Below are positions 1 through 64,000 of a DNA stretch of 64,000 nucleotides, piece after piece. Source of the stretch: Thiocapsa marina 5811 (GTDB taxonomy: Bacteria > Pseudomonadota > Gammaproteobacteria > Chromatiales > Chromatiaceae); contig NZ_AFWV01000006.1 in assembly GCF_000223985.1 (NCBI RefSeq), forward strand, positions 1-64,000, written 5' to 3'. The notes beneath the pieces were generated by a model. That model did not search any database. It worked only from the letters and a program-made list of their open reading frames with translations, and had not been told where the DNA came from. Position 1 is the stretch's first letter. Each line of letters starts with the position of its first letter. The position numbers were made by a program, and so were the translations under genes.

Positions 1-532
1 CTTTCAAGGACGGCGTGGCACACTGATGGAGTCTCTTTGTCTTCGCAAACAAGAGACTCTCCCGACGGGTGCTGTTGTTCAAGCACCCCGAGGGAGGCAC
101 ACCGCTCTCCCTCATGAAAGATGACGATTTAAGGGGGAAGAAACATCAGGGAAGGTGGCCGTACTCAGATGTGAGCGGTGAATGGATTGCAGCAACGCAT
201 CGAGGCAGCGGTGTAAGATGTTTCCGACATGCACGGTAGGTCTCTTGGTGGGTTTTGCCGCTTTCCAGGGACAACGATCTCCCGCGCATGTTTCATTCCG
301 TACCAATAATGATATTCAAGGTTATGATAAGATAAGATAAGATAGTAAGTTTCCTGGGACTGCCTCAGGGGATAAGCTCGTTTCGGCCGTCCATCGAAAT
401 AAAATGGCAACGCTCGATCAAATCCAGCAACTAGAGCGGGATCATCGGCGTGGATCCATTACCGCCCGAGTGGATATTAATGATTTAAACCCCAGCGTTG
501 CCGAGGAACCGTGACTTTAGGAGACTCTCTAA
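1..532. other. Non-coding left edge with two hairpins and a short GATAA repeat
   Basis: No convincing gene. The first 90 bases hold two adjacent hairpins (listed separately). GATAA is repeated three times plus GATAG at 326-345. The last bases carry the AGGAGA ribosome binding site (519-524) of the sulfotransferase that follows. Short frames here show no recognisable family. Confidence 0.6.
29..88. terminator. Two tandem hairpins, possible terminator of an upstream gene
   Basis: Positions 29-37 (GAGTCTCTT) pair with 51-59, and 67-73 (GGGTGCT) pair with 82-88. The second stem can be extended by flanking CTCCC/GGGAG. Neither is followed by a clear T-run, so a structured 3' end of a gene outside the window is possible but not shown. 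Confidence 0.4.
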
Positions 533-1279
533 ATGAATTATGCAAGTTTTGTTGTTCTGAGTACTCAGCGCAGTGGTTCCACACTGTTACGAACAGCCCT
601 CGATAGCCACCCCGAAATATCATGTCGCGGAGAATTGTTTCTGCCGTCTTACTCCCAGGGAGACTCGTTTCGGGATTTCGTATCGGAGAAAAAACTTTCT
701 CGAATCTCCGAGTTACTTCATAGGCGTCGTCTGGTGTACTCATATCTGGATCGCCTATATGACGATACGTTGGCGGGGGCGCGTGGATTCAAAATTATGT
801 ATGGCCAAATGGGATATCGGCCGTATAAGTTTCCAATGGTTTTTGACTATATTCGTGATTACGGTGTTCGTGTAATTCATCTTGTGCGGGAAAACACACT
901 TGATATTTGTATTTCACGTCAGTTCGCTCGAGCGAGTAAGACGTATCACGCAGTGGAGCAATATCAACCCAGGTCTCAGACGGTCAACATACCAACGCTT
1001 ATCCTTGAGATGAGAAAAGTGGAGCGAGAAAAGATTCGCTGGAGGTCCGCCGTCAAGGGTCTTCGCTGTCTTGATCAGACTTATGAGGATTTTGTTAACT
1101 CCCGATCAGAATCGTCGCGTCGAATACTTGAATTCCTTGGTGTGGAGTCAGCGATCGAGCTTGTGTCGCCACTGAAGAGGCTCTCAGGTGCTCATCTGAA
1201 CGAGAGAGTGCTGAACTACGAGGAGATGGTGCAGGAGGTGGTCAGCCATGGATACGGTCGCTTCTTGGCGGGGCCGTAA
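533..1279 (+). CDS. Sulfotransferase family protein
   Basis: A 248-residue cytoplasmic protein of the P-loop-like sulfotransferase superfamily, which moves sulfate from PAPS to a hydroxyl or amino group, often of a sugar. The N-terminus holds the 5'-phosphosulfate loop (STQRSGSTLL, about residues 10-19) right after the first beta strand, and the 3'-phosphate signature is seen as LVRENTLDICIS near residue 116. Length fits short bacterial members. The ATG at 533 has AGGAGA eight bases upstream. It looks more AT-rich than the transposon that follows, and stands alone between non-coding DNA and the DUF6399 element. The acceptor is unknown; the neighbouring polysaccharide genes make a glycan likely. 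Confidence 0.85.
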   Translation: MNYASFVVLSTQRSGSTLLRTALDSHPEISCRGELFLPSYSQGDSFRDFVSEKKLSRISELLHRRRLVYSYLDRLYDDTLAGARGFKIMYGQMGYRPYKFPMVFDYIRDYGVRVIHLVRENTLDICISRQFARASKTYHAVEQYQPRSQTVNIPTLILEMRKVEREKIRWRSAVKGLRCLDQTYEDFVNSRSESSRRILEFLGVESAIELVSPLKRLSGAHLNERVLNYEEMVQEVVSHGYGRFLAGP

Positions 1280-1312
1280 CTAGTTAGTTCAGTTTGTGCC
1301 AAAAACCGTTTT

Positions 1313-1320
1313 CGGTCGCT
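1313..1320. repeat. 8-bp target duplication, left copy (CGGTCGCT)
   Basis: CGGTCGCT abuts the left inverted repeat of the DUF6399-type element. The same octamer at 5842-5849 abuts the right end, as expected of a transposition target duplication. Confidence 0.85.
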
Positions 1321-1343
1321 GGCCTTGATCATCGATTGGTCCA
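1321..1343. repeat. Left terminal inverted repeat of DUF6399-type IS
   Basis: GGCCTTGATCATCGATTGGT followed by CCA. It pairs with 5819-5841 in inverted orientation with two mismatches. Confidence 0.85.
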
Positions 1344-1349
1344 GTGTTG

Positions 1350-2545
1350 CTAGGCCGCCACAGGGACGAGGTACGGTTGCCTCGCCTGGCGCGGTCGTCG
1401 TCGCGCCGGTCGGGCGGGCCAAGGCATGCGTTCGAGCACCTGCTCGAACAAGGAGGGGTGGGGCTGAGCGAAGAAGCGCTCGGCGGCCGTGGTGCCGTCG
1501 GGCCGCTTGATCGCAAAGTTGTGCAGCGCGGTCAAGACCTGCTGCTTGCTCGGGCCGAGGCGATGATGCCCATGCTGATAGAGCGCGAGGAAGCCGTTGC
1601 GCCCCTCGACACACGAGCTGCTGCGCTGGAACAGATCGGCACACTCCCCGGCGACCTGCTCGAGATGGTGACGGGTCTGCGGATCCAGCGACTGGATCGG
1701 GTGCGAGAGCTGCTGCAGCGGGGCGAGGCGCTGCGCACTCAGGGCTCGGAGTCGATGACGCGGCTCGGCGCGGGTGCTGCGTGCGGCGACGCGCTCCAGA
1801 TAGAGCGCCGGGATCAGGTCGTCAAGCATCGCCTGCTCGATCGCCGGTGCCAGGTCCAGGGCCTGTACCCAGGTGTTGACCATCATGAAGAAGAAGGCCA
1901 GCGTGGCGACGAGGCTGTGGGTCAAGCGCTTCGCCTTGGCCAGATGTGCACGCAGGCGCTCGGACAGATCCGCCTCCTCGGCGATCGCCTCCAGGCGCGT
2001 AAAGAGCGTCCCCAGACGCGCCTCCAACTGCTCGGGGGTTTGCGCCTGTCCCTGTTGGATCTCGTAGGGATGATCGACCTCGCCGAAAGCACCGATCAGG
2101 GCTTTGGCCTCGGCGCGGTGCGCGTGGGCCTGCTCGCGCGCGAGGCTGGCTTGGACGGAGGCGCTCAGCGCCTCATCGATGCGCGCAGCGAATGCCGGCG
2201 GGCGCCCGGGGCCGTGGCGGCGCCGATGGTAGGCCTGCTCGGCGGCGCATTCGTCTTGCCAGCGCGCCTTCGCCTCGGCCTCCGCCGTCTCGGCCTGTTG
2301 CTCGGCGCGCTTCAGCGACAGACTCATCGCCTGGCTCACCGCATGCTGCAGATGGAACAGGTCCGTGGAATGGTGTGCGTCCAGATCACGCTCGACATGC
2401 GCCAACAATCCCTTGGCCTCATCACTGGTGCCTTGCACCACCGTGACATTCAGACCCTCGAGTCCACCCTCGAGCGCCTGTGTCCAGGCCGCCGCCGAGC
2501 GCTCATCGCTCCTCTGCTCGAGCAGGATGAAGTTCGAGACCAGAT
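1350..2545 (-). pseudogene. DUF6399 transposase, C-terminal part (split by IS21)
   Basis: The frame ends at 1350 and codes for the larger C-terminal portion of a transposase of the DUF6399 type. It has a helical, Ala/Glu-rich middle region and the C-terminal block CVEGRNGFLALYQHGHHRL, then KRPDGTTAAERFF. These blocks recur in proteobacterial proteins annotated as DUF6399 transposases. The frame runs on upstream into the IS21 left end only by chance. Joining GIDLV (from 5190-5724) to SNFILLEQ here restores one continuous reading frame. The catalytic chemistry of this family is not known to me. Confidence 0.85.
2540..2545. repeat. 6-bp target duplication of IS21, left copy (CCAGAT)
   Basis: CCAGAT lies directly before the IS21 left end TGCGTATTCC. 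The other copy is at 5190-5195. Confidence 0.85.
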
Positions 2546-2561
2546 TGCGTATTCCACGCCC

Positions 2562-2666
2562 ATTCGGCCACCCATTCCACGGGCATTCGGCCACTGATTC
2601 CACGCTGATTCGGCCACCCGTTCCACGGCGATCCGGCCACTGATTCCACGGCCATTCGGCCACCCC
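2562..2666. repeat. Five 23-bp repeats at IS21 left end (IstA binding array)
   Basis: The core ATTCGGCCAC (once ATCCGGCCAC) begins at 2562, 2585, 2608, 2631 and 2654, exactly 23 bp apart, with ATTCCACG or GTTCCACG between. IS21 elements carry such multiple end repeats as transposase binding sites. An array this regular and long is more than the usual two or three. Confidence 0.85.
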
Positions 2667-2733
2667 CGGGCAGGGGGCGACGCAGGACCACGATCCACTA
2701 GGATCGACCCCTTTTTCGAAGCGAGGGGTCGAG

Positions 2734-4269
2734 ATGGAGCGTTTGTCCATGCGTAAGATTCGTGAGTATTTGCGCCTGCGGTTCGAGGGCGGTTTGTCGC
2801 ACCGGCAGATCGCGGCGAGCCTGCAGGTGTCGCGCAGCAGCGTCGGGGAGTACGAACGGCGCTTTGCCGTCTCGGGACTGAGTTGGCCCTTGCCCGAGGC
2901 CTTGAGCGATCGGGAGCTGGAGCGGCGGCTGTTTCCGCCGCCACCGGCGGTGCCGGGCGACACCCGCGTGGTGCCGGACTGGGCGGTGGTCCATCAGGAA
3001 CTGCGCCGTCCGGGCGTGACGCTGATGCTGTTGTGGGAGGAATACCGGGCCGCCCATCCCGAGGGCTTCGGCTACAGCTGGTTCTGCAAGCGCTACGAGG
3101 CCTGGAGCGGGTCGCTCGACGTGGTGATGCGCCAGACCCACCGCGCCGGGGAGAAGCTCTTCGTCGACTATGCCGGGCACACGGTGGAGGTCGTCGATCC
3201 GGCCAGCGGGGAGATCCGCACCGCACAGATCTTCGTGGCGGTGCTCGGGGCTTCCAACTACACCTATGCCGAGGCGACCTGGTCGCAAGGCCTGTCCGAC
3301 TGGATCGGCTCGCATGTGCGGGCCTTCGCCTACTTCGATGGGGCTCCAGCGATTCTGGTCCCGGACAATCTGCGCAGCGGCGTGAGCAAGGCGCATCGCT
3401 ACGAGCCGGATCTCAATCCCACCTATCTGGAGCTGGCCAACCACTACGGTGTCGCGGTCGTGCCGGCGCGGGTGCGCAAGCCGCGCGACAAGGCCAAGGC
3501 GGAAACCGGGGTGCAGATCGTCGAGCGCTGGATCCTGGCGGCGCTGCGCCACCAAAGCTTCTTCAGCCTGAGCGCGTTGAACACGGCGATCGGCGGCCTG
3601 CTGGAACGGCTCAATCAGCGGCCCTTCAAGAAATTGCCCGGTTCGCGCCGCACGGCCTTCGAGACGATCGATCGTCCGGCACTGCGCCCGCTCCCCCTGA
3701 CCCCTTACGTCTACGCCACCTGGAAGCGGGTGCGGGTGAACATCGACTATCACGTCGAGGTCGACGGGCACTACTACTCGGTGCCCTACACCCTGGTGAA
3801 GCAGGCCCTGGACGTGCGCCTCACCGAGCACACGGTCGAATGCTTCCACCACCGCCAACGCATCGCCAGCCACGTGCGCTCGCCGCTGAAGGGTCGCCAC
3901 ACCACCGTCCCCGAGCACATGCCCAAGGCCCATCGGGAGTTCGCCGAGTGGACCCCGGAACGCCTGGTGCGTTGGGCCGAAAAGACCGGACCGGCCACCG
4001 CCGGGGTCATCGGCCACATCATGGCCAACCGTCCGCATCCCCAGCAGGGCTTCCGCTCCTGTCTGGGGATCCTGCGCCTGGGCGAGCGTTACGGCAACGA
4101 CCGCCTGGAGGCCGCCTGTGCGCGGGCGTTGCGTCTGAACGCCTGCCGCTACAAAAGCATCGAATCGATGCTGCAACGCGGCCTCGACCGCCAAGCCCTC
4201 CCCGAACAGCAGAGCCTGGATCTACCCGTCGCCCACGACCACCTGCGTGGTCCGGGCTATTTCCACTGA
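2734..4269 (+). CDS. istA: IS21 transposase IstA
   Basis: A 511-residue transposase. Residues 1-45 form a helix-turn-helix (GLSHRQIAASLQVSRSSVGE). The DDE integrase core follows, with AGEKLFVDYAG as the first Asp strand, LVPDNLRSGV as the second, and a glutamate in KAKAETGVQIVERWI. The C-terminal part matches the Mu-type domain and includes DGHYYSVPYTLV. Length is normal for IstA. It acts with IstB in cut-and-paste or circle-mediated transposition. The istB gene begins 32 bp downstream. No frameshift seen. Confidence 0.93.
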   Translation: MERLSMRKIREYLRLRFEGGLSHRQIAASLQVSRSSVGEYERRFAVSGLSWPLPEALSDRELERRLFPPPPAVPGDTRVVPDWAVVHQELRRPGVTLMLLWEEYRAAHPEGFGYSWFCKRYEAWSGSLDVVMRQTHRAGEKLFVDYAGHTVEVVDPASGEIRTAQIFVAVLGASNYTYAEATWSQGLSDWIGSHVRAFAYFDGAPAILVPDNLRSGVSKAHRYEPDLNPTYLELANHYGVAVVPARVRKPRDKAKAETGVQIVERWILAALRHQSFFSLSALNTAIGGLLERLNQRPFKKLPGSRRTAFETIDRPALRPLPLTPYVYATWKRVRVNIDYHVEVDGHYYSVPYTLVKQALDVRLTEHTVECFHHRQRIASHVRSPLKGRHTTVPEHMPKAHREFAEWTPERLVRWAEKTGPATAGVIGHIMANRPHPQQGFRSCLGILRLGERYGNDRLEAACARALRLNACRYKSIESMLQRGLDRQALPEQQSLDLPVAHDHLRGPGYFH

Positions 4270-4301
4270 CCGTCACGCCACAACAGAGGAGTCAGACACC
4301 C

Positions 4302-5060
4302 ATGCTGCATCATCCCACTCTGGACAAGCTCCAACAGCTGCGCCTCACCGGCATGTCCACCGCCCTGCGCGAACAGCTCGACCTGCCAGAGATCCACACC
4401 CTGAGCTTCGAGGAGCGCCTCGGCCTGCTCGTGGACAGAGAGCTGACCCTGCGCGAGGATCGCCGCCTGCAGACCCGTCTGCGCCAGGCCAAGCTCAAGC
4501 ACAGCGCCTGCCTGGAAGACCTCGACTACACCACCCCGCGCGGTCTGGATCGCGGCCTCGTCACCCAACTGGCCACCGGCCAATGGATCCGCGAGGGTCT
4601 CAATTGCCTGGTCCTCGGCCCGACCGGCGTGGGGAAGACGTGGCTGGCGTGCGCACTGGCCCAGCAGGCCTGCCGCCAGGGTTTCACCACCCGCTATCTG
4701 CGTGCCCCGCGTCTGTTCGAGGAGTTGCGCCTCGCTCATGCCGACGGCGGCTTCCCCAAGCTCATGCGTAGCTTCGCCAAGACCGACCTGCTGCTGCTCG
4801 ACGACTGGGGGCTCATGGGCCTGGACGCCGAGGCCCGGCGCGACCTGCTCGAACTGCTCGACGACCGCCACGGCCAGCGCGCCACCCTCATCACCAGCCA
4901 GCTGCCGGTCGAGCATTGGCATGACCTGATCGGGGATCCCACCCTGGCCGACGCGATCCTCGACCGGCTGGTCCACAACGCCTACCGGATCACCCTCAAA
5001 GGCGAGTCGATGCGCAAACGCCACGCCCGGACGTTGACGCCGAGCGTACCCGCCGAGTAA
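4302..5060 (+). CDS. istB: IS21 helper ATPase IstB
   Basis: A 252-residue AAA+ ATPase related to DnaC/DnaI that assists IstA and target choice. Walker A is GPTGVGKTWLA, Walker B is LLLLDDWG, and sensor residues lie in ATLITSQLPVEHW. The start ATG at 4302 follows an AGAGGA ribosome binding site about a dozen bases upstream. The frame is open upstream of this ATG, but that stretch is only the istA gene read in another phase. Length is normal. Confidence 0.93.
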   Translation: MLHHPTLDKLQQLRLTGMSTALREQLDLPEIHTLSFEERLGLLVDRELTLREDRRLQTRLRQAKLKHSACLEDLDYTTPRGLDRGLVTQLATGQWIREGLNCLVLGPTGVGKTWLACALAQQACRQGFTTRYLRAPRLFEELRLAHADGGFPKLMRSFAKTDLLLLDDWGLMGLDAEARRDLLELLDDRHGQRATLITSQLPVEHWHDLIGDPTLADAILDRLVHNAYRITLKGESMRKRHARTLTPSVPAE

Positions 5061-5097
5061 CAATGACCCACCTGCGTCGCTTCGCTCCGACTGCCCC

Positions 5098-5189
5098 GGC
5101 CGAATGGCCGTGGAACGGGTGGCCGAATGCCGGTGGAATCGCCGGCCGGATGTCGGTGGAACAGGTGGCCGAATGGCGTGGAATGCGCA
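5098..5189. repeat. Four 23-bp repeats at IS21 right end
   Basis: GGCCGAAT or GGCCGGAT begins at 5098, 5121, 5144 and 5167, again exactly 23 bp apart and in inverted orientation to the left-end array. The final base of the element is 5189. Confidence 0.85.
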
Positions 5190-5195
5190 CCAGAT
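5190..5195. repeat. 6-bp target duplication of IS21, right copy (CCAGAT)
   Basis: CCAGAT directly follows the IS21 right end. It matches 2540-2545. Confidence 0.85.
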
Positions 5196-5724
5196 CGATG
5201 CCCACCAAACGCATGCCGTCTTTCCACGTCTCATCTTCGGCGATGCTCAGCAGGCGATGAGGCATGGCTTGGGCCAGCGTCCCGCGCAGTTCGGCGGCAG
5301 CGGTGACGATCCGCTCCTCCAGTTCAGTCTGGAATGCCTGCTGCGTGCCGTAGGAGGCGCCGATGAACGCCGACAGCCCACTGCGCTCGAGAAAGTCGCA
5401 GACCACGCGCACGCCCGCGCCGCCCTGCTCGCCGATGCTCCAGTGTGCGGCAACCAGGATCCGGCGCAGCCACACCACGCCCTCGGGGGTCTCGACGAAA
5501 GCCGACAGCGCCGCCGGCGCCAATGGCGCAGGGGACGCGTTCCAGTGACGCAGGGTGCTGCGCGCCACGCCGGCGCCGATGACCGCCGCGCGTTGACTCT
5601 GTCCATCCTGCCGGGCTTGCGCCACCGCATGCCGATGCTTGGCGCGATCCAAGCGATCATGGATTGGCGTGGGGCGTCGATCTGCACTAGAGTCGACACA
5701 GGCGGGAGCATCGGACAACGGCAT
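5190..5724 (-). pseudogene. DUF6399 transposase, N-terminal part (split by IS21)
   Basis: Starts at the ATG complementary to 5722-5724 and runs to the IS21 insertion point. It encodes an N-terminal helical region with a likely DNA-binding segment (RAAVIGAGVARSTLRHW), then SYGTQQAFQTELEERIV and AEDETWKDGMRLVGIDLV. The last residues continue directly into the fragment at 1350-2545 once IS21 and one CCAGAT are removed. In the present arrangement the frame runs a further 60 or so codons into IS21 and yields a useless tail. Confidence 0.82.
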
Positions 5725-5818
5725 TTCCCTCGGTCAGTTTGCACTTCCAAGGGTACGCCTTCCCGGCGCTCCTGCCACTCCTTCAGGGCGCTTGATCGCC
5801 TACCAAAATACCCCGTTT

Positions 5819-5841
5819 TGGACCAACCGATGATCGAGGCC
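5819..5841. repeat. Right terminal inverted repeat of DUF6399-type IS
   Basis: TGGACCAACCGATGATCGAG followed by GCC, the inverted partner of 1321-1343. Confidence 0.85.
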
Positions 5842-5849
5842 CGGTCGCT
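5842..5849. repeat. 8-bp target duplication, right copy (CGGTCGCT)
   Basis: Identical to 1313-1320 and abutting the right inverted repeat of the DUF6399-type element. Confidence 0.85.
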
Positions 5850-5984
5850 CATGCAGAATTAGTGTTTAGCGGACAGAACGGATAGCCGACCTAAAGAAGC
5901 GCGCTTAACTGTATGAACGTCTTTGCTCTGCTAGCACGCCGCTGCGCCCAACGTGGCAGGCATCCGATCTGAGGTTCGACGCGC

Positions 5985-6500
5985 TTGAATGATGTGAAGA
6001 CTCTCATGTTCCGGCTGGTCCGTCCGTTTTGCGACGCGCTCGACCGCTGGAGAGCCACGGCACTGGAGCGGCCGAAGCGCTTGCGCGCGGCGCAGGTGCG
6101 CGTTCGCGACTCAGAGGACCGCCGTGCCTACTGGAAAACGCGGGTGTTGGTGGCTGAGGGCCGGGCACCGGCGAGCGCCGCATCCGGGGTAAAACCGACA
6201 AGGACAGTGGCGAGGAGCCGCCCACGGCGCTGGCCCCGACGCATCTTGCCAACCACCATTGCCCCCTGGAGGTCATGCAAATCAGTCTGCAGTCTTACCT
6301 GCGCGCCAGCTTCGGTTGTCGCGGGGTCAGTTGGGTGCTGCGACCGTTGGCAGGGTACCTGCCGCTGGGTGCCCCCGCCTCCACCAACGTGCTGAATTGG
6401 TACTGTCGGTGGGGTTTGGCCCTCCTGCTGCACCTGGACGCAGTCGGGTGCGCATGGCGTGGGACAAGCGGCGTATCGAACCCCTGTGTGCCCTGATCGG
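5985..6500 (+). pseudogene. Degraded transposase remnant, N-terminal part
   Basis: Two overlapping frames each carry part of a transposase-like N-terminus. 5985-6170 reads LVRPFCDALDRWRATALERPKRLRA, and 6275-6430 reads QISLQSYLRASFGCRGVSWVL then PLGAPASTNVLNW. Both blocks resemble the helical and DNA-binding start of transposases seen in related bacteria, but they lie in different frames and no catalytic part follows. I cannot name the family. Decay by frameshift and deletion is the simplest reading. Confidence 0.5.
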
Positions 6501-6674
6501 AACCCACTATGACACGCGTGCGGCGTTGTGCGAGGCGCTGCACGCTGCCTGCGCCACGGCGCTTGAGGACCTGGATGACACCTTCTGGCGCTTGACCGAT
6601 CGGGACTATGCGCGTCTTCTCCAGGCGTTTGCCTAGGTTTTGCCGTATCGCGCGCGCTTGCCCGAGTGGACAGC

Positions 6675-6830
6675 ACAACTTTCACATCCGACGCGCCGAC
6701 GGCACGACCGCCGCCGAACGCTTCCTCGGATGGACACAGCCCGCGCTGTTCGAGCAACTTCTCCTGCGTGTGACCTTGCCGCCGCGCCTGCGACGCCGCC
6801 GACCCCGTCCGCCGAAACCACCCTATAATG
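6675..6830 (+). pseudogene. C-terminal fragment of a second DUF6399-type transposase
   Basis: The frame reads RRADGTTAAERFLGWTQP then ALFEQLLLRV and a basic tail rich in Arg and Pro. This matches the C-terminus of the transposase at 1350-2545 (RPDGTTAAERFF, SLFEQVLERM, then a basic tail) at clearly more than half of positions. Only about 50 codons remain, and the inverted repeat found at 1321 is not visible nearby. Confidence 0.7.
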
Positions 6831-6880
6831 CGGGTCGTGGGCTCAGGGCGGTGGCTGGGACAATGAACAGAGCCGGTTAG

Positions 6881-7315
6881 GCGCGTTGAGGACACGCTGG
6901 CAAAGGGATGGCGAGCGCAATGTGACAGCCGTCCCAAACAACGTTCACTCGGTGACGTAAACTCCTCTCACTGTCTACTTCGAATGGCGCTAACCCCAAC
7001 TAACATCACGGTTACGAATAAGAATGACAGGGTGGGATACTGGAACGATGGCCTCGTCCGTACGCCCAACCAACGGAGCACGCTGCGCAGAGCGTCACTG
7101 GGCATTACGCAGAACTGCAACGGAGGTGCAAGACCACCGTGAGGATCGGGTGGATGATCTGATGCAAATGGCCGAAAATGTTCACGCGAGACGTATAATA
7201 TAACGGCGCAGGCAAGAGCAGGTTCCTTGCCCGCGATTAACGGAGCCGCAGTGCTCCCTGAAAAGTCTAATCGAGCTGTTTCGTTTAGACCTAAGCATAC
7301 TTGCCGAGGTAAGGT
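6881..7315. other. Intergenic region upstream of secreted glycosidase-like gene
   Basis: No gene seen. GGCAAG and CTTGCC around 7210-7235 could form a small hairpin. The next gene has a GAGGTAAG ribosome binding site just before its ATG at 7316. The A/T-rich stretch near 7185-7205 is a plausible promoter area, but no confident -35/-10 pair was found. Confidence 0.4.
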
Positions 7316-8416
7316 ATGAAAATATTGTTTGCGCTAAGAAGTCTGCTTTATGGGGTGGTCTGTTCAACGTTAGTTGCTTTGCCCGTCCATGCCGATCAAT
7401 CCGTAGACAAGAAGTGGTTTCCCGGGCATTACGTTTATGCCAATGGAGTTAAAGGCGTAGCGCCAATCGCCCCGTATATGATTGAGAAAGCCAAAGACAA
7501 TCCGGATTTTACCGGCTACCATGTCCGCTATAAGTGGCGAGTCTTGGAGCCTGAAAAAGATGTCTATGACTTTTCAATGATAAGGCAAGATATTGCAACA
7601 GCGGTCAGAGACGGGAAAAAACTTATCATCACAATTTTGGACCGCGCCCACGACGCAGATCACGGCAGTCCTGTCCCCGACTATATCACGACAGATCCAA
7701 TCTATGAAGGCGGAATCTATAAGTACGCCGAGACTCAAGCCGGTGTCGCAAAGTACATGCCGAAATACTGGGTCCCTTCTGTCGCTGAACGGGTTGGTAA
7801 GTTGGCTGCCTCCATTGGAGACGAATTCGACGATGATCAGACCCTCTCCTACGTCAACACTGAAGAGACCGCATTGGTAGGAGCGCAGTTCCAAGACGGT
7901 TTTTCTGCGGATGCGTTGCGTGACGGGTATAGAACGATCCACTCTATCGCCGTTACGGGGCTGAAGAAGACGCTTTTCTCACAGTGGGTTAATTGGCGGG
8001 GTGGCTTAACAGAGGCGGGGGCCGACGAAATAATGGCTGCCCTTGTTGCGCAAGGTAGCGGATTTGGCGGGCCGGATGCGTTGGCGGTAGACCGCGCGAA
8101 TCTGCCCGACGGGACAGTTGGTGCGCTGGATAATGCGTTTGGGAAATACTACACGCAGTATATGGGCATTGCCCCGATTACGATGAGCGCTCAAATTCCG
8201 TCGATGGACGTCGCAAGCCCGCTTGAGAGTCTCAACTACGCTATCGATCTATTAGGCGCTCACTTCATGACCTGGAACCCCGGCGAGGGGCGCGCATGGT
8301 CGTTCGATGACACTATTACCATGCTGCGGCAAGAAGGTGCGAGGATTAAAAAAACTCCTCCTGGGAGCATGGTTCGTCTACCGCCACCAACGAACTTAGA
8401 ACTCCACTTTGAGTGA
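7316..8416 (+). CDS. Secreted glycoside-hydrolase-like (TIM-barrel) protein
   Basis: A 366-residue protein with a Sec signal peptide (hydrophobic run at residues 3-22, likely cleaved after PVHA at 26). The mature part resembles beta-glycosidases of the GH42/GH5-like TIM-barrel type. GYHVRYKWRVLEPEKDVYDF looks like the usual second-strand substrate region, KKLIITILDR follows, and YVNTEETALV could hold the acid/base Glu. FMTWNPGEGRAW near the C-terminus resembles a substrate-binding strand. A role in trimming or degrading an exopolysaccharide in the periplasm or outside fits the neighbourhood, but the family is not certain. Base composition is lower in GC than the surrounding transposons, suggesting separate origin. 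Confidence 0.6.
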   Translation: MKILFALRSLLYGVVCSTLVALPVHADQSVDKKWFPGHYVYANGVKGVAPIAPYMIEKAKDNPDFTGYHVRYKWRVLEPEKDVYDFSMIRQDIATAVRDGKKLIITILDRAHDADHGSPVPDYITTDPIYEGGIYKYAETQAGVAKYMPKYWVPSVAERVGKLAASIGDEFDDDQTLSYVNTEETALVGAQFQDGFSADALRDGYRTIHSIAVTGLKKTLFSQWVNWRGGLTEAGADEIMAALVAQGSGFGGPDALAVDRANLPDGTVGALDNAFGKYYTQYMGIAPITMSAQIPSMDVASPLESLNYAIDLLGAHFMTWNPGEGRAWSFDDTITMLRQEGARIKKTPPGSMVRLPPPTNLELHFE

Positions 8417-8715
8417 GACGGTGGGAGATAGCCTCGTTCGTAATTTCGTTGCGCCAAGTAAAACCTGGGAGGAGAGTAAGATTGTTGTCACCCACTTTAT
8501 TTCACCGGCCGGTTCACGAATTGATTCGCGCGGAATGCTCGCGGCTTTCCCGCACTGATCACCCCGGTGGCGCAGTGTCGGCAGGTGGAGGAGTGCGAGA
8601 AGCCCGAGGAGCGCGAAGGCGGTGTGTGGAGTGCTTCGCGGCGGTGATTGACCCGCCTGGGTCGGGCGCCTGAGTGGAGGGTGCCCGGCGGATGGCGACC
8701 CGCCGGGCGAGGGTC
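8417..8715. other. Intergenic region with a strong hairpin
   Basis: No gene recognised. GCCCGGCGG near 8684 pairs with CCGCCGGGC ending near 8711 (loop ATGGCGAC region), which could end transcripts from either side. Confidence 0.4.
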
Positions 8716-8718
8716 AGT

Positions 8719-8890
8719 CAGAAGGGCAGCGGATCGTCGAAGTCGTTCTCGAAAGGGTCCAGTTGGGTGAGGGCGTCGGGCTGCGGGCCCGGATCCGGAT
8801 CGGTGTCCTCGCCGTCGAGCCACTGCTGCACGGCCGCTCCGTAGCGCGCCTGGACGGCTTCCCACACCAAACGCAAGAGAGCCGGTATTT
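8719..8890 (-). pseudogene. Orphan C-terminal coding remnant, family unknown
   Basis: The minus strand reads LLRLVWEAVQARYGAAVQQW, then an acidic tail rich in Asp and Pro ending ENDFDDPLPF and a TGA near 8719. The sequence looks like a genuine protein C-terminus (amphipathic helix then acidic tail), but no start lies upstream in this frame and upstream sequence is not coding. I do not recognise the family. It may be what is left of another mobile element gene. Confidence 0.35.
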
Positions 8891-9015
8891 TGAGGGGGTT
8901 TGCCTAGATTCGCGCAAACCCTTTCGAAATCCCAGTCTTCCCAAGTACTACTGACGCCTGCCCGCGCCAGAACCCGGAAACTTCTGTAACGCGTTCAGCT
9001 TGTTGTAAACCGTTA

Positions 9016-9753
9016 CTAAAATTTATTCCTGAGATATTTCCAGTATAGAATTCGCGGAAAATTTAGTGCGTGATAATAAATAAGATTCCCAAGCGTGTCT
9101 TCATATTTATCCCATTCTGGCGGAAAATCGTATTCCCAATAACGCATGTAAGGCGAAAATACCTTCTGCGCTCGCGGAATGATTTCTGGAGTGTAGTACG
9201 AAACGAAGTCCGTCCGCCTCTCGTTAGTCTTGTTCTGCATAGGCAATTGTCGAGCCAACGGAATACCTAGTTTCGCTATCGTGTGGGCGAAATCCTGCTG
9301 AAGACGCTCAAAGCGAATAACCGAGTCGAAGCGTTTATGTGAAAGAATGCTCCAATCACTGTATGGAGCCCTATAGAAGGCATTGAAATACGATGGGAAA
9401 TCGGCCGCTCTATTTCTTATAAACTGATACCTCTTGCGTTGGTGCGATGTATCTGCAATAAACGACAATCTTTTCTTTAGAGGCGGACGACGTGGTGATG
9501 AAAACGCTGTTTTATGGTCCGTCTTATACTTATAGTAGTGACTAACAGCCTTGTCAAGTGGATTGCGTATGCCACCAAACACAAAGTAATTCTTCTCGTT
9601 GATACTCGCATGTCTCAGGAAATCCTGATACGTGGCATGCTTATAAAGGTGTAGCGCGCCTTCATAATTCTGACGTAATTCGCGACTTATCGCAGTCGAT
9701 GCGGTCAAAGGTAGCTCGACGAAGACATATTTGTGAGCGTGACTGATAATCAT
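9016..9753 (-). CDS. Sulfotransferase family 2-like protein
   Basis: A 245-residue protein. The N-terminus (HKYVFVELPLTASTAISREL) fits the first strand and 5'-phosphosulfate loop of the Sulfotransfer_2 type, with Thr-Ala-Ser-Thr in place of the usual Lys-x-Gly/Ala-Ser/Thr. FGGIRNPLDKAVSHYYKYKT is the 3'-phosphate signature with its Arg and Ser. The ATG at 9753 has GAGG seven bases upstream. The gene is clearly AT-rich for this region. The likely substrate is a carbohydrate. It lies between two transposase wrecks, so its original operon partners may be lost. Confidence 0.75.
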   Translation of the reverse strand: MIISHAHKYVFVELPLTASTAISRELRQNYEGALHLYKHATYQDFLRHASINEKNYFVFGGIRNPLDKAVSHYYKYKTDHKTAFSSPRRPPLKKRLSFIADTSHQRKRYQFIRNRAADFPSYFNAFYRAPYSDWSILSHKRFDSVIRFERLQQDFAHTIAKLGIPLARQLPMQNKTNERRTDFVSYYTPEIIPRAQKVFSPYMRYWEYDFPPEWDKYEDTLGNLIYYHALNFPRILYWKYLRNKF

Positions 9754-9872
9754 GATATTGCCTCATGCGGAGTATTCCGCTATTAATCGTGAACAGCTCC
9801 CATTCCATTGACCCCCAAATTTGGATCAGTCCATCCCCCGATCGTTCATTGGTATTCGGCGCTCTTCTTTCT

Positions 9873-10727
9873 TCACTTGACGTTGGTGAGGAACTCCACG
9901 ACATGGCCGCGGCGGGTGCGGTAGGTGATCAAGCGCCAAGACTCGGGAGAACTGGCGAGCATCACGCGCAGATCGCGCTGCACGCCGGCGTTGAGGGGGT
10001 CGGCATCGACGCCGAGACCTTCCGTGGAGTCGATGCGCAGGCTCGCTTTCATGCGGGTGATGATCGTGATCGCCCCCGCGGCCTTCTTGGCATCCCAAAA
10101 GCGGGCATCGATGAAGGCGCGATCGACCAGGAACAGGGTGTAGCGCTCGCGGGTAAGGGCCCCGGGGGAGCGGTCGTAGTCGCGCAGAGTCGCCGTCTCG
10201 TGGCGACTGCGCGTCTCGACCTGGACATCTTCGGTGACCCCCAAGCGCAGGTGGTAGAAGCTCAACAGGGTATAGCCCGTGGGGTTGCCCTCTCGACCCT
10301 GCTTGGGTGTACAGCGGCGAAAATGCGCGCTCTCGCCTGGTAGGTGCCATCGATGGCCCGCGCGGGGCGCGTGCCCAGACCCGGGATGTCGGCCAAGCGA
10401 TCCGGCAGCACTGCGACGGCGTCCGCCACCAGGGCCGGAAGCGTCTCCCTGAGCACGCCCAGGCGCGCCGCCGAGCACAGCGCATCCGACCAGGTCGAGC
10501 AGGCGAGAGGCACGCGCGCGCCCAGGGCAGGATCCAAATGCAGCAACGTCTGCACCTGCTCGCGCAGGGCGCCCATGCCCTGGAAATGGCGCAGCGCCTA
10601 GAGGGCGATGAAATCGCTCATGCTCAGAGTCCGCCCCCGGCCCTTGAGCACTGCGCATTCGCGCGAGTAATCGCTCGACGGGGAAGAGCAGTTCGGCGAA
10701 AACAGTCTTGTCGGTAGGGCGATGCAT
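9873..10727 (-). pseudogene. IS4-type DDE transposase pseudogene
   Basis: Parts of a transposase lie in two frames. Starting from 10727 the order is HRPTDKTVFAELLFPVERLL; then, in another frame, SDFIAL followed by an in-frame stop near 10600, GMGALREQVQTLL and LGTRPARAIDGTYQ (first Asp region); then, back in the first frame, TGYTLLSFYHLRLGVTEDVQ, TLFLVDRAFIDARFWD (second Asp region) and VVEFLTNVK. At least two frameshifts and one stop break it. The C-terminal portion with the expected YREK glutamate is missing. It cannot make an active enzyme. Confidence 0.75.
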
Positions 10728-11375
10728 CTAACTAGCGAGTCGTCCGAGAATCATTGGGGTCATGCCTTTTGGCGGTTTTGCAGCACACCAGAGCAACCCC
10801 CATTTTAATCCTTTTGTCGCGTCTTTTTTGCTGCTATTTTCGAGCTTTTTTAGCCCTGCCGGGCTGTCCGTGCTCCCCGGTGAGGAATAGCAAAACGAGC
10901 GGAGAAGCCCGCCGCCGCAACCATGGCCCTATGAGACGCTCGGGCAGCGGCAGTCTGTGGCCACCCAAGCTCGGTTTTCCGGACACCGTTGCTCCCGAGA
11001 TTCAACCGAAGGACTTCGTTCATTATATCAGCCGCCCAAGCTAAGGAGGTAAGTGATTCCCGCTCTACGGGACCCCGCGCACCCGTAGCGGTAAGTTTCA
11101 AGTGCGGAAATTGCCCCAGAATACGAACAGGGCCCAGCAAGACCCCTGAATTCAAGCTCGCGCACTCGCAATACCGGACAGACCAGCCCGGCACGCGCGT
11201 TTCATTTGAAGTCTCCTCCAATGTGCAGTTGTGACCCCGACGTTTACTTCTGTTTTCAGGTTTTGCCAACTCAACCAGCCCGGAAATCTCACCAGGGGGT
11301 TGAGCAAGGCCCCCTCGGTCTGGCATAACGGGCGTGCAACCAATCAGTTATGACCAGAGCGACGAGGGGCTTTGG
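10728..11375. other. Intergenic region upstream of IS1380-type transposase
   Basis: No gene recognised. It includes T-rich runs at about 10800-10855 and probably the left end of the IS1380-type element, whose exact inverted repeat I could not fix. The frame at 10850-11326 on the minus strand shows no family features. Confidence 0.4.
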
Positions 11376-12891
11376 ATGACGGAGTGTAACGTCGAACAGC
11401 TTGAGTTTCACGGCCTTGGCCGCCGGACGGTCGTCGGACGTTTCGACGGTGGAACGATCAGCTCCGATGGCGGGGTGATGCTGCTGAGCGAAGTGGAGGC
11501 GAAGACCCGGATAATCGAGCGATTGGCCGAACAGTTCGTCGACCATCGCGACCCGGAGTTGATCGAGCACACGGTGCGCGAGTTGATCGGGCAGCGCGTG
11601 TTTGCCCTGGCGCTGGGCTACGAGGATCTCAACGATCATGACCGCCTGCGTCTGGACCCCTTGTTGGCGGCAGCGGTGGGCAAGCTTGATCCGACCGGCG
11701 CCGGCCGGCTCAAGGCGCAGGGTCGGGGCAAGGCATTGGCCAGCTCGAGCACGCTCAATCGCCTTGAGTTAACCCGGTTGGATGCCGACAGCGGCTCACG
11801 TTACAAGAAGATCGCGGCCGACTTTGCCGGGATCGATGCGTTGATGGTGAGCCGTGCCCTGGAATCCCACGGCGAAGCGCCCAAGCAAGTCCGGCTCGAT
11901 CTCGATGCGACCGATGACCCGTTACACGGCAACCAGGAAGGGCGGTTCTTCCACGGCTACTACGGTCACTACTGTTATCTGCCCCTGTACATCTTCTGGG
12001 GCGAGGAGCTGTTGTGCGCGCGCCTGCGCCCGTCCAACATCGACGCCTCCAAAGGCAGTCTCAAGGAACTCACCCCGATCGTGACTCAGCTGCGCCAACG
12101 CTGGCCCGAGGTGCAGATCATCATTCGGGGGGATTCGGGCTTCTGCCGCGAGGAGATCATGCCCTGGTGCGAGACCAACCACATCGACTTCGTCCTTGGC
12201 CTGGCCAAGAACGATCGACTCAATGCCCTGAGCCTCAAGGCCCGTTGCCGGCCCCAACAGCGCTTCCTCGAGGCGGAACGGGCCAGCCGGGTGTTCGATG
12301 AATTCAACGACCGCACGCGCGACAGTTGGAGCCGCGCGCGCCGGGTCGTGGTCAAGGCCGAGCATCTCGCCAAGGGGGCCAATCCGCGCTACGTGGTCAC
12401 CTCGCTCGGCCGCGTGGGGGCCGATGCACGGACCCTCTACGAAGATCTCTACTGCGCCCGAGGCGAGATGGAGAATCGGATCAAGGAGCAACAGCTCGAC
12501 CTGTTCGCCGACCGCACCAGCACCCATACCCTGCTGGCCAACCAGATCCGGCTCTACTTCAGCTCCTTCGCCTAAATCCTCCAGCTCCTTCGCCTTTTCA
12601 TCATCTTGTGTGCCATGCGTCGTCTGGGACTCCAAGAGACCGAGCTGGCCAAGGCTCAATGCGGCGAGGATCGGTCATCGCCCAAGACGCCCGAAACGCA
12701 CTCCAAGAGACCGAGCTGGCCAAGGCTCAATGCGGCACCATCCGCACGCGTCTGCTCAAGCTCGGTGCCCACATCCGCGTCAGTGTGCGCCGGGTCTGGA
12801 TCGCCTTCTCCGAGAGCTTCACGGCGCAGGATCTGTTTATCGAGGTGTTGCGCCGTCTTCGGACGGCCGCGGCACTGCCGAGCAGCCCCTG
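11376..12891 (+). pseudogene. IS1380-type transposase, broken near the 3' end
   Basis: From ATG 11376 the frame encodes a transposase with TISSDGGVMLL at the N-terminus, VRLDLDATDDPLHG (first Asp), IIIRGDSGFCREEIM (second Asp) and CARGEMENRIKEQQ (Glu of the Y/R-E-K signature), all typical of IS1380. A TAA at 12573 stops it. The expected C-terminal helix reappears in fragments (CAMRRLGLQETELAKAQCG, then in another phase TIRTRLLKLGAHIRVSVRRV and ending PSSP). Two short direct duplications (12561-12594 and 12629-12736) account for the stop and one frame change. Loss of the last 90 or so residues probably makes it inactive. Confidence 0.85.
12629..12736. repeat. Direct 37-bp duplication inside IS1380-type gene
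   Basis: The 37 bases from ACTCCAAGAGACC to ATGCGGC occur at 12629-12665 and again at 12700-12736, with 34 bases of unrelated sequence between. The 71-bp shift changes the reading frame. A smaller case lies just upstream: AGCTCCTTCGCC at 12561-12572 and 12583-12594. Confidence 0.9.
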
Positions 12892-13147
12892 ACCTCGCTT
12901 CTCGCGCCCCATCGAAAAGCCGGAAAGGCGTGCTTCCGGGGTGGCCGCACGGGTGGCTATGGTTTGGCGCCACCAATTTCTCACTTTTCGTGTGCGATCA
13001 CGCCGTGATTCGGTCCGGTCGTCGCCCTCGGCGGCATCGAAAGTCGTCCGAATCACGCTCGGGCCGGTGCACCGGCGCGACAAGCCGGATCTTCAGCGCC
13101 CGATGCCGGCGGCCCAATCCCTTGGTGAGCGATCCGGGCTAATCGGG

Positions 13148-14503
13148 TCATGAGCCTTCTGACCGAACCGGCTGTTGACCAACTCCACCTTTTCCGTTCC
13201 TAGTCGCGAGCGCAGCTAACGCGCCCCAGAGCATGAACATAAAGTGCTGGTACTCCATTGTTAGAGATCTAAGAAATTCGACTTTGATTTGGTCGATTAT
13301 GAAAACGCTCATGATGACCATTGCGAGCTTAGGCAGACCATCATCGATCGCATCCTGTTTACTCAACCGACTGGCCCTATAGTAGTCTAGATACATTCTC
13401 CCGAACCAGGCCAGATACGCGATCAGCCCGATGATTCCAAGCGTATACCACAGATACAGGTAGAGGTTGTGCGGCCAATAAATGGGAGCGGGTGCACCTC
13501 GCTTCGAATACGTTGCCTCGGAAAAATGCGACTGGGGACCATGTCCGGCGATGGGGCGCTCTTGAATCAGCGCCCAGGTCGCCGGCCACACCTTCGAACG
13601 TGTATCGGGCATACCTTCCTCAACGTCTGTCTCTTCCAGCCGCTCAAACAAGCGATCGAAGTCGGTGTAGTTGATGACCACAGTAGCGACAAGTGCGAAA
13701 GCGAACCCTGTGCCGCCGATCGCGATTAATATACCCCGAAATCCAAGTTCTCGACGAAAGAGATAAAGAAAAAACAAGCCAGAGAAAACAATCGTAAACA
13801 CCGCGCCACGATTCGCGGTAGCTACCATCGCTGCAAGACTTCCTAGAATTATAAGGATCAGAAGGCGGCGCATCGCCGGCCCCGGCCTCGCTGTCAACAG
13901 GATGAACCCAGAAATGAAAACCGTCATCACCATGTACTCTGCGGTAATCCCGACCCCCCCGAATGGACCGGTGAGTCGACCGTCTGAGCGCGGAGGCTTA
14001 AGGCTGATCTCGCCTTGAAACAAGGGAGAATTCGGATTCATGCCTACGACCATCTGGACTAACGAATAGGTCAACACTAGCCCGCTCAGCGCCACCAGTA
14101 AATACAGAAACCCTTGCGCATCCGAATTTTCTTTATAGAAATTGTAGACGAGATAGAACAAAAGGAAATCGGAGCCGATAAAGAGCAAATAGAGTAGCTG
14201 CTCTCTCATCGTCACCGGATTAGCCTGTGTGAGCGCAATAGCGTAGGCGAAGGCTATCAACAGAACGAATCCGATATAAGGAAGATGTCGCAGCTGTCCA
14301 CGCACCCCGAATATCAAGGCAACAAGATAGATGAGATATACATTGATCGACCCGAACTTCGAAACGATAAGCGGGAAAGGAAGCAGAAGGATCAACGGCG
14401 GGATGATCCACCGGGTGGGCAAGATATAAGCGACTACTCCCGCGACCAACGCGAGCAGGCCCGCGATATTGAGCTGAATCCAATGTGAGGGTGAGAGGTC
14501 CAC
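13148..14503 (-). CDS. Wzy-like O-antigen/exopolysaccharide polymerase
   Basis: A 451-residue inner-membrane protein with about eleven hydrophobic helices and a large periplasmic loop (about residues 265-345) holding PATWALIQERPIAGHGPQSH, the usual signature of the O-antigen ligase/polymerase (Wzy_C) family. It would join lipid-linked repeat units into polymer in the periplasm. A GTG start at 14503 is used because no upstream ATG fits; the ribosome binding site is weak. It follows the chain-length and kinase genes on the same strand after a 376-bp gap, so it may have its own promoter. Specific polymer unknown; ligase versus polymerase cannot be told apart by sequence reading alone. Confidence 0.82.
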   Translation of the reverse strand: MDLSPSHWIQLNIAGLLALVAGVVAYILPTRWIIPPLILLLPFPLIVSKFGSINVYLIYLVALIFGVRGQLRHLPYIGFVLLIAFAYAIALTQANPVTMREQLLYLLFIGSDFLLFYLVYNFYKENSDAQGFLYLLVALSGLVLTYSLVQMVVGMNPNSPLFQGEISLKPPRSDGRLTGPFGGVGITAEYMVMTVFISGFILLTARPGPAMRRLLILIILGSLAAMVATANRGAVFTIVFSGLFFLYLFRRELGFRGILIAIGGTGFAFALVATVVINYTDFDRLFERLEETDVEEGMPDTRSKVWPATWALIQERPIAGHGPQSHFSEATYSKRGAPAPIYWPHNLYLYLWYTLGIIGLIAYLAWFGRMYLDYYRASRLSKQDAIDDGLPKLAMVIMSVFIIDQIKVEFLRSLTMEYQHFMFMLWGALAALATRNGKGGVGQQPVRSEGS

Positions 14504-14879
14504 GAAGATACCAAAAAACCACTATCTCGAACGTAGCGCCGGTAACGGATTTCCCTCGGGCGTCGAGAGGATAACCAAATGCCGAGTCGGCCTGCGCCGT
14601 CTTCCAATACAGGACGCAGAGCGTTCGCGAAGACAACAGCGGTTAAACCGACGGAACCGTTCGCTTGAACTGGAGCCGGGGTACACCGCGGCCTGCAGAG
14701 TATTGCGACCGCTGGTGTCAATCGTTTGGCGGTGACCGGAGGGCTTCCGCGGTCGCGGGGTACCGCTAGGGTCGCGGACAGCACGAAATCCCGGCTTATA
14801 TGGGCCGATTTGGGCTAAGCGATCCAACTGGTGCACGGACCGGTCTGGGGCGGCACATCGGCGTCGCATCCTCGCTCGC
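14504..14879. other. Intergenic region, nothing recognised
   Basis: A 376-bp gap between the kinase-like gene and the polymerase gene, both on the minus strand. No family resemblance in any frame. It could carry a promoter for the polymerase gene, but none is evident. Confidence 0.4.
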
Positions 14880-15686
14880 TTAATAAGCATCGCTAGGAAG
14901 CGCACTTTGGGATTTCGTCATCACGGTCCCGAGAAGTGGTTTCACGCTCAACATATCGAGAGCGCGACGAAGATCAGGTTCGGTCGTCGAACCCTCCTCC
15001 ACGACCAAGAGTGCCGCGTCCCAGTGGTTCGAAAACGCCAGTACGTCGTCGGTCGCCAAGACGGGTGGCATATCCAGGATGAGAAAGCCGTCCGCATACT
15101 GGCTCTGTAGGGCCGTGATAAGATCAACGGTCTTGCGAAGAAGCAATGCTTCTGAGGAGTGGGAGAACGCCTCGCGACCGGGCAATACGGTGAGGCCCTC
15201 GATCCCGGCGGGATTGAACAGGATCTCGTCCATCGGTGTATCACTGAGGATGTAATCGCTTATGCCGGGCGCGGTTTCCGCGGACAGATAGTGTTGAACG
15301 CTAGGCTGGCGAAGATCCAGATCGGCGAGAAGCACGTGTGAGTGAGTCTGACGCGCGAGGTTAACCGCGAGGTTGATCGCAGTGACCGTCTTTCCGTTGC
15401 CCTCGCGAGGACTTGTCACAACCAAGGTGCGCCATCCGTTCGTGCGCATCCGCTGCACGACCTGAGTGCGAAGCTGCTTGAAAGCAGCGAGCGCGACCGC
15501 GTTTCCCGAGTTGGTGAGAATACGATGGGCCTCGAGATGATTCCGCTGGGTTGGCCGGGTACGCTCCACCGGAAGCCTCTCGGGTTGCTCCAGGCCCCGA
15601 TCGACGACGCCCTCACCCTGGTCCGCCTGCGACAAGGCGGCGCGACTCGCGCGAGCCTTCGCCAATGCTTTGCTTAACGGATCCAT
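14880..15686 (-). CDS. Polysaccharide-associated tyrosine-kinase-like ATPase (CpsD/EpsG type)
   Basis: A 268-residue cytoplasmic protein of the MinD/ParA-related bacterial tyrosine kinase group that partners Wzz-like membrane proteins and controls chain length. Residues about 87-98 hold Walker A (SPREGNGKTV), LLADLDLRQP is Walker A', and GFLILDMPPVLATDD is Walker B. The tyrosine-rich tail of classical kinases is absent; only one Tyr, the last residue, remains. Together with the neighbouring chain-length gene this is the split form found in exosortase-type EPS loci. Autophosphorylation is thus doubtful. It is followed by a gap before the polymerase gene. Confidence 0.82.
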   Translation of the reverse strand: MDPLSKALAKARASRAALSQADQGEGVVDRGLEQPERLPVERTRPTQRNHLEAHRILTNSGNAVALAAFKQLRTQVVQRMRTNGWRTLVVTSPREGNGKTVTAINLAVNLARQTHSHVLLADLDLRQPSVQHYLSAETAPGISDYILSDTPMDEILFNPAGIEGLTVLPGREAFSHSSEALLLRKTVDLITALQSQYADGFLILDMPPVLATDDVLAFSNHWDAALLVVEEGSTTEPDLRRALDMLSVKPLLGTVMTKSQSALPSDAY

Positions 15687-15737
15687 GCTTGGTGAACCTA
15701 CTGGCTTAATGGGAAACGCTGGCTGGCGCCCAGTCGA

Positions 15738-17330
15738 CTAACCACCGCTCGCGGTGATCCCGAGCAGCACGTCAAGGGGGGCAACCAGAAAGTGTACGAT
15801 CAAAACAACGATCACCAGGACTACTGCCGCGCCGAGTCCACCGATCAGGCGCCTTCGGTTTCTCCGGCTCCGATCGGAGACGGTCTCGATGATTGGGATG
15901 ACACCGAGCGGGGGCGAACCGGCGATCCTCGCAAGGGCCTGCGCGCCGTAGATCCCTTTGTCGAATGACTGGCGCAAGATCACCGAACCGACTCCACTTC
16001 CGGTGGCCAAAACCAATCCGAGAAAAAGCAAGGCGCTTCGATTCGGCTTCACGGGTACCGGCGAGAGCGCGGGGGGCTCGATCAGGGTAAAACGTTCTCC
16101 CTTGCTCTCCGTTTCCAAAGACTCGGCCAGCTTGGCGTCCATGAGCTTGCTTCTCACTTCCTGATAGCGTGACAACGCGCTTTCATAGTCCCGAGTCAGC
16201 GCAAGATATGCCTGCTCAACCGCCGGGGCTTCGGAGATACGCTCCTCATATGCCTGCACTTGTTCCTCAAGCTCGCCACGAGATTGCCGAAGCGCGCTGA
16301 GCTGCGCGTCGTTGGCGATGATCCGGGCCCGGAGCTGGATGTAGGCCGGATTGTCGGCGTCGGGCGCCGTCGACGTCGTGCGCGACTCGTTTCGAAGCGC
16401 GGATCGGAGGGCGGACAGCTCCCGCTCGACCTTGATGCGATCCGGGTGTTCGACAGAGTAGCGGGCAGAAAGCTCCAGAGACTGGGCTTCCAGAACCTTT
16501 AGTTGCTCCCTGGGGTCGAGTACCCGCTCTCCCCTGCCGCCAGGCAACGAAACCGAGGAATAGGGGGATGTCCTTGCGAGCTCGCCTTCCAACAGGATGC
16601 TGCTTTCGGTCAGCGCATTGATCGATTGGTCGAGGTCACGCAACCGGTCGTGCAGCCTCTGCAGGGCTTGGAGATTGACACTCATCATCTCGGGAAGACT
16701 CGAGCCCGATTCCGTCTTTAATGCTGCAAGACGCGCCTCAATCGCTGCGACATCCTTGGAAATCCGCGCGGCTTCGTCGTCGAGGAAGCGAGACGCCTCT
16801 TGTGTCACTTCCTGGCGCTCCTTGAGGTTCTCAGCCAAGTAGAGCTCCACCAGGTCGGCTGCAACGGCCTGTGCGATCTGGGGGGAGTCCGCATCGAACG
16901 AAATCGAGAAGGCGATCGTCGCCTGTGTCGGGCGACCCGTGCGAGGATCCACCATATCGGCGCTGATCATCTCCAAGGTCACTGCACGGCGCATCAACTG
17001 CAGGGCCGAGCTGTTGTCCGAGCCCCGCCGTATGTCCGGATAGAGGCCGTGTCTATCCATGATTGCGACGAGATTCGCGGCTGTCATCACCCGCTGCTGT
17101 ATCCCGGCAATCCGTTCATCGGCGTAACTCGTCACCGTAGAACGGACCAAGTCGGCAGGCAGGCCCTGTTGTTCGATCAGGATCTTGCCCGTCGACCGGT
17201 AAACCGCGGGCAGGCTATACGCGAGCAGCGTGATACCGAGGAGCACGAATGCGAAGGGAAGAACGAAATACCATCTTCGGCGCTTGATGGTCGCCAAAAA
17301 GCTCCCGAAAGACATACCCTGGTCGTCCAT
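15738..17330 (-). CDS. Wzz-like polysaccharide chain-length determinant
   Basis: A 530-residue inner-membrane co-polymerase. The N-terminal membrane helix is at about residues 22-42, followed by the Wzz domain, a long periplasmic coiled-coil part (about 175-430, rich in Leu/Glu/Arg), and two C-terminal hydrophobic segments (about 436-457 and 497-520), the first preceded by the Pro-rich FTLIEPPALSPVPVKPNRS motif typical of the family. Long coiled coils and C-terminal extension resemble the exosortase-associated chain-length proteins. It is transcribed with the kinase-like gene 51 bp downstream and likely anchors it at the membrane. Confidence 0.87.
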   Translation of the reverse strand: MDDQGMSFGSFLATIKRRRWYFVLPFAFVLLGITLLAYSLPAVYRSTGKILIEQQGLPADLVRSTVTSYADERIAGIQQRVMTAANLVAIMDRHGLYPDIRRGSDNSSALQLMRRAVTLEMISADMVDPRTGRPTQATIAFSISFDADSPQIAQAVAADLVELYLAENLKERQEVTQEASRFLDDEAARISKDVAAIEARLAALKTESGSSLPEMMSVNLQALQRLHDRLRDLDQSINALTESSILLEGELARTSPYSSVSLPGGRGERVLDPREQLKVLEAQSLELSARYSVEHPDRIKVERELSALRSALRNESRTTSTAPDADNPAYIQLRARIIANDAQLSALRQSRGELEEQVQAYEERISEAPAVEQAYLALTRDYESALSRYQEVRSKLMDAKLAESLETESKGERFTLIEPPALSPVPVKPNRSALLFLGLVLATGSGVGSVILRQSFDKGIYGAQALARIAGSPPLGVIPIIETVSDRSRRNRRRLIGGLGAAVVLVIVVLIVHFLVAPLDVLLGITASGG

Positions 17331-17565
17331 TCCGTCACCCTACCTCAACAAGTCGAATTCTCGGGACAGTCAATACATCTCGTCGTGACCGCCCCGTCGG
17401 TGGGGCGCAGATGACCATCTACCCCTGCCCGCTCACGGAACCGGGACTGATCTCGACCCAACGGCCCTCCTGCTTTGCGAATTCTACCGAAGCGACCGCG
17501 GAAGGTTAACTGCGGCCTTCCCCCGAGCTAGCGTTCCAGGCGCGACACCGTACAGGGTTAACCCG
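17331..17565. other. Intergenic gap in the export block
   Basis: 235 bp between the outer-membrane barrel gene and the chain-length gene. No gene seen; it may hold a promoter or simply be untranslated operon leader. Confidence 0.35.
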
Positions 17566-18759
17566 CTACCTCGCCGCCCAGTCGTGACTCAATCCAAGGA
17601 AGACCGCGTTTGACTCCGCATCGGTATCGAGAACTTCGCGGCTCTGCATTCGGAAGCGGTAACTCAGATCGACCCAGGTCGATTCGGCGAGCCGCCATCG
17701 GACGCCCGGTGAGATCAGAAAAAAATCCCGATCATTGAGGCTTACTTCTCCCCCCGGGTTGCGATTTCGAAACACGCTTGCCCGAAGCCGAGCCGTTGCG
17801 CGTTCGGTGATCGGTCGAGCAATGACAAGATTAGCTCTAGTGGTGTCAAGAAGCGTTCCTCTGCCGCTTGGCAGCAAGGAACGCTGCAATCCCAGGCTAA
17901 TGGAGCCGATTTCATAGTCGCGCTCAAGCCCGAACTCGAAGATTGGTCCGGTACTGCGACCACTGCCGGCTTGGGTCGGACTATCCGAAGTCGCCGAAGC
18001 CGACCGGCCTCCGGCCAGACCGGAAATGACCATCCGTTCCGACACGCGGTAACGGAAGCCAACCTCGGCTCCGTAGGTTTCCGACTGGTCCGCGTTCTGC
18101 TCCGCGTCGTATCGGTCGTAGATCGCGCGCCCGATAAGGGCTGTTCGTTCGCTAAGGTCGTAATGGCCGTTCAATCCGAAGCGAAGGAACTGGTAGTTCG
18201 AAAGCACGATGTCCTGAACATCCTCGTAGGACACATCCTGCAGAAGGACCTCCGCGCCGACACGCGCCCGCTCCGAAACCTCATACTCCATAGAGGGACG
18301 GATCTCAAACAAGCTCCTACGCTTGTTGAGTTGTACCAAACCGGTTGTCTCTTCCTCGCTGGTGAGCGTCGAGTCATAGACGAACCCGGCCTCCAAGCCG
18401 AGCTCAACGCGATCCATCCGGTAGGCATAGATAATGTCGAGCGCGCCGTCAGTGGAATCGAGCTCGGTCACGTCTGCGTAATAAGAGGAGTCTACAGCCG
18501 CCCGAATGCTGATCTCACTGATCTCGGAGGTGTGGGATAAAAGCCCGTAAGCCTCGGCGATACCGCCGAACGAGCCCTGCGGGTTTTCCGAGGAGAGCCT
18601 TACATTGTCGTCGTAGAAGAGCCGCAGACTGAGCCCGGGCTCGAAATCCCATGCGGGAATCGCTAGCTCTGCAGACACCGGCGGGGAAAAAAGGGCGATC
18701 AGAACGGCTCCAGGGATGCTGAGCCGAGACTCGCGACGGTGGCGACTAATGCTGAACAT
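17566..18759 (-). CDS. Outer-membrane beta-barrel protein of polysaccharide export
   Basis: A 397-residue protein with a signal peptide (hydrophobic stretch about 15-31, likely cleaved after VSA). After that come alternating amphipathic strands (for example RVELGLEAGFVYDS, RARVGAEVLLQDVS, WVDLSYRFRMQSREV) and a C-terminal strand ending SHDWAAR. Overall it looks like a large barrel of the exosortase-EPS-associated outer membrane group. It is 21 bp downstream of the short Wza-like gene. Since that Wza-like protein lacks an outer-membrane helix, this barrel is the best candidate for the actual outer-membrane pore. Confidence 0.75.
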   Translation of the reverse strand: MFSISRHRRESRLSIPGAVLIALFSPPVSAELAIPAWDFEPGLSLRLFYDDNVRLSSENPQGSFGGIAEAYGLLSHTSEISEISIRAAVDSSYYADVTELDSTDGALDIIYAYRMDRVELGLEAGFVYDSTLTSEEETTGLVQLNKRRSLFEIRPSMEYEVSERARVGAEVLLQDVSYEDVQDIVLSNYQFLRFGLNGHYDLSERTALIGRAIYDRYDAEQNADQSETYGAEVGFRYRVSERMVISGLAGGRSASATSDSPTQAGSGRSTGPIFEFGLERDYEIGSISLGLQRSLLPSGRGTLLDTTRANLVIARPITERATARLRASVFRNRNPGGEVSLNDRDFFLISPGVRWRLAESTWVDLSYRFRMQSREVLDTDAESNAVFLGLSHDWAAR

Positions 18760-18779
18760 GGGGACCGCCGCAAAACTGC

Positions 18780-19376
18780 CTAGGGCACCACGACGACATC
18801 ACCGGGCTGAAGCTTGATCACCTGCTCCGGACCCTCCCCGCGAATCGCGCTCCGATAGTCGAATGGATAGACCTGTTCCTTGCCGTCGACCTGCCGCAGC
18901 ACTCGAATCTCACGCTCCTTGGCGAAGGGCGTTAATCCGCCTGCCATCGAAAGCGCCTGCATCACGGTGACATCGCGCGAGATGATAGGGAAGTCTCCGG
19001 GATCATTGACGCGCCCGAGGACGTAAATCCGGTTCCCCGGTATTTCCTGCAGCGTGACGGTCACCACCGGCTCGGGGATGAAGCGCCTCAGCCTCGATTG
19101 GATCGATGCGCCCAGTTCTTCGACGGTCAGACCTTCGGCTCGCAGATCGCCTGCAAGCGGGAAAGAGACACCGCCGTCGGGCCGGACAAGAACGAGCTGT
19201 TCAAGGCCGGGTTCCTGCCAAACAGAGACGGCGACGACATCGCCCGGGCGCAGCTGGTAGCCAACGTCGCCCGTCTGCGCGAAAACCCCACCGCAACATA
19301 ACGCAAGCGCCAAACCAACGATACCCAGAACCGATGGACCTTTGTCCCTCCGCAGTCGAAACACACGCACCTCCAT
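18780..19376 (-). CDS. Short Wza-like polysaccharide export protein (OPX)
   Basis: A 198-residue periplasmic protein with a signal sequence (about residues 14-34, cleavage near VFAQ). It has the polysaccharide export domain (YQLRPGDVVAVSVWQEPGLE, then FPLAGDLRAEGLTVEEL) and one SLBB domain (IYVLGRVNDPGDFPI to the C-terminus, ending KLQPGDVVVVP). A clear lipobox is not seen. It lacks the extra SLBB repeat and the C-terminal amphipathic helix that form the pore in full-length Wza. First gene of the minus-strand export block. The start ATG at 19376 is the only sensible one. Confidence 0.87.
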   Translation of the reverse strand: MEVRVFRLRRDKGPSVLGIVGLALALCCGGVFAQTGDVGYQLRPGDVVAVSVWQEPGLEQLVLVRPDGGVSFPLAGDLRAEGLTVEELGASIQSRLRRFIPEPVVTVTLQEIPGNRIYVLGRVNDPGDFPIISRDVTVMQALSMAGGLTPFAKEREIRVLRQVDGKEQVYPFDYRSAIRGEGPEQVIKLQPGDVVVVP

Positions 19377-20302
19377 AAAGCCGGGCCAGCAGATCGGTTG
19401 TCGCTATTCTTTGTACGCGCCGCGCGGGGTTCAATTTCCCTCGGCACCAAATCCCGAGGCCACGATTCGCAGCTGAGCCGGGCGGGCGTACGGAGCCGTA
19501 CCGAGGTGCCTTACGTCTACGGCGATAACGCGCGAGGACGAAAGCCTTAACCCGCTTGCACGCAAGTTCTCCGGCACCGCTGCCGATCATAGCATGTCGC
19601 CGGCCGCATCCGAACGGCCTTCGCGAGTCCCTCTTTGCCTGTTAGGCCTAGATCATAACGGGCCCGGAAGATGCGCGCAACGGCCGCGGAGCAGCGGGCC
19701 GCAGAGGATCGAAAAGCGCTCCGGAGTCGAAGCACCCGAGGATGCCTCTAGCTTGCTCGAAAGGGGGTCTGTGGCTTAGGCTTGGCTGCGCTAGGAGATC
19801 ATCCGCAGAGAGCCGATCTCCGTGCTCGGACCGCAGTAGAGTCAGGTCGAGACACTACATCGAGACAGCGCACACCATCCCCGAACCCGCTCACGACAAA
19901 CGGTTCGGTTCTGAATGGGCGCCGGTCGGTTCGAGCCCTATAGCCCGGTCTTGACCAAGGTATCGCGGGGCGGCCGAACGCTCGTTTCATTCGGCCCGCG
20001 ACCGCAAGGCGCAGCACCATCCCCATTGGTTGTGCTCGCCGGGATGCAGCGAACTTCGCCTCGATTGACTGGGCAAACGTCTTCATGTAGCGATCACGGA
20101 TATTCGGGTGCATCAAACACATATCCACACGGGTGTACCTTTACGAGCCCTCCGAAAATTCTTCAGCGAATCGCCCGTTGACCCCGGTCACGACCTTAAT
20201 TTTATCCGAGCCTCCTACCACATGGGTCTCGGGCAGGGGTGATCACACCGCGCGCGACTGCGTGATAGGATCGAGCCAGCCGTTCTTTAGGGATCCGTAG
20301 AG
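19377..20302. other. Long divergent intergenic region
   Basis: 926 bp between the export block (minus) and a sulfotransferase gene (plus). It should contain promoters for both. Short frames are composition artefacts with no family features, and no clear operator or hairpin stands out. Confidence 0.45.
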
Positions 20303-21301
20303 ATGCCGACTTGCACGAACGAAATACAGCTAGATCTGCCACCCATGATCATCGCGGGTTCCGGACGCAGTGGGACGACGTGGGTGCTGGACGTGCTCGC
20401 GCGGACCTTCCGGCTCCGCCCGATCTTCGAGCCCCTGCATCCCGGCGCGATCAAGGGCGCGAAGGCTTACGCTTGGAAGCATGTGGCGCCCGGCGGGGAT
20501 CTCGCGGGAATGGATGCATTCTTCAGAGAGATTTTTACCGGTGATATTTCCAGCTGCTGGACCGATCTCCGCTTCCACCCGGCTGAACTTATTCCCCCGC
20601 CGGACTTCTTCCGTCGAACCGAGTCTGCGAAGCTGATGTTGCATCGGTGGATCAACGCGTTCGATCACTACCGGACCTATGCACCCTTGCGCGCCAGGTC
20701 AAGGATCATCGTCAAGTTTATCCGTGCCAATCTCCTGCTCGGCTGGTTAGCGCAACACTTCGACGCAAGAGTCCTTCTGTTGGTGCGCCACCCGGGAGCG
20801 GTGGTCGAGTCCAAGCTCAGGCTCGGGGGGTTCTCCTGGGATCCCGGGAGGCTTCTCGACGTTTACCGACAGGATGAAACGATCCATCACCTCCGCGGGG
20901 GCGTCTACCGGGACCTTCTATCCCGCGAACTAACGTCGGCGCAAGCGCTTGCTCTTCACTGGTGCATCGAAAACCAACTGCCGATTGCCGAAGCAAAGCA
21001 AAACGGCTACCTCCTGGTCCACTACGAGGATCTCGTAGAACGTGGCGGACCGGTTTGGGATCGCATCGCACAGTTCTTTGATCTGAGCTCCGGCGGTTGG
21101 GATCAGGATCTTTTGTCCCGACCGTCTCAGCAGGCATCTGCGACTTGGCGCGACAATGAGCTGGCAATCGATTCACACCAGAGCTGGCGGCATCGTATCC
21201 AAACGAAAGATCTGGAAGACATCCAATCCATACTGACGGAGACCGACGAAACGCTTTACAGCGCATATGAACCCCTGCCGAGAACAGCGACTGCGACGTG
21301 A
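20303..21301 (+). CDS. Sulfotransferase family protein
   Basis: A 332-residue sulfotransferase. The 5'-phosphosulfate loop is MIIAGSGRSGTTWVLDVL (about residues 15-32). VLLLVRHPGAVVESKLRLGG (about 158-177) is the 3'-phosphate signature. GYLLVHYEDLVERGG is the conserved strand before the C-terminal part. ATG at 20303 has a weak AGAG ribosome binding site. It ends two bases before the end of the convergent GT4 gene, so the two overlap at their terminators. Probably modifies a polysaccharide; the acceptor cannot be told. Confidence 0.87.
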   Translation: MPTCTNEIQLDLPPMIIAGSGRSGTTWVLDVLARTFRLRPIFEPLHPGAIKGAKAYAWKHVAPGGDLAGMDAFFREIFTGDISSCWTDLRFHPAELIPPPDFFRRTESAKLMLHRWINAFDHYRTYAPLRARSRIIVKFIRANLLLGWLAQHFDARVLLLVRHPGAVVESKLRLGGFSWDPGRLLDVYRQDETIHHLRGGVYRDLLSRELTSAQALALHWCIENQLPIAEAKQNGYLLVHYEDLVERGGPVWDRIAQFFDLSSGGWDQDLLSRPSQQASATWRDNELAIDSHQSWRHRIQTKDLEDIQSILTETDETLYSAYEPLPRTATAT

Positions 21302-21302
21302 G

Positions 21303-22460
21303 TCATGCTCTCGACCGCTCCCTAATGCGCAGGGAGTGCGGCATCGAAGTGGATATCCCCGCCAAGGCCTCGAGATACCGTTCCGCAACGGCGCGCGGGG
21401 CGTGGTTTTCAGACACATAGGCTCGTGTACGTTCGCCTGTCTCCCGACGATACTCTTCATTCTGTAGATAGCCCTTGATCGCCTCGGCCATCTCACCGAG
21501 ATCGCGTGGTGTTTGGCCGAGACCGTGCCTCTTGATCACGCCATCCGGGTCGAAGTACGAGACGACAGGTAATCCCGCGGCCCAGGCTTGAAGCATCGAA
21601 TTCGGAAACCCTTCGATCTCCGACGTATTAATGAAGACACGGGAGCGTAGGAAATAATCTGAGACGTTCCTGAAGGGTATTGGTCCCAGCAGCTCCAGAT
21701 TTCCGATAGGCTCGGCTTGACGAGCGATCGATTCGTAGAACGCCTCGCTTCCGGGCACCGCCCCTCCAACGATCGCGAAGCGGTATTGCGGCAGACATTC
21801 CGCGAGTCTAAGGACATGACGCGGCCGTTTCAAGGGACGTAGATTGTTTACCCAGACCACATCGAAATCGATTTGTCGTTCGGTCGGAATTTGAGGGATG
21901 GTTACGGCCATATTGACCAGAGCGCTCGCACGACCGAAATTCCTCTTAAGCAGCGCGACCTGATGGCTGCTCTGCGCCGCCACGAGATCGGCTCGCGTCA
22001 GCCCATATCGATACAAGAAGCGATCTCGATTGTACTTTATGAGAGGAAGATCCGGCACGCAGTCTCCATCGCTAGCGACACGATAAATGAAGGTGCGCCG
22101 GTTTGCCTTACAATACCCTCCGACAAAGCCGGTCATCGCGCCGGAGCAGGATTGAAAATAGACGTCGGCCTCGGCTCTGCCCAATGCGGAGAAGATCGAT
22201 GTGGCCCGAGGGTGAATGAAACGAAGGATTGGAACACCCTCGGTTTCTCGATATGTCTTCCAGACACGAATGCCGTTGATGAACTCCCCGTCCGGCTGAC
22301 CGTAGTCCAGCACTACCATGCTGACCTCGATGCCGAGATCTCGAAAAGCACCGGCGAGCAGAGTCTGTTGAACGGACTCTCCTCCGAAATATCGGTCGCC
22401 GTAATCAGGGTTGAGGACGGGATAATTGTCCAACCCTACGAAGCAAATAGATTTTAGCAT
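21303..22460 (-). CDS. GT4-family glycosyltransferase
   Basis: A 385-residue retaining glycosyltransferase of the GT-B fold. The N-terminal half starts ICFVGLDNYPVLNPDYGD with a glycine-rich acceptor loop. The C-terminal half has VVWVNNLRPLKRPRHVLRLA (donor domain start) and the E-x7-E type motif SEIEGFPNSMLQAWAAGLPV, then YFDPDGVI. I chose ATG 22460, with AAGGA eleven bases upstream, over an ATG four codons earlier; the longer frame upstream runs through a palindromic repeat and is not coding. It would add a sugar to the lipid-linked repeat unit in the cytoplasm. Confidence 0.87.
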   Translation of the reverse strand: MLKSICFVGLDNYPVLNPDYGDRYFGGESVQQTLLAGAFRDLGIEVSMVVLDYGQPDGEFINGIRVWKTYRETEGVPILRFIHPRATSIFSALGRAEADVYFQSCSGAMTGFVGGYCKANRRTFIYRVASDGDCVPDLPLIKYNRDRFLYRYGLTRADLVAAQSSHQVALLKRNFGRASALVNMAVTIPQIPTERQIDFDVVWVNNLRPLKRPRHVLRLAECLPQYRFAIVGGAVPGSEAFYESIARQAEPIGNLELLGPIPFRNVSDYFLRSRVFINTSEIEGFPNSMLQAWAAGLPVVSYFDPDGVIKRHGLGQTPRDLGEMAEAIKGYLQNEEYRRETGERTRAYVSENHAPRAVAERYLEALAGISTSMPHSLRIRERSRA

Positions 22461-22472
22461 TCGGTTCCACAT

Positions 22473-23576
22473 CCTTGAACTGAGGATTAGCTGATTCCGG
22501 CCTCGGCCGGCCCTCCCGCCCACGGGACGTGGCGCGTTATTCATAGCCCCGGCTGTAGGGTGGACGAGCGAAAGCGAAGTCCACCGAACCACGAGACGGC
22601 GCTGACAGACTGCGCCGGGCGTGTCCACCCTCCTGCTACGATCAGCGACGGGGCCGGGTTTATTAGCACGCGCCCAAGTGACGCTCCGGATGCGGCCGTT
22701 GCCGGCGCCGGCGCCGGACTCCCTTCGGGGGATTCCGAACAGCGTATGCCAGGAGTATAATGCGAAGTGACAGATTGTTCTTGTGATCCTTACCGCAAGA
22801 CTCCGTCTAGGGTCGCGACTGAGATGCCGCCCTAGGTGTCTCCATAGCCAAGTCCTCATGGCAGGAAAGGGGTTCGGAGTTCTCATGGTCTCACGGAGCA
22901 TATCGCGCAAGCCATGCCAAAGTTCTTATATACCTCCCGGAAACCACGCCGCAGGACTTTTCGTGAGTGCGTTTCATGGTGGGCATTGACGGTGTCGAAG
23001 ATGCTGTTGATAGAGGTGCGCCTAGGGAACTCGATCCCGGCTACCACGCTGGCGCGGAAGACATGGTTACTCGCCTCGGAGTTAGTGAACCACTGGGGGA
23101 ATTTGATCCTCGCGGCATCGCTCCCGACCCGTATCGTCGCGTCGGGACCGGCCGCGCGGAATATCCATAACATGCACCAGCAGGTTTTGTCCGGACGAGA
23201 CGCTGCACGCCAACCGATTCGGATGATTCGGACCGACGGCCACCAATCCCGGGGCGGGAAGTTTCATGACGAGTACCCTGAGGCAGCTCCTCCGACGAGC
23301 CCCCCCAGGCGCCGCAGCGCCCAAGAGCCACGAGCGTGACAAAAACGACCGCACTCATTGCCGGTCGAGGGGTTCCGCAGGACCGAGCCGGCGGTGCCGC
23401 TCCCGAGTTTTTCCACCTCGACCACCACGGGCTGGCGTGCGTTCCGGCCAGCAGGGCCCTCGACATCGCCCGGTCGCCGATATGACTGGCGTAACTCGCG
23501 TGACCGGAACTCGGCGCGACAAAACCCGACGAGCCAAATTCAACCCAATCTCTCAACATTTATCTAGGGGTAGACG
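22473..23576. other. Intergenic region with a palindromic repeat
   Basis: 1.1 kb without a recognisable gene between divergent glycosyltransferase and sulfotransferase genes. It includes the 77-bp palindromic repeat at 22553-22629. The rest shows only arginine-rich spurious frames. Confidence 0.5.
22553..22629 (+). repeat. 77-bp palindromic interspersed repeat, copy 1
   Basis: Begins CTGTAGGGTGGACGAGCG, has an internal GTGGAC...GTCCAC hairpin, and ends GTGTCCACC. The reverse complement of 34526-34602 aligns over its whole 77 bases without gaps and at roughly 80-85 percent of positions. The GTGGAC/GTCCAC arms make it look like a small non-autonomous element or REP-type sequence. Confidence 0.75.
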
Positions 23577-24524
23577 ATGCGCAAAGTCGATTTTTTCATC
23601 GTGGGTGCGCCAAAATGCGGCACTACGGCCATGTATAGTTACTTGAGATCGCACCCGAGCGTCTTTTTTCCGGAACGAAAGGAACCCCATTACTTCGGTA
23701 CTGATCTGGATTTTCATGGACAACCGCGGATCACGCAGGAAGACTATCTAGACCTTTTCACTGGTGCCCGGCCCGATCAAAAGCTCGGCGACGCCTCGGT
23801 GTTCTATTTGATGTCCGAGAATGCGGCCGAAGAGATCCGGGATTACAATCCGAACGCGAGAATCGTCGTAATGCTCCGGAACCCCGTCGACGTCATGCAC
23901 TCTTTTCATAGCCAGAGGCTTTTCAATGGCACGGAAGAGATCGAGAGCTTCGCAGAAGCGTTGGCGGCGCAGTCCGATCGGCGCATGGGGATGCGATTGC
24001 CTGCACGAATCGGACTACGACAAGGACTCTTCTATCATGATCTCGTGGATTTCGCGCCACAGGTTCAGAGATATCTCGACTCCTTTGGCCATGAAAGCGT
24101 AAAGATAGTTCTATATGATGATTTCGTGAATGATCTGCCGAGCATTTATAGCGAGCTCTGCACTTTCCTGGACATTGACACGACTTATCGGCCTGCTTTC
24201 GAGGCCATCAATGTAAACAAGGTTGTGCGCTCTCGCTGGCTTCGTGATTTTCTCAAAGACAAACCGGACGCCGTCGCGCGAGCCGTGCGAGTACTCGTTC
24301 CGAGCTCATCTCTCAGAAAGCGCTTACGGGATACGGCAAATGGCATGAACAGCGTTACGAAACCCCGATCACCGATCGACCCGTTATTACGTGCGCAGCT
24401 CCTCGACGAGCTCGCCCCGTCGATCGCCAGGCTTGAGAGCTTACTCGGCCGGCCTCTCCCAAGTTGGCACGGTGACCCGGCACCGAAAACGCCAAACGTT
24501 GACGCATCGCCCACCGTGATCTGA
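23577..24524 (+). CDS. Sulfotransferase domain protein (heparan-sulfotransferase-like)
   Basis: A 315-residue sulfotransferase of the Sulfotransfer_1 type. DFFIVGAPKCGTTAMYSYL at residues 5-23 is the 5'-phosphosulfate loop with the catalytic Lys, then HPSVFFPERKEPHYFG as in heparan N-/O-sulfotransferases. IVVMLRNPVDVMHSFHSQRL is the 3'-phosphate site. The ATG at 23577 follows AGGGGTA. Of the five in this window this is the most canonical and the most likely to act on a polysaccharide or glycolipid. Confidence 0.9.
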   Translation: MRKVDFFIVGAPKCGTTAMYSYLRSHPSVFFPERKEPHYFGTDLDFHGQPRITQEDYLDLFTGARPDQKLGDASVFYLMSENAAEEIRDYNPNARIVVMLRNPVDVMHSFHSQRLFNGTEEIESFAEALAAQSDRRMGMRLPARIGLRQGLFYHDLVDFAPQVQRYLDSFGHESVKIVLYDDFVNDLPSIYSELCTFLDIDTTYRPAFEAINVNKVVRSRWLRDFLKDKPDAVARAVRVLVPSSSLRKRLRDTANGMNSVTKPRSPIDPLLRAQLLDELAPSIARLESLLGRPLPSWHGDPAPKTPNVDASPTVI

Positions 24525-24900
24525 AGCGAGTCCCTCATCGAGTCGCCCAAGCTATCTCGGAGACATACCTCATATAGGCACAAGGTCGCGTTTCTTGAAT
24601 ACCTGAAAATTGCCGCGAGCCGACAAATCTCCCGGTGCGCAAGGCCCCGGCTCTTCAGCCACAGCACCTCCATTCGCCTGCGCATCCGTGGCTGTGTATG
24701 CTCTTAACGCAGCTTCTGCATTTTCTTCGAATCCTCTTCGGCGAACTCGATTCTGATCATCGTCGCAAAAAATTACAAAGAGGCCCGTTGGTAGCAACAA
24801 ATCTAACTAAGAACCAAAACGTTACCGAGCATTACTGAGAGTCGATATAAGGAAAGTGCAGTTTATGCCCGTAAGGGCTATAACTAGCCTATGTCGTCGG
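24525..24900. other. Intergenic region between convergent genes
   Basis: 376 bp between two convergent sulfotransferase genes; nothing recognised. It probably holds both transcription ends, although no strong hairpin with T-run was seen. Confidence 0.4.
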
Positions 24901-25914
24901 CTAAATCTTTTGATTCCAGCGGTAACGAACTCGCTCCACCCAACGATACAGCGTTCGCCCTGGTCGAGCTAGAAGGTGCCCACGTAATACGGCCACACGA
25001 GCGCGAAGGAAGTAGTCTTTTGCCTCCCAGAATGCCCTCTTCCAATCGCCCGGGGGTTGCTCGCTGAGGGGAAAATCAGTTTGATAACCGAGATCGCTTA
25101 GCAGCCGCCCGCCCAATCGCTCAAGTGCAACCAACTTTGCCGCAGGGATCTCCGATCGCCACTTTCCACTGTTGCGCGATATGCCGCCCACCTTTTCGGC
25201 GACAGGGTTGCGTTTTGGGCCGCTCATCCAAGGCATCGCGGAACGGAGCAGGGCGTCACTGTAAGGGATCCCAATGAAAGCGGAAACTCCCCGCATCCAA
25301 TGCTCGGGGTCCTCGGTTAGCGCTTCGTAAGACAACTCGAAGTAGCGATCGGGTCCAAGCTTAGCTCCGTCCCGGCGTCCTATCCTGACAACCTGAACCC
25401 AGCGGTACATCGTTGATTCTAAATCGTGATGAAAACGCCGCGCGTTAGAGAGCGCGACATCCCGACCATCGCGATAAATATGCACAAACTTGGCACCCGG
25501 AACGTGCTCGGCGATCTCACCCATGAACTGAACGTTCATCGGTGACTTTTCCAGCCACCTGCAGGTGTCCTTGTGCGTCGTTGCGAGCGTCCGGTAGACC
25601 GCGTCAATAACTCCGAAAAACGTAGGCTCACGTACATCTTCAAATCGAGAAGACTCTTTGAGGATCGGTCGTCGAAACGCAGACGTTTTTTTGAATGCCA
25701 GGAATAGGCGTTTCAGATTTTCAGCATCATCCAACGGCCCAAAGCGATGTAGCTTTTTAATAAACAAAGGTATGGTAACAGTCTCAAATGGGAAGACGTA
25801 AAGCTCCGTAGAATTGTCTAAGCAATCCGAAAGCATCGTGGTTCCGGATCCGTTCATACCGACGACAAAGACCGGACCGCCGGAGTCAGGCTCTACACCC
25901 ATTCTTTGATGCAT
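24901..25914 (-). CDS. Sulfotransferase family protein
   Basis: A 337-residue sulfotransferase. PVFVVGMNGSGTTMLSDCL (about residues 14-32) is the PAPS loop, with Asn-Gly in place of the usual Arg/Lys-Ser. FVHIYRDGRDVALSNARRFH carries the 3'-phosphate Arg and Ser. PDRYFELSYEALTEDPEHWM and the C-terminal basic helices are usual for the Sulfotransfer_3 group. The ATG at 25914 is preceded by a good AGGAGAA site. The product could also be a relative acting on a small hydroxylated compound. Confidence 0.85.
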   Translation of the reverse strand: MHQRMGVEPDSGGPVFVVGMNGSGTTMLSDCLDNSTELYVFPFETVTIPLFIKKLHRFGPLDDAENLKRLFLAFKKTSAFRRPILKESSRFEDVREPTFFGVIDAVYRTLATTHKDTCRWLEKSPMNVQFMGEIAEHVPGAKFVHIYRDGRDVALSNARRFHHDLESTMYRWVQVVRIGRRDGAKLGPDRYFELSYEALTEDPEHWMRGVSAFIGIPYSDALLRSAMPWMSGPKRNPVAEKVGGISRNSGKWRSEIPAAKLVALERLGGRLLSDLGYQTDFPLSEQPPGDWKRAFWEAKDYFLRARVAVLRGHLLARPGRTLYRWVERVRYRWNQKI

Positions 25915-27219
25915 GGATCAATTCTCCTAGGAGATTGCAGTTGACACGACACACATTCACTTCTTGTCCGCGGGTACACTACAACTCCACCCCGACGGCA
26001 TGCACCATTCGGGCTAATGCGAACGCGGCACTCCACGGAACTCGAAGACGTCCCTTGGCGACCCCTCCATCTGTTGTATCAACGAAAATCATATCGCGAA
26101 ACGCTTGTTGCATGAATCTCCGCAGACCAGCAATGCCCAAGCCCTCATCATCCCCCCTATACAGCTACAGCACGACTCTGGAGAAAAAGGCACAATCTTG
26201 CGAAGCGCTAATGCCCCAAGGTGGAAGTCGATTCGGTGCGGTCTACCGCTCTACAACATCATCGCTCCTCGTGCTGATCCCCGGCATCTGCAGTAGATCA
26301 ACGATGGGCTAAATGCCCCGTGAATCCCACACACTCAATGCTACGAGATCAACGACTTCGACAAGCGCCTGTCACTGGCCTTAACGAAGATCAATGCCTG
26401 TGTCTTCCCGCCCGGATTCTTGGAGTTCCTCGATAGTGGCCCAAAGGCCCGAATCGACGGGTAGCCAAAGTCATCCGAGGCATCGATCAATCCTTAATGA
26501 AGAACTCAAGATCTGTCGTATGAAACTTGACGCATCCGTGACGAAATTATCGCATCAAGCTCACTGGAGATGTGCGGTATGAATCGATCACCGTGTGTGC
26601 CGGCCTTCGATCCACGCCGCTGCCGCAGAAACGGCACAACTTGATTAGAAAGCTGCTATGGCGCTCCCGAACTTTAGACCTACTCTCAGCGCACGTAAAG
26701 TGGCGGCTTCAGCGAGCCACTTGCGCTGCAGCGTTTTTCCCGGACCCTTCGACAGTCGGGCTGGCCGGCCAGACCGGAGGTTTGAAGCGTTCGCGGACTC
26801 ACAGCACCGCTTCCCGAGGAATCGCGTGTCCCCCGCGATACCGCACGGGGACATCCTTCTGCTGCGAGAACTCGCTCCTTGGGGTGAGCCGCTTGCGCCG
26901 GGGCTCGCCCTGCGGCCGCAGCCGCGCCCGACCAAGGACGCAGCAGCGCGTTGATGAACTTCCCCGAGTGGCGGCTTACGCTTGATGGTCACCAAATGCC
27001 AACCGCTCCATCTGCGCCGCCCGCCGGTGAGAGGGGTGGTACGACGGTGCTTGCCCAGCGCCGCGCCACACGCTAGGAATTACTGCGGTCCCACTTGTTC
27101 AAATGCATTGTTGATCACGTCACGACGTAACTGTTTGGGTCGCCAACTACCTTGCGGTAGGAACGGCATTGGAGACCGACTCGGAAGGTCATTGCAAGGG
27201 CGGGATAGAGATCGATCCC
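25915..27219. other. 1.3-kb decayed region
   Basis: No intact gene. At about 26342-26461 the plus strand reads EINDFDKRLSLALTKINACV then FPPGFLEFLDSGPKARIDG and a stop. This 40-codon run looks like a real protein C-terminus, but it has no start and I do not know the family. The 26640-27000 stretch is arginine-rich in all frames. The region seems to be debris left beside the IS1595-type element. Confidence 0.4.
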
Positions 27220-27243
27220 GCATTATGTAGCAAGCGCACATGA
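27220..27243. repeat. Left terminal inverted repeat of IS1595-type element
   Basis: 24 bp; 23 match the inverted copy at 28857-28880. Confidence 0.85.
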
Positions 27244-27334
27244 ATTTCGCTTCAACAACTTAGCGCGCAGGCTCACGTTTTGAGCCACCCCCGGGAGCAC
27301 ACTGGCACGATCGATCCAGCCCCCGGAGCATGCG

Positions 27335-28360
27335 ATGTCCCAGCACTTCCTCTTGTCGGGCGCCGCCCGGACGCTTTCCGTGCGCGAAGTGTTCGAGATG
27401 AGCGACGCGCAAGCCTTCGAGCGCTTCCGCGCGATGCGCTGGGGTCCGGAGGGCGAAGCGGTGTGTCCGGCCTGCGGTGTCGCGGAGCAGCCCTGGTTCC
27501 TGCCGAGCCGCCGGCAGTGGCGTTGCCGCGCCTGCGGGCACACCTTTTCGGTGACCTCGGGGACGATTTTTGCTCACCATAAGTTGCCGTTGCAGGTCTA
27601 TCTCGGCGCCATCGCGATCGACAGCAATGCTGCGAAGGGGCTGTCGGCACTGCAACTGAGCCGTGACCTGGACGTGCAGTACAAAAGCGCCTTCGTCATG
27701 ATGCACAAGATCCGCGAGAGTCTCATGGTGCAGCGCGACGAGACTGCGCTGAGCGGGGAGGTGCAGCTCGACGGGGCCTACACGAACGGCTCGGTACGTC
27801 CCGAGAACCGGGCCGAGGATCGCGTGGATCGGCGCCTCGCCGAGAACCAAAACCCGGACAAGCGCAGTGTGCTGGTGATGCGCGAGACCCACCCGGCGGA
27901 CGATCCGCTCGGGCAGGTCGGCGGCAAGCGCACGCTCACCTTCATCATCGGGCGGGAGAACCAGACCGACGTCGGCGCGCTGGCGGCGCGCTTCATCGCC
28001 CCCGGGGCCACGCTCTCAGCCGATGAGTCCGATGCCTACGATCTGCTGCACGGGCGCTATGTCATGCGTCGGGTCAACCATCAACACGCCTACCGCGCCG
28101 CGGACGAGACGACCGACAATCAGGCCGAATCGTATTTCTCGCGGTTTCGGCGCATGCAGATCGGCCAACACCACAAGTTCGGCTTGTCCCACCTCGCGCG
28201 CTACGCCAACGAGGCCGCCTACCGAGAAGACACCCGGCGCTGGTCCAACGGGGCGATCTTCGAGGACACCCTCGCCAAATGTCCCCGCACCCGCCCGCAT
28301 CGGGACTGGTGCCGTGACTGGCAGGGCAATACCGCCCGCCCGGAGCTGCTGGCCGCCTGA
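27335..28360 (+). CDS. IS1595-family transposase
   Basis: A 341-residue transposase. The N-terminal zinc ribbon has two Cys pairs (CPAC near residue 47 and CRAC near 66). The ISXO2-like DDE core follows, with GEVQLDGAYTNG (first Asp), TLSADESDAYDLL (second Asp), and TTDNQAESYFSRFRRM (Asn-Gln-Ala-Glu signature of the ISXO2 domain). Length is standard. The ATG at 27335 is chosen because the zinc ribbon and the preceding helix start here. No frameshift; likely functional. Confidence 0.92.
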   Translation: MSQHFLLSGAARTLSVREVFEMSDAQAFERFRAMRWGPEGEAVCPACGVAEQPWFLPSRRQWRCRACGHTFSVTSGTIFAHHKLPLQVYLGAIAIDSNAAKGLSALQLSRDLDVQYKSAFVMMHKIRESLMVQRDETALSGEVQLDGAYTNGSVRPENRAEDRVDRRLAENQNPDKRSVLVMRETHPADDPLGQVGGKRTLTFIIGRENQTDVGALAARFIAPGATLSADESDAYDLLHGRYVMRRVNHQHAYRAADETTDNQAESYFSRFRRMQIGQHHKFGLSHLARYANEAAYREDTRRWSNGAIFEDTLAKCPRTRPHRDWCRDWQGNTARPELLAA

Positions 28361-28377
28361 GCGGCTCAACCACGCGT

Positions 28378-28797
28378 CTAGACCTGCGTCTGCCCGTCCA
28401 GCGCCACAACCCGCGCCGCGCCCTTGGCCGCGAGGCGACGCAGCACCGCCTGGACCGTCTTCTGCACGCCCGCGCGCACCTCGGGATCCTCGGGGAGCGC
28501 CTTGCGCGCGGCCACTAGATGCATCACCGCGCGCGCCGACAACGGCGCGAGCGCATCGCGCAAGGCCTCCAGGACCAGACGCTGGCATTCGGCCGAGGCG
28601 AACCACTGTTGCCGGTGGCGTGGCCCCTTCGACTGAACGGCGCCGACGTCGTAGTCGGGATCGAACAGACGAATCGTGGCGTCCAGGTGGATCAATTCCT
28701 CCGCCAGCCGCTGCACTTCACGACGACACTGCTCCACGTGCCCGGCCAGCTCGCCCCGCTTCGCGACCAACCCGCCCGGGACCTGCGTATCGGACAT
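28378..28797 (-). CDS. Small coiled-coil protein carried by the IS1595-type element
   Basis: A 139-residue protein starting at the ATG complementary to 28795-28797. The first half is a helical, probably coiled-coil stretch (KRGELAGHVEQCRREVQRLA) leading to the block IHLDATIRLFDPDYD. The second half (RLVLEALRDALAPLSARAVM then VQKTVQAVLRRLAAKGAARV) looks like a winged helix. Similar small proteins are common in proteobacterial genomes with unknown role. It converges on the transposase and lies inside the inverted repeats, so it travels with the element. A regulatory or targeting role is only a guess. Confidence 0.7.
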   Translation of the reverse strand: MSDTQVPGGLVAKRGELAGHVEQCRREVQRLAEELIHLDATIRLFDPDYDVGAVQSKGPRHRQQWFASAECQRLVLEALRDALAPLSARAVMHLVAARKALPEDPEVRAGVQKTVQAVLRRLAAKGAARVVALDGQTQV

Positions 28798-28856
28798 GAT
28801 GCCAACTCCTCTGCCTAAGATTGAGGGTCGGATTCTCGCCCGGCGGCCGGGTCCGG

Positions 28857-28880
28857 TCATGTGCGCTTGGTACATAATGC
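28857..28880. repeat. Right terminal inverted repeat of IS1595-type element
   Basis: Inverted partner of 27220-27243. Confidence 0.85.
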
Positions 28881-29540
28881 CGCGTCTGTCGGGCTGGAGC
28901 CGCCCACGGCGCGCCGTCGTGCCGCGTCGGCGCATCAAGGCCGACCTGGTCGTCCTCGATCATGGCGATCCCGAGCAACTGCTCCTGAGCTTCCCCGCGC
29001 TCAGCGACGCGACCGTCGTCTACGAGTGCGCCGTGCTGGTGACCTCGTTGCCCCCATGAGATCCCGAGTGTGGCGCAACTCTAATCGCGATCGCGCCTAC
29101 GCGGAGGATCCCTTCGACGAGCTGAAGAACCATTGGGGCCGGGGCGACTTCACCACCCAAGACATCAAGCGCTGCCGCTTCATGGCGCGCATCACCGACC
29201 TGACCTAAAACTGGTGGAGCCTTTTCGTGCGCCTGGCCGATCCGCACTGGCACACCGAGGCCATCACCAGCCGCCCGCTGCTGCTCAGCGCACCGGCACA
29301 CCTGACCCGTCATGGCGGGCAGACGCGCCTGATCTATCAGCCATCCCCATGCCGAAGCCGGGTGGGTAGAGGCGACCTGCCGCGAGATCGCGGGCTTCTT
29401 CGGTACCCTGCGCCGAACTGCGGAGCAGTTCAGTCCCCTGCAACGCTGGTACCGGATGCTCTCGCGTGCGCTGGTGAGGTAACTGAACGGCCGCCAACTG
29501 CAACCGCCTGCAGCGCCGCAGAATGCGGCGCAGCCCCTTA
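28881..29540 (+). pseudogene. Decayed YREK-type DDE transposase, C-terminal portion
   Basis: Fragments in two frames read RRRIKADLVVLDHGDPEQLL, YECAVLVTSLP, then (next frame) RDRAYAEDPFDELKNHWG, FTTQDIKRCRFMARITDLT, an in-frame TAA (29206-29208) where Tyr is expected, NWWSLFVRLADP, EAITSRPLLL, and finally RMLSRALVR with a stop where a Lys or Tyr codon would sit, then LNGRQLQPP. The R-x6-E-x6-K spacing in the second fragment is the YREK type of IS4-like enzymes. I cannot name the family. The N-terminal half is missing, cut off where the IS1595-type element begins. Confidence 0.75.
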
Positions 29541-30161
29541 AGTAGTCGCTATGTGTACTCGCCCGCAGGCCGGAAACGGCCCGCGACGGGAGCCAACCGC
29601 TCTGGATCACTGCCCTTGGCGACCAACCGATCGTCAAGGCGGCATGGCGCGATCAATCCTTTGCACCCTCGAGGTGCCTCGCCCCGAGCGTCTGATGGAT
29701 CGTCGCATGCCCGCGCTCGGCATCTCGACCCCGCATCCCGAAACGAGGATTTCGTCTCTCCCTGCGCCTTTCGCGTAGGTATCTACCACGTTGGGCGGGC
29801 CGCTATACCGTTAACATCTGAGACTCCTAGGCCCAACTTCGTATACCCCTACGTATTTTCACTCTCTATAACTTAAGCTATTACTCATGCGATAGTTTCC
29901 AAGTGACGCAAGGTCTCGCACGATCATCATTCGATCCCAATAGTTCGGTTCCAAATCAGGGGGTCGTGCGTCCAGCAAGGGCCCCGAATCGAGGCATGGA
30001 GAAGAGAGTTGAGGACGCTTGTGCAACCGCCGGAACAATCCTGAAGCTACACTCGCCGCGATTTTGCAGGTCCCTTTCAGGTCCTTATCCACCGCCAATG
30101 CAGTGCACTGGATCAAAGCTCGGGCCGCCCAATTACTCAGGCATCTTTCGCAGGAGATGAT
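29541..30161. other. Intergenic region upstream of the BNR/dockerin gene
   Basis: 620 bp without a recognisable gene. It is more AT-rich at 29800-29900, which may mark the promoter. The final bases carry an AGGAG ribosome binding site for the ATG at 30162. Confidence 0.45.
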
Positions 30162-32078
30162 ATGAAAGCCACACCGCGCGCACGACTTAGTCGGTTACCG
30201 ATCCACCGATTGCCGCGACAAGAACCGTCGATGGTCGGTCTCGCGGTCCTGGCTCTTATGGCAGTGATGCCGTCGGCGCAAGGCGCCGATCCGACGATCA
30301 CGGCGGAATCTCAGGAGATCGTTTCCGAATATTCCTGGGGCTACAACACCGGCTTAAAGCAACACCTGGGTTCCTATAAAAACGGGCGAAGCGTTCACCT
30401 CATGTCGCGGCGCACAAGGGATAATCCGGTCGATTCGCGACCCGACCTCGGTAGCCCGGACTTCGCGGTATGGGTCGATGAGCACACAGGTGAGGCCTTG
30501 GCACTCGAACACCCCGCCGGCGTCTTGTTAGAGGATGGCGTGAACCCCGGAGGGAATGCAGTGTTCACCTCCAACGCTGCCGCAAACGAGGAAGGCCGGA
30601 TTTGGTCGGTCTTCGGGGCACGCGCCAACGAGCTTCCTTTCGACTTGGCGCGTTCGAGCGAGCTGTTCGACCCCAGTCAGTCAGACGTCGTGTTGGATAA
30701 TTTTGAAACGTTTGAGAGGTCCACGTCCCCGACCCTCAGCGTAGTCGATCAGACCGGACTATTGACTTATCGCTATTTGCATAGCACTCGACCCGACGGA
30801 GCCGTGTTGTTTCAGCGATATGACCTAAGTTCTTCCACGCCGCAGTTGGTCAAGCAAGAATCGATCGGCCGGGCCAGCTTCGTACAGGGCCGTGGCGATA
30901 TCACGATTGAGCAGGTCTGGTCACGCTGGGATCCTCGGCGCGGCGCTCTAGCGGTAACTTGGCACTGGTTTGAACGATTCCAAGAGAACGACCAACTCAT
31001 CAAGCTATTCGGTTCCAACCCGTTTCTCTACACGGATGACTTAGGAGAGACTTGGAGCTTGGCGGACGGTTCACCGGCGACTCTGCCACTGACCTACGCT
31101 ACCCAAGATTCGACGATTTCGCCTTATGATCATCTTGCAGCGGGCGAGACTATGGGTTGGTTAACGCGAGACGTCGGCTTCGGGCCGAAGGGGACACCCT
31201 GGATGGCTGCGCCGGTTGGCGAAGACGGTCGTGAAATGCGCTTCTTTGTCTGGAACGAGTCGCGTTGGGACAACCGCATGCTCACCCCCCGACTTGATCT
31301 AGGAGACCCGATGGCCTGCGGCACCGTACGTGACTATGTTGTTTGCGCCTATTCGGAAGCCGCCACACCTGGAACGCTTTTGGTACGCGTGAGCCTAGAT
31401 GAAGGTCTCACCTGGAGTGAACCCGTCACCGTCGACAGCGTGGGGAGTGCCCCGGATGGGTCCTTACAGCGAATCAACTGGGTGTCCTATGCTCAGCCCG
31501 CCGATCGCTATTTGGACAATTCGGGTCGATTCTTCTTTAGCTATTATAAAACTAGCGATGGCGGCGACGGCCGTAACTTTAAAAACAATGTTCGCTGGGT
31601 ACGTCTACAGGTTGGACCGAAGGCGGATTTCAGCGCCGATCAGCGCGTTGACGAGAGTGACAAAACCGCCTTTGAAACCGCTTTTTATAGTGGTGATTCA
31701 CTTGCCGACTTCAACGACAACGGGGTTGTAGACGGGGACGATTTAGCTGCCTTCAATGCAGCATGGGAGGAGGAACGCGAGGCCGATCTACCCACGCCGC
31801 CTGCGGCGCCATCCAATCTCACAGCGACCGCACTGTCCTCGACACAAATCCAACTCACTTGGCAGGACAACAGTACAGACGAGACGCTGTTCAGGATTAA
31901 GCGTGCAACCGGTCGGTACCCGAGCCCCTTCGAGCGATTAGCCGATGTCGGAGCAGATGTTGTCACTTTTGTTGACAACACGGTGGAAAGCGGGACTTTT
32001 TACCGTTACCGCGTTATTGCAATCAATCCGGCCGGGAGGTCGGCGAGTTCCAATACCGCTCGAATAATGATGCCATAG
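30162..32078 (+). CDS. Secreted BNR-repeat protein with dockerin-like and Fn3 domains
   Basis: A 638-residue exported protein. The signal peptide is unusually long, with a basic start (residues 1-24), hydrophobic core GLAVLALMAVMPSAQG and cleavage near residue 42. Residues about 45-485 resemble the seven-bladed propeller of the BNR_4 type (polysaccharide lyases and sialidase-like proteins), with Asp-box-like turns YTDDLGETWSL and SLDEGLTWSEPV. Residues about 487-540 have two dockerin-type calcium loops (ADFSADQRVDESD and ADFNDNGVVDGDD). Residues about 546-638 are a fibronectin III domain. A carbohydrate-cleaving or -binding role outside the cell is likely; the exact reaction is not clear. Confidence 0.72.
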   Translation: MKATPRARLSRLPIHRLPRQEPSMVGLAVLALMAVMPSAQGADPTITAESQEIVSEYSWGYNTGLKQHLGSYKNGRSVHLMSRRTRDNPVDSRPDLGSPDFAVWVDEHTGEALALEHPAGVLLEDGVNPGGNAVFTSNAAANEEGRIWSVFGARANELPFDLARSSELFDPSQSDVVLDNFETFERSTSPTLSVVDQTGLLTYRYLHSTRPDGAVLFQRYDLSSSTPQLVKQESIGRASFVQGRGDITIEQVWSRWDPRRGALAVTWHWFERFQENDQLIKLFGSNPFLYTDDLGETWSLADGSPATLPLTYATQDSTISPYDHLAAGETMGWLTRDVGFGPKGTPWMAAPVGEDGREMRFFVWNESRWDNRMLTPRLDLGDPMACGTVRDYVVCAYSEAATPGTLLVRVSLDEGLTWSEPVTVDSVGSAPDGSLQRINWVSYAQPADRYLDNSGRFFFSYYKTSDGGDGRNFKNNVRWVRLQVGPKADFSADQRVDESDKTAFETAFYSGDSLADFNDNGVVDGDDLAAFNAAWEEEREADLPTPPAAPSNLTATALSSTQIQLTWQDNSTDETLFRIKRATGRYPSPFERLADVGADVVTFVDNTVESGTFYRYRVIAINPAGRSASSNTARIMMP

Positions 32079-32520
32079 ACTTAAGTCGAATCAGCTGCTT
32101 ATCAGCGCGGTGAGCGACCTTTATGATGGCACGATCAGGCTGGGTAATTGCTGTCGCTCACTTTATTTCCTAAGGCTTCTGGTTTTTCCTCAGACGACCA
32201 GTGCATGGCTGTGGTGATGAGGGCGTTCCTAGTGCCGTAGCCCAGGTTGCCTCAATCGACCCCGAAACCCACGTCGGCGCGATCATGGGCGAGCGCTCGG
32301 CCCGGCGGCGAAGACATATTCGGTGCGACGCGCGGCGGCGTATCCGCCGCGCGGGGGCCTGTTCCAAGCTAGCCCCGTAGATCTAGGTGATGGTGGTCGC
32401 CGCCATCCAAAAGCGCAGTGGGTAGGTGACCGCATCGGTGTTTCGCGTCTACGTCTTGACACTGCTGATCTCCTGCTTGATTTCCCTGAATGCGGCTTGA
32501 GCTCCCGCCAAGGTTGTCAC
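32079..32520. other. Intergenic region with GC-rich hairpin
   Basis: No gene seen between the BNR gene and the convergent GT2 gene. A perfect 10-bp stem CGCGCGGCGG (32329-32338) with CCGCCGCGCG (32344-32353) and loop CGTAT could serve as a bidirectional terminator, although no T-run follows. Confidence 0.5.
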
Positions 32521-33564
32521 TCACCGGAATCCTGACCGCACACCGCCGCGAAAGCGCTTGAGCGACGTCAGAGTGTACCCCAGTCTCGCCAAGGAGCCTT
32601 CGGAGAGACGGCTCAACAAGCCGATTGCGTGGCTGTGCGGGGCATAGCGGGCGAGCAGTACCTTGCGATCCGAGTTATCCCCGGACAAGACGGCCTTAAC
32701 CATCTTGCTCAGCTCGATCCCAAGATAATGCCGATAGCGCCTCCGGTACTGCGACTGAAAGGCGGGATTGGCCCCGAACTCATCCACAAGCACGTCGATC
32801 CGGGATTGGATCTCCGGTAGATAGGCGATATCGGTCAGTCGGCCGGGGGCGTCTCCGTGTTGACACACTAGATCCAGATCGACATAGACGACAGGACCCT
32901 GTCGACACAACTGAGAGCTGAAGAGCCAGGATTCATTGCGCTGCACCCCGACCTTAAATTCCAGGGGATCCCCAAGGCGGTCGCGGTCAATCAGGAGGGA
33001 GCTCGGGAGGATATAGTCGCCATACAACTGATTGACGTAGTGATCCCCGACGTATGCGCTCGCGGTGCCGAGACCGCTTGGGAGCTTGACGTGGTCCGGT
33101 GGCCCGAGCAGGAGATTCCAGTCCTGTACCGCCTGCCCCCACTGAAAGACGTAACCGGAAGAGACACGTCCTTGCCGATCAGTCACGGAGAAATTGCTGA
33201 AGCAGGCAACCGCGTCCGTGTATTGCCCCATCAAGGCCCTTTGGATCTCGAGCTTGCTGTCCTTCCATTCGTCGTCGTCGTCCAGGAAGGCGATCATGCC
33301 GTGTGTCGCTGCGCGCATACCGGCGTTTCGTGCGGCGCTCACGCCCTGATTGTCTTGCCTGACCATCCGGATCCGAGGGTCGCCGAGTCGACCGATCGAT
33401 TCGCCGATATCCATCTCCGAACCATCGTCGACGATGACGAGCTCGTCACTCGGGCGCATCGCGGCGAGTGCGCTAAGCGCTGCTCGTTTCAAAAACGCGG
33501 GTCGATTATAGGTGGGTAGTACAACCGAGATGGCCGCCGCCGTGTCGGAACGTGTCTGCCCCAT
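32521..33564 (-). CDS. GT2-family glycosyltransferase
   Basis: A 347-residue inverting glycosyltransferase of the GT-A fold. ISVVLPTYNRPAFLKRA opens the nucleotide-binding domain, ELVIVDDGSEMD is the first Asp motif, and GMIAFLDDDDEWKDSKLE holds the metal-binding DxD. I start at ATG 33564 because an AGGAG site sits eight bases upstream; a TTG six codons earlier is less likely. It is the last gene of the minus-strand PKS/NRPS set, 149 bp after the phosphopantetheinyl transferase. A sugar may therefore be attached to the assembly-line product, or the gene may belong to the surface glycan pathway. Confidence 0.85.
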   Translation of the reverse strand: MGQTRSDTAAAISVVLPTYNRPAFLKRAALSALAAMRPSDELVIVDDGSEMDIGESIGRLGDPRIRMVRQDNQGVSAARNAGMRAATHGMIAFLDDDDEWKDSKLEIQRALMGQYTDAVACFSNFSVTDRQGRVSSGYVFQWGQAVQDWNLLLGPPDHVKLPSGLGTASAYVGDHYVNQLYGDYILPSSLLIDRDRLGDPLEFKVGVQRNESWLFSSQLCRQGPVVYVDLDLVCQHGDAPGRLTDIAYLPEIQSRIDVLVDEFGANPAFQSQYRRRYRHYLGIELSKMVKAVLSGDNSDRKVLLARYAPHSHAIGLLSRLSEGSLARLGYTLTSLKRFRGGVRSGFR

Positions 33565-33713
33565 GAATTCAGCTCCTGACAATAAGGGCGTATCGGGTGT
33601 GGGGATCCGCCTTTAAAGCCAGATCCGGCATTTGACCGCTTCGTGCCGCATGCAAGGGTTTGACGTTGTTGACGATCGTGGTCATCGGATGACTCCCACG
33701 CCGGGTGAAGGCG

Positions 33714-34454
33714 CTACGACCCCTGGAGCACGCTCCGCGCGGCGCCCGACCCAAAGAACGAACGACGCAGAGCAAAATCTGTACGGTCCCAAGACACGGC
33801 GGCGATGAGGCCTTCGGTCAGCTCGACGGCGCGGACGCACCAGAACGCGGGTCCGATCGCGTTCGTGTTCGAATCGACCAACTGGCTCCCTTCCAAATGA
33901 CTTAGCGCCATCGATACCTGGTTCGGCGGCGCTGAAAGACCGGTGCCGATCGCCTTCAGCAAGGACTCCTTCAGGGTCCAGATCCGAAGGAAGGCATGGC
34001 TCCGGTCTTCGGGATCCAGCTTCAGCAAACCGATGCGTTCCTGCGCCGAACAGCAATCCCGTGCGAGCGCCATTACGTCTACGACTTGCCTCGCGACCTC
34101 CACATCGACCCCGAGTCGACCCTCCGGAGCGATGCCGATCAGGAGATGTCCGTCGCTGTGAGAGAGGTTGAAGGCGGGCCCCCCGAGCACGTCAGGCTTT
34201 CCGAACGGCTTGCCGACCCGTACGTCCAACGCCGCGGGATTCTTATCCATCAGATTCCCAAGCAAACCTCTCAATGCGCCTCGTCCAATCATAAACCGGC
34301 GTCGGTGCACGTGATCCCGGAATGCATTCGCTCTGGCCAGCTCCTGATCCGAGAGCACGGAAGTGATCCGCTCGACATCCAGACTCGAATCGTCCATGTC
34401 GGCATAGTAGAGGTCAACAGTGCCGCTGGCCGGGGTGAAGGGCGTCCAAAACAT
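33714..34454 (-). CDS. 4'-phosphopantetheinyl transferase (Sfp type)
   Basis: A 246-residue enzyme that moves phosphopantetheine from CoA to the conserved Ser of carrier proteins. The Sfp-type signatures are complete: FNLSHSDGHLLIGI, GVDVEVAR (Asp117, Glu119) and FLRIWTLKESLLKAIG (Trp159, Lys162, Glu163). The ATG at 34454 has GAGG upstream. It lies in the same direction as the PKS/NRPS genes and should activate the four carrier domains encoded between 36.5 and 49.6 kb. Confidence 0.92.
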   Translation of the reverse strand: MFWTPFTPASGTVDLYYADMDDSSLDVERITSVLSDQELARANAFRDHVHRRRFMIGRGALRGLLGNLMDKNPAALDVRVGKPFGKPDVLGGPAFNLSHSDGHLLIGIAPEGRLGVDVEVARQVVDVMALARDCCSAQERIGLLKLDPEDRSHAFLRIWTLKESLLKAIGTGLSAPPNQVSMALSHLEGSQLVDSNTNAIGPAFWCVRAVELTEGLIAAVSWDRTDFALRRSFFGSGAARSVLQGS

Positions 34455-34791
34455 CCGGTCGGGACCTCTGTCGATTCGGCGGCGGTGCTCATAACGCCGG
34501 CCACTGCGATGGCGTTACGCCGTTCGGTGGACAACCGCAGCGCAGTCTACCAGCGCCGGCGCGGGATTCGGTGGACTTCGCTCTCGCTCGTCCACTCTAC
34601 AGGACCATGTTGTGAACTAGGCCGATTCGGCGGATTTGCCCCACCTCCGGCCTCTCTCGCAGTCCACGACCACAGCATGCTGTCGCGTGAGTCTCCCGCA
34701 GCGGCAACGCGATCGGACCAGTTCCAGGATGAGTCGGAGCCTTGGCGGGCGTCCTCGCGCGATACTCGCGGCTCGCTGCCCACCCGCCGGT
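34455..34791. other. Intergenic gap with palindromic repeat
   Basis: 337 bp between the phosphopantetheinyl transferase and the hydrolase gene. It contains the palindromic repeat at 34526-34602. Nothing else recognised. Confidence 0.5.
34526..34602 (-). repeat. 77-bp palindromic interspersed repeat, copy 2
   Basis: Inverted copy of 22553-22629, with GGTGGACAACCG at one end and CTCGTCCACTCTACAG at the other. It sits inside the minus-strand biosynthetic run, where its hairpins could affect mRNA stability. Confidence 0.75.
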
Positions 34792-35739
34792 CTAGACCGA
34801 GACCGCCCGAATCGCCGGCGGAACTTCAGGCTCAAGGCGCTGGCTGTGGTCACCTTCAAGCCACCTCAGCAATGCGGAAGCCAGCGCCTCCCGATGCGCG
34901 TCGCTCATGAAGGTATGAGAGGCCTCCGGAAAGAACAAGACCTCCGCATCCTCTTTCAAGTGCAACTCGGGATAGACGTGAAAGAGCTGCGTACGATAGT
35001 TGTAGATCTCGCTCCAGCCACCCGTGAAGGCGAAACACAACCGAACACCTCTTTCGCGCACTTCCCGCAGGCATTCGGAGATCTCGCGGCGATCTTGCAA
35101 GCCGATAGTGTAGAGCTCGGGTTCCTCGAGCCGCGCCAAGTCGCACGCAACGGGTTCCCGTCCCCGGACGCGATCACGCATGAGGCCGATCCAGCGATGT
35201 CGAAGCAAGACAAGACTCTTCCAGAAGTCGATCGAGGCGGCACGTTTCCAGACCTTGACCAAGTACCAGCGCTTGGTGCGAAATACCGTCGGATCGAGCA
35301 TCACCAGGCCAACAACGCGGCCGGCCTCGACACGGGCCGCCCGGAGTCCGTTGTCCGCACCCGAGCAGAGTCCCAGAAGGACGAACTCGCGTGTACCGCA
35401 GAGCCCTTCGAGAACATCGAGACACTCGGTGATATCCTGCAGGACACCTTCTTTGAGCGGCAGGCGATCCTGCCGGTTTGGACTGTCCCCGACCCCGGCA
35501 AAGTCAAAACGGAACGCGGTGTATCCATTCTCGGCAAAGCGACGCGCGAGAAAGGAATTCAGATTGTTCGGCCCGCTCTTGCGCACGACGCCGGCGTTTA
35601 GGATCACGACGCAGGGCGACCGACGCGCGGTCGCCGCTGAGCGATAGGAGAGAACACCCGTGAGGGGGGTGCTCCTCCCGAAATTCACCACACGTTCGCG
35701 GACACGGGTCTGAGGAGCCCTTTGAGTCTGATCCATCAT
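34792..35739 (-). CDS. Alpha/beta hydrolase with GxCxG nucleophile (exosortase hydrolase 1-like)
   Basis: A 315-residue alpha/beta hydrolase resembling the hydrolase 1 proteins found in exosortase A/EPS loci. AFRFDFAGVGDSP is the strand with the usual GxGxS loop. The nucleophile elbow is LLGLCSGADNG (residues 121-131), giving GxCxG with Cys125 rather than Ser. A late Asp candidate lies in the C-terminal third, and PEASHTFMSDAH supplies the His. The start at 35739 forms an ATGA overlap with the stop of the upstream hydrolase, so the two are translationally coupled. Placed directly after the NRPS genes, it may release or transfer the product, replacing the missing thioesterase. Confidence 0.75.
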   Translation of the reverse strand: MMDQTQRAPQTRVRERVVNFGRSTPLTGVLSYRSAATARRSPCVVILNAGVVRKSGPNNLNSFLARRFAENGYTAFRFDFAGVGDSPNRQDRLPLKEGVLQDITECLDVLEGLCGTREFVLLGLCSGADNGLRAARVEAGRVVGLVMLDPTVFRTKRWYLVKVWKRAASIDFWKSLVLLRHRWIGLMRDRVRGREPVACDLARLEEPELYTIGLQDRREISECLREVRERGVRLCFAFTGGWSEIYNYRTQLFHVYPELHLKEDAEVLFFPEASHTFMSDAHREALASALLRWLEGDHSQRLEPEVPPAIRAVSV

Positions 35740-36491
35740 CCGAGATCCGTGAGCCATCTCTTGATGACGCGGGTCGCCTGCGCCGGCAGCGGCGCCACGC
35801 CGACCTCGCTGTCGGCCTTCCAAGGTAACGCGTCCTGCACGACTTCGAATCTGCAACGCAGTTGATCTTGATCGAGCAACGATCCAAGCCGGCCGAATTC
35901 CGGCTGATGGGGCGAAGCAATAACGCCGACCTCGCAGCTCACTGCATTCAATGCGCATTCGAAACTCAGCTCCCTGATTTGATGGAGGTTTTCGTCAGCG
36001 ATCGGCAGTCCGCCGACGTTGCGACAACCGGCGTGTTCACCGATCGTGGCCTCAATCAATTCATTGCAATAGGTTGTGCCGTCGATGATCGGCTCCCAAG
36101 CGATGACCCCTTGGACGTCGGTGCGCTGTCGGGCAACGTCGAGGGCAAACAGGGCGCCGAGACGAATACCGATCAGGTGGACCGCATCAACCCCGCTAAT
36201 CGCCTTGAGCTCGTCGATGGCGGTCCCGATGTCCCGCGGGTGCTCCGAGATCCGCGTCTCTCGGGAATCGCCAGCCGAATCGCCCGTCGCACGGTAATCA
36301 AACCTCAGGCAGTGGATCCGTTCGCGCGAGAGGCTCTCGCCCAGGATGCGATAAGCCCACTGCGTCGCGATCGCCTCGTGCGCAAGCGGGCTGCAAAAGA
36401 CCACCCCTCGACCGGCATGCCCGACCGCGACCGCCGGATGATAGACACCGTATAGCTCCCGGCCCGTGGCCCCGAAGAAGAAAGGCAACAT
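35736..36491 (-). CDS. Alpha/beta hydrolase-like protein lacking Ser nucleophile (hydrolase 2-like)
   Basis: A 251-residue protein with the alpha/beta hydrolase layout. GVVFCSPLAHEA forms the oxyanion strand and loop, CLRFDYRATGDSAGDS is the GxGxS-type loop, and VHLIGIRLGALFALDVA is the elbow. Here the canonical GxSxG reads GIRLG, with Arg110 where the Ser should be. Related exosortase-locus proteins have the same GLRLG-like elbow, so this may be a family trait, not decay. ATG 36491 overlaps the NRPS stop by one base (TAATG). It may be a non-catalytic partner of the next hydrolase. Confidence 0.72.
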   Translation of the reverse strand: MLPFFFGATGRELYGVYHPAVAVGHAGRGVVFCSPLAHEAIATQWAYRILGESLSRERIHCLRFDYRATGDSAGDSRETRISEHPRDIGTAIDELKAISGVDAVHLIGIRLGALFALDVARQRTDVQGVIAWEPIIDGTTYCNELIEATIGEHAGCRNVGGLPIADENLHQIRELSFECALNAVSCEVGVIASPHQPEFGRLGSLLDQDQLRCRFEVVQDALPWKADSEVGVAPLPAQATRVIKRWLTDLG

Positions 36492-39289
36492 TACGCAGCT
36501 CGATCTCGAACAATCGCGTCTTTGGGGGCATACTCGGCGACCCGACGGAGCGATTGGAAGAACAGAAGCCTCGGCTCCACACGCCAGCCCAGACGCAACT
36601 GCATCTGCTGAATCACGCGGAGTGCCTGCAAAGAGGTTCCGCCCAACTCGGCGAAACTGTCGTGCGCGCCGATGCGTTCGGTCCCTAGGATGTCCGCCCA
36701 GATCTCGGCGATACTCTGCTCGGTACCGGCGCGAGGCAGCTCGAAACCGAGCATCCCCGGGGCGCCGAACGGATCCGGGAGACGCTCGCGGACGACCGAC
36801 CCATCGCTTCGCCGCGGTAGGGCCGGCACATCGACAATCAGCGTCGGACAGTGTCGCCCCGGCAGCAGGTCGGAGAGCGCGTCACGCAGGGACGTCGTCG
36901 TCTGCTCAGCACCGAACGACTGTTCGACCCAGACCAGCAGACGCGCCGCACCGGTGTCGGCCCGCCTGATCTCGACGTGTGCATCCACAACGCCGGGTTG
37001 CTCCGCGAGACGCCCTCGCAACCGATCGGCCAGCTTATAGAGTGTCGCTCGATCGTGCCAAGCCGTCACGCGAATGCGATCTGCGCTCAACCATCGACCG
37101 CGACATCCAGCCGGCACCCGCAGTTCGCCCTCCTCCTCGGGGGAGACACCCAGAACGATCTCACCGTCCACACCGATCGGACTGGCCCGGCCAAGCCGAT
37201 CTACAACCATCAACTCGACCGGCTCGAGCGGCTCGACACAAACCGCTCCGGATTCCGCTCTCCCCGCTGCAAAAAGGATCGGACCCTGATGCGTCTCGCT
37301 CGTCAGGACGTAATGGACGGCGGAAAACGAGCGGATCAGCTCTCTCAGGACCTCCGGGTGTGCATGCCGAGGATTCACGATCAATGTCGTGGCGCCAAGC
37401 ACGCGGGAATCCGTGTCGAGCCGGGACAAGGCCGCTGCCATCGGCACACCGGTCACGAGAACCTCGGGTGGGCAAGCGGAGATCTCCGAATAAAGGCTTC
37501 GCTCATCGTGCGCAGAGTATCGCGAGGGCGTCGAGGCGACTACCCCCGACCGAGCCGCGACCCGCTCGAAGATGCGGTAACCGGCGTCTCCGCCGCCCGA
37601 ATCGGCGATCATCAGTCGATCGCCCGGGCAGAGCCCAAGCATCCGCGCGAGCTGCTCGGCCTTCTCCTGCTCCGGTTTTCCGATCAGGGCCGGAACAGCG
37701 GCCGGGACGGGCACAACCGGAGGCGGGGTTCGGCCTGACGTGATCGCGCTCGACAGCGAGAGGGACATGTCGAGAAGCATCAAATCCGGCCGCGCCAACC
37801 CCTGCTCCAGCAGAGACAAGAGCCGATCGAGCAGCCGCGTGATCATGCCCTCGCTGAAGCGGTCGGCGCGATAACTCAGATCGACGGTCACCTCCCCCTT
37901 CGGAGTCTCGTCCATCCACAGGGCCAGATCGCCGTTGATGCCATGGGCATCCACGACCGGACCGGGCAGGATCAGAACCTCGCCCCAGGGATGCGGTCGG
38001 CCACCGGAGTGCCGATAGGTGAAATTCAGCTGAAAGAGACGACTGCGAGCCAGATCGACATCCAGCGCCTCGATGACGGACTCGGCCGCGCAATTCTGGT
38101 GCGCAAATCCGTCGAGTGCGATGTCTCTGACGTTCACGACATGGTCTTCGAAGCTCCGGCGCTCGTCGACCTCGAACCCGAGAAAGATGTGATTGGTGAA
38201 GGTTCCGATCAGCCGCTCGAGTTCCGGGCTGTCCCGCCCCTGCACCGTCGTGGTCACCACCAACGTCTCGGAGTCGCTGTAGCGCGATAGGAGGAGCACA
38301 TAGGCGGCGAGCCAGAGCATGAAGGGCGTGACGCCCGACCTCCTGCAGTAGGCATGCACGGCCGCCGACAAGGCACGGGGAATCTCGGCATGGATCCGTG
38401 CACCCCGTGCGACCGACTCACCCTCCGAATCGATATCCGCGGGCAACGGGTGCGGAGACAAATCGCCCGCGAGGCGGCCCTTCCAATAGGCGACTGCGGC
38501 ACGGGTATCCGGAGCTTCCTGGCGGAGTCGTTGCCAATAGGCGTAGTCGTCATACCGAAGCCGCAGCTCGGCGGGCATGACCGATGGCCTCCCGACAAAC
38601 TGCGTATAGAACTGACCGGTCTCGCGAACCAGGATCTCGAAGCTCGCCGCATCCCAGATAATCGCATGTGTCACGATGCCGAGCAGGTGCTCGTCCGAAC
38701 CCCACGAAACGAGATAAGCACGCAGAGCGGGCTCATTGGTCAGATCGAAGGGCACCATGGCGAGCGCCTCCATCCGGTCTCTCGCGATGGACTCGACCCG
38801 TTCCGACGGGTAGCCGGACAGGTCGATGCGCTCGAGCGTAAGACGGCAATCCTCCTCCGTGACGACCCGAGCTTCGCCCCCAGCGGCCGAGACGAAACGC
38901 GAGCGAAGGAGGCCATGACGCTCGCAGACAGCCTGCAGTGCACGCTCGAGGGCAGAGACGTCTAGCGTGCCCTGCAACCTCAGGGTGTCGCAAAGCGAAT
39001 ACCTGGGGTTTGCCGGATCCAACTGGCTCACTGTCCAAAGGCGCTCTTGGCTCGGAGACAGGCAACCGGTCGCTTCGGAGCTCGGCTCGGGCCCGCGGAC
39101 GTACCGCGTATCGGATCCATCCGAGATCTCGCTCAGGACAGCCAGGATTTCGGCCTTGTTGTCGCGGATGGCCGCGGCGAGCTCGGGGGTCAGGGCTCCG
39201 CTGGGCGCGTTGACGATCAGCCGATCTCCGGAGGGCTTTAGCCGGACATCGCGTTCGACAAGCAACGTCAACAAGTCGCCGACCTTCAA
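36491..39289 (-). CDS. Degenerate NRPS module: docking domain, C, vestigial A, PCP
   Basis: A 932-residue protein. Residues 1-50 form a TubC-type N-terminal docking domain (VGDLLTLLVERDVRLKPSGD). A condensation domain spans about 75-510, but its active site reads HAIIWDA (His208-Ala209...Asp213-Ala214) where HHxxxDG is expected. About 545-830 is an A-domain remnant without the TSGSTGxPKG, YGPTE or TGD motifs. The PCP (about 850-915) is intact, with Ser886 in LGGTSLQAL. The TTG at 39289 is the best start: AGGAG lies eight bases upstream, and TTGA overlaps the preceding stop. It likely receives a chain from the upstream NRPS through the docking domain and holds it for later enzymes. Confidence 0.82.
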   Translation of the reverse strand: MKVGDLLTLLVERDVRLKPSGDRLIVNAPSGALTPELAAAIRDNKAEILAVLSEISDGSDTRYVRGPEPSSEATGCLSPSQERLWTVSQLDPANPRYSLCDTLRLQGTLDVSALERALQAVCERHGLLRSRFVSAAGGEARVVTEEDCRLTLERIDLSGYPSERVESIARDRMEALAMVPFDLTNEPALRAYLVSWGSDEHLLGIVTHAIIWDAASFEILVRETGQFYTQFVGRPSVMPAELRLRYDDYAYWQRLRQEAPDTRAAVAYWKGRLAGDLSPHPLPADIDSEGESVARGARIHAEIPRALSAAVHAYCRRSGVTPFMLWLAAYVLLLSRYSDSETLVVTTTVQGRDSPELERLIGTFTNHIFLGFEVDERRSFEDHVVNVRDIALDGFAHQNCAAESVIEALDVDLARSRLFQLNFTYRHSGGRPHPWGEVLILPGPVVDAHGINGDLALWMDETPKGEVTVDLSYRADRFSEGMITRLLDRLLSLLEQGLARPDLMLLDMSLSLSSAITSGRTPPPVVPVPAAVPALIGKPEQEKAEQLARMLGLCPGDRLMIADSGGGDAGYRIFERVAARSGVVASTPSRYSAHDERSLYSEISACPPEVLVTGVPMAAALSRLDTDSRVLGATTLIVNPRHAHPEVLRELIRSFSAVHYVLTSETHQGPILFAAGRAESGAVCVEPLEPVELMVVDRLGRASPIGVDGEIVLGVSPEEEGELRVPAGCRGRWLSADRIRVTAWHDRATLYKLADRLRGRLAEQPGVVDAHVEIRRADTGAARLLVWVEQSFGAEQTTTSLRDALSDLLPGRHCPTLIVDVPALPRRSDGSVVRERLPDPFGAPGMLGFELPRAGTEQSIAEIWADILGTERIGAHDSFAELGGTSLQALRVIQQMQLRLGWRVEPRLLFFQSLRRVAEYAPKDAIVRDRAA

Positions 39290-42200
39290 AACGCCAGCTC
39301 CTCCCGCTCGCTTCCCTCGACATCGACCGGGTGCTCGGCCAGCTTCATGAGCGTCGAGATGTGCGCCGCAAGCGCTTCGAGCCGTGAATTCTCGAAGAGC
39401 CGCCGCAGCGGCAACTGGATGCCCAGCTCGTCGCGCAAACGCGCGATCACGCGCGCTGCCAAGATCGAGTGACCACCGAGTTCGAAGAAATCGTCGGCGA
39501 TCCCGGGCTCTTCGATGGAGAGGACATCCTGCCAAATGGCGGCCAGAGCGCGCTCGGCTTGGGTACGAGGCGCCACGCGTGCAATGCGTTCTGCCCCGGC
39601 CTGAGCGGGGGCCGGCAATGCCTTGCGATCCGCCTTGCGATTCGGCGTCAGCGGGATGGCATCCAGTTGAGTGAACTGGTTAGGTAACATGTACTCTGGA
39701 AGGAATACGGCAAGCTGTTCGCGGAATCGCGCAGCGGGAATCTCCGAACCGTCCCGGGCGACATAGTACCCCACCAAGCGGCTGTCCCCCGGGCCGGCCT
39801 CATATACGGCGGCGACCGCCTCGGCGACGCCCTCGCAACGCAACATGGCCGCTTCGACCTCGCCGAGCTCGAGGCGGAAACCCCGAATCTTGACCTGGGC
39901 ATCGAGACGGCCGAGGTACTGCAAGGTCCCGCCGCGACGCCAGCGCACGAGATCCCCCGTACGATAGAGTCGTTCGCCGTCTTTGAACGGGGACATCACG
40001 AACCTGTCGCGCGTCAGGTCCTCACGGTTGTGGTAGCCCTCGGACACGCCGGCACCGCCGATGAAGAGTTCTCCGGCCACCCCGACGGGTGCCAGTTGCA
40101 TCGCATCCGACAGAACGAACATCCGAGTGTTCGCGATGGGGGTCCCGATCGACGCGATCGGCTCGACCTTGCGGACTTGGTGAACCGAAGACCAAACGGT
40201 CGTCTCGGTCGGGCCGTACATGTTGTAGAGCCTGTCTGTCCGCTCGATCAGTCGGGCTGCAAGCTCTCCGGACAGTGCTTCGCCGCCACATAGGGCAGTG
40301 AAGGGCCGCGATGGGCGCCAGCCCGATTCGATCAAGAGCGTCCAAGTGGCCGGTGTCGCCTGCATCATCGTCGCACCCGATGTCTCGAGCAGGTCACAAA
40401 GCGCCGCTCCGTCCCGTGTCTGCTCTCGACTGGCCACCAGTGTCGTGGCCCCCACAGTGAGTGGAAGAAACAGCTCGAGCAACGAGATGTCGAAGGATAG
40501 AGTGGTGACCGCGAGCAGGATGTCCTGCGGCTGGAGCCCGGGGCGCTGGGCCATCGCACCCAGAAAATTGGCGAGGTTGCGGTGCAAGACCCTGACGCCC
40601 TTGGGTTGTCCCGTCGAGCCCGAGGTGTAGATGATATAGGCGAGGTCATCGGGGCGAGACGTGTTGGGTGGTGCGATTGGCTCCATCTCCGACAAGGTCT
40701 CTGACTCGGCATCGAGCAGCAATGTCGAGACACCCTCAAGCGGCAGACGCGGCGCCAGACCACTCGTCGAGACCACTAAGCGAACCTCGGCGTCGTCGAT
40801 CATGAAGCGCAGACGATCCGGAGGAAAATCAGGATCCAGCGGTACGTAAGCCCCACCCGCTTTCCAGATGGCGAGCGCCGCCACGACCATGTCGGCATCA
40901 CGCTCGAGTGCGATACCGACCAGCGAGCCACGACCCACATCCAAGCGTTGCAAGGCACTCGCAAGTCGGTTCACCCGATCCAGCAAAGCTTGGTAATTGT
41001 AGACCGTGCCCGGTGCGATGAGTGCCGTCGCATGGGGACTGTGGGCACACTGAGACTCCACCATTTCGTGTACGTGCACCGACAGATCCAAGTCCGCCTC
41101 GGTGGCGTTCCAGGTGTCGATCAGACGGGTCCTCCAGTCGCTCGGAACGACAGGCAGCCTTTCGATGGTTTCCGTGGGTTCGGCCACCACCCCCGCCATC
41201 AGAGTCTCGAATTCTCGCAGCCTGTCTCGGATGCCCTCCTCTTCGAACAAGTCGGAGTTGAACTGACACTCGATCCGAATGCCGTCTTGGACCTTTGTTA
41301 GGTTCAAAAACAGCTCGAAGTTCTCGAAACTACGGGGGTTATTGTTGACTTGAACCTCGATGCCGGAAAAGCCCTCGGTCACGATGCCCGCGGGATCGAC
41401 GTTGAACTGCACGGGTACCAACGGTATCCGGCTAGGGTCACGCGGAATCGGCAACGACTGCAGAAGACTTCCGAACGTAAAGTCTTGATGCTCTAAGGCA
41501 TCGAGAACCTTCTCCCGCGTGAGGGCCACCAAGGACTCGAACGACATCGAAGGAAGAATCGCGACGCGAATGGGCAACAGGTTCACACAGTGCCCGACCA
41601 GTCCGTGGATTCCCGATGCATTCTGTCCCGCCGCCGGCATACCGGTCACCAAGTCGGTTGCACCCGTGATACGGTGGAGGTACGCCATCCATCCCGAGAA
41701 GAGCAACACAACAAGACTGGCCCGACAGCGACCCGCGACCTCGTTGAGCCCGGCCACGAGATCGCTGTCGAAGAGATGATCGACCCGTCCCGAACGGAAG
41801 GTTCGGAAGGAAGGCCGGGGCTTGTCCGTGGGCAAATCGAGTGCCGGAAGGGACTCCTTGAACTGCTGAACCCAATAGTCGCGCGACTTGGCCCTATCTT
41901 GCGTCCTGAGGAAGCTGAGATATTCCGAAAACGCCGGCGCGGCCTCGAGGGGCCTAATTGCGCGACCGCAAAGATCATCGTAGAGCAGGCCGAGCTCGCA
42001 GGTCATGACGAAGCTGGACCAGCCGTCGCAGACGATATGATGAGCGGTGACGACGAGGACCTGATGACGTTCGGACATCCTCAGGATCGAGAAGCGATAC
42101 AAGGGGCCATGCTCGAGATCGAAAGGGGTCTCCACTTGGCGAACGCAATATGCACGAAGCGCGGCTTCCGGATCCGGCTCGGTCGACAGATCCAATCTCG

Positions 42201-42486
42201 CGATCTCGGGCCTGAACGAATCGACGATGCAGAGCAGCTCGCCGTCGGGGCTGAAGGTCGTCCGCATCGACTCGTGCCTGACGACAAGACGCTCGATCGC
42301 CAGTGCGAGCGCATCCGGCTGCAGGTCGCCGTGCAGGTGGATATGGATCGACTCGTTGAAGGCGCAGGAGGCGTCGTCGCCCAGCTGAGCGGCCGCCCAA
42401 ATCTCCTTCTGGGCCTCGGTCGCCGGCAAAGTGCTGGTCAACATCCCGTCGGCGAAGGGATCGTAGTCGATGGGCGTGGCTTTCAT
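39286..42486 (-). CDS. NRPS module C-A-PCP, predicted glycine
   Basis: A 1066-residue module. The condensation domain (about 18-440) has an intact HHIVCDG at 149-155. The adenylation domain (about 475-975) has YTSGSTGQPKG, NMYGPTETTV, YRTGDLVRW and NRKADRKAL. Its pocket residues, read by alignment with GrsA, are Asp666, Ile667, Leu670, Gln709, Leu732, Gly734, Met756, Val764 and Trp765. This is very close to the DILQLGLIW pattern I know for glycine. The PCP has Ser1007 in LGGHSIL. No epimerase or thioesterase. ATG 42486 follows GAGGAAGAG. It should add glycine to the chain made by the PKS. Confidence 0.9.
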   Translation of the reverse strand: MKATPIDYDPFADGMLTSTLPATEAQKEIWAAAQLGDDASCAFNESIHIHLHGDLQPDALALAIERLVVRHESMRTTFSPDGELLCIVDSFRPEIARLDLSTEPDPEAALRAYCVRQVETPFDLEHGPLYRFSILRMSERHQVLVVTAHHIVCDGWSSFVMTCELGLLYDDLCGRAIRPLEAAPAFSEYLSFLRTQDRAKSRDYWVQQFKESLPALDLPTDKPRPSFRTFRSGRVDHLFDSDLVAGLNEVAGRCRASLVVLLFSGWMAYLHRITGATDLVTGMPAAGQNASGIHGLVGHCVNLLPIRVAILPSMSFESLVALTREKVLDALEHQDFTFGSLLQSLPIPRDPSRIPLVPVQFNVDPAGIVTEGFSGIEVQVNNNPRSFENFELFLNLTKVQDGIRIECQFNSDLFEEEGIRDRLREFETLMAGVVAEPTETIERLPVVPSDWRTRLIDTWNATEADLDLSVHVHEMVESQCAHSPHATALIAPGTVYNYQALLDRVNRLASALQRLDVGRGSLVGIALERDADMVVAALAIWKAGGAYVPLDPDFPPDRLRFMIDDAEVRLVVSTSGLAPRLPLEGVSTLLLDAESETLSEMEPIAPPNTSRPDDLAYIIYTSGSTGQPKGVRVLHRNLANFLGAMAQRPGLQPQDILLAVTTLSFDISLLELFLPLTVGATTLVASREQTRDGAALCDLLETSGATMMQATPATWTLLIESGWRPSRPFTALCGGEALSGELAARLIERTDRLYNMYGPTETTVWSSVHQVRKVEPIASIGTPIANTRMFVLSDAMQLAPVGVAGELFIGGAGVSEGYHNREDLTRDRFVMSPFKDGERLYRTGDLVRWRRGGTLQYLGRLDAQVKIRGFRLELGEVEAAMLRCEGVAEAVAAVYEAGPGDSRLVGYYVARDGSEIPAARFREQLAVFLPEYMLPNQFTQLDAIPLTPNRKADRKALPAPAQAGAERIARVAPRTQAERALAAIWQDVLSIEEPGIADDFFELGGHSILAARVIARLRDELGIQLPLRRLFENSRLEALAAHISTLMKLAEHPVDVEGSEREELAF

Positions 42487-42528
42487 GTATCTCTTCCTCG
42501 AAAAGTACCCTTGCCGGAGCGATCTCGC

Positions 42529-45500
42529 CTAGGTGATCAGCAGATATGCGCCGGGACGATCCGGGTCAGGGGCGTACCAGGCAGGGTTGCCCCGAGGATC
42601 CTTACCCAATCTGGCTCCGGGAACAGGCGGCCTGAGCGTGCTTGCAGGAATACCCTCTTCGGCCTGCGTGACCTTGGCTGAATGGAGCATCCCGTCGGCG
42701 ATCATGCGCTCGATACTGAGACGGAATCCCTCGACGAGTCGATCGATGTCGTCCGGCGTATGCGAGGCTGTCATGTATGTGGGGAAGCCCTCGAGCGCGA
42801 ACACGCCATGATGACGAAGATAGTACCAGAGCAGGGATCCGAGCTCGCTCTTGTCCCGATTGCGCAGATACATGATGGATGTAAAACACGGCATCTCGAA
42901 GGGAATGTCGTAGTTCTTGAAGAGCGTATTCACCCGTGCGACGAAACCCTCTGTGGTCATTGAGACGCGACGCTGGAGTTGCGGTCCCTCGCGTTTGAGG
43001 ATGTTCAGCATTGCGTGCGATGCCGCGATCGCAAAGGGCTGCCGGACGAAGGTACCGGCGAAAAAGGTTACGCCCGCCTCCGGCGAAGAATCGTCCCCGT
43101 AAGCCCAGGTACCGCCGTCGAAGGTATCCATCACGGCCCGCCGTCCCGCGACGATCCCAAGCGGAAGGTTGCCCCCCGCAACCTTGCCGTAGGTCGCAAG
43201 ATCGGCGCGCACGCCGAAATGGGCTTGCGCACCGCCCGGGTGACAGCGAAAACCGGTCACGACCTCGTCGAAGATCAGGAGGGCACCCTTGCTTTGCGTG
43301 ATGCTCCGCAAACGATGCAAAAACTCACGAGGCTGCAGCTCAGGCCTCCTGCTCTGCACAGGTTCGACCAGCACGGCTGCGACCTGGTCGCCGATCTCTT
43401 CGATGATCGACAAGGCACTGTCGTGACCGTACTCAAGCACGATCACGTTGGCGACGCTTTCCCGCGGGATTCCCGGAGCGGAAGCCAGGGTCTTCAGGTA
43501 ACCCCCGCTCGCCAATCCACGAACCAAGACCTCGTCGAAATTCCCGTGATAGTCACCCCGAAACATGACGATCTTGTCGCGTTGCGTGTAGGTTCGGGCG
43601 CACCGAATCGCCGCCTGAACCGCCTCTGAACCGGTACAGACGAAGCTCGCCCGATCCATGCCCGTCAGCTCGCAGACCAGCTCTGCGGTCTCGCCGGCGA
43701 GGCGCTGCTGGGGTCCGATCTCGAACCCGCGGGACATCTCGCGGCCGATAGCCTCCGTGACCTCGGGATGGGAATGCCCGAGGAAGTTCGGGCCGAAGCC
43801 GTTCAGGAGGTCGATATACTCGTTGCCGTCCAGGTCCCAGAGCCGGGCGCCGGAAGAGCGCTCGCAAACGATCGGATAGACGATCTCTTTCCATACCCGG
43901 TGAAATCCGGCTGCGGTTCGCGGATCCGCATGATGTTCGCGATAACGCGCGATGTGTGCCTTGGAGGCAGCCGTTCGTGCACCGTGCTCCTGGATAAACG
44001 TCCGCAGAGCGGCTTGGCGTCTCGGATCCAAATCATCCCAACTGCCCACGCCGGTCGGCCGATCGTCATCCGGATCCCGGGGTAATTTGCCGGGGTAAAG
44101 GCTATCCGGATCGATGTCGGGCGCCTTGATCGCCAAGCCCTCCGACCGGGTCCCGAGGTTGGCCACCGACGGCGCGGTCGTCATTGTCGCTGCAGGCACA
44201 GCCGCGGACTGACCGCCCGCAAGCAGCTCCAATTGGCGGCCCATCAGGCGGAGCTGCTCCGACACAAGTACCTCGAGCTGCGTTCCGCTCTGCAGAAACC
44301 CGCCGGGGGATGGTGAGACAGAGGCAGGCACGGACGCTGCAACGCTTGCCGTCGGCGGGACCGGTAGTGGCGTCGGCGGGGGCACAGTCACCGGCGTGGC
44401 TTCCGGCGGGATCAGTCCTGCCAGATGCCGGGCCAGGGCCTGCAACGAATCCAAATCTCCACTGAGTTGCCGAAAGGAAACCGGGACGGCGAATTCCCGA
44501 TTGATCGCGGCACTGATTTGGGTCATGAATAAGGAGTCGAATCCGAGCGCCATGAAGGACTGCCCGGTGTCGCTCTTGCGAAGATCCATACCGGAGACGT
44601 CCTCGAAGAGCTCAATGACACGCTCGAGGATCCGTGCGTCGTGTTCCTGGGTATTCAGCATCTCGGGCGACTCTGTGACTGCTGCCCCGGCCGGTTCGGC
44701 GGGAACAACGGGGGCTTGTTGATCGGATCGCTCAGGCGTCGGGTATCCCGGGTCGATCCAGTGACGCTGGCGCTCGAAGGGATAGGTGGGAAGACTCACG
44801 CGCGCTCGGGTCTCGCCTTCGAACATCCCAGCCCAGTCCAGGTCGGCCCCATTGACCCAAAGTCGAGCCAACGCGACCATGACCGACTCCGGCTCAGAAA
44901 CGCCACGTGTTCCCAGGGCCGCTGCAAAGACATGCCCGCCGTCGGATTGGCGCTCCGCGAGCGAGGTCAAGGTTCCCCCCGGACCGAGCTCGATCATTCC
45001 GCATCGCCCTACGGCCAGCAATGTCTCCAGCGCGTGGGCGAAACGGACGGGGACACGGAGCTGGGACTGCCAGTATCGGGGCGACACGGCCTGCTCGTCC
45101 GTCAGCATCTCCCCGGTTACGGTGGAGACGATCGGGATCTGCGGGGGCCTCAGCACCACTCGGGACAGGACCTCGCCGAGCGCCTCGACTGCCGGATCCA
45201 TCATCTCGGAATGAAAGGCGTGTGATGTCCGCAAGCGGGTGCAGCGAATTCCCCGAGCGTCAAGCTTACGCTCGGCCGCATCGACTTGCTCCGGCCGCCC
45301 GGCCAGGACCGTCAAATCGGGCGCGTTCGATGCCGCGATGCTCAAACCGAGCTCCGCACCGGCAACGGCGGCATCCGCCTCGCCAAGACCCACCGCAAGC
45401 ATGGCACCTGCCGGCATGGCGTACATCAGGCGCCCGCGCTCGATAATCAGGCGCATCGCGTCGCTCGGCGTCATGACCTCCGCGAGGGCCGCTGCCACGA

Positions 45501-47400
45501 ACTCGCCGACACTATGACCGATCATAACGTCGGGACGGACACCGAGGCTCCCCAAATATCGCGCCAACGCGAATCCGATGGCGAACAATGCAGGCTGCGT
45601 ATAACGGGTTTGCTCGAGCAGCCCGGCCGCTCGATCCTCTGACTCCGCGGCGATCGTCAGCTCGCGTAGATCGATATCGAGCTCGCGGTCCGCTACCAGA
45701 AAACATTCATCCATCGCCGCCCGAAACGCCGGTTGACGACGGTAGAGCTCAGCGCCCATCCCGGGGCGCTGCGCCCCTTGGCCGGGAAACGCAAAGGCCA
45801 GCCTTCCCGGCGGCGAATCTGCACGCCCGACGACGACACGCGGGCCCCGACCGGATCGAAGCGCACGGACCATCTCGACGGCGTCTTCCGCCACAGCCGC
45901 AAGCCGATAGTCGTAGAAAGATCGACCGACGGCCAATGTGTAGGCGACGTCACCGAGATTCGGCGGCAGCCGATCCTCCAAGCGCTCCGCCAGCGCACGC
46001 GCCGATTGTTCTGGACCGGCTTGGTGGCGGGCGCTGAGGAGCGCCACAGGCACCGCCGTGTCTGCGTCGCTCGGGGTGAGCAGCGGCGCCTGCTCGATGA
46101 TGACGTGCGCGTTGGTACCGCCGACGCCGAACGAGCTGACGGCGCCGCGTCGGGGTGATTGCTCCGAGATCCAGGCATGGGTCTCGGCCGAGACACGAAA
46201 CCGGGTGCGTTCAAGGTTCAGAGCTGGATTGGGCTCACGAAAATGCAGGGTGCCCGGAATAACGCCCTGCTCTACGGCGAGCGCGACCTTAATCAACCCC
46301 GCGGTTCCCGCCGCATGGATCATGTGGCCGACATTGCTCTTGAGGGCGCCCAGCACGCAGGATCCCGGCCCCGCAGTTGCAGAGCGCTCGTAGACTTGGC
46401 TCAGGGCCTCAACCTCGATGGGATCGCCCAAGGGTGTTGCCGTTCCGTGCGTTTCGATGAAGGTGACGCTGTCCGGGTCGAGGTTCGCGGCGGCAAGCGC
46501 GGTTGCAATGACCTCGGCTTGGCCGGTCACGCTAGGCGCCGTAAAGCTCATCTTATCGGAGCCGTCGTTGTTGATGGCCGCGCCGCGGATCACTGCATAG
46601 ATGTGGTCGCGATCCGCGACAGCGTCTTCAAGACGCTTCAGTAGCACCAGCGCGGCGCCCTCGTTGAAGGTCGTACCGGTGCTGGACGCATCGAACGTGC
46701 GGGTATGCCCGTCCTTGGACAGCATTCCACCCTCTTGGTACATGTAACCCCGACGCTGCGGCAGGCTCACCGAGGCTCCGCCGGCGAGCGCCATCTCGCA
46801 CTCGTAGCTTAAGAGGCTCTTGACGGCCTCCGAGACAGCAACTAGCCCGGTCGAGCATGCGGTGAACAGGCTGACACTGGGTCCCTTGAAGTTGAGTTTA
46901 TAAGCGATCCTGGTCGCCGGAAAATCGGCCTCGTTCGCCAACGCGGCGTTGAACTCGCCGTAACGGTCCAACAGCGAGGGGTTGCTCGCCAGGTTGAGCT
47001 CCATGTAACGGTTCCAGTTGGTCCCGACATAGACCGCAATCTTCTCGGGCCGACGATCAGAGCCGTAACCCGCATCTTCAAGCGCTGCCCAAGCGAGCTC
47101 AAGCAAGATGCGCTGCTGCGGATCGAGCATCCTGGCCTCGGCCGGCGGGATACCGAAAAACGACGCGTCGAAAAATTCGACACCGTCCAGGAGTCCCTTT
47201 GCCCGGACATAGCTCGGGTCGTCTACAGGGTATGCGCTGTCGCGATCCAGCTCCTCGGGCGAGAAGAATGTGATGGATTCCTGGCACTCCAGCAGATTCC
47301 GCCAGAACTGGCGCGCATCGGACGCGCCGGGAAAGCGCCCGGACATACCGATAATTGCAATTGAATCAGGCGGTAAGATGTCATTCCGATTCTGAGACAT
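42529..47400 (-). CDS. PKS module KS-AT-ACP fused to an aminotransferase
   Basis: A 1623-residue hybrid. The ketosynthase (about 11-440) has Cys182 in TACSTG, His318 in ETHGTA and His359 in SNVGHM. The acyltransferase (about 535-850) has GHSVGE (Ser630) and HAFH (727-730), which favours malonyl-CoA. The ACP (about 925-995) has Ser956 in LGFDSLFM. After a Pro/Ala/Ser linker, a class III PLP aminotransferase of the glutamate-semialdehyde type (about 1160-1565) has FDEVVTGFR (Asp1378) and PLP Lys1406 in TYGKVAGG. No reductive domains. The order matches McyE/MycA-type modules, in which a beta-keto chain becomes a beta-amino chain. It lies 42 bp before the glycine NRPS. Confidence 0.92.
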   Translation of the reverse strand: MSQNRNDILPPDSIAIIGMSGRFPGASDARQFWRNLLECQESITFFSPEELDRDSAYPVDDPSYVRAKGLLDGVEFFDASFFGIPPAEARMLDPQQRILLELAWAALEDAGYGSDRRPEKIAVYVGTNWNRYMELNLASNPSLLDRYGEFNAALANEADFPATRIAYKLNFKGPSVSLFTACSTGLVAVSEAVKSLLSYECEMALAGGASVSLPQRRGYMYQEGGMLSKDGHTRTFDASSTGTTFNEGAALVLLKRLEDAVADRDHIYAVIRGAAINNDGSDKMSFTAPSVTGQAEVIATALAAANLDPDSVTFIETHGTATPLGDPIEVEALSQVYERSATAGPGSCVLGALKSNVGHMIHAAGTAGLIKVALAVEQGVIPGTLHFREPNPALNLERTRFRVSAETHAWISEQSPRRGAVSSFGVGGTNAHVIIEQAPLLTPSDADTAVPVALLSARHQAGPEQSARALAERLEDRLPPNLGDVAYTLAVGRSFYDYRLAAVAEDAVEMVRALRSGRGPRVVVGRADSPPGRLAFAFPGQGAQRPGMGAELYRRQPAFRAAMDECFLVADRELDIDLRELTIAAESEDRAAGLLEQTRYTQPALFAIGFALARYLGSLGVRPDVMIGHSVGEFVAAALAEVMTPSDAMRLIIERGRLMYAMPAGAMLAVGLGEADAAVAGAELGLSIAASNAPDLTVLAGRPEQVDAAERKLDARGIRCTRLRTSHAFHSEMMDPAVEALGEVLSRVVLRPPQIPIVSTVTGEMLTDEQAVSPRYWQSQLRVPVRFAHALETLLAVGRCGMIELGPGGTLTSLAERQSDGGHVFAAALGTRGVSEPESVMVALARLWVNGADLDWAGMFEGETRARVSLPTYPFERQRHWIDPGYPTPERSDQQAPVVPAEPAGAAVTESPEMLNTQEHDARILERVIELFEDVSGMDLRKSDTGQSFMALGFDSLFMTQISAAINREFAVPVSFRQLSGDLDSLQALARHLAGLIPPEATPVTVPPPTPLPVPPTASVAASVPASVSPSPGGFLQSGTQLEVLVSEQLRLMGRQLELLAGGQSAAVPAATMTTAPSVANLGTRSEGLAIKAPDIDPDSLYPGKLPRDPDDDRPTGVGSWDDLDPRRQAALRTFIQEHGARTAASKAHIARYREHHADPRTAAGFHRVWKEIVYPIVCERSSGARLWDLDGNEYIDLLNGFGPNFLGHSHPEVTEAIGREMSRGFEIGPQQRLAGETAELVCELTGMDRASFVCTGSEAVQAAIRCARTYTQRDKIVMFRGDYHGNFDEVLVRGLASGGYLKTLASAPGIPRESVANVIVLEYGHDSALSIIEEIGDQVAAVLVEPVQSRRPELQPREFLHRLRSITQSKGALLIFDEVVTGFRCHPGGAQAHFGVRADLATYGKVAGGNLPLGIVAGRRAVMDTFDGGTWAYGDDSSPEAGVTFFAGTFVRQPFAIAASHAMLNILKREGPQLQRRVSMTTEGFVARVNTLFKNYDIPFEMPCFTSIMYLRNRDKSELGSLLWYYLRHHGVFALEGFPTYMTASHTPDDIDRLVEGFRLSIERMIADGMLHSAKVTQAEEGIPASTLRPPVPGARLGKDPRGNPAWYAPDPDRPGAYLLIT

Positions 47401-47719
47401 ATTGAATTCGCGTCATCCTTAAGTCGTTTTCCGACATCCGACATGATAGACGATGCCTTGACCAACACCTTTACTTCCAGCGTTACCGAGGCGGTCATAC
47501 CATCGCCGCCAGAAGGCACCAAGCAGCGCCACTTCGACCGCAATTTCTAGCCACGGAGGCTGCAGCCGCGTTGAGCGCATCTCTTGTCGTCTCGAACCCA
47601 TCTCCCAGGCTTCGAACGCTACGACGGGCCAAACCGGAGGGATTCGTCACCATCGCCGATGGCTTGCATCCGGCTGGCCTACTGTCAATGCTACCAATCC
47701 ATCGCTCAACGCTGCCAAT
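47401..47719. other. Intergenic gap in the PKS/NRPS cluster
   Basis: 319 bp between the A-PCP gene and the PKS gene. No gene seen; the PKS gene could have its own promoter here. Confidence 0.4.
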
Positions 47720-49609
47720 CTATCGCTTGCCACGGCGACGCTCGCGCGCCTCTCGTGCACGGGCCGCTCGGCGCTCGGCCGCCTCCAAATGTGAAGAACC
47801 AGTCGCGCCTGCGAGGTACGCTGCAAGTCGATCGACGGAAGGGAACTCGAACAACTTGATCACGGGTATCGGTCTGTCGAGCTCACGACTCAGTCGAGCC
47901 GCCACTTGGAGGGTACCGAGAGATGTTCCACCGACTTCGAAAAAGCTATCTGTCCTTGAAAACCGGCTGCCGGACGGCAGCACGAGACGCCACAAACCTT
48001 CGATAAGGTCGGGAACCGTCGACCAAGACAACTGCGCATCCATTAAGGAGCCGTGCCCATCCATCGGGGCAGGCATATCGCCCTCGAACGGGTTCGGCAG
48101 GCGGGATTCATCCAGCTTGCCGTTCTGGTTGAGCGGCATGTATGCCAGCCGTTCCACCCTCGAAGGAACGACTGCCGCAGGAAGTTTTCGGGCCAAAAGA
48201 TCTTGCAAATCATCAACGTCGACACCGTCGGCAAGGTAGTAGGCTACGAGATGTTTATCGCCGCTACCGTCCAGCTGCACCCGCACCTTCGCGTCGGTCA
48301 CTCTAGGGTGAGACAACAAGAGATTCTCGATCTCACCGAGCTCGATGCGATTGCCGCGGATCTTGACCTGAGTGTCATTGCGCCCGAGGTAGTCGAGCAG
48401 TCCATCGCCGAGGTCCTTAACCAAATCACCGGTCTTGTACATCAGATGGCCTGGCTCACCGATGAAGGGGTCCGGAACGAAGCGCTCGGCCGTGAGCTCG
48501 GGCTTGTTAAGATAACCCTGAGCGACACCGTAGCCCCCGACGAAGAGTTCACCCACCTCTCCCGGCCTCACGGGCTCGCCCGTCTCGTTAAGTACGTAGG
48601 TCGTGGTTCCCGCGATAGCCCGCCCGATAGGAATCGACGTCCAGTGATCCGGTATCGGCCGGGGAATTTTGTAGCAGGTACTGATATGGTTCTCGGTTGG
48701 CCCGTAGGCATTAAAGAGCACTAGATTGGGCAAAGCGGCCTGGGCCAACCGGATATGAGGCGCAGACAGCGCTTCGCCTCCGACGAAGATCGCCTCGATT
48801 CCCGAGAGCACTGTGGGATCGATGCTGACAATACTGTTGAAGAGTGAAGTCGTAAGCCAGGTTGTTGTAACCCGATAGCGCTGGATGACTTCCCGAAGCA
48901 GCTCAAGGTCAGGGACCCCGTGCTGTGGGAAAAGGACGCTCTGCCCACCGTGCAGCAAACCGCCGAAGAGTTCGAGAATGGAGACATCGAAAGTCAATGC
49001 ACTGAGCTGCAGGAACACCCGACCCGAGTTGAACTCGTAATAGTCCGCATCACACAGGAGCCTGATCAGGCTCCGATGCGGCAGAACAACCCCCTTGGGG
49101 GTTCCCGTCGAACCGGAGGTGTACATCACGCAGGCAGGTCGCTCGGGATCGCTTTCGGGAACGCCAATGGAGCCGGTATCGTGAGCGAACGATTCCGGCA
49201 TTAATCGATAGGTTTCCCCCGCGAAGTCTATTTCCATCGAACGATCCACCAGCACCAGTCCCGGTGAGGCGTCCTGAAGCATGTAGGCAATCCGGTCTCT
49301 CGGGAAACGAGGATCGATCGGTAGATACGCAGCTCCGAGCAGCATCGCGCCAAGATAGGATGCGACGGTCTCAAGTTGTCGGTCCGCAATGACCGCGACG
49401 ATATCCCCGGCACCGACGCCACGGGCCTCGAACTGCGCCGCAGCCGATATGGCGCGATCTCTGAGCTCCCGATATGTCAAGCTCGTGGGCGCAGCGGGAT
49501 CAGCGAAAACCAAAGCCGCCTTATCCGGAAAATCCGCCGCTGCCCGTTCGAACATGTCCCATAACGTAACGGCCGCGGGGACTGTGCACGTGAAGTTGTG
49601 TATTGGCAT
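47720..49609 (-). CDS. Free-standing NRPS adenylation-PCP protein
   Basis: A 629-residue loading protein. The adenylation domain (residues 15-510) has YTSGSTGTPKG, FNAYGPTENHI, YKTGDLVKD and NQNGKLDESRL. Pocket residues by position are Asp208, Val209, Leu212, Trp251, Phe275, Gly277, Ala301, Ile309 and Ser310; Asp208 indicates an alpha-amino acid, but I do not recognise the code. The PCP (about 530-600) carries Ser563 in VGGTSLGTL. A very basic Arg-rich tail follows. No C domain is present, so it probably loads the first residue and passes it to the KS of the PKS encoded just downstream. Confidence 0.9.
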   Translation of the reverse strand: MPIHNFTCTVPAAVTLWDMFERAAADFPDKAALVFADPAAPTSLTYRELRDRAISAAAQFEARGVGAGDIVAVIADRQLETVASYLGAMLLGAAYLPIDPRFPRDRIAYMLQDASPGLVLVDRSMEIDFAGETYRLMPESFAHDTGSIGVPESDPERPACVMYTSGSTGTPKGVVLPHRSLIRLLCDADYYEFNSGRVFLQLSALTFDVSILELFGGLLHGGQSVLFPQHGVPDLELLREVIQRYRVTTTWLTTSLFNSIVSIDPTVLSGIEAIFVGGEALSAPHIRLAQAALPNLVLFNAYGPTENHISTCYKIPRPIPDHWTSIPIGRAIAGTTTYVLNETGEPVRPGEVGELFVGGYGVAQGYLNKPELTAERFVPDPFIGEPGHLMYKTGDLVKDLGDGLLDYLGRNDTQVKIRGNRIELGEIENLLLSHPRVTDAKVRVQLDGSGDKHLVAYYLADGVDVDDLQDLLARKLPAAVVPSRVERLAYMPLNQNGKLDESRLPNPFEGDMPAPMDGHGSLMDAQLSWSTVPDLIEGLWRLVLPSGSRFSRTDSFFEVGGTSLGTLQVAARLSRELDRPIPVIKLFEFPSVDRLAAYLAGATGSSHLEAAERRAARAREARERRRGKR

Positions 49610-49689
49610 ACCGTTTAGGTGTATCCAGTTGCAACAGGTTGAAACGAACCGATCCCGTCGCCGTTGCGATAAGCTCCAAGGTCATCTTC

Positions 49690-50060
49690 CGAGGTATCAA
49701 AGGGTAGGCAAGTCCCGACAACCTCGCAGATAAACGGCGATGACTTCCACCTGTCCATCCGAAATCGCCACAAGACTAAACCCTTGCCGGCCAACTCGCT
49801 CGACGAGTTGCCCCGGCAGCGGAACAAACCGCTGTCGCAAGACACGATATGGCCGCCTCGACGAGACAGTCGGATCCGCAAAGACCAAAGCCGCGCGATC
49901 CGGATAACGTTCCGAGACATGCTCGAAGAAGTTCCAGAGCGTGACCGGGTTGGTGTCCAGCAACGAAGCGTTTTCATAGACAGATTTCGACGGTCTGCCA
50001 GGATGATCGCCTTTTCGCCACGGGCGACCGAGCGGCGCCAGCAGTTGCCGAAAGGCCACC
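49690..50060 (-). pseudogene. Remnant of a second adenylation-domain gene
   Basis: The frame reads NPVTLWNFFEHVSERYPDRA, ALVFADPTVSSRRPYRVLRQ, and SLVAISDGQVEVIAVYLRG. This closely matches the N-terminus of the A-PCP protein just downstream (AAVTLWDMFERAAADFPDKA, ALVFADP, IVAVIADRQLETVASYLGA). After about 90 residues the match ends, with no core motifs. It appears to be the stump of a duplicated A-domain gene or of a recombination between two. Confidence 0.7.
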
Positions 50061-50540
50061 GGAAACGTCGCCCGCTGGCCAGCGATTCAATCGAACCGCC
50101 GACGAGAGAGTAAGCTATTGGGGGTCCGAGCCGACGTTTGGCAGAGCCAGATCAACGACCGACCCGCCATCAACAATATGGCATTAGCAAACAACGAGCC
50201 GGTTCTTCGAAGCACCCAGGAACGTTCGGGTCGCCCGCTTCGCCAAGCAACACCGACGTGTACAAACGCGCTGCTTCACCGACCAGATCCTTCGCAAGTC
50301 GGGGAAACCGAACCCGATCGAGCCCCAGGAAGGCCGATCTGGCGTCGTCGTGTTCAAAACTAGTGAAGACACGATGCCTGGCTGGCTATGCCCTCGCAAC
50401 CAATCACCGCTTCAAAACCGCCGGATCCTCGCGCTGCTACTTTAGGATACTCCACGCAAAAAATGTCAAATTGTTACATTTGTCAAAAAACAAGAGCCTT
50501 CAGCGTCAGGCGCTGACTCGGGCTGTCTCCGGCCCACGGG
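50061..50540. other. Intergenic, nothing recognised
   Basis: No coding signal in any frame that I can support. It is locally AT-rich at 50440-50490. Confidence 0.4.
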
Positions 50541-50544
50541 CGGG

Positions 50545-50790
50545 TGCGCACAACGCTCGGTGCGGCGCCTATGCCTGCGCCAGCAGCTCGGCCCGGCCGG
50601 CGGCGGCGATTGGCGGCCGTTGAGGTACTTCACCAGCGCGCGAGAGCAGCCGGCACCGGAAGCAGCAGCGTGCGGCTGCTGATCGCCGCGGTATGCCGGC
50701 CCGGATCGGCTAGCCGCAGGAACAGGCTCGACGAACTTGTAGGTCCTCCATCCTCACCCCCTCTGGCGCGCGATCAAGAGGATTACCGCA
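50545..50790 (-). pseudogene. Remnant of the same YREK-type transposase as at 28.9-29.5 kb
   Basis: The minus strand reads SLFLRLADPGRHTAAISSRT, then LLLPVPA, then CSRALVKYLNGRQSPPP. These align with NWWSLFVRLADPHWHTEAIT, SRPLLLSAP and MLSRALVR-LNGRQLQPP of the pseudogene at 28881-29540, with a large internal deletion. Only the last 60 or so residues can be traced. Confidence 0.6.
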
Positions 50791-51113
50791 TGTTGCCATG
50801 CTCTGCTAGATCACCTCGCCGAACTGCGCGCCACGACCATCCTGAACCTCGTAACGGGTGCCGATACCTTAACGACGACCGGATAGCCTCCATACGATGC
50901 CGGTCTCCCGCGAGGCGGACCACCGGGGCGCAACGGGTAGGCCGACCGAGCCTAAAACTCTGTGCCGAGACCCTGCGGCGGATCCGTCGTGCCGTCGACG
51001 CCATTCCCCGTGCCGCGCACGATCCGGACCGGACTGACCCCTATTCCTACTACGCGCAGCTTGGCCCGCAGCCATGGAGGCAGCGATTCGTTTTTTGATT
51101 CGACCGCACGACG
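50791..51113. other. Intergenic, nothing recognised
   Basis: 323 bp after the end of the JmjC-like gene. It is read in arginine-rich spurious frames only. Confidence 0.4.
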
Positions 51114-52010
51114 TCACGAGGCCCGCTTGAAGCGCTCTTGCACGCTCAGGACGGGGCCGAGCGCGCGTAAATACGCCTGAGCCACCGCCCCCTTCGCAGG
51201 ATGTGAATCCGCGAACTTCCAGCGCACCTCTTCTCTAAACCGATTCCAATTCGAGCCGCAGAGCTGGTCAAGCGCGACAGAGATCGTCACGGATTTCGAG
51301 ACCGTCGTATGCCACCAGCCGTTCGGGATAAACATAGTCTCCCCTGGACCGACGACGAAAGACAGAACGGTCGCATTGGCGACGAGCGGGAACCGATCGA
51401 GATCCGGATGCTTGAGATCGCCCACCATCGACTTCCACGGGTCGTTCGGATCGGGATAAAGATACTGACCGTCCCAAGGCGGCACGACGATGAACTCCTT
51501 TTCGCCGACAAGTTGGTTGATCCAGGCGTGGAGCCCCATGTAATCGTAGTGGACGTACGGAAAGGATCCGCCTGGACTGCCGAAAAAGATCTCGTGCGTG
51601 GACGCACCGCAGAGAAAGGATTCCGGGATCCATCGATTACCGATTCGATCGGGCACCGAATACTTAATGCGAGGCCGAATGTATTCGAGAAGCTCGGGGA
51701 AATCTCTGTTCAGCAGCAATTTTCCGGGATAAGGTGCCGGGTTCTCCGGCGTGCTCGCATATAGTCTGTCGATGAACTCCGCGAGCGGATAGTGCTTGCC
51801 ATCAACTTCAATCTCGCGTTGCCCGAAACGGCTCCTGAAGAATTCTGGAGTAAATAGTTTCCGCGCAGGCCAGTGCGCGGTTGCGTCAGCCAACACAACT
51901 GGTTTAAGCGGGTAAAGGTGGTCCGTCCGGAATTCCTCTACTGTCATTCCGTACTTTTTCTCGACGACCATATCTCCGCTGCGTGCGATCTCGATCGTAC
52001 GTATTGCCAT
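51114..52010 (-). CDS. JmjC/cupin-type Fe(II) 2-oxoglutarate dioxygenase
   Basis: A 298-residue cytoplasmic protein of the Cupin_8/JmjC-like group. The N-terminal helix and KPVVLADATAHWPARKLF are typical. The facial triad is visible as His154 and Asp156 in PYVHYDYMG and His234 in IPNGWWHTT. WINQLVGEKEFIVVPPWD is the strand pair before the core. Relatives hydroxylate amino acid side chains, often in peptides or on carrier proteins. At the head of the NRPS/PKS run it is a good candidate tailoring hydroxylase, possibly acting on the residue loaded by the A-PCP protein. The ribosome binding site is weak. Confidence 0.82.
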   Translation of the reverse strand: MAIRTIEIARSGDMVVEKKYGMTVEEFRTDHLYPLKPVVLADATAHWPARKLFTPEFFRSRFGQREIEVDGKHYPLAEFIDRLYASTPENPAPYPGKLLLNRDFPELLEYIRPRIKYSVPDRIGNRWIPESFLCGASTHEIFFGSPGGSFPYVHYDYMGLHAWINQLVGEKEFIVVPPWDGQYLYPDPNDPWKSMVGDLKHPDLDRFPLVANATVLSFVVGPGETMFIPNGWWHTTVSKSVTISVALDQLCGSNWNRFREEVRWKFADSHPAKGAVAQAYLRALGPVLSVQERFKRAS

Positions 52011-52085
52011 GTCATTAATACTCTTTTCCCGAATGAGGTTACCTTGTCTATTTCGTCTTCCAAGTGCAGGGTTTCCTGCGACCTG

Positions 52086-52560
52086 CTATTCTCCTTGCCG
52101 AAGGTTGATCCAGTCTCTCGGAAAGTGCACCGGAGAAGCGTAACCGAGGTTGGAATAAAGACGCTTGCGTCTGAAGAACTCCTTCATGTAGTCGAAGGCG
52201 GTGGCCTCCATCAGGTCGCAGGTGTAGACGCGCTCCCTGGGAACCCGCTCGTTCTTTACCCTGTTGAACCCGCTCTCGCCCGGGCCGTTGTCCGAGCAGT
52301 TTCCCTTGCGACTCATCGAGCAGACCACAATCGAGACCAGACCTCGACCGCTTGGGGTGAAGTCATGCGCAAGAAGCTTCTCGGCTACCGTCCGGCTGAG
52401 CTTGGAGTCGATCGTAGCCTTGAGGCGGCGCTCGCGGCGGGCCCCGTATGCCGTGCTCGCGCAACATCGCCGAGAAGTCTAGTGCGCGAAGCTCATCCAT
52501 CATCCACGGATTGCCGTAAGCACCCTTGAGCTCGCCATGGATGGATTGGATCAGCGCCAA
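52086..52560 (-). pseudogene. IS3-family orfB (integrase core) pseudogene
   Basis: Reading from 52560, an upstream frame gives ALIQSIHGELKGAYGNPWMM then DELRALDF, as in the N-terminal part of IS3-type OrfB. After at least one frameshift, the second frame (52328-52086) gives MSRKGNCSDNGPGESGFNRV then KNERVPRERVYT, FDYMKEFFRRKRLYSNLGYA and SPVHF, which is the classical IS3 C-terminus (second Asp and Glu). The middle, with the first Asp, is missing. Confidence 0.82.
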
Positions 52561-52934
52561 GACCGTCCATCCGTCAGCGCCCGGCGATCCGGTGTCGGGC
52601 CGCCCTGCAGGGTCCGGTAGCCGCCGATAATCAAGTCGAGGACATCACAGAGCGCGTTCAGGGCGAAGCCGTTGCGATGCGCAGCGATCAAGGCACACCG
52701 CAGATCGCATCACTCGCGAAGTACACCGTCCCTTCCTCCGAGATGTCGACCTCGCGCTTTCGCCGCGGGTTCTCTGCGCACAGATACTACAACTCCATCG
52801 CCTCGGGCGTGACCTTCGCTGCGCCCGCACCGTCGATCGTAGTGGCCTTGAGCGCCTTCACACAATTGTGCGGGGTCTCGCGAGAAATCTCCGATCGCTT
52901 GCGTTAAACTCCGACTTCGCGCTCGGCCTGGAAT
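52561..52934. other. Debris upstream of the nucleotidyltransferase-like gene
   Basis: No gene recognised. A minus-strand frame around 52700-52870 reads ALKATTIDGAGAAKVTPEAM, a stop, then AENPRRKREVDISEEGTVYF; this looks like decayed coding sequence of unknown kind, possibly from another mobile element. Confidence 0.35.
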
Positions 52935-54191
52935 ATGTATATGCTGACACTGGATAGTATCAGAAAAAACGCAGAGTGGTCGGTCGTTATTACCTGCTTA
53001 AGGCAGCCCAGCGACAATGCCGAGGCCGACCGATGTCGTGAACTGCTCCATAGCGGCGTCGACTGGGAAGCCCTATTCGAATTCGCAAATCTACACGATT
53101 TGCTGCCCATGTTATTCTGGGGGCTCGACCGAATGTTCGCAGCCTACGTGCCGAGTGCCACGATGGAGTTGTTAAGCGATCACTTTCAAGCGAATCATCT
53201 AAGAAATCGCCTCGCGGCCGACGTCTTTCAAACCTGCCACAATATCCTTCGCTCCGAAAACATTCCGCATATTGTCTTTAAAGGTTTCGCCCTATCGAGC
53301 ACTGTCTACGAGCACCCGGCACTCCGACAATTTGGCGATATCGACTTGCTGCTACATCCTGATCACCTCGACCGAGCGTGCCACTTGTGCGAAGACATCG
53401 GTTACAGTCGAATCTATCCGCAATTTATGCTTCGCAACCCCCTAATTCAGCAGTTAAGCCCTAAACAGTTAATCGTCTACGAGAATTACTATCATGAGTT
53501 CACACTTCAAAGCCGGGACGAACTTATGCCTCTCGATCTTCATTGGCGGTGGTCGCCGCGCATGTACCCGTCCGACCCCGACCTCAGCACGGTTTGGAAC
53601 GAAGCCACTCCCCTCAGCTTTGGTGGCGTAAGTGCTTTGACATTGTCCGCTGAACACCAACTCTTAAACGTCTGCATTCACGCCGCGAGAGACCGATGGA
53701 AGCAATTGAAATGGGTTGTTGATATCGATCGTATCCTACGCTCCACAGGCGCATTTGATTGGGAACGACTTCAACACTTCGCAAAGGCCTCTCGCGCCGA
53801 AAGAATCCTCCGTATCGGCATCCAAGTAGCCCACCATCTTATAGAGACACCAATCCCTCCGGAGGCTCCGAAGTACGTGCGCAAAAAAGCGCGACAGAGG
53901 GATTTGGCGCCGGTACTTTCAGCCTTGTTTTTGCCTGAAAAACAACCGTCCCGCACCTTGAGATGTCTCGGAATCAATGAGGTATACTTCCGCATTCACG
54001 GAATGAGCTTGCACCAGATCCAATACTTTCTGCAAGCACTCATAATGCCACGTCCTGCCGATGAAGTGACATTCAACGTACCCTGGATTGATCAGCCGCT
54101 CTGGAAACTATATCGACCGGTCCGAGTAGTAAAAAGCTGCATCCGCCGGATGCATATTTCCCGCAACAATGGGGAAACGCAGAAGGATTGA
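52935..54191 (+). CDS. Nucleotidyltransferase family protein (NTP_transf_5-like)
   Basis: A 418-residue protein resembling the uncharacterised nucleotidyltransferase group NTP_transf_5. The hallmark is HIVFKGFALSSTVYEHPALR, then QFGDIDLLLHPDH (about residues 134-146), where the GDIDLL stands in for the catalytic Asp pair. DLHWRWSPRMYP and LLNVCIHAARDRWKQLKWVVDI are also usual in the group. Members are often found in exosortase, lasso-peptide and polysaccharide loci, with unknown target. It is the only plus-strand gene in this stretch and faces the GNAT gene. ATG 52935 or 52941 can both serve as start. Confidence 0.72.
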   Translation: MYMLTLDSIRKNAEWSVVITCLRQPSDNAEADRCRELLHSGVDWEALFEFANLHDLLPMLFWGLDRMFAAYVPSATMELLSDHFQANHLRNRLAADVFQTCHNILRSENIPHIVFKGFALSSTVYEHPALRQFGDIDLLLHPDHLDRACHLCEDIGYSRIYPQFMLRNPLIQQLSPKQLIVYENYYHEFTLQSRDELMPLDLHWRWSPRMYPSDPDLSTVWNEATPLSFGGVSALTLSAEHQLLNVCIHAARDRWKQLKWVVDIDRILRSTGAFDWERLQHFAKASRAERILRIGIQVAHHLIETPIPPEAPKYVRKKARQRDLAPVLSALFLPEKQPSRTLRCLGINEVYFRIHGMSLHQIQYFLQALIMPRPADEVTFNVPWIDQPLWKLYRPVRVVKSCIRRMHISRNNGETQKD

Positions 54192-54371
54192 TCAATTACG
54201 GACTCTAGGGCAGCCGATTCCATGGAACACCTAATGAGGCCGGATAGGCGTCGAAGGCAGATGCTTGGAATTCTGAGCCCCCGGAATTGCCACGTCGCAT
54301 CCCGTGCAATGATGGAGCGGCCTCGGAATTTCCACAGATCTTTGTCCCCTCACGCGGACTCTTGCTTGACA

Positions 54372-55466
54372 TCACCTGATCGCGAGGCGTTTGAGACTGT
54401 GAAGAAGTAGCCCAAGACCGCCCTTAAGTGTTTCGCGATAGATATAGTGGTTGAATACCGATAACTTCTGTGGCGCCCAATCATCGTTCCATTTGGCCCC
54501 GGTAACGAAGCTGATTTTTCGGATTACCGGGTGCCCGGAGCAAATCTGGATTGTATGATCGAGCAGCAAGGCCCCGGGACTTTGTCCTTTGTATTCATCA
54601 TTATAGCCAATCTTAAGCAGATGGTAGGTATTTCCGGTAATCACACCATACTGTGCGGCGATCGGTTCGCCGTTAAGTCTCAAGGTATCGATGACGCATT
54701 TCCTGTTAGTCGCGAGCCTTTCGGTCAGCTCTTCATAAAACCGGCGAAGTGCATGATCATATAAAAGCGCCGTCCGTGCATTGCCTTTCCAACTTGACGC
54801 TTCGGTTCGAAGGAACTCTCCGAAAGCCTTTTCGAGATCTGTGTCTTTGCGCACCGACTCGAAGGAAATCGTGCCGAGGGAGTTTAAGTTCCGTAGTTTC
54901 CTTCGAATGTTTCTTTTGAACTTCCCAGAAACGCCTGCAAGCGTAGATTGGTAACTGCTTCGACAAAGGACGTATTTGCTGTCATGGCTATAGACGCTGA
55001 CTTTTCTCCGCGGCTTGCTTGTCTCTAACATAGCGGAAACTGAACTGCCCTCTACTGCGTTTTGAAACAGGATCAGATCGAAAGGTTCCGCCTCCCCTGC
55101 CAGCGTTTCGATGATGGCATCCAGCAGCCCGTCGAGATCGCTGCCTGGCTCGCAGACTAAGTCGTTGATACCCATGTCGTTCGGCCAGAAGAGACGCCAG
55201 GCACCGAACCTCAATCCGAACCTCGAAAGGGAATAATGCTCCAATGGGATCACCGCGAACGGCTTCTCCTCTTTAGACACTAATATTCCCCGAAACCGAC
55301 TTCTTGCTTCCGGTTCCACAGAAATAAAGGCTTCAGTCCATTCAGGTAACTGCACGAAACAGGGCGACTGCATCTTTCCGCCGATGAACTTCCATGCCTC
55401 GAAGAGCATACCGAGGTCTTCTCGCCCGCGGAAAATCCTGAGCTGGTATCGATTTTGGACCTTCAT
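54372..55466 (-). CDS. FemAB/CelD-like GNAT acyltransferase
   Basis: A 364-residue protein of the GNAT group used in polysaccharide and exosortase loci (BioF2/CelD-like, PF13480 type). The core spans about residues 180-330 and includes SGKFKRNIRRKLRNLNSLGT, DTLRLNGEPIAAQYGVITGN and GYNDEYKGQSPGALLLDHTI, which is the diagnostic strand-helix region. Such proteins transfer an acyl or aminoacyl group, in some cases from a tRNA or acyl carrier protein. The next genes encode the exporter, so it could acylate the glycan before export. It could also join the NRPS product to a sugar amine, which is speculation. Confidence 0.8.
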   Translation of the reverse strand: MKVQNRYQLRIFRGREDLGMLFEAWKFIGGKMQSPCFVQLPEWTEAFISVEPEARSRFRGILVSKEEKPFAVIPLEHYSLSRFGLRFGAWRLFWPNDMGINDLVCEPGSDLDGLLDAIIETLAGEAEPFDLILFQNAVEGSSVSAMLETSKPRRKVSVYSHDSKYVLCRSSYQSTLAGVSGKFKRNIRRKLRNLNSLGTISFESVRKDTDLEKAFGEFLRTEASSWKGNARTALLYDHALRRFYEELTERLATNRKCVIDTLRLNGEPIAAQYGVITGNTYHLLKIGYNDEYKGQSPGALLLDHTIQICSGHPVIRKISFVTGAKWNDDWAPQKLSVFNHYIYRETLKGGLGLLLHSLKRLAIR

Positions 55467-55594
55467 TCAGACTATCCAGATGATTCGATCTGCTAAGGCT
55501 AAGGAATCGGGGAAAGTACTGTCGATCTTCGGGAGTACACGCTCAGTATTGGGCTGGGCCCACTATGCGGATCCGCGCTGGTCAACGGCGCGAA

Positions 55595-56833
55595 TCAGGA
55601 TAATGCTCGATGTGCTTCGAGATCCCAACGAAACGGTGGCCCAAGGACACCCTTACTGCTTACCCCGCCCTCCACCCGCAAAGGATAGACCTCCCAATGA
55701 TAGTCGTAGGCGTACTCCCAGTCTGATTGAAAGACGCCGACATTGACGTAATAACGGCCCGCAGCCAGGTCCAGACGCTTGATCGAGAGGGTCGCCCAGC
55801 CCCTCCCAAGGACCTCGGCGCGATCCCCGATCACCTCTGTGTTGAGGTCCAAACAGGAGAAGCCGTCTTCGGCCCGACTGATGCCCACATTGAAGCGAGG
55901 TGCCCGGACGGCTTTCGGGGCGTTGAACTCGATCGCGACGACCAGTGCCTCGCCCTGGCCTATCTCCTCGCCTGGGGTTAAGCGGACATCGACGATCTCG
56001 ACCTCCTGTGACCCGAAGCGGTTGCGATTGACCTCGAGCTTAAGCCCCGATGCGGCCAGCGTCGTCGGTCGATGCGGCGTCCGCCGTCGCGTCTCCGAGC
56101 GCATCTCGACCTCGTATTGCCCGGTCACGACCTCCGGCAGCCCGGCGACCACCACCTCGCCCCGCTTCAACCAGATCGCGCGATCGCAGAGCTCGTTAAT
56201 CTGCGTCGGGCTATGCGAGATCAGCAGGATGGCGCAGCCGCTCGCCTTGATCTCCCGAATGCGATTCAGACACTTGGTCTGAAAGGCGAGATCTCCGACC
56301 GACAGGAACTCGTCTACAAGCAGAACCTCGGGGTCCGTGTGCACCGCCACCGAGAAGCCCAACCGCATCTGCATCCCGCTGCTGTAGGTTCGGACCGGAT
56401 TGTCGATCGAATCTTCCAACTCGGCAAAGGACACGATGCGCTCGAATCTTCGGCGCACCTCGCGGATCGTCAATCCGGCCGCGACCCCCGTCACGAAGAC
56501 GTTCTCGCGTCCGGTCAGATCGCCCGAGAAGCCGGCGCCCAGATCGAGCAAGGCTCCGATACGGCCCCGGACTCGAACCGCGCCCTCGTCGGGCGTACCG
56601 ACGCCGCCCGTCAACTGCAGCAGGGTTGATTTGCCGGCCCCGTTCTGCCCCACGATGCCCACCATTTCGCCGGCGGCAACCGCCAAGTCGACATGTCTCA
56701 GCGCCCAGAACTCCTCTCCTTTGCCGCGGGGGCGCCAACCCGAGACGAGCGTTTCTTTCAGTGTTCGGGGTCGGTCCGCGTGATAGCGACGAAACCGCTT
56801 TCCGAGATTCTCGATACGAATGGCCGCTGTCAT
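55595..56833 (-). CDS. wzt: Polysaccharide ABC exporter ATP-binding protein (Wzt type)
   Basis: A 412-residue ATPase. The ABC domain (1-240) has Walker A GQNGAGKSTLL (about 63-73), signature YSSGMQMRLGF and Walker B VLLVDEFLSVGD. The C-terminal domain (about 265-410) is the Wzt carbohydrate-recognition type (VDVRLTPGEEIGQGEALVVA, RAPRFNVGISRAEDGFSC), which in O9a-type systems binds the finished chain end. The ATG overlaps the permease stop by one base (TGATG). It drives export of a glycan, or glycan-modified product, across the inner membrane. Confidence 0.92.
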   Translation of the reverse strand: MTAAIRIENLGKRFRRYHADRPRTLKETLVSGWRPRGKGEEFWALRHVDLAVAAGEMVGIVGQNGAGKSTLLQLTGGVGTPDEGAVRVRGRIGALLDLGAGFSGDLTGRENVFVTGVAAGLTIREVRRRFERIVSFAELEDSIDNPVRTYSSGMQMRLGFSVAVHTDPEVLLVDEFLSVGDLAFQTKCLNRIREIKASGCAILLISHSPTQINELCDRAIWLKRGEVVVAGLPEVVTGQYEVEMRSETRRRTPHRPTTLAASGLKLEVNRNRFGSQEVEIVDVRLTPGEEIGQGEALVVAIEFNAPKAVRAPRFNVGISRAEDGFSCLDLNTEVIGDRAEVLGRGWATLSIKRLDLAAGRYYVNVGVFQSDWEYAYDYHWEVYPLRVEGGVSSKGVLGPPFRWDLEAHRALS

Positions 56834-57600
56834 CAGATCTCCTCGACGAACCGGCGACTCTGATGTCTGAACAAAAGCACGCTCATCGGGAATAAGACGG
56901 CGAGCACCGCGACAACCTTGAAAAGCGCTGTCCAGTCGGGTGCATGTCCCTCGATGAGGATGCTGCGGTAGGCAGTCAAGATCGAGACCATCGGGTTCAA
57001 GACATAGAGCGCATGGAAATGCTCAGGAATCTGCCGAAGAGAATAAAAGATCGGGGTCAGGAAAAAGAATGCCTGGACCAAAACCGCCCAGGCATTCTGT
57101 GTATCGCGAAAGACGACATTGATACCCGCCAACAGGTATGCCAATGTAACCGTTAGAAAAAATTGGATCAGCATGACGACCGGCAACCACATCAAGGCCG
57201 GCGTCATCGGCAATCCATCGAAGAACAAGAAGACCATCAAAACCGGTAATGCCAAAGCAAAATGAATCATTCCGGTCGTAACGACCACCGGCGGCAAGAC
57301 TGCGACGGGAAAACCGGGCTGCCGAATCAAGGGACGGTTTCCGATAATGATGCTGGTCGATTGACTTGTCGTCTTGCTGAACCACTGCCAGACCAAGAGT
57401 CCGGTAAAGACGTAAGAGGTGAAATGGGGAATATCGAACTTCAAGACTGCACGCAGGAAAACAAAAGTCAAGAGTTGGAGCAAGGGATTAACCAGTGTCC
57501 AGAGGACACCGAGCGCCGATCGCTTGTAAAGCAACTTGATATCGCGTCCCACCAAGACGCGAATGAGATCGACCGATTGTTTCAGTCTACGTAGGTTCAT
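56833..57600 (-). CDS. wzm: Polysaccharide ABC exporter permease (Wzm type)
   Basis: A 255-residue inner-membrane protein with six hydrophobic helices (ABC2_membrane family). VGRDIKLLYKRSALGVLWTL is the usual N-terminal amphipathic stretch. GINVVFRDTQNAWAVLVQ then FFFLTPIFYSL is the conserved cytoplasmic loop and fifth helix. It pairs with the downstream ATPase. I use ATG 57600 although its ribosome binding site is poor; a TTG eleven codons upstream is an alternative. Having both this transporter and a Wzy-type polymerase in one window hints at two separate glycans. Confidence 0.9.
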   Translation of the reverse strand: MNLRRLKQSVDLIRVLVGRDIKLLYKRSALGVLWTLVNPLLQLLTFVFLRAVLKFDIPHFTSYVFTGLLVWQWFSKTTSQSTSIIIGNRPLIRQPGFPVAVLPPVVVTTGMIHFALALPVLMVFLFFDGLPMTPALMWLPVVMLIQFFLTVTLAYLLAGINVVFRDTQNAWAVLVQAFFFLTPIFYSLRQIPEHFHALYVLNPMVSILTAYRSILIEGHAPDWTALFKVVAVLAVLFPMSVLLFRHQSRRFVEEI

Positions 57601-57747
57601 TGGGGGTGTCGCTCGATACCCATATCCCTGCAAATATCCTTCGTCGATCCAAAAGCCGTTGGCGCGCGGGACTTAACCGAACCCATCACATGACGGCATT
57701 ACAGGTCCGGTCAAGTACATATCGTATCGGTAAAACGGAAGGGAAGG

Positions 57748-58947
57748 TCATCTAGGCACTCCGGTGCCACAGACGGGCCCGCCACCAAAACGCGCGCGCA
57801 ATAGTCGGTCGCATCGATAGGTCTGTATATAGGCATAAAACGAATGGCTGGCGCCCCAGATCTCGTTTGCAGGCACCCACCATGGCAGCTTCCCGCGCCC
57901 GAGAATTCCGCGCATCGTGCGAAAGATGAGCCAGGAACGCACCCACCTCCAAGCATAAGCCGCCACCACCCGACGAGGGACTTGGCCAGCTCGCCAAATC
58001 TTGATGAGATAGACACCAAACGCTCGCCCGTTAGAATAAATTTGCTTTTTCAAACTCGCGATATCTCTTCTGTGCTGGTGCCAAACCAAGGCTCCCGGTT
58101 CATACTTCAGTGCCCAGCCTTCGATGAGCACGCGATGAAACATGTCGACATCCCCGCCGCCTTGTGACACCGTACCGACGTCAAGCGCCGTATCGAAGGG
58201 ACCGCAAAGGGCCAACGCTTCACGTCGAAACGCCATGTTGGCGCCGACCCCAAGATGATGCGCATCCATGGTTTGCTCGGCAGTCATCTCCGAGGCTCGA
58301 AAGGTTCGGGCGACGAACCCTTTACCCATGCCGCCATAGCGTTCAAATAGATGCTGAGCTCGGGTCTCCAGCTCCCAAGGCAGGACCAAGCCTGTCGCCG
58401 CCTTGACGTCCGGATCCTGAAACGCCTGCGCCCATCCGCCAAGCCAATGGCGATCCACGATCGCGTCATCGTCCACATAAGCGATCAGATCATATTTGGC
58501 TTCGTGGAATCCCCGATTTCTCGCCCAGTCGAGACCCGGACGATCCTCTCGGACATAGCGAAAGCCGCTGTCCTCGACGACCTCCAACGTTGCCGCGCCT
58601 CGCGAAGCGTTGTCGACCACAACAACTTCAAACTCGGGATAGATTAGGCCCTGGAGGGCCCTGAGACAGCGCTTGAGCGGCACAGGGCGGTCTCGCGAAC
58701 AGACGACGATGCTGATCGGGGGGAACGAGAGTGGGTCGCTGATTTCGGATTCGCTAAGACTCCCTTCTTTTGCTGCGGACACCAGATCCGCTACAGTGAA
58801 GATGTGTTGGCCAGCTCGAATGGACAGCCAAATCGTTCCGAGTACGGCGGCGCCGCGCCTCACTGCTAAGAGTGCGCCGTCATAGCCATCCAGGCCCCAG
58901 ATGACCTGCGGTTCCTGAAGGTCAAACTCGCCGACTTTTGTTTTCAT
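57748..58947 (-). CDS. GT2 glycosyltransferase with extra N-terminal domain
   Basis: A 399-residue protein. Residues 1-75 form an extra domain (IWGLDGYDGALLAVRRG, then IRAGQHIF). The GT-A domain follows from about 77: ISIVVCSRDRPVPLKRCLRA, EVVVVDNASRGA, DLIAYVDDDAIVDRHWLGGW (DxD) and GVGANMAFRREALALCG. The C-terminal part (VWHQHRRDIASLKKQIYSNG and beyond) is shared with enzymes that transfer to polyprenyl-linked sugars. The extra domain matches the one at the start of the 60451-61629 protein. Upstream is a 220-bp gap without a gene. Confidence 0.85.
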   Translation of the reverse strand: MKTKVGEFDLQEPQVIWGLDGYDGALLAVRRGAAVLGTIWLSIRAGQHIFTVADLVSAAKEGSLSESEISDPLSFPPISIVVCSRDRPVPLKRCLRALQGLIYPEFEVVVVDNASRGAATLEVVEDSGFRYVREDRPGLDWARNRGFHEAKYDLIAYVDDDAIVDRHWLGGWAQAFQDPDVKAATGLVLPWELETRAQHLFERYGGMGKGFVARTFRASEMTAEQTMDAHHLGVGANMAFRREALALCGPFDTALDVGTVSQGGGDVDMFHRVLIEGWALKYEPGALVWHQHRRDIASLKKQIYSNGRAFGVYLIKIWRAGQVPRRVVAAYAWRWVRSWLIFRTMRGILGRGKLPWWVPANEIWGASHSFYAYIQTYRCDRLLRARFGGGPVCGTGVPR

Positions 58948-59167
58948 AACCCAAGATCGTTACCGACCCCCCCCTAAAGCAGTCGGACAAGGCGCATGAC
59001 AAGTACCCGACGGCGCCCGAGGCATGATAAAACCATCAACGCGCCGACTTCCTCGTAGGCCGGCGATGTACAGCCGCGAAGCAATCTCAACGGCTGCGCC
59101 GAGCGCAAGGCTGTCAGCATCGTATCGCCCGAGGCTGACATCTGCCTTTAGATTAATCATCATCCGA

Positions 59168-60454
59168 CTAAACCATCACGGGAACGGCTCGATCTGATAC
59201 CGGCGATTTATCAACTACGCCCGCAGCGTCTTGCGGCTCCAAGAGCCGGATCCCGAGAAGCTGCAAGCTGAGATGATCGAGAATGTACGCCCGAACCTGA
59301 TCATATCCCAGCGCCTCCATTCCAAACTCCGGCGCGACTCGTGCGAGCGGGTGGTCGCCATACCAGAGCCTGACGGCGTCAGGTCGGACCTCTTGCAGCA
59401 GTACCTCCAAAACCTGCCAGCCCTGTTTCAAATCGATGTCGATCTCCCGCTCCGCATCCGCATGTATCGGTGCATCCTGCACGAGACGCTGCCAAACCGG
59501 GAAAGTGCCGAGCTCATCGCGGACCCCGAACCAGTAGTGCAGCGCATGCAGACCCAAATAGCATCGCCGCGCAACCTTCCGCAGTCGAAGTCGAACCGCC
59601 GCAAACCACAACAGCCGAAGGCAAAGGGAAAAGAAATCTGCGGGCACCCGAGGCCCCCAAGACAGCTTGAACGCAATCTGACGCAAACGACCGTGCGGTC
59701 TGTGACCCAGTGGAAGCGCACGTGTCAAGGACGGATCCTTTCCCAAAATCAAGACATGCCCTCGGCCTTCGGCCCGAGCTCTCGAGAGCGACCGTGGCAA
59801 GGTCGGGCGATCATGATGCCAGCTGAACGCATTACGAACGAAACGAACGTGTAAACCCCGCCTTAGGACTCGGGCACCGAAATCGAAGTCCTCCCCTGCT
59901 TTGTTGTGAAAGTCGGGATTGAATCCACCGATGGAGATAAAAAGATCACGCGGAACCGAAAGATTCCCCGTACAGATCTCGGTAAAGCGGAAGCGATGTC
60001 CGGGCTCTGACAAGTCCGCAAAGAAACGGCCCCACCACGCCGCCGTCGATCGCATCAGGAAGTCTCGACGATCCGCCCCGACGGAAATGGGGAAGTAACC
60101 CTGAACAAGCCCGCCTGGGAACGCCCTGTGGGCCTTTAGGTGTGAATCGATTAGGGCCGGTGCCGCCTCCATGTCATCATCCAAAAACAACAGGATATCG
60201 GCGCGGGCGTCCTCTGCTCCTCGGTTTCTAGCAGCAGCCGGTCCAGCCGGTGCCTGCTCCAAATACCGAAACGAATAGGGCAACACCAAATCGGACACTC
60301 GGCTGCCGGTGTCGTCCGTGCAACCGTCGGCGACAACGATAACCTCGAAGGGTTCACCGAGAGTCTGACGCGACAAAGCGAACAGCGAACGGCTCAAGGA
60401 TTCAGATCGGTTATGCGTCGGAATGATAACGCTCACTGCATAATTGTCGATCAT
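59168..60454 (-). CDS. GT2 glycosyltransferase with C-terminal extension
   Basis: A 428-residue protein. The GT-A domain is at residues 6-250: VSVIIPTHNRSESLSRSLFA, FEVIVVADGCTDDTGSRVSD, GAEDARADILLFLDDDMEAA (DxD) and FNKA-like HNKAGEDFDFGARVLRRG. About 300-428 is a C-terminal extension with a Trp- and Asp-rich segment (LRPDAVRLWYGDHPLARV-like) that I do not recognise. Its ATG overlaps the stop of the preceding glycosyltransferase gene (ATGA), so both are translated together. Confidence 0.85.
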   Translation of the reverse strand: MIDNYAVSVIIPTHNRSESLSRSLFALSRQTLGEPFEVIVVADGCTDDTGSRVSDLVLPYSFRYLEQAPAGPAAARNRGAEDARADILLFLDDDMEAAPALIDSHLKAHRAFPGGLVQGYFPISVGADRRDFLMRSTAAWWGRFFADLSEPGHRFRFTEICTGNLSVPRDLFISIGGFNPDFHNKAGEDFDFGARVLRRGLHVRFVRNAFSWHHDRPTLPRSLSRARAEGRGHVLILGKDPSLTRALPLGHRPHGRLRQIAFKLSWGPRVPADFFSLCLRLLWFAAVRLRLRKVARRCYLGLHALHYWFGVRDELGTFPVWQRLVQDAPIHADAEREIDIDLKQGWQVLEVLLQEVRPDAVRLWYGDHPLARVAPEFGMEALGYDQVRAYILDHLSLQLLGIRLLEPQDAAGVVDKSPVSDRAVPVMV

Positions 60455-61629
60455 CGCCCTGCCTCCTGCTCACGACGGACACTTCGAATATAGGCTCGGG
60501 GCACATCCAGCAATCCGCAAAGCTCACTGAGGGTCAGTGCGAGCGGTTGAGTCTTTCTTTTTCCCCTGATACCACGCCAAAGATTTCTCAGCAGATGATA
60601 GCGGAGCCACCACAATCCGGCATGGATAGCAGCCGGATCCCGGTGCTCCAGCAGGCAACGCAAAAGAAAAACATAGGTCCCGACGTTATATCCGCGCAGA
60701 GTCGAGATGAGGCTTTGCATATCCCGACGGTGCCGATGCCAAACCAAGGCTCGCGGATTATAGGAAATGGTATAACCGGCATCCAGTACTCGAAAAAAGG
60801 CGTAGGTGTCCCCTGCTGCCCGTGCGGGTGTCCCGACATCCAACTCCCTCGCGAACAAACCCATCTCGAGGAGCAGGTCGCGACGGAAAGCCATGTTCGC
60901 CCCGGCCCCGACATTCGCGGCAGCTACGGGGTCGATCGTGGATGCGGTAAAGCGCTTGGGCAAAAATCCGCGGGCGAACCCTCCGACGGTGAACTCGAAT
61001 ACCTCCTGGGCGTCGGTTTCCAACTCCGAGGGCATGACTAAGCCTGTGACACATGCAACATCCGGAGAATCGAACGCTGCTCGTATCTGGTCAGCCCAAT
61101 CTGGATCGACCACGACGTCGTCGTCCGTGTAGATGACCAGTTCCCCAAGTGCTTGCTTTGCTGCGTGATGACGCGCCCAATTTAGACCGGGCCGGGGCTC
61201 GACGGAGTACCGAACCGGGAAGCCCTGAACGACGGTCTTGGTCCGGCCATCCGAGGGAGCATTGTCGACGACCAGTATATCCAGCGCAGGGGATCGCGTG
61301 CTGCAAATCGACCTCAAACAGTTCTCGACATCTACAGGTCGGTCGCGGGTGCAAACGGCCACGGTCGCCGAGGGTAACGTACTGAGATTCCGTGGATGTC
61401 GGGGCAGCCAGTCGTCAAGAACCGCGCGGGCTAGGCGTTCCTTGAGGGACTCGCAGACTTCTCGCCATAATACGGATCCCTCGATTCGCCCGTCGCGAAT
61501 GGGCAATGCCAAACGCCCTACCGGAAGTCCGTTCCAGCGGAGCAGGACACATGCCGAGTTATAGCCATGCAGTCCTGTCAAGGATTTTGGTCCAGAAGCC
61601 AGATCCACGTCGATGACTTTGGCCGGCAT
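60451..61629 (-). CDS. GT2 glycosyltransferase with extra N-terminal domain
   Basis: A 392-residue protein, first gene of the exporter/glycosyltransferase run. Residues 1-80 form the same extra domain as in the 57748-58947 protein (TGLHGYNSACVLLRW, LPIRDGRIEG). The GT-A domain has ATVAVCTRDRPVDVENCLRS, DILVVDNAPSDG, ELVIYTDDDVVVDPDWADQI (DxD) and GAGANMAFRRDLLLEMG. VWHRHRRDMQSLISTLRGYN is shared at the C-terminus. The pair presumably arose by duplication and may add successive sugars. Confidence 0.87.
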   Translation of the reverse strand: MPAKVIDVDLASGPKSLTGLHGYNSACVLLRWNGLPVGRLALPIRDGRIEGSVLWREVCESLKERLARAVLDDWLPRHPRNLSTLPSATVAVCTRDRPVDVENCLRSICSTRSPALDILVVDNAPSDGRTKTVVQGFPVRYSVEPRPGLNWARHHAAKQALGELVIYTDDDVVVDPDWADQIRAAFDSPDVACVTGLVMPSELETDAQEVFEFTVGGFARGFLPKRFTASTIDPVAAANVGAGANMAFRRDLLLEMGLFARELDVGTPARAAGDTYAFFRVLDAGYTISYNPRALVWHRHRRDMQSLISTLRGYNVGTYVFLLRCLLEHRDPAAIHAGLWWLRYHLLRNLWRGIRGKRKTQPLALTLSELCGLLDVPRAYIRSVRREQEAGR

Positions 61630-62070
61630 GAGCGTTGTCGCCCCTCAACAAACTGCGGTCGGTAACTGTTTCCGTCGGGCACCGATGGTGACAGACGGGT
61701 TTGACCGAATTATAGACACACTCTCAAGCAGAATGCGGAACGGACAGCACAAATTTGGGTCTCGCGAAGCCGCGCAAGGGACCGTCGACGAGACCAAAGA
61801 CGCCCGGCAGTTCCAAACTCAAGACAATGGTAATAAGAAGGTCTCTGCCAGCGCGGGCCCTAGAGAATAGCCCTCTGGCAGCGGGTTGTCCCTGTCTAGG
61901 TCGAAGCCGGCGAGATGCTCGAGCAGAGCTCTCCCGACGTTGCACCCTCTCTGCTGGTCCCCTAGAATGAGAACGGAGTTCGCAAACCTGTCTAAGTCTC
62001 CACACGGGAAATCCGTCGACGAACCGCAGGTTAACAAGTTGGAGGGGGGCCCGATGCGGCGATGCCGTCC
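61630..62070. other. Intergenic region, left part
   Basis: Divergent space between the glycosyltransferase run (minus) and the condensing-enzyme genes (plus). It probably includes the promoter of the minus-strand run. No gene recognised. Confidence 0.4.
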
Positions 62071-62439
62071 TTAGGGCGCTGTATAGCGCGGCGCGGGTTC
62101 ACGCGATTTATCCCAGGGCCACGGAGAACCTGGTTCAGGGCCGCCACGTTCTGCTCGCCCTGCTAAGGCTCTGCGCTTACCACTGGTTCCATCAGCGGGC
62201 CACCGACTCGGATTGGGTCGAACTTTGCCACAGTGCGTCATCGCGACTCGCGGACCAAGCATCGTATCTCTCGAAGCTTCTTCCTCGGTTTCGCGTCCAA
62301 GTCCCCGAGGAGGAGGCCAAATCCCGGCGCCTCCTTCACGTCGTCGAGGCGCTGGACGACTCGCTTAAGGGTACACGATACAATAACGATATTCCGGTGA
62401 CCGAAAGACCGCCCGACGGGCAACGAGAAGCAGCCTGAA
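62071..62439 (+). pseudogene. Orphan coding-like frame without a start codon
   Basis: The plus strand reads LYSAARVHAIYPRATENLVQ, HVLLALLRLCAYHWFHQRAT, ASYLSKLLPRFRVQVPEEEA and RRLLHVVEALDDSLKGTRYN before a TGA at about 62437-62439. The frame is open back to a stop near 61967 but has no ATG, GTG or TTG in its first part. Hydrophobic helices, Trp/His/Cys content and a charged tail look protein-like. I do not recognise it. It is either the C-terminus of a lost gene or chance. Confidence 0.3.
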
Positions 62440-62541
62440 TCGGGCCCGCATCGGGCGCAGAGACTACGATTGACCATTGCACGTTGAAGCGGCTAGGCGG
62501 CCGAACACCGAACGTTAACCCCTGATTGATAGGCACGCCCA

Positions 62542-63585
62542 ATGAGTTTTACGCGTATCGACGGCTTTCAGGTTTCCGGGGTCAGCACCTGTGTTCCGCC
62601 CCGAGCAATCGACAACAGCGATTGCGGTACCGACTACGGCGTTGATGAAGTCCGCAAAGTCATAGCAATGGCCGGGGTGCGTTACAGACATGTGGTCCAG
62701 CCGGGAGTGACCTCCGCCGATCTATCTTTCGAGGCTGCCGAGAGGCTTTTAGAGTCACTCGGCTGGTCACGCGAATCAATTAGCGGCTTGATTTTCGTCA
62801 CGCAAACGCCCGATTATTTTCTTCCATCCTCAAGCTGCTTGCTCCATAAATGGCTCGGGCTCTCGGACCAGTGCGCTGCGTTTGACGTAGGACTTGGTTG
62901 TTCCGGTTACCCTTACGGCCTCTATCTGGCGGGAACGATGCTTAAAGCCGGGGGGCATCGACGCATCTTGATGCTGCATGGAGAAACGCCGAGCCGACTG
63001 ACTAGTCCGGACGATCACGCAACTACCCTGCTGTTTGGAGACGTGGGCTCCGCGACCGCGATCGAAATGTGCGATACGTCGTTGAACCCTGCGTTTTTCT
63101 GCCTTCAGAGCGACGGGCAAGGATACGACACTCTGATCCTTCCTGGCGGTGGATTCCGTGATCGATCACCCTCTGACCCGCGCGACTTGTTTGTCCGCAT
63201 GGATGGCGCCGCCGTATTCAATTTCACGATCCAGCGGGTTCCGCCAATGATCCGCGACACCCTAGCCTTCGCAGATCTCGCCGTGGAAGACATCGACTGG
63301 TATCTATTTCATCAATCCAATCGCTTCATCATGAAACACCTCGCCAAAAAGTGCGGCCTGCCGGAGCAATGCGTGCCCTTCGTACTCGATCGCTTCGGCA
63401 ATAGCGGCGGGGCATCCGTTGCGCTTGCATTTACACAAGGCATTCCGGAAACCGGCAGGAAGGATTGTCGCGCCATGACTATCGGTTACGGGGTAGGTTT
63501 GTCATGGGGAGCGGGAATCGTGCAGCTCGGCGCCGACGCCCCACTGTTGCACTCCATTTATACCGGTACGATAGGTCGAGCATGA
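62542..63585 (+). CDS. KAS III-like condensing enzyme (FabH family)
   Basis: A 347-residue thiolase-fold enzyme. Cys120 lies in AFDVGLGCSGYPYG, His is in DWYLFHQSNRFIM (about 257) and Asn is in VLDRFGNSGGASVAL (about 290), so the FabH catalytic triad is complete. GDVGSATAI and the C-terminal GYGVGLSWGAGIVQL are also typical. Members make acetoacetyl-ACP-type starters or join acyl groups to other acceptors in secondary metabolism. It is linked by an ATGA overlap to an SDR reductase. A special starter or acyl group for the surface glycan or the PKS-NRPS product is possible. Confidence 0.9.
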   Translation: MSFTRIDGFQVSGVSTCVPPRAIDNSDCGTDYGVDEVRKVIAMAGVRYRHVVQPGVTSADLSFEAAERLLESLGWSRESISGLIFVTQTPDYFLPSSSCLLHKWLGLSDQCAAFDVGLGCSGYPYGLYLAGTMLKAGGHRRILMLHGETPSRLTSPDDHATTLLFGDVGSATAIEMCDTSLNPAFFCLQSDGQGYDTLILPGGGFRDRSPSDPRDLFVRMDGAAVFNFTIQRVPPMIRDTLAFADLAVEDIDWYLFHQSNRFIMKHLAKKCGLPEQCVPFVLDRFGNSGGASVALAFTQGIPETGRKDCRAMTIGYGVGLSWGAGIVQLGADAPLLHSIYTGTIGRA

Positions 63586-64000
63586 ACAGCCAAGAGCAGG
63601 GCTTCTGCGGACTCAGAGTCCTCGTCTCCGGGGCATCATCGGGTATTGGGCGACAAATCGCCCTCGAGCTCATTCAGAAGGGCGCACATACGATATTGCT
63701 CGGCAGACGTAAGGAGAAACTTGAGGAAACCGCGCAGCTTTCCTGCGCCCCGGATCGCGCGGAAGTATGCGTGCTCGATCTGACTCGATTGGAGGATATC
63801 GGGCCAGCCATCGGAGATCTGGCGGGGCGATTGGGGCGGCTCTATGGGCTTTGCCATTGTGCCGGCGTTGTGCAAACGCTGCCGCTCGCTGCGAGCAAGC
63901 CCGAGCGGGTTCGAGCAATGCTAGACCTCAATTTCATGGCCGGCTTGGAGCTCGCACGGGCGATCACACGGCGAGACATTCTTTCAGAGACCGGCGGGAG
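63582..64000 (+). CDS. Short-chain dehydrogenase/reductase, cut by window end
   Basis: Only the first 139 codons are visible. The Rossmann nucleotide site is VLVSGASSGIGRQIALELIQ (about residues 14-33) with the TGxxxGxG-type loop as SGASSGIG. GRRKEKLEETA sets cofactor preference, probably NADP(H). LYGLCHCAGVVQTLPL corresponds to the NNAG strand, in unusual CHCAG form, and MLDLNFMAGLELARAI follows. The catalytic YxxxK lies beyond the edge. ATG 63582 overlaps the KAS III stop by ATGA, so it likely reduces the beta-ketoacyl product of that enzyme, like FabG. Confidence 0.87.
   Translation, partial: MNSQEQGFCGLRVLVSGASSGIGRQIALELIQKGAHTILLGRRKEKLEETAQLSCAPDRAEVCVLDLTRLEDIGPAIGDLAGRLGRLYGLCHCAGVVQTLPLAASKPERVRAMLDLNFMAGLELARAITRRDILSETGG

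What the first reader, a model, noticed from the sequence alone, without database searches (positions are those of the whole stretch)
36491..49609. PKS-NRPS line with built-in aminotransferase inside a surface-glycan locus
Seen: gene order A-PCP, KS-AT-ACP-aminotransferase, C-A-PCP, docking-C-A-PCP, all on one strand and mostly overlapping or close, with exporter, glycosyltransferase and sulfotransferase genes on both sides. Known: aminotransferase-fused PKS modules of McyE/MycA type turn a beta-ketone into a beta-amine. Inference: the line builds a small amino-acyl, C2-extended, beta-amino-Gly unit, and the neighbours suggest that it decorates or is joined to a surface polysaccharide. I know of no described system with exactly this set, but I cannot search.
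Basis: partly seen in the sequence, partly recalled or inferred. Interest (0 to 1): 0.85.

Follow-up and report, generated by a model that had tools for sequence, protein, structure and literature searches.

The report
Peptide line with sugar-coat release pair
A purple sulfur bacterium carries a small PKS-NRPS line that probably builds an amino-acyl glycine unit, and it is followed, as in distant relatives, by a pair of hydrolase-like proteins related to ones from exopolysaccharide loci, which suggests that the product is joined to a surface sugar chain.

Summary
The line is real: A-PCP, KS-AT-ACP-AMT, C-A(Gly)-PCP, then a terminal module. One element was misread. That terminal "C-A-PCP" is a pseudo-module: its A domain has lost the core motifs and its C domain the second His, while its PCP is 81% conserved between two Thiocapsa species. 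The AMT is MycA-type.

The missing piece lies just downstream: two alpha/beta-hydrolases related to exosortase-A hydrolases 2 and 1 (below cut-off). hydr1 has a nucleophile Cys in 62 of 62 homologues; hydr2 has Arg there in 62 of 64. The pair directly follows PKS/NRPS lines in several Proteobacteria and Desulfoluna, with hydr2 fused to the line in 8 places. In 14 of 19 lines the last active A domain reads as glycine.

The glycan link holds partly. In Thiocapsa the line and a close EPS block occur together in 2 of 11 genomes. Wza lies within 30 kb in 7 of 17 genomes, plus HTCC2143. Near flanks elsewhere are often not glycan genes.

Best reading: a Val-like/beta-amino/Gly unit moved by hydr1 onto an exported polysaccharide. 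The acceptor is unproven.

The parts
47720..49609 (-). Loader A-PCP; A code DVLWFGAIS (T. imhoffii DVLWLGGIS, HTCC2143 DAFWLGGTF): probably aliphatic, Val-like
   Evidence: Pfam PF00501 + PF00550; codes (positions and meanings recalled); best solved match linear gramicidin synthetase LgrA
42529..47400 (-). KS-AT-ACP-AMT polyketide synthase module with class-III aminotransferase
   Evidence: Pfam; catalytic motifs; AMT best solved match MycA aminotransferase 6kfm, E 1.4e-116
39286..42486 (-). C-A-PCP, glycine-type A domain (DILQLGMVW), intact HHIVCDG
36491..39535 (-). Terminal pseudo-module: TubC-type docking region, C domain lacking the second His, degenerate A remnant, highly conserved PCP (true start probably near 39289, inferred)
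35736..36491 (-). hydr2-like alpha/beta-hydrolase, Arg at the nucleophile elbow (GIRLG); relative of TIGR03101
   Evidence: TIGR03101 76.8 bits, cut-off 202.75; elbow alignment
34792..35958 (-). hydr1-like alpha/beta-hydrolase, nucleophile Cys (GLCSG); relative of TIGR03100; true start probably 35736-35739 (inferred)
   Evidence: TIGR03100 63.7 bits, cut-off 168.45; Cys in 62 of 62
33714..34454 (-). 4'-phosphopantetheinyl transferase, HetI-like
   Evidence: PF01648; NF042922 120 bits, cut-off 370; conserved in T. imhoffii
32521..33582 (-). Family 2 glycosyltransferase next to the PPTase
   Evidence: PF00535
30162..32078 (+). fn3/dockerin-like protein; T. imhoffii has a PKD/fn3 ORF at the comparable place, at its contig end
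   Evidence: weak hits (just below cut-offs)
13148..19376 (-). XrtA-like EPS export block: Wzy, tyrosine kinase, chain-length determinant, outer-membrane protein, Wza-type exporter
   Evidence: same order at the start of T. imhoffii contig C8
21303..22910 (-). Family 1 glycosyltransferase of the EPS block
   Evidence: 64% identity over 367 aa in T. imhoffii C8
55595..57633 (-). Wzt/Wzm-type polysaccharide ABC exporter
   Evidence: PF14524, PF01061
57748..61629 (-). Three family 2 glycosyltransferases

Best explanation
A short hybrid line makes a small basic acyl-glycine unit. Step 1: the loader A-PCP charges an aliphatic, Val-like amino acid (inferred from code). Step 2: the KS-AT-ACP adds one malonate (domains shown, activity inferred). 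Step 3: the MycA-type aminotransferase turns the beta-ketone into an amine, giving a 3,4-diamino acyl chain (inferred from family). Step 4: C-A-PCP adds glycine (code shown, activity inferred). Step 5: instead of a thioesterase, the terminal pseudo-module, with a degenerate C and A and an intact PCP, presents or recruits the paired hydrolases; hydr1 (Cys enzyme) takes the glycyl thioester and hydr2 (Arg pseudo-enzyme, fused to the line in some relatives) docks it on the line (inferred). Step 6: hydr1 transfers the acyl-glycine to an acceptor on the polysaccharide made and exported by the flanking EPS genes (inferred). The predicted decoration for a Val starter is about +199.13 Da, or +256.15 Da if a second Gly is loaded in trans (calculated by hand).
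For: Line and motifs; MycA AMT match; Gly code. Pair of hydr2+hydr1 in 8 of 79 named PKS-homologue loci, next to the line, and hydr2 within 203 bp of a PCP in 11 of 56 TIGR03101 places read from a 370-genome class sample. hydr2 in the same open frame as the line in 8 places: L171, L174, L176, L178, L182, L185, L040, L042. Cys 62/62 and Arg 62/64. 19 of 21 line-linked hydr1 rows plus one other form a set with support 100/90. Last active A glycine-type in 14 of 19 lines. Wza within 30 kb in 7 of 17 genomes, 0.71 expected, P 2e-6; thinned 5 of 12, P 4e-5 (proximity flags entered by hand); 0 of 10 contigs with other condensation domains in those genomes carry Wza. HTCC2143 line beside XrtA-type export genes over cut-off. 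Line plus a close (59%), continuous chain-length match in 2 of 11 genus genomes, neither in the other 9.
Against: No acceptor or product is shown. Close flanks of many loci lack glycan genes (2 of 112 ORFs Glycos_transf_2); 10 of 17 genomes have no Wza within 30 kb. Six of the 9 genus genomes without the line have a weaker, split chain-length match (42-50%), and G017 of the same family has a continuous 42% match without the line. T. imhoffii's line and EPS block lie on different contigs; adjacency is inferred from matching order at contig ends, and the other flank of its line is housekeeping. Hydrolase scores are far below the XrtA cut-offs; the genome has no exosortase hit. 5 of 19 lines do not end in glycine.
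Confidence: 0.45

Rival explanations
1. A diffusible small metabolite (for example a protease inhibitor or signal) is made by the line; hydr1 is its type II-like thioesterase, and the EPS genes are only neighbours in a variable genome region.
For: 71 of 79 PKS-homologue loci show no such pair in the stretch fetched, which is short for some. 10 of 17 pair-bearing genomes have no Wza within 30 kb. Transposases and sulfotransferases mark a variable region.
Against: No type I TE. The pair is of an exosortase-A-associated kind. Co-occurrence with the EPS block and the Wza excess are not explained. No receptor or resistance gene appeared among the 40 window proteins scanned with Pfam.
Confidence: 0.33
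2. The acyl-glycine is joined to a lipid or a surface protein rather than to a polysaccharide, with the flanking fn3/dockerin-like protein or a membrane lipid as acceptor.
For: An fn3-type gene lies near the line in both Thiocapsa species.
Against: No such neighbour was sought in the other lineages one by one; the flank clusters shared by three or more loci and the tally of 112 flank ORFs (which does show 2 members with PKD domains) do not make it a rule.
Confidence: 0.12
3. The terminal module is still functional in trans: the upstream Gly A domain loads its PCP and the altered C domain still condenses, so the product ends Gly-Gly. (This concerns the product, and may hold together with the best explanation.)
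For: Relatives L018, L037 and L040 have two successive Gly-type modules before hydr2. The terminal PCP is 81% identical between species, against 53% for C and 36% for the A core.
Against: The second His of the C motif is Ala/Ser here and is also missing in the terminal C domains of L022 and L042, by separate events on the tree.
Confidence: 0.25

Closest known systems
MycA of mycosubtilin synthetase (and, recalled, McyE-type) aminotransferase-fused PKS modules
   Same: GSAM-like class III aminotransferase fused behind the ACP of a PKS module; best solved match of the AMT is MycA; MycA transaminates a beta-ketothioester with Gln as donor (PMC3870968, passage seen)
   Different: Amino-acid A-PCP loader instead of a fatty-acyl loader (MycA loader recalled); no type I TE; EPS-type hydrolase pair downstream
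Exosortase A (XrtA/PEP-CTERM) system hydrolases 1 and 2 (TIGR03100, TIGR03101)
   Same: Adjacent pair; Cys in hydr1 and Arg in hydr2 at the elbow in both groups
   Different: Far below curated cut-offs; other side of the hydr1 tree; follows a PKS-NRPS line; no exosortase hit in the genome
Thiocapsa marina 5811 F9UAS6 entry in the 2013 survey PMC3870968
   Same: KS-AT-CP-PLP1 protein; predicted Nrp-Nrp-Mal-Gly; may be this very genome (guess, not tested)
   Different: The table row seen names no hydrolase or glycan gene; the word polysaccharide does not occur in the main text
Burkholderia cenocepacia Bcam1330-1341 EPS cluster (PMC3584217)
   Same: A TIGR03100-family hydrolase gene (Bcam1334) inside an EPS cluster supported by transposon mutants, beside an acyltransferase gene (passages seen)
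   Different: No PKS/NRPS line in the gene table seen; the authors suggest a quality-control role for the hydrolase
DltA/DltC-type D-alanylation (recalled)
   Same: A carrier-bound amino-acyl group made to be attached to a surface polymer
   Different: Single A domain and carrier; different transfer enzymes

Membership tests
MycA-type aminotransferase PKS module | KS, AT, ACP and class III AMT in one polypeptide | tested here: met
MycA-type aminotransferase PKS module | AMT nearest to MycA AMT and PLP-lysine motif present | tested here: met
   6kfm E 1.4e-116; YGKVAGGN
MycA-type aminotransferase PKS module | Fatty-acyl starter (recalled as typical) | tested here: not met
   Amino-acid-type A-PCP loader with Asp at the first code position
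MycA-type aminotransferase PKS module | Beta-ketothioester transamination | not testable with these tools
   needs enzyme assay
XrtA hydrolase 2 / hydrolase 1 (TIGR03101 / TIGR03100) | Curated score cut-off | tested here: not met
   76.8 of 202.75 and 63.7 of 168.45 bits
XrtA hydrolase 2 / hydrolase 1 (TIGR03101 / TIGR03100) | Paired genes with Arg (hydr2) and Cys (hydr1) at the elbow (signature found here) | tested here: met
XrtA / PEP-CTERM system | Exosortase gene in the genome | tested here: not met
   No TIGR02602 match at E 0.001 in G000
XrtA-type EPS export set | Curated scores of TIGR03007, TIGR03018, TIGR03027 | tested here: not met
   225 of 278.85, 133.3 of 230.65, 124.8 of 180 bits
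Standard NRPS with type I thioesterase release | C-terminal TE domain with GxSxG | tested here: not met
   No TE hit in the last module; Cys and Arg at the elbow of the following hydrolases
Functional C-A-PCP terminal module | A-domain core motifs and C-domain HHxxxDG | tested here: not met

The most novel reading that the evidence does not exclude
A Cys alpha/beta-hydrolase and its Arg pseudo-enzyme partner form a dedicated off-loading and transfer apparatus that couples PKS/NRPS assembly lines to exopolysaccharides. Bacteria in several lineages would thereby decorate their sugar coats with line-made acyl units, often ending in glycine, in some cases through a terminal C domain that lost its second His by separate events and now serves as a docking platform.
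Probability: 0.35. Interest if true: 0.88.

Novelty: new variant of a known kind. Interest (0 to 1): 0.7.

Why it matters
If true, assembly-line products would be building blocks of extracellular polysaccharides, not only free metabolites, and a little-studied family of EPS-linked hydrolases (TIGR03100/TIGR03101 and relatives) would gain a testable job: taking acyl groups from carrier proteins. The Cys/Arg signature and the fusions to assembly lines give a simple genome-mining handle and a direct in vitro test.

Tried and rejected
Rejected: a working terminal C-A-PCP (no A motifs, no second His). Rejected: membership in XrtA proper (scores, no exosortase hit). Rejected: a glycan function for PKS-AMT lines in general, since 71 of 79 homologous loci show no pair in the stretch fetched (up to 10 kb each side, less for many) and a Wza profile found L022 and L034 only (tblastn adds a kinase match in L023). 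Rejected: the cupin gene (51114-52010) as a core part; no match in the T. imhoffii stretches fetched.

Led nowhere: the Pfam tally of flank ORFs was weak for glycan genes. 112 of 115 selected ORFs were given; I left out one fragment at a locus edge and two ORFs between NRPS genes. It shows 25 of 151 families, so rarer ones are unseen. The promoter/terminator scan found fewer sites than shuffles.

Literature (ten searches): 35 and 36 returned nothing; the listings of 39, 50, 51, 69, 71, 72, 94 and 97 showed no paper on this combination, but 51 listed 20 of 37 and 94 listed 10 of 4,457. Passages only were seen of PMC3870968 and PMC3584217; word counts of PMC1569441 and PMC8205485 found nothing useful. 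The library holds open-licence papers only, so absence from it is weak evidence.

Dropped before counts: the second hydr2 place in G398 was not fetched (56 of 57 places read). L167 was left out of the glycine count because its line lies on the other side of the pair. L184 is probably an unrelated Ser hydrolase but is counted in 62 of 64. L040's truncated hydr1 was left out of alignment A2. HTCC2143 was not held for the whole-genome searches. One of the 17 genomes (G077) has no Wza at all.

Full report
WHAT IS THERE. The window is the first 64,000 bases of a 319,905-bp contig (C57) of a 5.59 Mb genome. The nearest named relative with the whole line is Thiocapsa imhoffii (L011). It is most likely the genome held as G005 of the same genus, whose contig C7 has the same length of 178,312 bp, so the host is taken to be a Thiocapsa-like member of the Chromatiaceae. 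Pfam confirms A-PCP, KS-AT-ACP-AMT, C-A-PCP and TubC-C-PCP on the minus strand. T. imhoffii has the same genes in the same order, followed by hydr2, hydr1 and a PPTase. KS Cys/His/His, AT GHSVGE with HAFH, ACP GFDSL, AMT YGKVAGGN and three PCP serine motifs are present (motif meanings recalled).

THE TERMINAL MODULE IS A PSEUDO-MODULE. The last protein has no AMP-binding hit. In its A region only the C-terminal subdomain is recognisable, and A3, A5, A7, A8 and A10 are missing in both Thiocapsa species. Its C motif reads THAIIWDA (THSIIWDA in T. imhoffii), so the second His, recalled as the catalytic one, is missing. Of 30 C-domain rows 27 have letters at the motif and 5 of these lack that His: the two Thiocapsa terminal ones, the terminal ones of HTCC2143 (L022) and MC-03 (L042), and L185. 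On the tree this label needs 4 changes, so it arose more than once, though some branches are long. Between the two species the identity is 53% for C, 36% for the A core and 81% for the PCP, so the carrier is kept while the catalytic parts decay.

CHEMISTRY. The AMT is closest to the MycA aminotransferase (6kfm, 1.4e-116), which transaminates a beta-ketothioester (PMC3870968, passage seen). The C-A-PCP code is DILQLGMVW, a glycine code (recalled). The loader code DVLWFGAIS (DVLWLGGIS in T. imhoffii) resembles the HTCC2143 loader DAFWLGGTF, a valine-type code (recalled), and its best solved match is LgrA. The predicted product is a 3,4-diamino-acyl-glycine. PMC3870968 lists F9UAS6 of Thiocapsa marina 5811 as KS-AT-CP-PLP1 with predicted Nrp-Nrp-Mal-Gly; that this is the window's genome is a guess. 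So such a line in Thiocapsa is already in print; the points below were not seen in that paper's passages.

THE HYDROLASE PAIR. The two genes after the line hit TIGR03101 (76.8 bits, cut-off 202.75) and TIGR03100 (63.7, cut-off 168.45), the exosortase-A-associated hydrolases. In the aligned homologues, hydr1 has Cys at the elbow in 62 of 62 and hydr2 has Arg in 62 of 64; the exceptions are L018 (Gly) and L184 (Ser, probably unrelated). TIGR03101 was sought in 370 class genomes: 51 had a match at E 1e-12 or better, 25 of them over the cut-off. Of 57 places 56 were read; a PCP ends within 203 bp upstream of hydr2 in 11, all below the cut-off, and in 6 of these hydr2 is in the same open frame. Named loci add L011, L018, L022, L037, L040, L042, L045 and L059 (8 of 79 PKS-homologue loci), with hydr2 in the same frame in L040 (after PCP) and L042 (after C). 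On the hydr1 tree of 62 rows, 19 of 21 line-linked rows plus one other (L169) form a set with 100/90 support; L168 and L170 fall just outside it, and long branches make some places unsure. In 14 of 19 lines the last active A domain reads as glycine; L042, L173, L176, L178 and L182 do not. L018, L037 and L040 have two Gly-type modules in a row, so the Thiocapsa terminal module may be a decayed second Gly module.

GLYCAN LINK: FOR. The left block (Wzy, kinase, chain length, outer-membrane protein, exporter) resembles XrtA sets but is below the cut-offs. T. imhoffii has the same block in the same order at the very start of contig C8, while its line ends near the end of C7, next to a PKD/fn3 ORF comparable to the window's fn3-like gene; adjacency is inferred. 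A close chain-length match (59%, continuous) occurs in the genus only in the two genomes that have the line. HTCC2143 has its line between TIGR03027/TIGR03007 genes over their cut-offs and a TIGR03019 FemAB gene over its cut-off, with GNAT and membrane acyltransferase genes between the export genes and the line. Wza lies within 30 kb of the line in 7 of 17 genomes (G000, G188, G353, G405, G406, G408, G409), against 0.71 expected (P 2e-6; thinned 5 of 12, P 4e-5; distances read by hand). In the same genomes 0 of 10 contigs with other NRPS condensation domains have a Wza gene; some may be short, and one of these genomes (G077) has no Wza at all. A TIGR03100 gene lies in an EPS cluster of B. cenocepacia supported by mutants in other genes of the cluster (PMC3584217, passages seen).

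GLYCAN LINK: AGAINST. Ten of 17 genomes show no Wza within 30 kb. Of 112 flank ORFs from 17 loci only 2 matched Glycos_transf_2, 4 Polysacc_synt_3 and 3 Epimerase (25 of 151 families shown). Six of the 9 genus genomes without the line have a weaker, split chain-length match of 42-50%, and G017 of the same family has a continuous 42% match without the line. The other flank in T. imhoffii is housekeeping. The window genome has no exosortase hit. No product, acceptor or activity is known.

VERDICT. The line is genuine and its chemistry is of a known type. The unexpected part is that its release machinery appears to be a Cys/Arg hydrolase pair of an EPS-linked kind, shared with and sometimes fused to other lines, and that a glycine end is common. 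Attachment to polysaccharide is the best single reading (0.45), with a free metabolite as the main rival (0.33).

Noticed in passing
L172, L175, L180, L183 (hydr2-hydr1 between about 5.9 and 12.6 kb): A third setting of the Cys/Arg pair: hydr2 and hydr1 in one open frame beside genes that in L172 are GH2-like, acyl-CoA-dehydrogenase-like and DUF1839 (homologues in the other three), with no carrier protein found by my profiles.
   Followed up: partly
G000:C57:65.9-73.9 kb (L101:3897-11856): Just right of the window: NAD synthase, PrmC-like methyltransferase, a TIGR03098-like ligase (460 bits, cut-off 592), asparagine synthase, HprK-like and PqqD-like genes, perhaps a separate peptide-modification set.
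   Followed up: partly
G000:C59, about 301-325 kb: A second PKS/NRPS cluster with frames of 2533, 2004 and 1568 aa.
   Followed up: no
window 533-25914: Four sulfotransferase genes (533, 20303, 23577, 24901), suggesting a sulfated polymer.
   Followed up: no
window 2734-4266, 11334-12575, 27335-28360: Three insertion-sequence type transposase genes lie in the left part of the locus.
   Followed up: no
L022:4711-5556: HTCC2143 carries a second hydr1-like gene next to its export block, apart from the one after the line.
   Followed up: no
L135, about 8.2-12 kb: A canonical-type (over cut-off) pair preceded by a C-like and an A-type domain, a possible intermediate between the two settings.
   Followed up: no
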